Positions 1 to 35,091 of a stretch of DNA of 35,091 nucleotides are shown here, piece by piece. The stretch covers positions 1-35,091 of the forward strand of contig WGNN01000092.1 of assembly GCA_016124515.1 (NCBI GenBank), written 5' to 3'. Each line of letters starts with the position of its first letter. The first letter of the stretch is position 1. Source of the DNA: a bacterium. GTDB lineage: Bacteria > Bacteroidota > Bacteroidia > CAILMK01 > JACPUW01. The notes beneath the pieces were generated by a model. It was not told the origin of the DNA. It searched no databases and saw nothing but the letters and a program-made list of their open reading frames with translations. The translations under genes and the position numbers were made by a program.

Positions 1-114
1 AACGCGAGCCAAGTTATCCTTTCATCACGACATTCGTACACAGCAAATCGAAAAGTCCATCTTGAATCTCGTTGGCAACGAAACAAGAAAATCGCATCAT
101 TTTCAAATCTCCAA

Positions 115-151
115 ATTTTCAAATTGACATCATCGCATCAGCAAATTAGCA
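115..151. repeat. Direct repeat copy A (37 bp)
   Basis: Bases 115-151 are identical to 297-333, which is 182 bp away. The shared segment begins ATTTTCAAATTGACATC and ends CAAATTAGCA. Both copies are preceded by a related CATCATTTTCAAA-like run, so the duplicated unit was probably longer and has diverged. Confidence 0.8.
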
Positions 152-220
152 CTCCTGAAATAATTGGTGATAAGTGATAGGTGATGAACAAACTGATTGT
201 TTCGTATTTCAACTCAAAAG

Positions 221-241
221 ATTGCGGATCAAGTCCGCAAT
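221..241. repeat. REP-like palindrome
   Basis: An 8-bp perfect inverted repeat, ATTGCGGA and TCCGCAAT, flanks a 5-base TCAAG loop. The compact GC-rich hairpin in an AT-rich intergenic region resembles dispersed REP-type elements. There is no T-run on the plus side, so it is not a classic terminator. Whether it recurs elsewhere in the genome cannot be seen from this window. Confidence 0.5.
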
Positions 242-296
242 GACGGTAGGGTTTGTTGGGGTTTTGACCTCGCAACGCGAGCCAGATAATCCCATC

Positions 297-333
297 ATTT
301 TCAAATTGACATCATCGCATCAGCAAATTAGCA
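297..333. repeat. Direct repeat copy B (37 bp)
   Basis: This is the second copy of the 37-bp repeat at 115-151. It ends only 15 bp before the argS stop codon (348-350 on the minus strand) and runs on into further CAAATCAGCACATC-type microrepeats. Confidence 0.8.
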
Positions 334-347
334 AATCAGCACATCAA

Positions 348-2132
348 CTACATATATTCCGGCAGGGTAATGCCCAGCAGCGATGCGCTAAAAGACAGGG
401 TTTGTTCAATTTGATGGATGAGAGCCAGACGGAAATTGCGCTTTGCCGCATCTTCTTCGCGGATAACAGGGCTATCGGCGTAAAAACTGCTGAAGGTTTT
501 TGCCAACTCGTAGCAGTAGTTGGCTATTACCGCGGGGCTGTAGTTGTTTTCGGCCTCCGCCAGTACTTCATTCAGGCTGTAGAGCATCATGCACAATTCT
601 CGTTCCTGCGCACTCAAGGTATCGGGTATTTGTTCTACGGCTATGCTTGCCAAATGGTGTCCCAATTTGCGCTCCACGCTTTTGATACGGGTAAAATTGT
701 ATTGGATAAATGGGCCGGTATTTCCTTGAAAATCAATGGATTCTTCTGGATTGAACACCATGCGCTTCTTGGGGTCAACTTTTAGCAGAAAGTATTTGAG
801 CGCGCCGAGCCCTAGATTCGTGTAGAGAGCTTGCAATTCCTGTTCGCTCAGCGACTCGGTTTTGCCCAACAATTCGGTTTGTTTTCGTGCCACATCGCGC
901 ATTTCAAATATCATGTCATCGGCATCAACCACGGTGCCTTCACGCGTTTTCATGCGTCCGGTGGGCAGGTCTATCATGCCGTAGCTCAGGTGGTAAATGC
1001 CATTGGCGTAGGGGCGTTGCAGCTTTTGCATTATGAGCTTAAGCACCTTAAAGTGGTATTCCTGCTCATCGCCCACCACATAAATGGAGCGGTTTATATG
1101 GTAGTCCTGGTATTTGAGTTCGGCGGTGCCAATGTCTTGGGTCATATACACCGAGGTGCCATCGCTTCGCAGCACCAGCTTTTCGTCCAGGCCATCGGCG
1201 GTCAAATCGCACCACACCGAACCATCTTCGCGCTTATAGAAAACCCCTTTTTCCAGGCCTTCATTTATAAGGTCTTTGCCCAGCAAATAGGTGTTGCTTT
1301 CGTAGTAAAATTGGTCAAAACTCACGCCCAGACTTTCGTAGGTTTTGTTGTGGCCTTCATATACCCAGCCGTTCATGGTTTTCCACAGCGACAGCACTTC
1401 AGGGTCGCCGGCTTCCCATTTGCGCAGCATTTCCTGTGCTTCTTTCAGCAAGGGCGCTTCGCGTTTTGCCTGGTCTTTTTCCATACCCTGTGCCACCAGT
1501 TGTTTTATTTCTTCCTGGTATTCGCGCTCAAAATCCACGTAGTATTTGGCCACGAGTTTATCGCCTTTGGTTCCGCTGTTTTCCGGCGTTTCGCCTTTAC
1601 CGCTTTTTTGCCAGGCCAGCATGCTTTTGCAAATGTGTATGCCGCGGTCGTTTATCAGGTTGGCTTTTACCACTTCGTGTCCGCGGGCAGCCAAAATATT
1701 GGCAATGGAGTAGCCAAGCAGGTTGTTTCGCACGTGGCCCAGGTGCAGGGGTTTGTTGGTATTGGGCGATGAAAACTCTACCATTATTTTGTCGGGAGCG
1801 GCCACTTTTTCCAGCCTTTGCTTGCCGCCGCTTTGCAGCAGGGCTATTTCATTTACCCAAAAATCGGTGGTGAGTTTCAGGTTCAAAAAGCCCTTTACCA
1901 CATTGTATGCTTCCACCTCTGCAATGCTTTCTTGCAGTTCGTGGCCTATTTCTTCGGCTATTTGCTCGGGCTTTTTGCGGGCCGCTTTGGTAAAGGGAAA
2001 CACCACAAGGGTATAATCACCTTCAAACTCTTTGCGGGTTTTTTGTACGGGTACACTGGTATTTTCTTCAATGCCGTAAAGTTTTTGTGCGGCTTTAATG
2101 GCTTCTTGTTCTATGCGCTCTTTTATATTCAT
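348..2132 (-). CDS. argS: Arginyl-tRNA synthetase
   Basis: Cytoplasmic class I aminoacyl-tRNA synthetase that charges tRNA-Arg using ATP. The 594 residues match the usual ArgS length. The N-terminal Add-1-like domain covers about residues 1-85. The HIGH signature appears as PLHLGH at about 128-133 within an SSPNTNKP context, and the KMSKS-equivalent loop reads GRMKTREG, as is common in ArgS. The C-terminal DALR anticodon-binding domain starts near the GPFIQYNFTRIKS segment and runs to the end. The start is the ATG at 2132; no Shine-Dalgarno sequence is visible, as is normal for Bacteroidota. It lies 154 bp downstream of a dehydrogenase gene on the same strand and may or may not be co-transcribed with it. 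Confidence 0.97.
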   Translation of the reverse strand: MNIKERIEQEAIKAAQKLYGIEENTSVPVQKTRKEFEGDYTLVVFPFTKAARKKPEQIAEEIGHELQESIAEVEAYNVVKGFLNLKLTTDFWVNEIALLQSGGKQRLEKVAAPDKIMVEFSSPNTNKPLHLGHVRNNLLGYSIANILAARGHEVVKANLINDRGIHICKSMLAWQKSGKGETPENSGTKGDKLVAKYYVDFEREYQEEIKQLVAQGMEKDQAKREAPLLKEAQEMLRKWEAGDPEVLSLWKTMNGWVYEGHNKTYESLGVSFDQFYYESNTYLLGKDLINEGLEKGVFYKREDGSVWCDLTADGLDEKLVLRSDGTSVYMTQDIGTAELKYQDYHINRSIYVVGDEQEYHFKVLKLIMQKLQRPYANGIYHLSYGMIDLPTGRMKTREGTVVDADDMIFEMRDVARKQTELLGKTESLSEQELQALYTNLGLGALKYFLLKVDPKKRMVFNPEESIDFQGNTGPFIQYNFTRIKSVERKLGHHLASIAVEQIPDTLSAQERELCMMLYSLNEVLAEAENNYSPAVIANYCYELAKTFSSFYADSPVIREEDAAKRNFRLALIHQIEQTLSFSASLLGITLPEYM

Positions 2133-2286
2133 TTTATTGCTTGTTCATTATATGCTTAAGGCTTCACCAAAATGGCTGAAATCTGATTTTCGGTTCTCAA
2201 AAAGGTGTTTTCTTCATCTGCAAACGCAACACTTTCATTTATGCGCTTGGTTATTTTTTGGCTTTTTTACTGCCATGATCCGTCGG

Positions 2287-3087
2287 TTATTTAAATGGCG
2301 AATCGGGCTCTTTTTTTACAAAGTTGTAGGTCATTTTGTCCATAAACGAATTGAACAATTTGTTGAGCAAAACGGTGACTTTGCCCATTGGTGTCAGTAT
2401 CAACACTTTTTTGCGCTTGTCAATGGCTTTTATCATGTGCTCTGCCACTTCCTGTGCAGTCATCAGCTTGCCTTCGTTCAGCGGTGATTCGCCTTGTTGG
2501 CTGCCATCGGCGGTAAGGGCGGTATTTCTTATATTGCTCTCGGTGTAGCCCGGGCAAAGGGTAAGCACATGCAAACCTGTTTTCAGGTTTTCGGTTCGGA
2601 GGGCTTCTAAAAAACCGTTCATGGCAAACTTTGAAGCGGAATATCCGGTGCGGGCAGGCAAGCCTCTGAAACCCGCTATGCTCGATACACCAACCACAGT
2701 GCCTTGGCTTGCTATAAGGTGTTTAATGGCGTATTTGGTGCAATATACCATGCCCCAAAAGTTGATGTCCATACTTTGCTTAAGTACTTTCAAATCAAGG
2801 TCTTCAAAAACCGCTCGCATAGAAATTCCTGCATTGTTTACCAACACGTCTATGCGGTTATAGGCTTTCAGCGTTTCGTCAATCAACTGTTTGCAGTCGG
2901 CTTCCACGCTCACATCGCAGGCCACTGCTATGCATTGCACGCCATGTTTTTCGCACTCGGCCTTTGTTTCGTTGAGCCGGCTTAGGTTGCGAGCGGCTAT
3001 GGCGGTGTGGTATCCGCGGCGGGCAAAGGCCACCGCGCAAGCCTTGCCAATGCCTGATGAGGCTCCGGTGATGATGGCTACTTTCAT
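2287..3087 (-). CDS. Short-chain dehydrogenase/reductase (SDR family)
   Basis: NAD(P)-dependent oxidoreductase with a classical SDR Rossmann fold, substrate unknown. From the ATG at 3087 it is 266 residues. The cofactor motif TGASSGIG is at 7-14, NNAG at 84-87, the catalytic serine is in the VSSIAG segment at about 135, and the YSASK motif gives Tyr149 and Lys153. The frame is open up to 3132, but the extra 15 residues precede the normal SDR beginning (MKVAIITG), so I take 3087. A basic, hydrophobic C-terminal extension (about residues 225-266) could associate with membrane, as in some SDRs that act on lipids; that is inference. It is transcribed away from the GNAT-like gene at 3235. Confidence 0.92.
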   Translation of the reverse strand: MKVAIITGASSGIGKACAVAFARRGYHTAIAARNLSRLNETKAECEKHGVQCIAVACDVSVEADCKQLIDETLKAYNRIDVLVNNAGISMRAVFEDLDLKVLKQSMDINFWGMVYCTKYAIKHLIASQGTVVGVSSIAGFRGLPARTGYSASKFAMNGFLEALRTENLKTGLHVLTLCPGYTESNIRNTALTADGSQQGESPLNEGKLMTAQEVAEHMIKAIDKRKKVLILTPMGKVTVLLNKLFNSFMDKMTYNFVKKEPDSPFK

Positions 3088-3234
3088 GCGTAATTTGTTG
3101 TGGTGAAGCAGCTTTTTATTGCCCAACACCATCTGTTGCTACGCAGGTGTTGCAAGGCAAAAATGAAAAGCACCGCACCATTAATTTCCATTCAATTTTT
3201 TGTTGAAGTTTGCAAAGGTGATAAAATTCGCACA

Positions 3235-4398
3235 ATGAAGGTGTTGGAAGTACATGACAAGAAGACCAAAGCGCTTTTTCACAAGACGCTAAAAACCATC
3301 TACCACAGCGACTCCAACTATGTGTATCCGTTGGAAAGCGACATTGAATTTGTGTTTAATCCAACTAAAAATCCCGCTTTCAACAATGGAGAAGCCATTC
3401 GCTGGGTATTGTTGAATACAAAAGGAACGCCCATTGGCAGGGTGGCTGCTTTTTATGACCTCAACCAACAGCAGGAAACGCCTTACCCGGTGGGCGGCAT
3501 GGGTTTTTTTGAATGCATTGATGATGAAGATGCGGCCAAGTTGCTGATGGACACTGCTAAAAACTGGTTGGAAGCCCACGGGATGAAAGCCATGGATGGC
3601 CCCATAAATTTTGGTGAAAGAGATAAATTCTGGGGATTGCTGGTGGACGGTTTTACCCAGCCAACTTATCTCGAAAATTACAATCCGGCCTATTACCGGC
3701 GGTTTTTTGAAAATTATGGATTCAGGCAATACATAGAACAAGACACCTACCGAATAGACAGGCAAAGTTTTGATGCCAAGCGTTTTACCAAAGTGGCGGA
3801 GTGGATAAGCCGCAAGCCGGGATTTAAGTTTGAGCATTTCAGAATGGCCGAGGTAGAGCGTTTTGCACGCGATTTTGTGACCGTTTACAACAGCGCCTGG
3901 GAGAAGTTTGTAAACTTTAAACCCATAACCGTGGAGCAGGTAATGAGCACCATGAAAGCCATGAAAAATATTCTGATAGAAGATTTTATTTGGTTTGGCT
4001 ACGTAAACAACGAGCCCGCCGGCATAATGGTAATGATACCGGATGTAAACCAGCTTTTGGCACACATGGAAGGCAAAATGACCGCTTTGAATAAACTCAG
4101 GTTTTTGTACCTGAAAAACGTGCGAAAAATGACGCGCGCCAAGGGACTTGTGTTTGGCGTGGTGCCAAAATACCGAAAGTACGGTGTGGAAACGGTGATG
4201 ATTTACCGCTTTTACAAAACCGTTTCGCAAACCTGGCAATACAATACCGTGGAGCTTAGCTGGGTGGGCAAATTCAATGAGCGGATGGCGGCGTTGATGC
4301 AGAATATCAATGCACACGTGGCAAAAAAGCACTTGACCTACCGCTATTTATTTGACGATAGCTTGCCTTTTGAGCCTTACAAAATCAAGTCAGAGTAA
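3235..4398 (+). CDS. GNAT-like acyltransferase family protein
   Basis: A protein of 387 residues resembling a Bacteroidota family usually annotated as a GNAT-fold N-acetyltransferase of unknown substrate. The N-terminal half has a GNAT-like pattern: a RWVLLNTKGTPIGRVAAF strand pair, followed by a PVGGMGFFECIDD segment and an amphipathic helix (AAKLLMDTAKNWLEAHGM). The C-terminal half repeats an acetyltransferase-like arrangement around the FGVVPKYRKYGVET segment. The frame is open from 3100, but residues before the ATG at 3235 look noncoding, and MKVLEVHDKKTK is a natural start. There is no signal peptide or membrane segment, so it is probably cytoplasmic. Its neighbours give no pathway clue. 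The family call is moderate and the substrate unknown. Confidence 0.7.
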   Translation: MKVLEVHDKKTKALFHKTLKTIYHSDSNYVYPLESDIEFVFNPTKNPAFNNGEAIRWVLLNTKGTPIGRVAAFYDLNQQQETPYPVGGMGFFECIDDEDAAKLLMDTAKNWLEAHGMKAMDGPINFGERDKFWGLLVDGFTQPTYLENYNPAYYRRFFENYGFRQYIEQDTYRIDRQSFDAKRFTKVAEWISRKPGFKFEHFRMAEVERFARDFVTVYNSAWEKFVNFKPITVEQVMSTMKAMKNILIEDFIWFGYVNNEPAGIMVMIPDVNQLLAHMEGKMTALNKLRFLYLKNVRKMTRAKGLVFGVVPKYRKYGVETVMIYRFYKTVSQTWQYNTVELSWVGKFNERMAALMQNINAHVAKKHLTYRYLFDDSLPFEPYKIKSE

Positions 4399-4414
4399 TT
4401 TTTTTTCAAAAATA

Positions 4415-4445
4415 TTTGGGCAAAAAAGAAAGTAGATTACATTTG
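4415..4445 (+). promoter_or_regulatory. Bacteroidota-type promoter of tRNA-Lys
   Basis: TTTG at 4415-4418 and TACATTTG at 4438-4445 are separated by 19 bases. This is the known Bacteroidota sigma-ABfr consensus (TTTG, N19, TAnnTTTG). Transcription would start near 4452, about 17 bases before the mature tRNA. Confidence 0.75.
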
Positions 4446-4468
4446 CAGCCCCAAACGGGAAATAAGCC

Positions 4469-4541
4469 GACTCGGTAGCTCAGCTGGCAGAGCATCTCCC
4501 TTTTAAGGAGAGGGTCTTGGGTTCGAATCCCAACCGAGTCA
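4469..4541 (+). tRNA. trnK: tRNA-Lys (anticodon TTT)
   Basis: A 73-nt cloverleaf. The acceptor stem is GACTCGG paired with CCGAGTC, with discriminator A at 4541. The D-stem is GCTC/GAGC, the anticodon stem TCTCC/GGAGA with loop CTTTTAA, and the T-arm TTGGG-TTCGAAT-CCCAA. The anticodon is TTT at 4502-4504, decoding lysine. CCA is not encoded and would be added after transcription. It has its own promoter upstream and a hairpin terminator 14 bases downstream, so it is a single-gene transcription unit. Confidence 0.97.
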
Positions 4542-4554
4542 CTCAATTGATATA

Positions 4555-4586
4555 GAGCCTGTTGCAATTTGCGGCAGGCTTTTTTT
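4555..4586 (+). terminator. Intrinsic terminator after tRNA-Lys
   Basis: GAGCCTG at 4555-4561 pairs with CAGGCTT at 4575-4581. The pairing extends inwards through G-T wobbles and GC/GC, closing an AATTT loop, and a seven-base T-run follows. Confidence 0.8.
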
Positions 4587-4732
4587 ATGTGCTGCATCGG
4601 GGTAGATGAAAGCACAGAAACAGCGTACGCGGCAAGACTCAAAAAAGAGGGCGTTTGAACACAAATAACCCTGAATTTCAAAAACTTGGATATTAGGGTA
4701 GATGCATTATTTTTACCCGCAAACTTTGTTGT

Positions 4733-6493
4733 ATGCGCTTGTTGCTAGCCTTTTTGTTATTGCCGGCTTTGTGCGAGGCACAGTATATTAGCCACGGACC
4801 TGTTATTGGTGCTGTTACCGATTCGTCGTGCAAAATTTTTGTCAGATGCCCGGCAAGCGACATGGTGGAGTTGCAATACGCCACCGATTCGTCATTTTCG
4901 TCGCCACGCAGTGTGCAAGTGCCTGTAGATGCTGCCAACGATTCAACGGCTATCATTAAACTTAGCAATTTGGAGGCTTTTACCCGCTACTTTTACCGCT
5001 TCAATATTGGTGGAAAAACCGATGAACGCCACGGGTTTTTTACCACTTTCCCCACAGAAAATACATCTGCGCATTTTACCTTGGTAACGGGCTCGTGTCA
5101 AGAAACCGACAATATGAAAGTGTTTAAGCGCATGGCAGAATTGGAGCCGTTATTATTTTTACATAGTGGCGATTTTACCTATCCGAGTTACCAACTCAAC
5201 GATTCTTATCCGGCAAATTACCAAACAGTGGTGCAATCGTGGCACCGCAAATACGAGGAAAAAAGAATGCACCGCATGCTCTACAAAGTTCCGATTGATT
5301 ACGTGAACGATGACGATGATGGCTACGGCACAGAGCAGAATTATTGGCTCAATACACGTTATAAAAAGGAGGGCTCCAAAATAATAAACTACATAACGGT
5401 GGATACGCTACCTGTGGCGGGCAGGTATAATGTAAATAAGGCCTACAGCAATTTGTTTCCGCACTACCAACTGCCCGATACCGCAAATGGTTTGTACCAC
5501 AACTACCGTGTGGGCAATGTGGAGGTGTTTTTTCTTGATTCAAGAGCCAATGCTGCACCCTACAATGAGGCTTTTGTTTATGACGAAAAAAGTAATAATT
5601 GGAGCTTTGCACCCGACAGCAGCCACCGCATTTTGGGCAGGGCGCAAATGAATTGGCTCAAAAGCAGCCTGAAGAAATCTGATGCCCAATGGAAAATTAT
5701 AGTAAGTGGTGTCCCTTTCAACAAAAGCTTGAAAAAGTTGGTTGATTTTGGTTTGATGTTTCAGAATTACGAATTGCCTTATGGCAAAAGCACCGCCACT
5801 GGTTTTAAGCTTGCCACCTCCTTTGCCGCGTATTGGGCAGGTTATCCGCAAAGTCAGCGCGAACTACTTTCTTTTGTAAAAGTCCATTCAATTGAGAATG
5901 TACTGTTCGTGTCGGGCGACAGCCACCACAATGTAATAGATGATGGTGGCAACGCAGGTTTGCCCGAATTGAATGCGAGCGGCATGAGTGTGACCGACCT
6001 GAGTCTTGCGTTTCAAATAGATAAGTTTTCATCAACCATGGGTTATGCTGTGCGCGATTCTTTTTGGAATGGCGGTGGAAACGGCCTGGGCAACAACCCG
6101 AATTTTAACAATGCTTTTGGCAAAATAGAAGTATTTGGCAATGACTCGTTGCGCCTAAGTGTAGTGGACGAAAACGGGACAACTATAGCAAAAACCACCC
6201 TATTTGCTGAAGTAGAAACTTCTGCGAGGGCGGTTAAACCAATGCATTTGGTTGTTTATCCCAATCCGGCCAATGACCAAATATATCTGCAAATGAGCGA
6301 AGATTTGGTAAATGAATCCGCTATCTTGAAAGTGGTAAACAGCTCCGGCAAGGTGGTTTTTCAAGAAACAACGCGTGTGCGCTCCCGCCATACACTTTCA
6401 GTGACGCATCTACCGGCAGGTATTTACCAGCTCCAACTTGCTACTGCCACAAAGGTGGCTTTCGGTAAGTTTGTGCTTGTTGGCCGGCAGTAG
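4733..6493 (+). CDS. Secreted PhoD-like metallophosphatase with T9SS C-terminal sorting domain
   Basis: Probable extracellular or cell-surface phosphatase/phosphodiesterase of the PhoD-like calcineurin superfamily, 586 residues. It has an N-terminal signal peptide (about 1-16, ending CEA). A fibronectin-like N-terminal domain covers about 17-108, as in PhoD proteins, and the metallophosphatase core about 114-480. Motifs are GSC at 120-122, GDFTY at 146-150, an acidic NDDDDGYG segment at about 192-199, GRAQMNWLK at 302-310, SGVPF at 325-329 and GDSHHN at 395-400. The C-terminal 85 residues form a type A T9SS sorting domain: a YPNP motif near 509, an SSGKVVF strand and a PAGIYQLQL motif. This implies Sec export, then T9SS passage and surface attachment or release. 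The canonical DDHD stretch reads DDDD here. The gene stands alone and converges on the EPS operon. Confidence 0.88.
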   Translation: MRLLLAFLLLPALCEAQYISHGPVIGAVTDSSCKIFVRCPASDMVELQYATDSSFSSPRSVQVPVDAANDSTAIIKLSNLEAFTRYFYRFNIGGKTDERHGFFTTFPTENTSAHFTLVTGSCQETDNMKVFKRMAELEPLLFLHSGDFTYPSYQLNDSYPANYQTVVQSWHRKYEEKRMHRMLYKVPIDYVNDDDDGYGTEQNYWLNTRYKKEGSKIINYITVDTLPVAGRYNVNKAYSNLFPHYQLPDTANGLYHNYRVGNVEVFFLDSRANAAPYNEAFVYDEKSNNWSFAPDSSHRILGRAQMNWLKSSLKKSDAQWKIIVSGVPFNKSLKKLVDFGLMFQNYELPYGKSTATGFKLATSFAAYWAGYPQSQRELLSFVKVHSIENVLFVSGDSHHNVIDDGGNAGLPELNASGMSVTDLSLAFQIDKFSSTMGYAVRDSFWNGGGNGLGNNPNFNNAFGKIEVFGNDSLRLSVVDENGTTIAKTTLFAEVETSARAVKPMHLVVYPNPANDQIYLQMSEDLVNESAILKVVNSSGKVVFQETTRVRSRHTLSVTHLPAGIYQLQLATATKVAFGKFVLVGRQ

Positions 6494-6668
6494 GGTGCTG
6501 GTTGTTATGGTTATGGGGCTTCAGAATTGGCTGTAAGTGAATAACAAATTGTCGACATTGTAACCTCATCAAAACGGTTGATTTATCATGTCAGAATCTA
6601 TTCAAACTAGTCGTGATTTTATACTATTGACTTTGAACATCGTCAAATGTACGGCTATTTGTTTTGGG

Positions 6669-6699
6669 TTTTAAAAGGCATTTGAATCCCCTTTTAAAA
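6669..6699 (-). other. AT-rich inverted repeat at the 3' end of the EPS operon
   Basis: TTTTAAAAGG at 6669-6678 and CCTTTTAAAA at 6690-6699 form a 10-bp perfect stem with an 11-base loop, overlapping the last codons of the phosphotransferase gene. No T-run follows on the minus strand, so it is at best a weak terminator or an RNA-end stabiliser. No better terminator is visible in the convergent gap 6494-6670. Confidence 0.3.
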
Positions 6700-8059
6700 G
6701 CTGAACGATGGTAAGAAAGAACACCTTAATCTCGAGCAAAAACGTCCATTTAGAAATGTAGTAGTGGTCAAATTTGACACGGTTTTCCATCTCTTCTGAT
6801 TTTTTGGTTTCTCCGCGAAAACCTTTGGCTTGAGCAAGTCCTGTGATGCCTGGCTTAATGGCATGCCTATAGCCAAAGTCTTTGATTTTATTTTTGAACC
6901 CTTCGTTTAGAGGTATTGGATGTGGGCGAGGCCCTACTATGGACATATCTCCCTTCAAGACATTAATAAATTGTGGTAGTTCATCAAGGCTCGTCTTTCT
7001 AAGGAGCCTGCCTATTGGTGTGATTCTTGGGTCGTTTTTTGAAGCCTGCTTAAATTCGATATTATTGTGCAGGTACATTGTTCTGAATTTAAAGCACATG
7101 AACGTTTGTCCTTTTTCACCTTCTCTGGGCTGAAGGAAAAATACTGGACCGTTAGACGTGACCTTTATCAATAATGCAATTACAGGGAAGAGCCAGCTAA
7201 GGACAAATATGAAGACAAGTACTGAGAATAATACGTCGAAAAATCGCTTCAATTGTCTATTGTGCAGTTCTTCCAAAGGGGAGTGCGTAAGGTGCATGAC
7301 AGGTAGCTTTCCGATTTGGCTAATTTCTATTTGAGTACCATAATCTTGACTCATAATAGGAATCATGGTCACATCAATATGGTGGTTTACTGAAAGTTGA
7401 AGTAGTGTGTCAAGGATGTTTTGCGGCAGGTTATATGAGCAATAGAATATTCTTTCTGATCTTTTCTTTTTTAGAATATTCAGTAGTTTTTCCTTGTTCT
7501 CAATGGTTTCGGGCTTAATGTAGCCCGCTCCCTTTAACCCAAATTCCTTATGTTCTTGAAGAAATTTTTCAATGGTCTTTGCATCATATTCATTGCCCAT
7601 AACCACATATTGCTCAATAAAGTAGCCTCGCAACCGCATTTGTCTTATAAAAGAAATGCCTGCAACACGCCATAAAATTACGCCTTGTATGATCATACTA
7701 TAGGTGATGAACAATTGCTTGGTAGGGTAGTATTCCACTTGATGAACAGATAGGAAAGCAGTTGCAAGGAAGAAGTGAATTATTGTGATTTTAAGGTTAA
7801 GCTTCACTACCCTGTAGATAGTTACTGTTCGCTTATTGTGGTACGCATCATAAAAATGCGTCAGAATTATCCATAGCACATTGGAGTAGAGTAGGAAATA
7901 GAGGTAAGGTTTTTCCGCAAGAATGGTGAGTATATCTATTTTCCCATATCGGATTAAAAAAGACAGGAAAAAAGCAGAGTTGATAATGATCTGGTCTATA
8001 CATAATTGTATAATGTCAAAAAAAAACCAGGTCCCTTTTTTAGAACTGAGTAATGGCAT
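6671..8059 (-). CDS. Polyprenyl glycosylphosphotransferase (initiating sugar transferase, WcaJ/WbaP type)
   Basis: Inner-membrane enzyme that starts repeat-unit assembly by moving a sugar-1-phosphate from a nucleotide sugar to undecaprenyl phosphate; 462 residues. The N-terminal half has about four membrane segments (within 12-125) followed by a nucleotide-binding-like regulatory domain around 145-240. The C-terminal bacterial sugar transferase domain begins near residue 268 (KRFFDVLFSV) with one further membrane segment. It carries the family motifs PVFFLQPREG, CFKFRTM, a SLDELPQFINVLKGDMS segment, VGPRPHP and KPGITGLAQ. Start ATG at 8059. It is the last gene of the nine-gene EPS operon, 56 bp after the fusion gene. 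Which sugar it uses (glucose, galactose or another) cannot be told from the sequence. Confidence 0.94.
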   Translation of the reverse strand: MPLLSSKKGTWFFFDIIQLCIDQIIINSAFFLSFLIRYGKIDILTILAEKPYLYFLLYSNVLWIILTHFYDAYHNKRTVTIYRVVKLNLKITIIHFFLATAFLSVHQVEYYPTKQLFITYSMIIQGVILWRVAGISFIRQMRLRGYFIEQYVVMGNEYDAKTIEKFLQEHKEFGLKGAGYIKPETIENKEKLLNILKKKRSERIFYCSYNLPQNILDTLLQLSVNHHIDVTMIPIMSQDYGTQIEISQIGKLPVMHLTHSPLEELHNRQLKRFFDVLFSVLVFIFVLSWLFPVIALLIKVTSNGPVFFLQPREGEKGQTFMCFKFRTMYLHNNIEFKQASKNDPRITPIGRLLRKTSLDELPQFINVLKGDMSIVGPRPHPIPLNEGFKNKIKDFGYRHAIKPGITGLAQAKGFRGETKKSEEMENRVKFDHYYISKWTFLLEIKVFFLTIVQLLKGDSNAF

Positions 8060-8115
8060 GTTGATGTGGTGTGGGTGGTTGGGGAAAGTGGGATTGTGTG
8101 GGTGTGGATTTTTGT

Positions 8116-10389
8116 TTACATTTTATATTTTATTGATAGTAGAGTTCCAAAAATTTGATACATATCACCTGTGTCGTAAGCTAGTGACAAAGTTGTTTCC
8201 AATTGCTGTTTTTTCATCTTGATGTCGTATTGGTGGCTTATACTAAAGGCAGAATAGGTTTGATTTAAAGGTGTGTTAAAAGGATTTTTTGATGGGTCAA
8301 AGTTATTATTAAATTCTTTCCATGCAAAGCGGCCACCATGTTTCTCGGTATATGTGCCAAAATTTGTGGTAAGTGTGACATTTATTTTATATGTTAAATT
8401 ATTCCTAATAAAACCTGAAATTTCTATATGATGTGCGGTTAACCGATTGTTAACGATTTGAACACCATAATTTGGATAGGCTGGCCAAAAGCTTAAAGTT
8501 CTGTTATAGGTGAGTATTAGTGGATTGGCCATGACCAATCCTTTGTATGTATAGCCGTCTCGGTAGAGATAATTGTTGTAATAATCATCTCTACCACCCA
8601 GTGTCATACCGTTGGTTATGCTTCCACTTACCGAAGTGTCGGGCAGCCCCTCACCACTTTGGTAGGTAGTTCTTACGTATTCATACGTAATACTCTTAAT
8701 CTTTGGTGCCTTCTGCTTGAAACTCACATTTATCCCATAAAGGCCATCTGGGTTTTTTTTGAGAAAATAGCGCCTTCCACTATTGTCTTCAAACAGATAC
8801 TGGTAGTGCAGTCGAATATCAACTTTCTTAATGCGTTGGTAATATAGAAGGTCATAAACACCAATGTGGCTACCAAGCCGATTTAGCTTTTCTCCGGAGA
8901 GTATGGTCCACTCATCAGACCTTCGTGCTAAAAAGACATTCCAAAATTCATTTGGAATTTTAATACCTGAGCGTAAAGTACCTCCATAAATGGCGCTATG
9001 GTTTACCGTCGCCGTTAGGGTTGCATAGTGTGGATGGCCTAAGCGAATTCCCGCCGATTTATGGTGAAACATTCGGTGTAAGGTAACGCTGCTATTGCCC
9101 AGATAGCCAATGGAAAAGTGTCCTTTCAAAGCCACCCTATTTTTAAGTTTACTAAAAGTAAGATTATTGCTTCCAATGACAAATTGAGGTATTGGTACAG
9201 CATTGTTGCTCAAAAACAAACTTGTATTGCCCGATGATGGAAACCCTTTGTTGGGCCTGAATGTGAACCGCCCCACTTTGATAAAAAACGAATAGTAGGA
9301 AATTTTGCTAGAGAGATTTTGAATGCGTGCGTAAGGCTTGGCTGTGCTGGCAAAAAAAAGAGCTTTGTTGGTAATGGCAAAATTGTGTTTAAGGGTATCG
9401 CGTTTATGATAACCTGCCATTAATGCGCTATTTGCTTGGTTGTCAGGTATTATTCCTTGTTGATTGAACTCATGGTAGAAGGGTTGAAAACCTTTGGTGG
9501 CCACCGCGCTCACCGAGGTGATACTATATGGATGCTCAGTAACCGCCGTGTCATTTTGTGCCTGGCAGTACGCAAAGGGCCAAATGCTCAAAAGAATTAA
9601 TAGTAAGAGTGTAGGTGTTTGTTTTCGTCTCAAATATTTGGAAATAAGCAAGGGAAGTAATGCCAAGGGTTCAATAAGATATCGCTTGTATAACCTTTGA
9701 GGCTCGTTATATAGGCGGAAAAGCCACTCTAGCCCTATGGGGCCAAGCCAACGGGGTGGTTGTTTTTGAATGCCAATGAAATAATCAAAGCAAGCACCAC
9801 AATTTAACGTCACTGAGGCCGAAAGCTGCTCATGGTTGTTTGCAATCCACTCTTCCTGTACCGGCATACCCATACCTACCAGCAGCACATGAGGATTGCT
9901 GCTGTTTATTTCATTGATTAGCGCAGTGTTTTCAGCACTTCCGATGGTACGGTCAAAATAGCCATTATGGGCGTGGAATTGGATATTAGGAAAATCTGTG
10001 CCAACAAATGAAATCACCTTTGACAGGTTTTCTTTTTTGCCACCAACAAAAAAAACATGCCAGTGCCGCTCATTGGCCATTTGAAGCAGAGGTTTTAACA
10101 AATCTACATAGGTGATGCGATTTGTGCTGTTGAGCTTAACTCCAAAGGCACGCGCTAGCCACACCAAAGGCATACCATCAATAAAATTGAAAAGTGCTTT
10201 TTGATAAAAAGACCTAATTTCTTCATGATTGTGGTATAGGTATAGACTATGCAGGTTGTGGTTGCCAATGATGGCGTTTTGCTTTTCGCTACACAAACCA
10301 TCTATGGTATTCAGCAGACGGCCAAGTGTCATATCACTTAATTTGACATCTGCTACTTCAAACTGAGCTGGCAATTCAGTAGCTTTCAT
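8116..10389 (-). CDS. WecG/TagA/CpsF-family glycosyltransferase fused in frame to a Wzi-like outer-membrane barrel
   Basis: One uninterrupted frame of 757 residues joins two proteins expected on opposite sides of the envelope. Residues 1 to about 240 are a GT26 transferase: NFIDGMPLVW near 68, GMGMPVQEEWI near 172-182, GACFDYFIG near 198, and WLGPIGLEWLFRLYNEPQRL near 214. It would add a sugar to the lipid-linked intermediate at the cytoplasmic face. Residues about 253-277 form a perfect signal peptide: basic LRRKQ, a leucine-rich core, and AYCQA before QNDTA. The remaining 480 residues are strand-rich with aromatic girdles and a GGRDDYYNNYLYRDGYTYKG motif, as in capsule-assembly Wzi-type barrels. 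The frame is open from 10443, but the ATG at 10389 is preferred because it overlaps the upstream gene by only 14 bp. A second product could start at the TTG at 9633. Domain calls are strong; expression as one chain is uncertain. Confidence 0.85.
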   Translation of the reverse strand: MKATELPAQFEVADVKLSDMTLGRLLNTIDGLCSEKQNAIIGNHNLHSLYLYHNHEEIRSFYQKALFNFIDGMPLVWLARAFGVKLNSTNRITYVDLLKPLLQMANERHWHVFFVGGKKENLSKVISFVGTDFPNIQFHAHNGYFDRTIGSAENTALINEINSSNPHVLLVGMGMPVQEEWIANNHEQLSASVTLNCGACFDYFIGIQKQPPRWLGPIGLEWLFRLYNEPQRLYKRYLIEPLALLPLLISKYLRRKQTPTLLLLILLSIWPFAYCQAQNDTAVTEHPYSITSVSAVATKGFQPFYHEFNQQGIIPDNQANSALMAGYHKRDTLKHNFAITNKALFFASTAKPYARIQNLSSKISYYSFFIKVGRFTFRPNKGFPSSGNTSLFLSNNAVPIPQFVIGSNNLTFSKLKNRVALKGHFSIGYLGNSSVTLHRMFHHKSAGIRLGHPHYATLTATVNHSAIYGGTLRSGIKIPNEFWNVFLARRSDEWTILSGEKLNRLGSHIGVYDLLYYQRIKKVDIRLHYQYLFEDNSGRRYFLKKNPDGLYGINVSFKQKAPKIKSITYEYVRTTYQSGEGLPDTSVSGSITNGMTLGGRDDYYNNYLYRDGYTYKGLVMANPLILTYNRTLSFWPAYPNYGVQIVNNRLTAHHIEISGFIRNNLTYKINVTLTTNFGTYTEKHGGRFAWKEFNNNFDPSKNPFNTPLNQTYSAFSISHQYDIKMKKQQLETTLSLAYDTGDMYQIFGTLLSIKYKM
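9559..9633 (-). other. Internal signal peptide with possible TTG translation start
   Basis: Within the fusion gene, codons from TTG at 9633-9631 onward encode a classic Sec signal peptide: a charged RRK start, about 13 hydrophobic residues, and an A-Y-C-Q-A cleavage region. No ATG lies near it in any minus-strand frame. The TTG would be a legitimate start in this genome, where several genes appear to use TTG. Cleavage after the final Ala would release the Wzi-like barrel to the periplasm whether translation starts here or upstream. Confidence 0.6.
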
Positions 10390-11422
10390 TAAAAAGGCTT
10401 TCAAGCGTTTTTTGTAAGTTTTGGGAGAGTACTGGTGCCTCATTTTCGGGCTTGTTCACTTCGCTGTCAAACTCTTGAATTTTGTTTGATACAGGAAAGG
10501 CTATTATTTCCCGCGCATATATTTTGCCTAGTATTAAGGCATGCATACGTCCGGCAACAAGGGTTTTTGCTCCACCAATGTTTTCGATAAAATGAGGTAA
10601 TGACTCATTTTCGAGAAGGGGTATTTGTATTTGATGGTTTTGTTGCATGTATGCCTGAAATTGCAGACTTTCCGTTGCATCTGCCTTTGTAGTGTATATA
10701 AGGTAAATGTTCTTGGGGTTGTCAAGATGAGGCGCCAATAGCGCAACCCATTTTTTGTAGTACATCTCTCGTGAAATTTTTTCGCGATAGCGGGCATAAA
10801 CGTTTAGATCCGTGACTCCAACCAGCACATTAGTATTTTGAATTGGCTGAACCGGATATTTTTCGGGTAGTAAAAAAGCCCAGTCAGGAGCCGCTGCTAT
10901 AGTTTTATGAGTTAGCGCTTCCATTCGTTTCTTCGAAGCAAGGTCGCGCACCAGTATTTTTGAACATTTTGAAAGGCTTTTTTTGTAGAGCCACTTGTCT
11001 ATCGGTTTCAATTGATTTGCCACACCTACCCCCAATACCATTACTTTAGCGTTAAAAAAGTGCTTTGCCAAAATGGTCCAAACAAAAAAAGCCATGGGAA
11101 AATGACCATTTGAAAGAATCAATTGTCCGCCACCAATTACTACATAATCGTAGTTATTTCTTAGTGCTTTCAAAAGTCGAGGCAGGTGTTTTGCTATCCA
11201 TCTCAATTTATGCGGTAACAGCTTTTTGAGTTGCCAATTTCTTGTTTGACCATTGTTTTTGTCCGGTGCGCACAAGATGGGTTCTTTGCATTCACGGGTA
11301 AAATCTGCAAAGTCTACCTCATTTTCTTTAGACAGATAGTGCCTGGCGGCTTGCATAATGGCTTGATCGCCTAAATTGTCGCTGTAGCCTTCGTTGACCA
11401 AAAGTATTTTTCTAGTTTTCAT
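10376..11422 (-). CDS. Polysaccharide pyruvyl transferase family protein
   Basis: Likely attaches a pyruvyl ketal (from phosphoenolpyruvate) to a sugar of the repeat unit, giving the polymer acidic groups; cytoplasmic, CsaB/EpsO-like fold, 348 residues. The family signature is visible: an N-terminal NEGYSDNLGDQAIM segment at about 10-23, VVIGGGQLILS at about 94-104 in the first domain, VLGVGVANQ, and the C-terminal VAGRMHALILG motif containing the conserved Arg-Met-His. Start ATG at 11422, overlapping the preceding glycosyltransferase by 11 bp. Its 3' end overlaps the fusion gene by 14 bp. Some members of this family modify cell-wall polymers rather than EPS, but the operon context favours EPS. 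Confidence 0.9.
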   Translation of the reverse strand: MKTRKILLVNEGYSDNLGDQAIMQAARHYLSKENEVDFADFTRECKEPILCAPDKNNGQTRNWQLKKLLPHKLRWIAKHLPRLLKALRNNYDYVVIGGGQLILSNGHFPMAFFVWTILAKHFFNAKVMVLGVGVANQLKPIDKWLYKKSLSKCSKILVRDLASKKRMEALTHKTIAAAPDWAFLLPEKYPVQPIQNTNVLVGVTDLNVYARYREKISREMYYKKWVALLAPHLDNPKNIYLIYTTKADATESLQFQAYMQQNHQIQIPLLENESLPHFIENIGGAKTLVAGRMHALILGKIYAREIIAFPVSNKIQEFDSEVNKPENEAPVLSQNLQKTLESLFNESY

Positions 11423-12482
11423 TCAATAAGTCAACAAATTTTTTGCTCATGGCATGGTAAGAAAAGGTTTGTGCTTTTTGGTAGCTTTTTAAGCGCATGT
11501 CTAGTAGTTTGTCGGGGCTTTTTAGAATCGACTCCAAAGTCTCACTCCAATCCTTTAATGCAAGTGGATGTAAACATATACCCGCAGTTTCATGGCCATT
11601 TTGTAGTACTTCTCTATTGGGCTCAATATTGCTAGCTATGATGGGTAGTCCAAAAGACATGGCTTCAAGCAGGGCGTTGCTCATACCTTCAAAATGGCTT
11701 GGGAATAGAAACAAATCAAGGCTTTTATAGAATTCTTCAAGTTGCTGTTTTGGAAGCTCACCATGCAGGAATACACGGTCTTGTAATTGGTACCGTGCTA
11801 TTTGTTGTTCCAACTGATGCCTCAGTTCACCTTCGCCCGCAATGTGGAGCTCAAGGTCACGGTGTTTGTGTGCAAGCTCAATAAGCAATTGTTGGTTTTT
11901 TTGTTTAGCAAGCCTACCCACATTGCCCGCTTTTACGGGCTTCGAAGTTTTGTGCTGTATCATTTCATGCATGTGTACTCCGTTGTAGATAACACGGCAT
12001 TTTTTTAAATATTTAGTTGAGAGATTTGAAAATGATGCTTGTACGGATTGAGACACCATGGTTATGTTGGTATAAACAGGCAAGAAGCCAAATACGGGAT
12101 CCAATAGTCGGGCTATGACAGGATAGCTCTGTAATGGATTTCGTTGGGAGGCTATTCTTGTTTTTACACCAGACAAAAATGCAGCGGCACACGCCAATAT
12201 ATTGGCATAGTGGGTAAATGTAATGACCGCAGCGGGTTTTTCTTTTTTAAGGTGAATATACAGGGAAATGAAAATACCTGGGTAATTGATTAGACTGACG
12301 TTCTTTTTCCGCGATAGGATCATCATATTGCTGAAATGTGCAAATGCCATTCGCTTTTGGTAAAGAAAGAGCAGCGGTGCACTGTAGCCCATTTGTTCAA
12401 GTTGCTTTGATAACTCCACTGCAGCGTTCTGTGCACCACCGGCTTCAAGTTGAGTGCATATAATAAGTACTTTTTCAGGCAT
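11412..12482 (-). CDS. GT4-family glycosyltransferase
   Basis: Retaining GT-B glycosyltransferase expected to extend the lipid-linked repeat unit at the cytoplasmic membrane; 356 residues. The N-terminal domain opens with the typical acceptor loop (QLEAGGAQNAAVELSKQL, about 11-28). The C-terminal donor-binding domain begins at NVGRLAKQKN, followed by LHIAGEGEL, VFLHGEL and the donor-site signature FPSHFEGMSNALLEAMSFGLP. Start ATG at 12482. It overlaps the gene before it by 8 bp and the gene after it by 11 bp, so translation is probably coupled. Donor and linkage cannot be predicted by eye. Confidence 0.92.
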   Translation of the reverse strand: MPEKVLIICTQLEAGGAQNAAVELSKQLEQMGYSAPLLFLYQKRMAFAHFSNMMILSRKKNVSLINYPGIFISLYIHLKKEKPAAVITFTHYANILACAAAFLSGVKTRIASQRNPLQSYPVIARLLDPVFGFLPVYTNITMVSQSVQASFSNLSTKYLKKCRVIYNGVHMHEMIQHKTSKPVKAGNVGRLAKQKNQQLLIELAHKHRDLELHIAGEGELRHQLEQQIARYQLQDRVFLHGELPKQQLEEFYKSLDLFLFPSHFEGMSNALLEAMSFGLPIIASNIEPNREVLQNGHETAGICLHPLALKDWSETLESILKSPDKLLDMRLKSYQKAQTFSYHAMSKKFVDLLNEN

Positions 12483-13653
12483 TGGAATTGACGGTTTTCA
12501 GGTATAGTGAAGATATGCTACGGCAATAGTTGCTAAGCGTAAACTCTGTCGTGACACGTTTATAACCATTTTGAGTTAAAGTGCTTCTTAGTCCTTTATT
12601 GTTATATAATTCAACAATTTTCTGACTCAATTGAATGTGCGATATAAGCCTGAGTGGTAGTTTTTCGGTTGAGGTGACGTCAACTTCTCCAGTGTTGAAT
12701 GGCGCTACAGCTAGCTTCTCAGGCTTTATCAATAAACCTGTTTCTCCATCAACAACTGCTTCGGGAATGCCACAGGTTAGTGGTGCAATGAGTGGCACAC
12801 ATGCCATATTGGCTTCAAGCAACACATTGCCAAAGGATTCGCGAAGGGAAGTGTTTACAAAAACATCAAAGGCAGAAAGTAATCGTCGTGCATTGGCTTT
12901 TTCGCCGGCAAATGTTACTTTATCTTCAATTTGTAGTTCAATACTCAATTGACGGAGTAGTTGCTCCATTTCACCCGAACCGATAATCAACAAACGACAC
13001 TCAGGAATTTGACTGACAATATTTTTAAATGTGTGCAACAAAACATGGAAACCTTTTTGATTGACTATCCGTCCTACACTACCTATTACAAATTCGCGCT
13101 CTTCTATTTTCAGTTCTTTTCGTGCCAAAGTTTTTGAAAGAGGTTCAAACCAAGGTATTGGATTATAAATCACATGAATTTTTTCCGGATTCAAGTTGTA
13201 CTGCGTGACTAGAGCTTTTTTACTGGCCTTTGAGTTAGCCACAATATATTCAGCAGCCCGATTTGCTTTACGGTCAAACCATTTTTTAGTACCCTGATTA
13301 TTCCATACGCTGCCATGTTCACCGGTTATTATTTTTAAACGAGGATGTAATAGTCGACACAGATAACCTACAATATTTGCATTTGAATTGTAGCAGTGCA
13401 TCACTTCTATTTGGTGGGCTTTCAGATATTTCACTATTTGCAAAAGGCCTGTTGGATCCTTTCTATACATTCTTCTGGGCTCAAAATGTGGAATATGACC
13501 ACTTTTTATTTCCTTAAGTACGTCAATAGATGACGATGTGGTTATCAAATGGTGTTCAAAATTGGGCTCGGGTTTCGCCAGCAAGAAGTCCTTTAACATT
13601 ACTTCAATGCCTCCCAGTCGTGTCATGGTGCTTAAGTGTGCTATTTTATACAT
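12475..13653 (-). CDS. GT4-family glycosyltransferase
   Basis: Second GT-B fold, GT4-type transferase of the operon, 392 residues. The N-terminal acceptor-domain motif is STMTRLGGIEVMLKDF (about 8-23), with GEHGSVW near 120. The C-terminal domain starts GSVGRIVNQKGF, then LLIIGSGEMEQLL, VTFAGEKANARRLL and the nucleotide-sugar motif NTSLRESFGNVLLEANMA. Start ATG at 13653, overlapping the polymerase gene by 8 bp. Between the initiating transferase, the GT26 domain and the two GT4 enzymes, the operon encodes at most four obvious sugar-adding activities. Confidence 0.92.
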   Translation of the reverse strand: MYKIAHLSTMTRLGGIEVMLKDFLLAKPEPNFEHHLITTSSSIDVLKEIKSGHIPHFEPRRMYRKDPTGLLQIVKYLKAHQIEVMHCYNSNANIVGYLCRLLHPRLKIITGEHGSVWNNQGTKKWFDRKANRAAEYIVANSKASKKALVTQYNLNPEKIHVIYNPIPWFEPLSKTLARKELKIEEREFVIGSVGRIVNQKGFHVLLHTFKNIVSQIPECRLLIIGSGEMEQLLRQLSIELQIEDKVTFAGEKANARRLLSAFDVFVNTSLRESFGNVLLEANMACVPLIAPLTCGIPEAVVDGETGLLIKPEKLAVAPFNTGEVDVTSTEKLPLRLISHIQLSQKIVELYNNKGLRSTLTQNGYKRVTTEFTLSNYCRSISSLYLKTVNSNA

Positions 13654-14962
13654 AGATTAATGCGGGTTTTTTGATGTAGTTGAAAACTATGCCCAACACA
13701 ATCATTCGTATCATTAGCTGGTGAGGATCATAAAATGGATTGGCGAAAAGTGCCGTGAACAAAAAAAATAGTAATGATGACGTAGCAAGGTTGCGGAACA
13801 CTACAAAATGATCATCCTGAATGGTGCTGCCATAAGCATTTTTGAGAAGTACGATGGTTTGAAAGAAGAACCAGCCAAAGGCAAAGAAGCCAATTATTCC
13901 CAGTTCACCCAATATATTTAAATAAGAATTATGCGCATGTTGGGCAGGGAAAAGTGATGATGCAGCACTCAAATGCTCATAGCTGTAGAACCCGGAGCCA
14001 AACAATGGGTGCTGCTGGAATAACCCAATTGCAAAAAGCCAAAAGTATAAGCGTCCAACGATATTTGAACCCCGGTCAATAGCCACCTGACCACCCTTAA
14101 AGCTGGGTACCGAATCTTGTACGCGCAGTATGAAATAATTTTGACCGCTGTAGTTTATAATGAATAAATAGATTGGGAGTGCCACAATAAACAGGATGGC
14201 AATTTGCATGAAAAACCGCTTTTTATTCATTACTTTCCATGACTCAATAATATAGGTACCAATGCATGCAAATGCATAACCAAGTATACTGGCCCGAACA
14301 GAAATTCTTATTAGTAGTATAAAACACAAAAGACTGAGGAGTGCGTAAACAACTCTGCGCCCTTTTATAGTTTTGGCCATCGCAAAATAATATAGTCCTA
14401 TAATGGCAAGAATTGCTGACCAACCATGCGCCGAAGTATCACTCCAGTACATACCAAAAATTTCTCGGCCAGCGGTCTGATTGGCATCGTGATTGAGTGT
14501 TGTAAGAAAAGAAGGAAGTGGCAACGATTTTGAAATATCCCAATATACTGTTTGAAGCAGGCAAATGAGCAAGGCAGGAAACGATACCCACCTCAGTGTT
14601 TTGCTTATAAGCTGAGGTAAAACTGTAATTTTTTTTGCAAAATGTAAGGTGATAAAAAACGTTGATAATGCAAGAATTATTCTTATGGCATTGAGTATGG
14701 AGTCTTTAACAACCTGACCAGGGTAGTGATGGATTTTGGTGCTGATTGCCGAACCCAATAATATCGTCATTAGTAAAATTATTGACCACTTGAACCTGTG
14801 ACTTTTTAACGTATAGTGTCCCTGTAGTGCCGCCGAATAGGTAATAAAGCCACCTATAGTAATGATAGCCAAGTCCTCAAGTCGCATAGTAATGCCTAAC
14901 GAGAGCCACAGTTGCATAAAGCACAGAACTACTAAAAGTGGTATGCTCTGCTTTATTGTCAT
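13646..14962 (-). CDS. O-antigen polymerase/ligase family membrane protein (Wzy role)
   Basis: Polytopic inner-membrane protein of 438 residues with roughly ten to twelve hydrophobic segments. A large periplasmic loop follows about residue 260 and carries the motif HAHNSYLNILGELGIIGF (near 345-362), which is characteristic of the Wzy_C/O-antigen ligase family. In this operon it most likely polymerises repeat units on the periplasmic side after flipping; a ligase role is less likely because Wzx, Wzz and Wza partners are present. Start ATG at 14962, overlapping the flippase stop by four bases (ATGA). The DNA is AT-rich compared with argS or dusB, as is common for polymerase genes in variable surface-glycan loci. 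Confidence 0.88.
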   Translation of the reverse strand: MTIKQSIPLLVVLCFMQLWLSLGITMRLEDLAIITIGGFITYSAALQGHYTLKSHRFKWSIILLMTILLGSAISTKIHHYPGQVVKDSILNAIRIILALSTFFITLHFAKKITVLPQLISKTLRWVSFPALLICLLQTVYWDISKSLPLPSFLTTLNHDANQTAGREIFGMYWSDTSAHGWSAILAIIGLYYFAMAKTIKGRRVVYALLSLLCFILLIRISVRASILGYAFACIGTYIIESWKVMNKKRFFMQIAILFIVALPIYLFIINYSGQNYFILRVQDSVPSFKGGQVAIDRGSNIVGRLYFWLFAIGLFQQHPLFGSGFYSYEHLSAASSLFPAQHAHNSYLNILGELGIIGFFAFGWFFFQTIVLLKNAYGSTIQDDHFVVFRNLATSSLLFFLFTALFANPFYDPHQLMIRMIVLGIVFNYIKKPALIYV

Positions 14963-16371
14963 TTGCCAAATTGGATAAAATGTGCCTTAATAGCGATAAT
15001 AAGAACAATTAGCAATGAACTGTACACGAGCAACACTAAGAAGTAACCTGTGCTGCACAAGACTAATGGAACTGTTAATAGTGTTGACATGAGTAGGACT
15101 TTTGAAACCGGGAGGTAAGCTTGTATGATTCTTTTTCGCGAAAATTTACCTAGACTATGCAACTTAAAAATATAATATCCCACCATTGGTAGGTAAACGA
15201 TTAAGGTAGATAAAATGGCTCCCAAATATCCCAAACGCGGAATGAGCAGTATGTTGAGAAATATATTGGCAGCCGCCACGAAACCAACAATTTTGGCTCG
15301 TGTTTTTATGTAGCCCAAGTAGTCAAAAACAGGGCTATATAGGGTGCTGAGTGCTCTGGCAAAAATGAATGGGATAAATAAATATATAAGTTGAACAACA
15401 GGTGTGTATTTTTCGCCAAAAAGCAATGGAATAACCACGTGTGCACTAGTCGCCAATGCAAATGCCAAGAGTATATATGGTATAGAAACATTAAGTGTCC
15501 ACTGGCTCAATTTTTTTCTAAACGTTCTATATTCTTTTTGAAAATCCACAAAATGAGATGCGATTGCATTACTAATGGCAATTGCCAGCACTTGACTCGT
15601 ATCGGCAATTCGTGCAGCAATACCATATATGCCCACTGACTCGCTATTTGTGAAGTATTGTACCAATAGGATGTCACTTCGAAGGAATATTTGCATGCTT
15701 AGGCCACTCATAAAAAGTGGAAGACTGGTTTTGATACTCTGAATAAATGTGGTGGGCTCCAGATCGAAAGTTGGTTGGGGTGTATTTTTTATGGTGATGG
15801 CAATTTTCGTTGAAATAATTATCAGAAACGGTATGTAGCCAACAATATAGCCTAGAAGCACCATAAAACTGCTTTGGGAAATAAAGGAAGCAAGCAGGGT
15901 GAATAGCCAAGGCATCCAACCACTAATAATATGTACTTTGGCATATATGTCAAATGTCTTGATGCCCTGATAGAACTTGCTTCCGAGATCTTCAATAATC
16001 ACAGCCAACGCTAGAATTATAATTAGGTAAGCTTGAGATACGAGACTTTTGATGTTAAAGAATTCACTCAGTTTATCGGCTAGGAAGAGTGACGCTCCAC
16101 AAACTAAAGTGCCAAATAGAGCAATTTGTTTTAATGCAACTAATAATTCGTTTTTAAGGTTTTTTTCCGACGTCGAAGCCAATCTTCTTGACATGGAAGT
16201 GCTTGCGCCGAAATCAGAGAATAGAGCTAGGATATATGCGAATGATATGGCAAAGGTAAACTCACCAAAATTCTCTACACTGATGTTTCTTGATATTATT
16301 ATAATTGCCAATAGTTTTATAATAACCTGTAGAAACCTTGCCGATATTGCAGTCACAATTCCTTTTGCCAC
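14959..16371 (-). CDS. Lipid-linked oligosaccharide flippase (Wzx role, MOP/polysaccharide transport family)
   Basis: A 470-residue membrane protein with about 12-14 hydrophobic segments and the N-terminal pattern of polysaccharide-biosynthesis flippases (SVENFGEFTFAISFAYILAL near 30-50, FSDFGASTSMSRRLA near 52-66). It would move the undecaprenyl-linked repeat unit to the periplasmic face. The start is GTG at 16371, one base after the stop of the chain-length gene; no in-frame ATG near the beginning fits better. It overlaps the polymerase gene by ATGA. The DNA is visibly AT-rich; one sampled 60-base line (15361-15420) has only 16 G or C. Confidence 0.92.
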   Translation of the reverse strand: MAKGIVTAISARFLQVIIKLLAIIIISRNISVENFGEFTFAISFAYILALFSDFGASTSMSRRLASTSEKNLKNELLVALKQIALFGTLVCGASLFLADKLSEFFNIKSLVSQAYLIIILALAVIIEDLGSKFYQGIKTFDIYAKVHIISGWMPWLFTLLASFISQSSFMVLLGYIVGYIPFLIIISTKIAITIKNTPQPTFDLEPTTFIQSIKTSLPLFMSGLSMQIFLRSDILLVQYFTNSESVGIYGIAARIADTSQVLAIAISNAIASHFVDFQKEYRTFRKKLSQWTLNVSIPYILLAFALATSAHVVIPLLFGEKYTPVVQLIYLFIPFIFARALSTLYSPVFDYLGYIKTRAKIVGFVAAANIFLNILLIPRLGYLGAILSTLIVYLPMVGYYIFKLHSLGKFSRKRIIQAYLPVSKVLLMSTLLTVPLVLCSTGYFLVLLVYSSLLIVLIIAIKAHFIQFGK

Positions 16372-16372
16372 G

Positions 16373-17479
16373 CTATTTGTTTTCTGTAGGGATTTCTTTG
16401 AGTATTGATCTAAGTTTTTGAATAACAGGCTGCAACAACATCAATATAATTCCAAAAGCCAGTCCGAGGAAAGTAAAAACGGTGGTAAGTAAAAAACGCT
16501 GCGGTTTGGACTTTTTTATTGGGTAAGTTGGGTTTTCAAGCACTTTAAATACAGGCTTTGAGTTTTGTACTTTTATGCCCAACTCCTCTTTTTTTTCAGC
16601 CAATGATTTGTAGATGCTGTATTTTAAATCGTATTGATTAAGAAGTTTTTCTTCATTAATTCGAGCTTTTTCGGTCCACATGTTTTGATGCTCATCTCTG
16701 AACTGTGCCAATAAAAGCTGTATGTTTTCAAATTCGGCTTTAGCTTCTAGGGTGCGTGATGCTATGAAATTGTAATTTTCCTGTGCTTTCATGCTCCTGT
16801 AGTTTTCCATATAGTTGGTAAGGTAGCTGTAGCTATAGTCTGCCACGGCAATGGTTAGTTCGGGAGTGGGCATGTGTACAGACAACTTGAATATGCCCGA
16901 CTCAAAATCCAGCTCTGCGGTTATTAGTTTTTTAAGCTCTTCTATGAGCAATATTTCATCTTCGCTCAAGTGCAATTCAGCCAAATGGCCCCTAGGTTCT
17001 GTTGCCGTCTCAATATTATTTTCTTTAAAAAGTGCAGTTATTTTCCCAGGAAGGTTTAATGTATATGCCTTTAAATATACCAAAGGTGATTTTGGCTTTA
17101 ACTCAAGGAAGTAGTACTTCAGGGTTGTTTTATGGTTCTCAATAATAAACGAGTCATTCATGAGATTCACCATAAAATCATTGCTGGCTAATATGCCGGG
17201 GTACAAATCCGGGCGTACTACATCAAGCCCGCCGCCCATGTTGTCAAAGCTAATACCGGTTAGTCCACCTATTTTTTGAAGAAGTTTTGATGAACCAGCG
17301 GCATCTTCAGTATTTATTTCGGGTAAAAGCTTTACTTCACAACTGTACTCTTTAGCGCCAAAAATTGCCATTATCAATCCGAAGGCAAAGCCTATCGCGG
17401 TTGCTTTGAGTAGGAATTTCTTTTTGGAAACAACTAGTTTTACAAAGTACAAAAGATTTATTTCTTTCTCATCAATCAT
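16373..17479 (-). CDS. Chain-length determinant / polysaccharide co-polymerase (Wzz-like) without kinase domain
   Basis: A 368-residue inner-membrane protein with the co-polymerase layout: short cytoplasmic start, membrane helix at about 20-42, a periplasmic region with long coiled-coil-like helices (about 215-300), and a second membrane helix near 330-352 preceded by the proline-rich NPTYPIKKSKPQRF segment typical of Wzz. It ends in a short basic tail, so the tyrosine autokinase (BY-kinase) domain found fused in many Wzc proteins is missing and no separate kinase gene lies in this operon. It would set polymer length and couple Wzy to the Wza-like exporter. Its ATG shares the final base of the upstream stop codon (TAATG), indicating coupled translation. 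Confidence 0.9.
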   Translation of the reverse strand: MIDEKEINLLYFVKLVVSKKKFLLKATAIGFAFGLIMAIFGAKEYSCEVKLLPEINTEDAAGSSKLLQKIGGLTGISFDNMGGGLDVVRPDLYPGILASNDFMVNLMNDSFIIENHKTTLKYYFLELKPKSPLVYLKAYTLNLPGKITALFKENNIETATEPRGHLAELHLSEDEILLIEELKKLITAELDFESGIFKLSVHMPTPELTIAVADYSYSYLTNYMENYRSMKAQENYNFIASRTLEAKAEFENIQLLLAQFRDEHQNMWTEKARINEEKLLNQYDLKYSIYKSLAEKKEELGIKVQNSKPVFKVLENPTYPIKKSKPQRFLLTTVFTFLGLAFGIILMLLQPVIQKLRSILKEIPTENK

Positions 17480-19830
17480 TACATGGTATTTAAAGTGCGA
17501 ATGATTGATACAATTACCAGACTTATTGTAGTGATACCGCTGCTAATAGATAATACTTTTTGTGCTTCAAGCTTATCGCGTTCGGGTTTGTAAGGGATGT
17601 ATATTGTGGCACCTGCAGTTATGTTAGGATACTTCTTAAACAACAAATAGTTTTTGACCCTTTGTGATGTATTATTGGCATAAACCACATAAATCTTTCG
17701 CTTTTGGGCCCTCAGATCAAATCCCCCGGTTTGGTTAACATAATGTCGCAACGATTGTCCTTTTTCAAAATGCAAGGCAATGGGATTTAGAACCGCTCCT
17801 TTTACATTTATTGTTTGTTCTGTACTTGGAATAATTATGCGGTCGCCGGGCAATATTTTAAAATCATCAGTACTTTTCTTGTCTTCAAGTATTTTGTACA
17901 AGTCAATTCCTACTGCATTTATTCCATCTCCGCTTTTTCTCAGAAGCCTGGCACCATTCAGGTCGGCAAGCAAAGTGGTGCCACCTGCACGTGCTATCAG
18001 GTCAGAGAGTTTTTCTGACTTTGATTGTACCACATAGATTCCGGGGTACAAAACTTCTCCTTCAATAATTACGGTGTTTTGAACATGATAGCCCGGTGCC
18101 TTTCTCACTATGATATAATCAAATGCATTCAATTCAAAATCATTGTTTGTGTAGCCAAGGCTCGGGTTTACTTCAAAAGTGAAGAGCTGCGCCAGTTCGT
18201 TGCTGGTCTCAAGACTCTGTATTCGGCGTGCAATTTCTATATTGTTCACAGCAGCTGCATCAGTAAACCCCCCGGCCTGGGCAATAATATCTTGCAGAGT
18301 TATGCCAGGATAATATGGGTAATCGCCACTTTGCATTATTGAGCCTTCTATTTTCACGGTTCTGTTTTCGTGTAGCTCATCAATGAAATATATATGCACC
18401 ACGTCATCTGGTTGAAGCCAAATGGTATCGGTTTCATCTATTACAGAACGCAAGTTGATACTAATTGACTGGCGGGTGTAATTGTCGGTGTATCGCAGCA
18501 AAAGCGCTCTTTCAAGAAATGCGTTTGGATGTAAGCCTTCAGCTTTGTCTATTACATCTAACAGACTTGTTTTTGAGTTAATTTCATAGCTACCGGGCAT
18601 TTGCAAAGCTCCTTCCAATTGTACTCTATTTGCATATTTGTCAATGATTTTTCTTATGAGTAATTTGTCACCATTTTGCAGTGTAAGGCTATTAATTTCA
18701 TCTTTGCTTATATCTTTTATCACATGTTCTCTATCAGTGTTGCGGGTTAACTGTATAAGATTGGTGTAGGCATTGGCCGTAAACCCGCCGGCATATTGAA
18801 TCAGCTTATTAGCACTTTCGCCTTCTTTTAACTCAAACAACCCATTGGTGAGCACCTCGCCACTTATTTCTATTCGTTTGGTGTAGGTTGGTATCAAAAC
18901 GATGTCGCCGTCGCGCAGATACTCATTACTGCTTGCAGTACCTGTCAATAGATATTCATATAAATCAAGTTCCGTTAGCTTTTTGTTGTTCCTAATCAGT
19001 TGAATGTTTCTGAAGCTACCATTTTGATTAGGTCCGCCGCTCACATACAATGCGTGGAAGAGTGTGCTGGTTGATGGTAGTGAAAACGTACCTGGCACTT
19101 CGGCTTGCCCTAGCACAGTGATTTTAATAGAACGGATTTTTCCAATATATACCTGTGCATATGTGTTGTTGCCGGGTGGCTTGAGGCCAACATACAATTC
19201 GCCTAGCCGTGAAATTATTCTGCTGCGGGCATTATTAATACTTAGTCCGGTAACATAGATGGGTCCAATATTTTCAAGCTGAATAAATCCTTCTTTGCTT
19301 ATTAACAGTTGATAGTGTTTTTTTGCTGCTCCCCAAATGTCAATTATTATTTCATCGCCAGGGCCTAAAATATAATTCTCTGGAGTTGGGATATTGATGT
19401 TTGGCTGAAAGGAAACTTTATCTTTTTCGAAGAGACTTTTGCCGAACACCTTATGATTTTTTTCGCTAGTAGTTGTTTTTTGTGGTGGGGTTAGCTTTAT
19501 TTGTGTTGAATCGAATGTAGCTGTGGTCAAGCCACTATCAGGTTGATTCGTATTATTATTTAATTCAACGAGCTTCATACGCTGCACCAATTGATTTGCC
19601 TTGGTGCTACTGAGTCCATTCATTGTGGCAAGCTTCACAAAATCGTTGAAATTGATGTTCTTTTCACTTAATTTTTGTTTAAGCTCAAGAATTTTGGTTG
19701 TAGGAATATCAGCAACGGGATAGCTATTGTACTGAGAGATGTTGATGTTTTTTAACTGTGCAAAACCCTGTACATGAAGACATAAATACAAGACAGTTAC
19801 CACAATAAGCCATTTAGAAATAAGTTTCAT
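17479..19830 (-). CDS. Polysaccharide export outer-membrane protein with six SLBB domains (Wza role)
   Basis: First gene of the EPS operon, 783 residues. A signal peptide covers about 1-24 (ending GFA before Q) with no lipobox. A helical low-complexity region (25-140) precedes the poly_export domain (about 150-232, starting YILGPGDEI). Six SLBB repeats follow, starting near 236, 319, 402, 491, 587 and 674; most carry the G-x-V-x-x-x-G-x-Y/F and AGG signatures. A C-terminal hydrophobic helix (about 758-780) resembles the membrane-spanning helix of Wza. It would form the periplasm-to-surface export channel. Six SLBB domains is longer than E. coli Wza (which is a lipoprotein with fewer SLBB domains) but typical of large Bacteroidota exporters. 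Start ATG at 19830, about 30 bases after the predicted transcription start. Confidence 0.93.
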   Translation of the reverse strand: MKLISKWLIVVTVLYLCLHVQGFAQLKNINISQYNSYPVADIPTTKILELKQKLSEKNINFNDFVKLATMNGLSSTKANQLVQRMKLVELNNNTNQPDSGLTTATFDSTQIKLTPPQKTTTSEKNHKVFGKSLFEKDKVSFQPNINIPTPENYILGPGDEIIIDIWGAAKKHYQLLISKEGFIQLENIGPIYVTGLSINNARSRIISRLGELYVGLKPPGNNTYAQVYIGKIRSIKITVLGQAEVPGTFSLPSTSTLFHALYVSGGPNQNGSFRNIQLIRNNKKLTELDLYEYLLTGTASSNEYLRDGDIVLIPTYTKRIEISGEVLTNGLFELKEGESANKLIQYAGGFTANAYTNLIQLTRNTDREHVIKDISKDEINSLTLQNGDKLLIRKIIDKYANRVQLEGALQMPGSYEINSKTSLLDVIDKAEGLHPNAFLERALLLRYTDNYTRQSISINLRSVIDETDTIWLQPDDVVHIYFIDELHENRTVKIEGSIMQSGDYPYYPGITLQDIIAQAGGFTDAAAVNNIEIARRIQSLETSNELAQLFTFEVNPSLGYTNNDFELNAFDYIIVRKAPGYHVQNTVIIEGEVLYPGIYVVQSKSEKLSDLIARAGGTTLLADLNGARLLRKSGDGINAVGIDLYKILEDKKSTDDFKILPGDRIIIPSTEQTINVKGAVLNPIALHFEKGQSLRHYVNQTGGFDLRAQKRKIYVVYANNTSQRVKNYLLFKKYPNITAGATIYIPYKPERDKLEAQKVLSISSGITTISLVIVSIIRTLNTM

Positions 19831-19863
19831 CTAGGGAGGTAATTGGGTTTAATTTTTGGTATG

Positions 19864-19892
19864 CAAAGATAGCCGTGTATATCCAGAACAAA
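19864..19892 (-). promoter_or_regulatory. Predicted promoter of the EPS operon
   Basis: Read on the minus strand, TTTG (19892-19889) is followed after 17 bases by TATCTTTG (19871-19864). This matches the Bacteroidota -33/-7 consensus TTTG...TAnnTTTG. Transcription would begin near 19857, leaving a short leader of under 30 bases before the Wza-like ATG at 19830. Confidence 0.6.
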
Positions 19893-20315
19893 CAATATAA
19901 AAATGTTAATGCTGCTGTTTGCCGAAAAATGACTAGCGAACCTTTCAATAATTTTATTTGCCAGCTATGAATCAATTTGGACATTTACAGATTCGTATTT
20001 GTCAATGGGTATGATTTTTTTGTCAAATAATGTTGTTAAATAATAGTTAACAGATTTGTGATTTGATGGGTACAACAACTTTTTCATTTTTTCATGTCAA
20101 GAACGATTTAACTACCTGAAATAGTACTCGCTCATTCAATGTTGAGTTTTCATTTGACAACTCAGCTAATGCTGCCTTGGTCAAAAACAGTGTCCACTTC
20201 CCGCCCATCAAACTGCTGAGCCTTCAACCAAAATCTCTGGCATAGGGCGATACGCCATTAAACAACAAGGCTCATCTTAATGCAAAATACTTTGGATTTT
20301 CAATTTTCCTGCTCC
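19893..20315. other. Noncoding region upstream of the EPS operon
   Basis: About 420 bp between the histidine phosphatase stop and the EPS promoter. It holds an inverted repeat TGTTAA-N7-TTAACA (20034-20052) and the heptamer TTGTCAA at 19999-20005 and 20020-20026, with its reverse complement at 20154-20160. A 38-codon minus-strand frame (20208-20092, beginning MGGKWTLF) is too short and unsupported to call. No convincing terminator for the phosphatase gene is visible. Confidence 0.5.
20034..20052. promoter_or_regulatory. Inverted repeat, possible operator upstream of the EPS operon
   Basis: Perfect 6-bp arms TGTTAA and TTAACA separated by seven bases. It lies about 145 bp upstream of the predicted -33 element. 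Such spacing would suit an activator or looping repressor, but AT-rich palindromes arise by chance and no regulator gene lies beside it. Confidence 0.3.
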
Positions 20316-20933
20316 TTAAACCTTAAACTCCAAATGCCCCGTATAGTTTTCGCGCACCAACGTGAATCCGCTATTTGCATGGTATTCAAGTTCATAGAGG
20401 CACAGGTTTTGGTGGGCAAAGCGGTCCATTTCTATCAAGGGCAAGTCAAGCAAAACACACAGAAAAATGCGCATAGCACGTCCATGCGAACAAATAAGGA
20501 TATTTTGCTCTTCGTTGCGCTCGGTAATAATGGGTACAAAGCGTTTTTGTCTTTCGGCTACTTGCAGCGGCGATTCGCCTCGGTGTGGAGCGTGGTGTAG
20601 CTGCCCGCTGTTCCAGTTGGCCACCAAATCATTCATTTGTTGGCGCTCCTCGTCACGTGCCACTTTTCCTTCAAATACGCCCCAGCTTATTTCGTTTAGT
20701 TCGGCGTGGGGTTCGTGTGGGGTAAATTTTAAAAAACGCGCTACCGATTCGTGCGTGCGTTTGAGAACCGATGTGTAAACCTTATCAAAAGGCACATGCC
20801 CAAAGTGTTGGTAGAAGGCTTCGGCTTGTTTTTTTCCCAATTCGTTGAGTGAGGCATCCACTCCGCTGCCCTGCACGATGCCTTGTCGGTTGAAGTCGGT
20901 TTGCCCGTGTCTGATCAAATAAATTCTCTTCAT
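20316..20933 (-). CDS. Histidine phosphatase (phosphoglycerate mutase-like) family protein
   Basis: Branch-1 histidine phosphatase of 205 residues from the ATG at 20933. The RHG motif with the phosphohistidine nucleophile is at about His9 (YLIRHGQTDFNRQG), the conserved Glu is in the EISWGVFEGK segment, and the second catalytic His is in CSHGRAMRIF. The substrate is not evident; GpmB/CobC-type sugar-phosphate or nucleotide phosphatases share this layout. Three extra residues precede this ATG in the frame, but the ATG at 20933 overlaps the stop of the upstream gene as ATGA, a strong sign of the true start. It is the last gene of a probable dusB - unknown - phosphatase unit. Confidence 0.9.
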   Translation of the reverse strand: MKRIYLIRHGQTDFNRQGIVQGSGVDASLNELGKKQAEAFYQHFGHVPFDKVYTSVLKRTHESVARFLKFTPHEPHAELNEISWGVFEGKVARDEERQQMNDLVANWNSGQLHHAPHRGESPLQVAERQKRFVPIITERNEEQNILICSHGRAMRIFLCVLLDLPLIEMDRFAHQNLCLYELEYHANSGFTLVRENYTGHLEFKV

Positions 20934-21469
20934 ATCCGGCACAAGTGGTGTATCAGGTGGTTAAAATCGAGCGGCTCCATAAATTTTGAATCAACGTAAT
21001 GCTGACACATGAACTTGATGTACTGTGGCGTTTGGTCGTGCCTGAGCAGCTCTATCGTCACATTGCCGTACAGTTGATTCATCCTGCCATCGGTATTTAC
21101 TTCTTTGGTATTGAGCTTGCGCCACGAGGGCTTCAAATAGTGGCGTTCTATGCTTTCTACTTGTTGGGCTTTGTCAAAGGTTCTTACATCAGATGTGTAA
21201 GTAACGTATTGCAATTCAACAACTTTATTGCGAAAGTAGTCGAACAGGTGTTGGAAATCAAGCGCTTCGGTTTCGGGCAGGTAGCGCAGCATAAACCCAT
21301 TGGTACCGCCGCTGTTTATCACCCTGAAAAGTGCCACATTTTCGTTGCCGTTTCGGCTTTGGTCGTACTGTTCTTCTACAAAGCGAAGCACATTCACACG
21401 GGCTTCACTTTCAAGCCACAGTGCGTAGTTCATTCTATCGTTGTTGCTGCGTTTCAGTTCTTCGCGCAA
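20930..21469 (-). CDS. Hypothetical protein, probably 5'-frameshifted
   Basis: I do not recognise a family. The 179-residue frame is acidic/basic mixed, without signal peptide or membrane segment, so it is probably cytoplasmic. It has a compositionally normal coding appearance (for example ALWLESEARVNVLRFVEEQY) and its stop overlaps the phosphatase start as ATGA. The frame opens only at a TTG (21469) inside a run of five A/T bases, with TAA 18 bases earlier. A different frame from ATG 21543 encodes a plausible beginning (MSFFSDLTNKLFPPK) and reaches the same place out of register by one base. The intact gene was therefore probably about 205 residues. The interruption could be a real mutation, a sequencing or assembly slip in the homopolymer, or a -1 slippage site. 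Confidence 0.65.
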   Translation of the reverse strand: MREELKRSNNDRMNYALWLESEARVNVLRFVEEQYDQSRNGNENVALFRVINSGGTNGFMLRYLPETEALDFQHLFDYFRNKVVELQYVTYTSDVRTFDKAQQVESIERHYLKPSWRKLNTKEVNTDGRMNQLYGNVTIELLRHDQTPQYIKFMCQHYVDSKFMEPLDFNHLIHHLCRI

Positions 21470-21543
21470 AAAGGCTCGTTGCTTTTATCATTGGCCGCTT
21501 TGGGCGGAAACAATTTGTTGGTTAGGTCGCTGAAAAATGACAT
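21454..21543 (-). pseudogene. Out-of-frame 5' portion of the gene at 20930-21469
   Basis: ATG at 21543 opens a 29-codon frame that begins MSFFSDLTNKLFPPK and stops at TGA 21456-21454. After codon Pro24, the run of five T (minus strand, 21472-21468) allows a one-base shift that continues straight into the downstream frame as F-L-R-E-E-L-K. The start is 68 bp downstream of dusB, a normal operon distance. Confidence 0.5.
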
Positions 21544-21611
21544 GTTTTGTTTGTGCTTGGAAACAATTGAAGCGGCAAAAAGTTACGTCTTCCACCTTGG
21601 TGAAGGAAACA

Positions 21612-22613
21612 TCAGGATTGTAGCAGGCTTTCCACACCACTGAATTGTTCAGTTATTTCGTCAAAAGTGGCGTAAATTTCTTCAATATCGTTGCTTGTTA
21701 CCAGCTTTTGGCGCAACGGTTTAAAATTGGCAAAACCCTTGAAATAGTTGGTATAGTGTCGGCGCATTTCCACTACGCCCAGTACGGGTCCTTTCCATTT
21801 GAGTGAAAAGTTGAAATGGGCTTTGCACACCCGTACCCGCTCTTCAATGTTGGGCGCTTCGGTTTTTTGGCCGGTTTGCAAAAAGTGTTTGATTTCGCTG
21901 AAAATCCAGGGGTAGCCAATTGAAGCGCGGCCAATCATTACACCGTCCACGCCGTAGCGGTTTTTCATATCCAGGGCTTTTTCGGGGCTGTCCACATCGC
22001 CGTTGCCAAAAACCGGAATGTGCATGCGGGCATTGTTTTTCACCTCGCCAATAAGGGTCCAATCGGCCTCGCCTTTGTACATCTGCTTGCGGGTGCGTCC
22101 GTGTATCGATATGGCTTTTATGCCCACATCCTGTAGTCGCTCAGCTACTTCCACTATGTGCTTGCTTTGCTCGTCCCAGCCGAGGCGGGTTTTTACCGTT
22201 ACCGGCAAATGCGTGCTTTTCACAATTTCGGCGGTCATGGCCACCATTTTGGGTATGTCTTGTAAAATACCGGCACCCGCACCTTTGCAGGCCACTTTTT
22301 TAACCGGGCAGCCGTAGTTTATGTCAATAATGTCGGGGTTGGCTTCCTGTGTTATTTCGGTAGCCTCGCGCATGGAGGTGATATCTGAGCCAAAAATTTG
22401 GATGCCAATGGGGCGTTCGTATTCAAAAATATCGAGCTTCTGCCGGCTTTTTGCGGCATCGCGAATGAGTCCTTCTGATGAGATAAACTCGGTGTACATG
22501 AGGTCAACGCCCTGCTCTTTGCACACCGCTCTGAATGGCGGATCGCTCACATCTTCCATAGGTGCAAGCAAAAGTGGAAAATCGGGTAAGGTTATGTCGC
22601 CTATTTTTGGCAC
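21612..22613 (-). CDS. dusB: tRNA-dihydrouridine synthase B
   Basis: FMN-dependent TIM-barrel enzyme that reduces uridine to dihydrouridine in tRNA D-loops using NADPH; cytoplasmic, 333 residues. N-terminal APMEDVSDPPFR (about 17-28) forms the FMN site. The catalytic cysteine is Cys102 in DINYGCPVKK, followed by GAGAGILQD. VTVKTRLGWD, ISIHGRTRKQMYKGEADW, VFGNGDVDSPEKA and DGVMIGRASIGYPWIF follow in the DusB/NifR3 order. The start is GTG at 22613; an upstream in-frame stop lies 12 bases earlier. It is transcribed divergently from the CPBP protease gene only 35 bp away, so the two promoters must lie within or next to each other's 5' ends. It leads a likely three-gene operon. Confidence 0.95.
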   Translation of the reverse strand: MPKIGDITLPDFPLLLAPMEDVSDPPFRAVCKEQGVDLMYTEFISSEGLIRDAAKSRQKLDIFEYERPIGIQIFGSDITSMREATEITQEANPDIIDINYGCPVKKVACKGAGAGILQDIPKMVAMTAEIVKSTHLPVTVKTRLGWDEQSKHIVEVAERLQDVGIKAISIHGRTRKQMYKGEADWTLIGEVKNNARMHIPVFGNGDVDSPEKALDMKNRYGVDGVMIGRASIGYPWIFSEIKHFLQTGQKTEAPNIEERVRVCKAHFNFSLKWKGPVLGVVEMRRHYTNYFKGFANFKPLRQKLVTSNDIEEIYATFDEITEQFSGVESLLQS

Positions 22614-22648
22614 GGGATTAATTTAATTTGCAAAAATAAACCACCCGT

Positions 22649-23770
22649 TTGACTCCATATAAGGTTGAAAATCAAAGAGAGGCCACAGTAGGCAAGTTGT
22701 TGCAACTGCTCATCATTCTATCGGCTACTTTTACGTCTTTTTATGTTTTTGTCTCACTTATAGGCAATTACCTCAGTTTTAAAATTTGGGACACGAGCAT
22801 AGTAAATTTTGATTTCGACGAGGTACTCACTGCCAACGAATTGGCTTCGTACCGTTTCACGCAGTTGTTTTATCAAATCGGGGTCTTTTTGGCGCCGGCC
22901 TTGTTTTTTGCTTTGCTCCTTCGTCAAAATCCGGTGCATTATTTCAAGCTCAACAAATTGCCATCCTTAAGCAAATTGCCTGTTGTACTGCTGCTTTTGG
23001 TGCTTGCTATACCCGCCACCTCCTATTTGGTAGATGCGCTCAATGGGGTAAATTGGCCCAATGGCATTAAGGAGGCTGAGAAAACCACCGGCTTTGTAAT
23101 GAACCAATTGCTCAATGCTGAAACCACGCAGGTGTTGCTGGTAAACGTGCTCATCATAGTAATTATCCCGGCCTTTGTAGAAGAAATTTATTTCCGCGGC
23201 TTGTTGCAGCGGGTTCTGCAAGGCTTGTTTGGCAACATACATGTAGCCGTGTTGCTTACGGGTTTCATATTTGCGCTTATTCACGGTCAGCTGAGCAGTT
23301 TACTGGGTTTTTGGCTTATGGGCATGGTGCTTGGCTACTTGTACCACTACACCGGCAATTTGTGGTACAGCATACTTTTTCATCTGTTCAACAATGGCAT
23401 TTCGCTGTGGCTTGATTGGATGTACCGCACGGGGCGGATGAGTGCCAATCCTGATGAAATTGCCGTGCCTGCGCTTTTGGGTATTGTTTGCCTGTTGCTA
23501 TTGGCTTATTTGCTCTACCGCAATGTGGTGGCGCGTTCGCGTGGATCGCTCAAGCTGCGCGAAAACCTGAGCCAAACAACTTGGGTAAAGCTTTATGAAT
23601 CAAGCGATTTGATTAAAGTGCAACTCATTTGCGACCGCCTTGTAGCTGAAGGCTATGATGCCACTGTGCTCAACAAAAAGGATTCAAACTACGGTTTGGG
23701 CTTTGCCGAAATTCATTTGCCAGCCCATCAATACGAGTCAGCGGCGGCTTTCATTAAAACCTTAATATAG
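22649..23770 (+). CDS. CPBP-family intramembrane metalloprotease with C-terminal DUF2007-like domain
   Basis: Inner-membrane Abi/CAAX-type protease homologue, 373 residues, about eight hydrophobic segments. Motif 1 is EEIYFRG with Glu178-Glu179 and Arg183, motif 2 is ALIHG with His212, and motif 3 is SILFHLFNN with His245 and Asn249, so the glutamate-histidine active site is complete. Residues about 309-373, after the last membrane helix, look like the small DUF2007 putative signal-transducing domain (KLYESSDLIKVQLICDRLVAE). The start must be TTG at 22649: a stop lies 12 bases before it, and the first in-frame ATG comes only after several membrane helices (codon 151). It is followed after five bases by cdsA, implying co-transcription. 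The substrate is unknown. Confidence 0.9.
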   Translation: MTPYKVENQREATVGKLLQLLIILSATFTSFYVFVSLIGNYLSFKIWDTSIVNFDFDEVLTANELASYRFTQLFYQIGVFLAPALFFALLLRQNPVHYFKLNKLPSLSKLPVVLLLLVLAIPATSYLVDALNGVNWPNGIKEAEKTTGFVMNQLLNAETTQVLLVNVLIIVIIPAFVEEIYFRGLLQRVLQGLFGNIHVAVLLTGFIFALIHGQLSSLLGFWLMGMVLGYLYHYTGNLWYSILFHLFNNGISLWLDWMYRTGRMSANPDEIAVPALLGIVCLLLLAYLLYRNVVARSRGSLKLRENLSQTTWVKLYESSDLIKVQLICDRLVAEGYDATVLNKKDSNYGLGFAEIHLPAHQYESAAAFIKTLI

Positions 23771-23775
23771 AATAT

Positions 23776-24582
23776 ATGCTTACGAGAGCCATATCGGGGT
23801 TGGTCTTTGTGCTTATTGTAGTGGGAGCCATTTTGGGTGGTGAGCTCAGTTTTTCGCTACTTATAGCTTTGGTGAGTTTGCTGGCAGTAAATGAGCTTTA
23901 CCAAAACCTTGAGAAAACCGGCAAGGCACAGCTTCATGGCTTGCAGAAATGGTTTATTGCCGCTACGGTACCGCTGGTTTTGTTGTACGCCGCTTACCAG
24001 TTTGGCTACATTACACAGTTGGTCTATCTCATGCCGGTTTTGGTGTTTTTGCCGCTCATAGCCCTTTTGCGCACACCGGTTGAGCAGGGTGTGGCTACCA
24101 TGGCTTATTCACTTATGGGCTTTGCCTATGTTTTGTTTTCTTTTCTCATGCTGTTTCACTGGGCAGCGGTTTTTTACAGCTACGAATGGAAGTACCTGTT
24201 GGGAGGAATCATTGCCATTTGGGCCAACGATGTGTTTGCCTACCTTACAGGAAAGGCAGTGGGAAGAACCAAGCTTATAGAACGCATATCGCCCAACAAA
24301 ACCCGTGAAGGAACTGCCGGCGGACTGTTGTTTGCGGTATTGGCTGCCATGTTGTATGCCTGGTTTATGGGCGAATCGCCTGCTGCATGGGCGGGTTTTG
24401 GCTTGCTCTGTGGCATTTGTGCTACACTGGGCGATTTGGTAGAATCTGTACTGAAACGCTCGCTGGGGGTAAAAGATATGGGTCGTATAATGCCTGGCCA
24501 CGGTGGCGTACTCGACCGCTTTGATGCCCTTATGTTTGCTGCTCCATTTGGTGCTGCTTATATCCAATTGGTATTAATTTGA
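23776..24582 (+). CDS. cdsA: Phosphatidate cytidylyltransferase
   Basis: Integral membrane enzyme that makes CDP-diacylglycerol from phosphatidate and CTP, the branch point for phospholipids; 268 residues, about seven to eight membrane segments. Conserved CdsA elements are visible: NDVFAYLTGKAVGRTKLIERISPNKTREG split by short gaps (about 153-182), GDLVESVLKRSLGVKDMG, and the signature IMPGHGGVLDRFDALMFAAP near the end. Start ATG at 23776. It sits five bases after the CPBP protease gene and 157 bp before psd, the enzyme completing phosphatidylethanolamine synthesis from its product. Confidence 0.96.
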   Translation: MLTRAISGLVFVLIVVGAILGGELSFSLLIALVSLLAVNELYQNLEKTGKAQLHGLQKWFIAATVPLVLLYAAYQFGYITQLVYLMPVLVFLPLIALLRTPVEQGVATMAYSLMGFAYVLFSFLMLFHWAAVFYSYEWKYLLGGIIAIWANDVFAYLTGKAVGRTKLIERISPNKTREGTAGGLLFAVLAAMLYAWFMGESPAAWAGFGLLCGICATLGDLVESVLKRSLGVKDMGRIMPGHGGVLDRFDALMFAAPFGAAYIQLVLI

Positions 24583-24663
24583 AATTGGGCATGTAGCACA
24601 ATGGTATTTCGCTAAATATTGATAATGATATAGTTGAGTGGATAGATGTGGTTAAGTAATCAA

Positions 24664-24681
24664 GGTCTTTGCAGGAAGACC
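24664..24681. other. Hairpin in the cdsA-psd gap
   Basis: GGTCTT and AAGACC form a 6-bp perfect stem with loop TGCAGG. No T-run follows on the plus strand, so it is not an intrinsic terminator. It could be a processing or stabilising element, or chance. Confidence 0.2.
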
Positions 24682-24739
24682 AAAATCACCTTCACAAGTT
24701 TAGCAGGAGCGGTTTAGCGGAAGTCTTGCGCTTTAGTTT

Positions 24740-25441
24740 ATGTCCAATGGCCAATTGCGGTTTAAATTGCGCCCATATATACAGTTTATGATTCATAAGG
24801 AAGGATATACCACTTTGCTGGTGGCGGGATTGGTACTCGCTGTTATAGCTTTTTTGGGCTTAAAATTTGTGCCACGCCCTTGGTCATTTTTGTTTCTGGC
24901 CTTTTCTGTTGGTTTCTTTTTGTTTTTCATGCAGTTTTTCAGAAACCCAGTGCGCATACCGCCCAACCTCCCCAATTCGGTTATTTCGCCGGCTGATGGA
25001 AAAGTGGTGGTAATAGAAAAGGTTTTTGAAAAGCGATTTTTCAACAAAGAAATGATGCAGGTTTCCATTTTCATGTCGCCGTTTAATGTGCATGTAAACC
25101 GCGTACCTTTTGACGGGAAAGTGGTTTTTTCGAAATACCACGAGGGCAAATACCTGGTGGCTTTTCACCCAAAATCTTCGGAGTTGAATGAAAGCACCAC
25201 GGTGGTGTATGAACACGAGAAGCTAGGCACGCAAGTAATGGTACGCCAAATAGCAGGCGCGGTGGCTCGCCGCATAGTATGTTATATGAAAGAAGGAATG
25301 GAAGTAAAAGCCGGCGACGAAATGGGCTTTATTAAGTTCGGTTCGCGTGCCGACATCTTTCTTCCGCTGGATGCAGAAATAAAAGTGAAGCTGGGTGATG
25401 TGTGCACGGGTTCAATAACCGAAATTGCGTCTTTGAAATAA
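24740..25441 (+). CDS. psd: Phosphatidylserine decarboxylase family protein
   Basis: Pyruvoyl-dependent, membrane-anchored enzyme that converts phosphatidylserine to phosphatidylethanolamine; 233 residues, the short form common in Bacteroidota. Two hydrophobic segments (about 26-43 and 48-66) anchor the N-terminus. The family motifs are FRNPVR at 67-72, ISPADGKVV at 82-90, MSPFNVHVNR at 112-121, and IAGAVARRIV at 171-180. Self-cleavage is expected between Gly201 and Ser202 in the FGSRAD motif, giving a small alpha chain with the pyruvoyl group. Start ATG at 24740. It lies in the same lipid-synthesis group as cdsA; a phosphatidylserine synthase gene is not in this window. Confidence 0.93.
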   Translation: MSNGQLRFKLRPYIQFMIHKEGYTTLLVAGLVLAVIAFLGLKFVPRPWSFLFLAFSVGFFLFFMQFFRNPVRIPPNLPNSVISPADGKVVVIEKVFEKRFFNKEMMQVSIFMSPFNVHVNRVPFDGKVVFSKYHEGKYLVAFHPKSSELNESTTVVYEHEKLGTQVMVRQIAGAVARRIVCYMKEGMEVKAGDEMGFIKFGSRADIFLPLDAEIKVKLGDVCTGSITEIASLK

Positions 25442-25463
25442 TGCAAGCGGCACTTGCACACGA
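25442..25463 (+). terminator. Weak hairpin after psd
   Basis: TGCAAG (25442-25447) and CTTGCA (25453-25458) form a stem directly after the psd stop; a T-run begins only about six bases later. It is a possible weak terminator or attenuator between psd and the START-like gene. Confidence 0.25.
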
Positions 25464-25535
25464 ATTTTTAAAACAATTGAATCCAAAACCAAAAAAAAGT
25501 GCTTTATTGTCCGCTCGTTTTAGAAAACAATATTA

Positions 25536-25913
25536 ATGGCAAGAGTTAAATACACCTTAGAATTTACCACAAGAGCCAAACCTGAGTTGATATACACTTA
25601 TATAAGTACAGCGAGTGGCCTGGCCACATGGTTTGCCGACGATGTGAACGTGAATGGAAAAATGTACACCTTTATTTGGGATGGTGCTGAGGAAAAGGCT
25701 GAATTGGTGTCTAAAAAAATTAACAAAATGACCCGCTTCAAGTGGCTCGATCGCGAACAGGACGAATACGTTTCGTTTGAAATTGTGCGCGATGAACTTA
25801 CCGACGACGTGTCGTTGATGGTAACCGATTTTGAGGAAGAAGATGATGTAGACGATGCCAAAGCAGTTTGGGAAGTGTCTATCGATCAGCTGAAAATGAC
25901 CATTGGAGGTTAA
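25536..25913 (+). CDS. START-like domain protein (SRPBCC superfamily)
   Basis: Small soluble protein of 125 residues resembling the START-like/AHSA1 lipid-binding fold family widespread in Bacteroidota. Visible features are an opening strand VKYTLEFTTRAKPELIYTYI, the helix-turn segment STASGLATWFADDV typical of the fold, the paired strands TFIWDGAEEKAELVSKK and RFKWLDREQDEYVSFEIV, and a C-terminal helix AVWEVSIDQLKMTI. The protein is notably acidic near the end (DFEEEDDVDD). No catalytic residues can be proposed. Start ATG at 25536. It is followed directly by a strong terminator, so it ends the plus-strand lipid group. The ligand is unknown; proximity to cdsA/psd hints at a lipid but does not prove it. 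Confidence 0.8.
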   Translation: MARVKYTLEFTTRAKPELIYTYISTASGLATWFADDVNVNGKMYTFIWDGAEEKAELVSKKINKMTRFKWLDREQDEYVSFEIVRDELTDDVSLMVTDFEEEDDVDDAKAVWEVSIDQLKMTIGG

Positions 25914-25935
25914 TTTTTTGAATAAATAACAAACT

Positions 25936-25963
25936 AAAAGCAGACCCCGTGTCTGCTTTTTTT
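25936..25963 (+). terminator. Strong intrinsic terminator
   Basis: A perfect 10-bp stem, AAAAGCAGAC and GTCTGCTTTT, with five-base loop CCCGT, runs straight into three more T (seven T in a row). It lies 23 bases after the START-like gene. The A-run on the left arm could also support termination from the minus strand. Confidence 0.9.
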
Positions 25964-26032
25964 GTTTATGGTTGAAAATTTGCATCGCCGCTGCCGCCTC
26001 GTCAAAAGGTTCTCATTTATCAAAACCGTATT

Positions 26033-27469
26033 TTGAAGAAAATATACCGACTCTCGCTGTTCACTTTTATTGGTCCTTTTGTGGCCACCTTCTTCATTGC
26101 CCTCTTTGTGCTGGTAATGCAGTTTTTGTGGCGCTACATTGACGACCTTGCCGGCAAGGGGCTCGAAACTTCGGTGGTTATTGAACTGCTGCTCTACGCA
26201 TCGGCCAACCTCATGCCCATGGCCATTCCCATTTCCATTTTGCTTTCAAGCATCATGACCTTTGGCAACCTGGCCGAAAACCACGAACTGCTGGCTTTTA
26301 AAACCACGGGTGTTTCGCTCGTGCGTATTATGAGACCACTCACCGTTACGGTGTTTTTCATATCCATTTTCGCTTTCTTTTTTGCCAATAATGTGGTGCC
26401 ACAAGCCAACCTCAAGTTCCGCTCGCTTTTGTATTCCATTAAAGAACAAAAACCTGCAATGGACATAGTTGAAGGCGTTTTTTATGGCGGTATTGAAGGC
26501 TACAGCATCAGGGTAAACCAAAAGGACCGCGAAACGGATGAGTTGTACGACATCATGATTTACGACAAAACGGAAAAGCGCGGAAACGTGATGGTAACGC
26601 GGGCCGAACACGGCAAAATGTACATTACCCAAGACAAACATTTTCTCATACTCGATTTGTACAATGGCTACCGCTACCACGAGATGCCCGAATCGAAGAA
26701 GAATGGCAACCCAACCTATCCACACAACCGCCTCAAATTTGAGAAGTACCAAATTAGGTTCGATTTGTCTTCCTTCAATTTCAGACGCGCCAAGGAAGAG
26801 CTTTGGAAAAACAGCACGCAGATGCTCAACATAAACCAACTTTCCTACTACATTGACACTACTTACATCAAAACAGAGCTCAAGAAGCAGTATGTGAGGG
26901 AATACGCTGTGCCCTATTTCTCCTTTCTCAGCGACAGTTGTTTCCACATTTACGACTCCGCAGCCGTGGGCTACAGTCGGCAGCACTATATAAGTGGCAT
27001 CAGCAATACCGCCACACAACCGCTTATTCAACGAGCGGTGTCGCATGCCCGCAGCCTCAAAGGGGCGCTAAAATCCGCTACCAACGAAATAGACTATCAG
27101 ATAAAGCGGCGCATTGGAGCCGAAATAGAATACCACCGTAAGTTTACCTTGTCAATGGCTTGTATCTTACTGTTTTTTATTGGCGCACCGCTGGGGGCCA
27201 TTATAAGGAAAGGTGGCTTGGGCATGCCGGTGGTTATCTCCATCGTGCTGTTTATCATTTATTATATTGTAATGATAGGCTCAGAAAAAGCCGCCAAGCA
27301 AGAGGTTATCTATGCGCAGGCGGGCATGTGGTTTCCGGTGGTTTTCATTACGCCTTTTGCTATTGTGTTAACAATACGCGCCAACAATGACTCTAAAATG
27401 GTGAATATTGCTCTTTTGATTCAGGAACAAATAAGCAAATTAGCCAAGCGATTAGGAAAGAAAGGATGA
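26033..27469 (+). CDS. LptF/LptG-family (YjgP/YjgQ) permease
   Basis: Inner-membrane component of the lipopolysaccharide transport ABC complex; 478 residues. It has the family layout: three N-terminal membrane helices (about 10-31, 50-72 and 104-122), a long periplasmic jellyroll-like region of about 240 residues, and three C-terminal helices (starting near 372, 398 and 431). Conserved patterns include IGPFVATFF, the cytoplasmic coupling region ENHELLAFKTTGVSLVRIMRP broken as ENHELLAFK and GVSLVRIMRP, and FFIGAPLGAIIRKGG. The start must be TTG at 26033 because the first ATG (codon 29) would cut into helix 1. It probably acts with LptB and a partner elsewhere. It overlaps the next glycosyltransferase by ATGA, opening a four-gene coupled run. 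Confidence 0.93.
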   Translation: MKKIYRLSLFTFIGPFVATFFIALFVLVMQFLWRYIDDLAGKGLETSVVIELLLYASANLMPMAIPISILLSSIMTFGNLAENHELLAFKTTGVSLVRIMRPLTVTVFFISIFAFFFANNVVPQANLKFRSLLYSIKEQKPAMDIVEGVFYGGIEGYSIRVNQKDRETDELYDIMIYDKTEKRGNVMVTRAEHGKMYITQDKHFLILDLYNGYRYHEMPESKKNGNPTYPHNRLKFEKYQIRFDLSSFNFRRAKEELWKNSTQMLNINQLSYYIDTTYIKTELKKQYVREYAVPYFSFLSDSCFHIYDSAAVGYSRQHYISGISNTATQPLIQRAVSHARSLKGALKSATNEIDYQIKRRIGAEIEYHRKFTLSMACILLFFIGAPLGAIIRKGGLGMPVVISIVLFIIYYIVMIGSEKAAKQEVIYAQAGMWFPVVFITPFAIVLTIRANNDSKMVNIALLIQEQISKLAKRLGKKG

Positions 27470-28671
27470 AAATCCTGCAATTATGTTTACGGTTTCCGTT
27501 TCCGCCACGCGACGGAGGCACTATGGCCATGGCAAGTTTAAGTGCCGGCCTCAAAGCCAATGGTGTTGAGCTGCAAATTGCCGCGCTCAATACCGCCAAG
27601 CATCCGGTGCCCGACCACCAAATAGCAGCGGCTAAAAAAAGCTACCAAATACACAGCTATTGGCTCGACAACCGTATTGGCTTGGTAAATACGGCTCTCA
27701 ATTTGTTCAGCAACAAGGCATTTCATGTGTCGCGCTTTTATGCCGCCCATATTGAACAGGCATTGATTGATTTGCTGCACAAGTACTCATTTGATGCGGT
27801 AGTGTTTGAAAGCATTTTTATGGCACCTTACCTGCCCGTGGTCCAAAAACACAGCAAGGCGGTTACGGTGCTGCGTTCACACAATATAGAGTATCTTATT
27901 TGGCAACGGGTCTGCGACGAAAGCACCAACCCACTGAAGAAAGCTTACCTGAATATTCAAATGGGGCGGTTGAAAAAATATGAACTTGAAACGAGCGGTC
28001 AATTTGATATCATCGCCGCCATTACACCGGTCGATGCGCATTTTTACCGCGGTTTGGCTATCAAATCAAAAGTAATTGACCTGCCATTTGGCATCGACAA
28101 CCTTGCTCAACCACTGCAATTGAGCTCAAATGACCCATATTTTCATATTGGTTTTTTGGGTTCTATGGATTGGATTCCCAATCAGGAAGGTATTCGCTGG
28201 TTTGTGAGCGAGGTGTGGCCCTTAATTGAATCAAAAAACGCCGGAATAAAATGCCACATTGCCGGGCGCCACATGCCTGCCGACCTATTGGCCAAAAACG
28301 CCGGGCATTTGCACATAGAAGCTGAAGTAGCTGATTCGCAAACCTTTTTTGCGCAATTGCAATTGTCTGTAGTGCCCTTGCGCTCGGGCAGTGGCGTGCG
28401 TATAAAAGTACTGGAGAGCATGGCTATGGGTTTGCCCGTATTGGCAACCGAAATTGGCTATGAAGGAATAGAAGCAAGCAACGGCACTTCAATTATTGAA
28501 GCCAATACCGCAAATGAATTTGCTGAGGCGGTACTGCAATTGGCTCATGATTTTGACAAACTGCAATACATTGCAGCAAATGCAAGAAAACTAATAGAAA
28601 AGAAATATGGTGTAGCAAAAGCCGCGGGTGTTTTAATAAATGAAATTAATAAACTGGAAAGCGGCCTATGA
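27466..28671 (+). CDS. GT4-like glycosyltransferase
   Basis: GT-B fold glycosyltransferase of 401 residues. It opens with CLRFPFPPRDGGTMAMASL (about 7-25), a typical acceptor-side loop. Its C-terminal half contains HIGFLGSMDWIPNQEGIRWF, HIAGRHMPAD, and the donor-binding stretch VVPLRSGSGVRIKVLESMAM followed by GLPVLAT. It is ATGA-coupled to the LptF/G-type permease before it and to a related transferase after it. This placement suggests a role in LPS core or another envelope glycan, separate from the EPS operon; the acceptor and donor are unknown. Confidence 0.9.
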   Translation: MKILQLCLRFPFPPRDGGTMAMASLSAGLKANGVELQIAALNTAKHPVPDHQIAAAKKSYQIHSYWLDNRIGLVNTALNLFSNKAFHVSRFYAAHIEQALIDLLHKYSFDAVVFESIFMAPYLPVVQKHSKAVTVLRSHNIEYLIWQRVCDESTNPLKKAYLNIQMGRLKKYELETSGQFDIIAAITPVDAHFYRGLAIKSKVIDLPFGIDNLAQPLQLSSNDPYFHIGFLGSMDWIPNQEGIRWFVSEVWPLIESKNAGIKCHIAGRHMPADLLAKNAGHLHIEAEVADSQTFFAQLQLSVVPLRSGSGVRIKVLESMAMGLPVLATEIGYEGIEASNGTSIIEANTANEFAEAVLQLAHDFDKLQYIAANARKLIEKKYGVAKAAGVLINEINKLESGL

Positions 28672-29840
28672 AATTATTGATACTCACTTCCCGGTTTCCC
28701 TACCCGCTTGAGAAAGGTGATAAACTCAGAATTTATCATCAGATCAAATATTTGTCTAATACCTATGAAATAATACTTTGCTCGCTAACCGATGTGGCGG
28801 TGCCCGATGAATACCTGGAAAAATTGAAACCCTATTGCACCGAAGTGCATGTATTCAGGCTGAGGCGGAGCATTATTTTTCCGCGTGTATTGTGGTGGTT
28901 TTTGAAGGGAAAATCCATTCAAGTGGGTTATTTTACCAGTACGGGCATTAAAAGAAAAATGGAAAAACTAATATTCAAGCACAATCCCGACCACATATAT
29001 TGCCAATTGGTGCGCATGGCCGAGTATGTGAAAGACATTTACCACATTACCAAAACTATAGATTATATGGACGCCTTTTCGAAAGGCATGGAGCGGCAAG
29101 CGGCTGATTCGCCTTATCCCCTCAATATAATCTACCGGAAAGAAGCACAGCGGCTAAAGCGCTATGAAGCACGTATTTTTTACGAATTTGACTTGCGAAC
29201 TATCATATCTACTCAAGACCGCGACTGTATAAACAACCCTTATGCAGAGCAAATAAAAATAATACCCAACGGAGTAGATGTCAGTGGTTTTTATTTCAAA
29301 GCATCTCCACAGCCTCAGGTGCATTTGTTGTTTGTGGGCAACATGAGTTATTACCCCAATGTGAAAGCAGCCGAGTACATTGCCGGCCAAATTGCCCCCC
29401 TGCTCAATAATGCAGGAAAGGTGAGGCATATTGAAATAGCCGGTGCCAATCCTTCACCCACTGTGCAGGCACTCGCATCGCCACAAATAAAAATAAGTGG
29501 ATGGGTGGACGATATTGTGGCAACTTACCACGCGGCATACGTTTTTGTGGCGCCTTTGTTTCACGGCAGTGGTTTGCAAAACAAAATTTTGGAAGCCATG
29601 GCTTGTGGCGTTCCTGTGATAACTACCACCCAAACCAACAATGCCATTGGTGCCAAGGCCAATGAAGAGATTTTGCTGGCCGATACCGCCGAAGATTTTG
29701 CTGCCGCTGTTGAAGAATTGCTCAGCAACACACAGCTTTATGAGCACTTGCGACGCAATGCTCGTACTTTTGTGGAACAGAATTACAGCTGGGACGTTTT
29801 TGTAGGACAACTCAGTGATGCAATAAAAAGTATAGAATGA
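28668..29840 (+). CDS. GT4-like glycosyltransferase (TIGR03087/Stp1-like)
   Basis: A 390-residue GT-B transferase related to its upstream neighbour. N-terminal motif [19 protein letters not shown] (about 8-26); middle segment [15 protein letters not shown]-terminal [29 protein letters not shown], and the donor site [20 protein letters not shown] followed by GVPVITT. This pattern resembles sugar transferases described with exosortase/PEP-CTERM systems (TIGR03087), but I see no exosortase here, so that label is only structural. Start and stop overlap the flanking genes by four bases each (ATGA), indicating a single coupled transcript ending in ribBA. Confidence 0.9.
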
Positions 29841-31045
29841 AACTCAATACCATAGACGAAGCGCTGGAAGACGTAAAACAGGGAAAAGTAATTATTGTAG
29901 TGGACGACGAAGACCGTGAGAATGAAGGGGATTTTGTAATTCCGGCACGGCACGTAACCCCCGAGGTGATAAACTTTATGGCCAAGGAAGGGCGCGGACT
30001 TATTTGCGCTCCCGTGATAGAGTCAAGAGCCGATGAATTGGAACTCAACCTGATGGTGGAGTCGAACACGGCTTTGCACGAAACGCCTTTTACCGTGCCA
30101 ATTGACTTGATTGGTCATGGTTGTACCACGGGAATATCGGCGCACGACCGGGCTAAGACGGTGCAGGCTTTGATAGATCCTGCCACCAAGCCCTCTGATT
30201 TCGGCCGTCCGGGTCACATTTTTCCCTTAAGAGCAAGAAAGGGTGGCGTACTGCGCAGGGCAGGCCACACTGAAGCCTGTATAGATATTGCCCGCCTGTG
30301 CGATTACGAACCTGCCGGTGCCATAGTAGAAATTATGAACGACGACGGCACCATGGCCCGCCTGCCCCAACTCTTTGAAATAGCCGCCAAATTTGATTTG
30401 AAAGTGGTATCCATTCAAGATTTGATCAGGTACCGCATGGCCCGCGAAAGCTTGATAGAGCGGCAAATAGACGAAGTGGATATGCCTACCGAGTTCGGCA
30501 ATTTCAAGTTGATAGCCTTTAAACAAATAACCACAGATGAAACACATTTGGCGCTGGTAAAGGGCAGTTGGACCGAGGAAGACGAGGTATTGGTGCGTGT
30601 GCATTCATCCTGTGTAACCGGCGATATATTTGGCTCGTGCCGCTGCGATTGCGGACCACAACTACATGCCGCCATGCAATTGGTAGAAAAAGCCGGACGC
30701 GGTGTTATCTTGTATATGAATCAGGAAGGGCGGGGGATAGGCTTGCTCAACAAACTAAAAGCATACAAACTGCAACAAGAAGGACTAGATACGGTGGATG
30801 CAAACCTGAAGCTCGGTTTTAAAATGGACAACCGCGACTACGGAATCGGAGCGCAGATATTGCACAGCCTGGGTTTGCGAAAAATAAATTTAATATCAAA
30901 CAACCCATCAAAACGCGCCGGACTTGGTGGCTACGGGCTGGAGATAGTGGGTAGAACACCACTTGAAATTGCGCCTAACAAACACAACGAGAAGTACTTA
31001 CAAACCAAGAGAGACCGCATGGGGCACGACATTCTTAAAAAATAA
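29837..31045 (+). CDS. ribBA: Bifunctional 3,4-dihydroxy-2-butanone-4-phosphate synthase / GTP cyclohydrolase II
   Basis: Two-domain cytoplasmic enzyme for the first steps of both branches of riboflavin synthesis, 402 residues. The RibB half (about 1-200) shows [17 protein letters not shown] with the acidic metal/substrate loop, STG-equivalent [10 protein letters not shown], and [10 protein letters not shown] then [12 protein letters not shown]. The RibA half (about 205-402) shows the zinc-binding cysteines in [18 protein letters not shown], the catalytic [16 protein letters not shown], and [12 protein letters not shown]. Both active sites look intact. The start overlaps the preceding glycosyltransferase by ATGA. 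No FMN riboswitch could act here, because the gene is internal to a transcript; it is an odd partner for envelope genes, but such mixing is common. Confidence 0.97.
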
Positions 31046-31063
31046 TAGAAGTATTACTATTAT
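31042..31063. promoter_or_regulatory. Inverted repeat overlapping the ribBA stop
   Basis: ATAATAG (31042-31048) and CTATTAT (31057-31063) form 7-bp arms with an inner AGTA-T-TACT core partly inside the loop. It may be a weak terminator for ribBA or an operator for the downstream TetR gene. It shares the ATAG/AGTA...TACT/CTAT lettering with the palindrome at 31957-31969. Confidence 0.35.
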
Positions 31064-31156
31064 CTTAAATTCCATTTGTGCACTAATTTTTTAGATTAAT
31101 TGTTCACTTTACCCGATTAATTGATTTTATTTGTCTTGGTTTTAAGGTAAACGAGA

Positions 31157-31822
31157 TTGTTTGGAATAAATATTCCGGAGTGCTTTTATATAAAGGACCC
31201 GGCAGGCACCGATTTGGGTCGTAGGATAGTATCCTCTGCCTCAGATCAAATTAAAGAGTTTGGCTTCAATAGCTTTACTCTCAAAAAGTTAGCCAACGAA
31301 ATAAAGTCGGTCGAAGCCTCTGTGTATCGCTACTTTGAGAGTAAGGAGCACTTGGCTTATTACCTTTTGGCAAACTATTGGGCGGTGCTTGAATTTAGAT
31401 TGGCTGTATTTACGTCAGGTATTGACGATCCGAAACTTAAACTGGAGAAAACCATTGATGTGCTCGTGGGCGTACTCAATGAAGAAATACCGGGCCTTCA
31501 ATCAGAGGTGGAATTCAAAATACTACAACAAATAGCGCGCGACAACTACTTCTACTCCTTGAGTTTGTTACATGACAACTCGCGTCACAATGATATTAAA
31601 AAATCATTCAAACAACAGGTAAGTAAAATACAATCGCAACTGTCAGAATTGATAGGAGAGTTATCACCAAATTTCAGAAATGCGAATGCCTTGGCTGATA
31701 CGATTATCAACCAAAGTTTATATTCAACGCAGGAGCTAAACATGGCTGGATTGCCAACCTGTACCGAGGGATATGAGAAGATTGCTGCTTACTTGAAAGA
31801 GCTGGTGGGTATGTTGCGTTAA
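31157..31822 (+). CDS. TetR/AcrR-family transcriptional regulator
   Basis: A 221-residue DNA-binding regulator. The N-terminal helix-turn-helix covers about residues 20-68: RRIVSSASDQIKEFGFNSFT, LKKLANEIKSVEASVYRYF, ESKEHLAYYLL, the classic TetR order with the recognition helix ending in YRYF. The rest is helical and unlike any ligand domain I can name, although it resembles the Bacteroidota TetR members that lack known ligands. The start must be TTG at 31157: a TAA lies six bases before it, and no ATG occurs in the first 190 codons. It stands alone between ribBA and the large beta-helix gene on the same strand; possible operators lie on both sides (31042-31063 and 31957-31969). Confidence 0.85.
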   Translation: MFGINIPECFYIKDPAGTDLGRRIVSSASDQIKEFGFNSFTLKKLANEIKSVEASVYRYFESKEHLAYYLLANYWAVLEFRLAVFTSGIDDPKLKLEKTIDVLVGVLNEEIPGLQSEVEFKILQQIARDNYFYSLSLLHDNSRHNDIKKSFKQQVSKIQSQLSELIGELSPNFRNANALADTIINQSLYSTQELNMAGLPTCTEGYEKIAAYLKELVGMLR

Positions 31823-32154
31823 GCAACAGATGGGATAGACGTACAACGGGTTATGTCAGTGCAGTTTTGCCAGAAGCTGTAGATAGGTGTGTACTATAAA
31901 ATTTTCAACAAAAATAGTTGCACAATTGCAAATTCAATGTAATATTGTTAAAAAAAATAGTAGTACTATCATTTTGCATAGAATCAAAAATATTGGAACG
32001 GTGACTGTGGCGCTGCGTTTTGACCTATTAAAGCAGCAATTCGAATTAATTTTCTCTCATTCTTCACACCCCAATTCAATTGTAGCGACGTAAGTGCGTG
32101 CATTGCCGTTCCTCCTTTTCTATATCTCGTTTATTAACCAAACTTAAATAAAGC
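31823..32154. other. Intergenic region between TetR and the beta-helix gene
   Basis: 332 bp without a supported gene; the 68-codon open frame at 31887-32093 has no recognisable feature. It contains the 13-bp palindrome at 31957-31969 and a poor promoter-like pair around it, then about 180 bp of possible leader before the ATG at 32155. No clear terminator for the TetR gene is visible. Confidence 0.5.
31945..31976 (+). promoter_or_regulatory. Palindrome within a possible promoter
   Basis: ATAGTA-G-TACTAT (31957-31969) is a perfect odd-centred palindrome. It lies between a TTG at 31945-31947 and TCATTTTG at 31969-31976, a one-mismatch version of the -7 box TAnnTTTG, with 21-base spacing. A repressor bound here would block transcription of the beta-helix gene. 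The -7 match is imperfect. Confidence 0.35.
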
Positions 32155-35091
32155 ATGAAACCAAATTTTACCAAATGTGTGCTTGCAATGCTGTTCCTTA
32201 TGCTGGGAGTTTACAGTACGCAAGCTGCGGCACTTTCGGGTAATTACACGATTGGAAAGTCGGGTGATTACACGTCAGTAACCGCTGCAGTATCGGACCT
32301 TACATCGAACGGTGTAAGTGGCCCGGTAACATTTACCATCGACGATGGTACCTACAGTGGAACCCTGTCTTTCGGAAGCGGAATTTCAGGTGCTTCTTCA
32401 ACCAACACCATCACTTTCATGAGCAAAAGTATGGACTCTACGAAGGTGACCATCACTTCTTCTTCATATACAGTGTATATGACGGGGGCTGATTACATCA
32501 ACTTTGAAGGAATGACTTTCTACACCACTTCAAGCTCGTACAACGTGTACTTGACAAGTGGTTCGGATTACAACACCTTCAAAAATTGTAGAATGACAGG
32601 TTCGGGCGGTTCTTACCCCAGTTACCACTTCTATGTAAACTATTCTGAATACAATAAGTTCATCAACACCAGAGTGCTTGGCGGCTACTACGGTTTCTAC
32701 TTTTATGGTAGTGGTTCTGGTAGCAGTGCATCAAAAGGCAATATGGTCAAAGGTTGTACCATCACCCAACACTATTACTATGGTTGTGAATTATATTACA
32801 ACCGAGAGTTTACTTTTGAGAACAACTACATAGATTCATGCCAAAACAATGGCTATGGTTTGATGGCCTATTACTCTGATGCATTCACCGTGCGTAACAA
32901 CGAAATTTTGGGCTGTTACTATGGTTTGTACATGTACTACCACAACCAATATGGCAGTAGTTCAGATACATCTAAGTTTTACAACAACATCATCCGTAAG
33001 AGTGTGTATTACGGTATGTATTCTTACTACGTACCTCGTTGTAACTTCTACCACAACGTGTTTGAAGGAGGAGCGAGCAACTACTCAGCACTTTTTCAAT
33101 ACGCTGGCGGATCAAGAATTGAAAACAACATTTTCCTAGGCGACGGACTCTACTACGGTTTCTATTGCTATTACAGCAGTTCAGGAGATGCTCCTGCCAC
33201 TTGGGACTACAATGACTATTGGTTTACCAACTACAGCTATTTTGGTGTAATGGCCAGTTCGGCTTACAGTTCACTTTCATCGTTACAGTCATCATATTCC
33301 AACTATTTTCAACATGCGGTTACAGTAGACCCGGGTTTTGTGAGTGCAACAGATGGAAGAACTTATGCTCCTGGACTCAACAACGTGGGTCACCATGTCA
33401 ATGTGGATGGTGTCAGAACCGATATAGATGGCAACAAGCGTCCAAACAGCGCTGATGGTGGCAAAGTAGATATAGGTTGCAATGACTTCTACTTGTCGCC
33501 TTACGACTTGGATGTTTATGCACTGGTAAGCCCGCTTTCGGTTAATCCGAAAACAAATACCATTACCGCGCAATTCAGAAACTCTGGTAGTCAAACCATT
33601 ACTAGTACTGATGTCTATGTGCAATACTCAGTTGACAGCGGTAAAACCTGGATAACTGACACTCTTTCTATTTCATCTTTGGCTCCGGGAAAGGTGGTGC
33701 AATTTGATTTTACCAAAAAATGGAAACCTACTCGTTCAGGTTATTTCACTATTTCAATCCGAATCAGCAAATCGGTAAGTGGTGATCCTGACTTGGTTGA
33801 CAGAAAGGATTATAAAGTATGTTCTGGCTTGGCGGGAACCTTTACCATAGGAAAAGGTGCGAAGGCGGATTATGCAACTTTTGGTGATGCCGTGAAAGCT
33901 CTGAATTGTGGTGTGGCCGGTCCTATTGTATTTAATGTTCAATCTGGTACATATACAGAACGCATCGTGCTGAATACACTTCAGGGAGCATCGGCTACCA
34001 ATACGGTTACTTTCCATAGTGCCCACATTGATAGTGTTACCTTGCAATACAATGCATCAAGCAACAGCGACCAAAACACCGTTCAGTTTAATGGTGCGGA
34101 TTATGTAGCTTTTGAAAATATGCGTATTGAAGCTGACGGTGGTAGCTACGGTTATGCAGTACATATGATGAACCAATCAAACTACAATAGAATAGAAGGT
34201 TGCGTTGTACAAGGTAATACGGGTTCTACCAGTTCCTACTCAGGTCCATTGGTGATTTCAGGAAACCAAAACAGCTATTATACCAGCGGTGATAACGCCA
34301 ACTATTGTCAGTTCCTCAACAACCAGTTTCTTGGAGGTTATTATGGAGTAGTAGTTTATGGCAGCAGTACTTCTCAAATGTCAACCGGAAACCAGTTCAT
34401 TGGTAACGATTTCTTACAGTCTTACTATTACAGTACATATTTTTACTATGTATCTGATCTGGTATTCCAAGACAACAGAGTTGAAAAACAACGCTATACC
34501 TACAACTATGCCTGTTATTGGATTTACCTTTCAAATATAGATGTTCAACGGAACTACTTTAACTCTTACTATGGCAACATTTGCGAGATGATTAACTACT
34601 ACAACTACAAGGGTACCAGATCTATCATAGCCAACAACATGTACACGGGTACTAACAGTAGTTATGCTTTTGATGGCTATTATATGAGCTATGTTGACTT
34701 TTGGCATAATTCGCTCTATGGAAAAGGTAGCTATCTAACTTATTGGTATTATGTAACCGATATTGATGTTCGTAACAACATATTCTATTACGAAGGGAGC
34801 AACTACGCCATATATGCTCCGTATATTAATTCTTTCAGAGAATGGGATTATAACGACTATTATATAGCAAGTGGAAATGCAGCTTATGTAGCCAGCAATG
34901 TTTATTCAAGTGTGAGCGCTATGAAAGCTTATAGTGCTACCATGAACCAAAACAACTTTGAAGAAGACCCACAATGGGTTGACCCAACAAGTGATTTACA
35001 CGTAACCAGCAAATTTCCTGAAATGTATGGTGCCAACGTGGGTGTTGAGTTGGATTTTGACCAAGACAAGCGTTGCAAATTTGCACCAACC
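32155..35091 (+). CDS. Large secreted right-handed beta-helix protein, tyrosine-rich, incomplete at the window end
   Basis: Open from ATG 32155 to the last base (979 codons, no stop). A signal peptide covers about 1-25 (ending TQAAA). Two homologous modules start at about Gly29 (GNYTIGKSGDYTSV) and Gly561 (GTFTIGKGAKADYATF), each about 365-380 residues and closing with a DPxxV segment (392 and 938). Each module is a right-handed parallel beta-helix of NosD/pectate-lyase-like repeats with many N-N-x-F/I and YYG units. Between them, about 447-555, is a CARDB- or fibronectin-like beta-sandwich (VYVQYSVDSGKTW). Tyrosine pairs are strikingly frequent. No catalytic residues of a lyase or hydrolase stand out, so an adhesin or surface-matrix role is as likely as an enzyme. 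A T9SS C-terminal domain would be expected beyond the window but is not seen. Confidence 0.85.
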   Translation, partial: MKPNFTKCVLAMLFLMLGVYSTQAAALSGNYTIGKSGDYTSVTAAVSDLTSNGVSGPVTFTIDDGTYSGTLSFGSGISGASSTNTITFMSKSMDSTKVTITSSSYTVYMTGADYINFEGMTFYTTSSSYNVYLTSGSDYNTFKNCRMTGSGGSYPSYHFYVNYSEYNKFINTRVLGGYYGFYFYGSGSGSSASKGNMVKGCTITQHYYYGCELYYNREFTFENNYIDSCQNNGYGLMAYYSDAFTVRNNEILGCYYGLYMYYHNQYGSSSDTSKFYNNIIRKSVYYGMYSYYVPRCNFYHNVFEGGASNYSALFQYAGGSRIENNIFLGDGLYYGFYCYYSSSGDAPATWDYNDYWFTNYSYFGVMASSAYSSLSSLQSSYSNYFQHAVTVDPGFVSATDGRTYAPGLNNVGHHVNVDGVRTDIDGNKRPNSADGGKVDIGCNDFYLSPYDLDVYALVSPLSVNPKTNTITAQFRNSGSQTITSTDVYVQYSVDSGKTWITDTLSISSLAPGKVVQFDFTKKWKPTRSGYFTISIRISKSVSGDPDLVDRKDYKVCSGLAGTFTIGKGAKADYATFGDAVKALNCGVAGPIVFNVQSGTYTERIVLNTLQGASATNTVTFHSAHIDSVTLQYNASSNSDQNTVQFNGADYVAFENMRIEADGGSYGYAVHMMNQSNYNRIEGCVVQGNTGSTSSYSGPLVISGNQNSYYTSGDNANYCQFLNNQFLGGYYGVVVYGSSTSQMSTGNQFIGNDFLQSYYYSTYFYYVSDLVFQDNRVEKQRYTYNYACYWIYLSNIDVQRNYFNSYYGNICEMINYYNYKGTRSIIANNMYTGTNSSYAFDGYYMSYVDFWHNSLYGKGSYLTYWYYVTDIDVRNNIFYYEGSNYAIYAPYINSFREWDYNDYYIASGNAAYVASNVYSSVSAMKAYSATMNQNNFEEDPQWVDPTSDLHVTSKFPEMYGANVGVELDFDQDKRCKFAPT

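Follow-up and report, generated by a model that had tools for sequence, protein, structure and literature searches.

Two proteins encoded in one frame, with an internal signal peptide that is cut during export, are known from fbcH of Bradyrhizobium, which encodes a cytochrome b/c1 polyprotein. The fbcH product consists of a polytopic membrane protein followed by a cytochrome anchored in the inner membrane. To our knowledge, this polyprotein is the nearest known precedent for the gene described here, which is likewise one frame with an internal signal, but pairs a cytoplasmic-side enzyme with an outer-membrane barrel. No described fusion of a glycosyltransferase to a barrel was found in the open literature searched, nor did the papers searched contain an experiment on such a fusion.

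Each half has described relatives. The C-terminal appendage through which the GT26 enzyme TagA binds the inner leaflet of the membrane is required for its catalysis (PMC6493773). Wzi is an outer-membrane lectin of group 1 capsules (PDB 2ynk; PMC3791409). Export barrels of the EpsX/AlgE type have 18 strands and no periplasmic plug, and occur with an SLBB export protein in Wzx/Wzy operons (PMC9601211). In Bacteroidetes, most signal peptidase I substrates carry Gln at +1, a preference termed the Q-rule (PMC5837995).

The DNA analysed, a stretch of 35,091 nucleotides (the window), comes from an uncultured member of the Bacteroidota represented by a metagenome bin that is 82% complete. One open frame of 757 codons, with its ATG at 10389 and its stop codon at 8116-8118, encodes in order an intact GT26 (WecG/TagA) domain, a signal peptide lacking an ATG, and a Wzi-like barrel of 18 predicted strands (Table 1); an alternative in-frame ATG lies at 10443. 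The two features that characterize fbcH, namely two complete proteins without an intervening stop and an internal signal with a predicted cleavage site (from sequence features, including Gln at +1), are both present. The genome assembly contains a single PF03808 match and a single PF14052 match, and neither half has a second copy in this 82% complete assembly. Because a full-length alignment (A1) misplaced the barrel halves, the GT26 and barrel parts were modelled separately.

Table 1 Coordinates of the fused gene, its neighbours in the window, and analogous fusions at other loci.
Feature	Position	Strand	Extent or remark	Basis
Fused gene GT26-signal-barrel	8116..10389	minus	757 aa (775 aa from ATG 10443)	frame and Pfam
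GT26 (WecG/TagA/CpsF) domain	9679..10188	minus	residues 68-237	Pfam, alignment, fold match
GT26 C-terminal membrane-binding appendage	9628..9702	minus	residues 230-254	predicted helix 230-254
Internal Sec-type signal peptide (L/M)RRKQTPTLLLLILLSIWPFAYCQA	9559..9633	minus	residues 253-277	sequence, hydrophobicity
In-frame TTG, possible separate barrel start	9631..9633	minus		position where homologues have ATG
Predicted signal peptidase I site A277/Q278	9556..9561	minus	Gln at +1	sequence; Q-rule (PMC5837995)
Mature Wzi-like outer-membrane barrel	8119..9558	minus	residues 278-757; without N-terminal helical bundle	18 predicted strands
WcaJ-like polyprenyl-phosphate sugar transferase gene	6671..8059	minus	directly downstream of fused gene
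Polysaccharide pyruvyl transferase gene	10376..11422	minus	directly upstream; 14-nt overlap with fused gene
Two GT4, Wzy_C polymerase, flippase, GNVR chain-length protein, SLBB export protein	11412..19830	minus		Pfam
Methyltransferase-signal-Wzi fusions	L055 2133-4475; L056 2561-4990; L106 1742-3880; L107 3297-4835; L108 about 1-1030	minus; minus; minus; plus; minus
GT26-beta-helix fusions, family f96	L093 1553-3820; L094 1808-4144; L125 1501-3738; L126 1504-3171	minus; plus; minus; minus

The N-terminal half matched Pfam Glyco_tran_WecG (PF03808) with E=1.8e-49 and 168 bits, against a curated cut-off of 27.4, and is assigned to the WecG/TagA/CpsF family with predicted transferase activity. 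An alignment with 16 GT26 homologues revealed a catalytic-type Asp71 together with Gly72, Pro176, Gly198, Pro230 and Arg232 as invariant, and Arg225 and Arg236 as nearly invariant, so that the catalytic Asp and the C-terminal Arg appendage expected of a GT26 enzyme are both in place. The AlphaFold2 model (pLDDT 89) has TagA 7mpk as its best solved match, with a TM(target) of 0.92. The window enzyme thus resembles TagA/TarA of T. italicus (PDB 7mpk, 5wb4; PMC6493773) in fold, in the catalytic-type Asp, and in a conserved, membrane-contacting C-terminal appendage rich in Arg. It differs in that the appendage is continued by a signal peptide and then by another protein, destined for export. Frame 0 is homologous to other GT26 tails as far as about KYL(RRK), and no frameshift is needed to explain the junction because this homology continues to the tail. 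A TGA in the +1 frame overlaps TTG 9633 (TTGA) in a manner resembling a 4-nt gene overlap; the frame error that this would suggest was rejected on the strength of the same frame-0 homology.

The C-terminal half matched Pfam Caps_assemb_Wzi (PF14052) at residues 388-623 with E=2.6e-10 and 40.3 bits, against a curated cut-off of 30.1. In a Wzi alignment of 22 sequences it carries each of the 14 invariant columns. A profile search with the barrel gave no match among PDB sequences. The barrel model contains 18 strands (pLDDT 79, pTM 0.81), and Foldseek analysis identified Wzi 2ynk as the best structural match (E=2.8e-14), followed by AlgE. Both the window barrel and Wzi come from a capsule or EPS operon. 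The N-terminal periplasmic helical bundle of E. coli Wzi (PMC3791409) is absent from the model, in which only the signal helix precedes the first strand at model residue 36, about 10 residues past the cleavage site, and the window barrel, unlike that Wzi, forms the C-terminal half of a fusion. The strand number, the missing plug and the SLBB partner are shared with the EpsX/AlgE type, although both Foldseek and the Pfam label favour Wzi. The barrel may be a polymer-anchoring relative of Wzi, or it may serve export as EpsX/AlgE-type barrels do (PMC9601211).

Residues 250-282 read SKYLRRKQTPTLLLLILLSIWPFAYCQA/QNDTA, where the slash marks the predicted cleavage point; this junction contains neither a stop nor an ATG, and its in-frame TTG lies at 9633. 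Residues 257-277 form the strongest hydrophobic segment among all 757 residues, and cleavage after A277 would fit both signal peptidase I and the Q-rule. A simple home-made signal-peptide rule, applied to 88 long frames in about 340 kb of the same genome, flags two with a lone internal signal-like segment behind at least 180 soluble residues; by this crude rule, such a segment is unusual but not unique there. A sequence-only reading had described a complete GT26 domain and a Wzi-like capsule-assembly barrel in one uninterrupted frame, a signal peptide between them without an ATG, the TTG at 9633 and a cleavage point before QNDTA, and the domain matches, fold models and junction analysis agree with it on each of these points. 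It had also placed the two halves on opposite sides of the envelope. This is correct, and less paradoxical than it appears, since the GT26 C-terminus binds the inner leaflet, where the signal begins (PMC6493773).

The fused gene lies in a Wzx/Wzy-type (capsule-type) cluster that spans 19830 to 6671 on the minus strand, in the order SLBB export, GNVR chain-length, flippase, Wzy_C, two GT4, pyruvyl transferase, GT26-barrel and WcaJ-like. From 19830 to 8116, the genes abut or overlap by 1-14 nt. The export protein (17479-19830, minus) combines several SLBB domains with one hydrophobic segment at its C-terminal end; it is long and not of the short D1D2 type of EpsX systems. It could conceivably pair with the barrel in a composite export channel. 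Elsewhere in the window, a phosphoesterase-like protein (4733-6493, plus) carries at its C-terminus a sequence (PNPANDQIYL...) similar to a type IX secretion sorting domain, and a long, repetitive, Tyr/Ser/Asn-rich beta-helix-like secreted protein (32155-35091, plus) runs off the window.

The GT26-Wzi fusion was found in only one of the 12 genomes of its order, that of the window. In another genome (G005), wzi is separate, has its own ATG and adjoins a sugar transferase gene. A whole-protein search of genome contigs gave no match, and a barrel-only search gave six relatives, all unfused; an ATG is present at the signal peptide in 22 of the 22 unfused Wzi homologues examined. No second GT26-Wzi frame occurs among 76 GT26 places in 395 genomes of the class, where no other frame reaches this length, no second such fusion among the roughly 150 GT26 matches listed from 396 genomes of the phylum, and a plasmid search returned no record covering both domains. 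In G135, the two genes are adjacent as GT26-TAATG-wzi, with KLG-stop followed by MVRR where the window has KYL/RR. Sequence comparison suggests that this arrangement is the likely parental layout, and that the fusion likely arose in one small step, by loss of the stop/start pair between abutting operon genes.

The interpretation offered by the sequence-only reading is therefore partly supported. The loss of a stop between two genes, which it had listed as one of three options beside a long precursor and a restart at TTG 9633, is the likely origin in any case. The comparison of one protein with two adjacent genes, which it had proposed, yielded a singleton fusion and the separate pair in G135. 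It had also held that relatives with invariably separate frames and an ATG at the signal peptide would point to an error or a strain-specific mutation. Such separate frames are indeed what the order contains, for which no close relative with GT26 beside wzi was available, but five species of another genus keep an analogous enzyme-barrel fusion. Conservation is thus seen for analogous fusions only, and not among relatives of the window protein itself.

Other long frames were encountered in these searches. A 497 aa frame (L057, 1835-3328, plus) comprises GT26 with an unassigned C-terminal extension of about 250 aa, and in family f84 (L096-L100, and L101 at 1921-3306, minus) GT26 lies at the C-terminal end of longer frames of 450-600 aa; the N-terminal half of L101 appears sugar-transferase-like by eye, and no exported part was seen in it. 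At Wzi or GT26 genes of G495, G452, G533, G417, G496, G573, G068 and G167, long frames reflect mechanical upstream extension or other N-terminal sequence and were rejected as fusions of this kind.

Analogous joins were identified in two other lineages. In genus g122 (family f53), a class I methyltransferase (PF13489), a signal and a Wzi-family barrel follow one another without a stop in five species (G351, G293, G736, G734, G271), with 67-91% identity in the pairs compared; the G734 and G271 frames run off contig ends, yet cross the junction. The cleavage site reads A/QSMPVG in all five, so the predicted cut exposes Gln there as in the window protein. These fusions share with it a cytoplasmic enzyme, an internal signal and one continuous frame, and differ in the enzyme family, the five-species conservation and a barrel from another Wzi subgroup. 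At L055, a KSG..LG segment is duplicated in frame within the signal region. Stand-alone wzi genes with an ATG occur in the same genus (G196) and family (G247, G731, G387). In family f96, GT26, one hydrophobic segment and a right-handed beta-helix domain are joined in G591, G638 and G750, and also in G751, whose frame is truncated by a contig end; in G591 and G638 the hydrophobic segment has no clear cleavage site. In G459 of the same family, a GT4-type protein, then the signal-like segment LAAFAPLVAIAGLLLFAAVPFAQA/APPQQ, then a beta-helix occupy one frame (L102, 2122-4899, plus), and each half matches separate genes of its kind. A further GT4/beta-helix candidate, in G770, appeared as one long frame in the search, but direct translation gave a stop after GT4, and it was discarded. 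Joining a cytoplasmic transferase to an exported domain through an internal signal or anchor appears from these genes to be tolerated, and the methyltransferase-Wzi and GT26-beta-helix forms to have been kept across species.

The reading we favour, with a probability of about one half, is that a single precursor is made, with GT26 in the cytoplasm, and that the internal signal is cut by signal peptidase I to send the barrel to the outer membrane. GT26 would be translated first and fold in the cytoplasm, with its C-terminal helix on the inner leaflet running straight into the internal signal. The signal would enter the Sec channel in an orientation that leaves its N-side cytoplasmic, and signal peptidase I would cut after A277. 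The spent signal (residues about 254-277) would keep GT26 at the membrane near its lipid-linked substrate, and the released barrel precursor, beginning with Gln, would insert in the outer membrane. We infer that the junction is translated and cleaved, and that both halves reach these locations and are active.

A genuine cut precursor is more probable because the same kind of join arose separately in other lineages, and the three other fusion kinds (methyltransferase-Wzi, GT26-beta-helix, GT4-beta-helix) argue against mere accident. The stop may nonetheless have been lost recently in this strain, or the join may be a misassembly, the long protein then being a mutant form without a selected role. 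That the exact fusion is a singleton leaves this explanation about a quarter of the probability: wzi is separate with its own ATG in G005, a small deletion in a G135-like layout would suffice, and the source bin is incomplete. Against it, neither domain has decayed and both are single copy, the GT26 frame stays homologous as far as the tail, making a frame error superfluous, and comparable fusions persist across species elsewhere.

Slightly less probable, and on balance unlikely, is an arrangement of nested genes, in which the barrel is also or mainly made from TTG 9633 with an ordinary N-terminal signal, while ribosomes starting at 10389 make the long protein. From this TTG, TTG-RRKQTPT... 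would form a normal signal peptide of homologue-like length where homologues have their ATG, genes overlap tightly throughout the operon, and an in-frame GTG (V-K-S) is retained at the same relative place in the methyltransferase-Wzi fusions (four of the four g122 species with codons listed). However, the unfused homologues all use ATG at this position, and the start context of TTG 9633 is ordinary, at the 73rd percentile of internal TTGs in a model trained on the same genome, and has a U at -3, which in F. johnsoniae marks genes that are poorly translated (PMC6847099). The long product would also remain; every model has the upstream enzyme synthesized in one chain with the barrel, given the absence of a stop between the domains. 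That GT26 stays attached to the barrel as one uncut two-membrane protein is highly improbable. An N-in anchor that escapes cleavage is plausible for the GT26-beta-helix relatives without a clear site, but nothing direct favours one here. The window site suits signal peptidase I and agrees with the Q-rule, and the roughly 10 residues between signal and first strand in the model are far too short to span the periplasm, leaving the outer membrane out of reach of an uncut protein.

More interesting than the singleton is the recurrence of this architecture, with conservation in two other lineages. Tentatively, and at somewhat less than even odds, Bacteroidota may repeatedly evolve 'cut-on-export' precursors in polysaccharide operons, in which a cytoplasmic sugar- or methyl-transferase, an internal signal and an outer-membrane or exported partner would yield, through signal peptidase I, a membrane-tethered enzyme and an envelope partner in a single round of translation. 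The window protein would be one case. Annotation pipelines name such genes for one domain and miss the location of the other. If the cut precursor is real, it would provide a natural example of a cleavable internal signal that follows a large, folded domain in the cytoplasm and leads to an outer-membrane barrel, and a good substrate for questions of Sec targeting. Processed as proposed, one message would give the inner-leaflet repeat-unit enzyme and the polymer-handling barrel in a fixed ratio of equal amounts, and the spent signal peptide would be retained as the enzyme's anchor.
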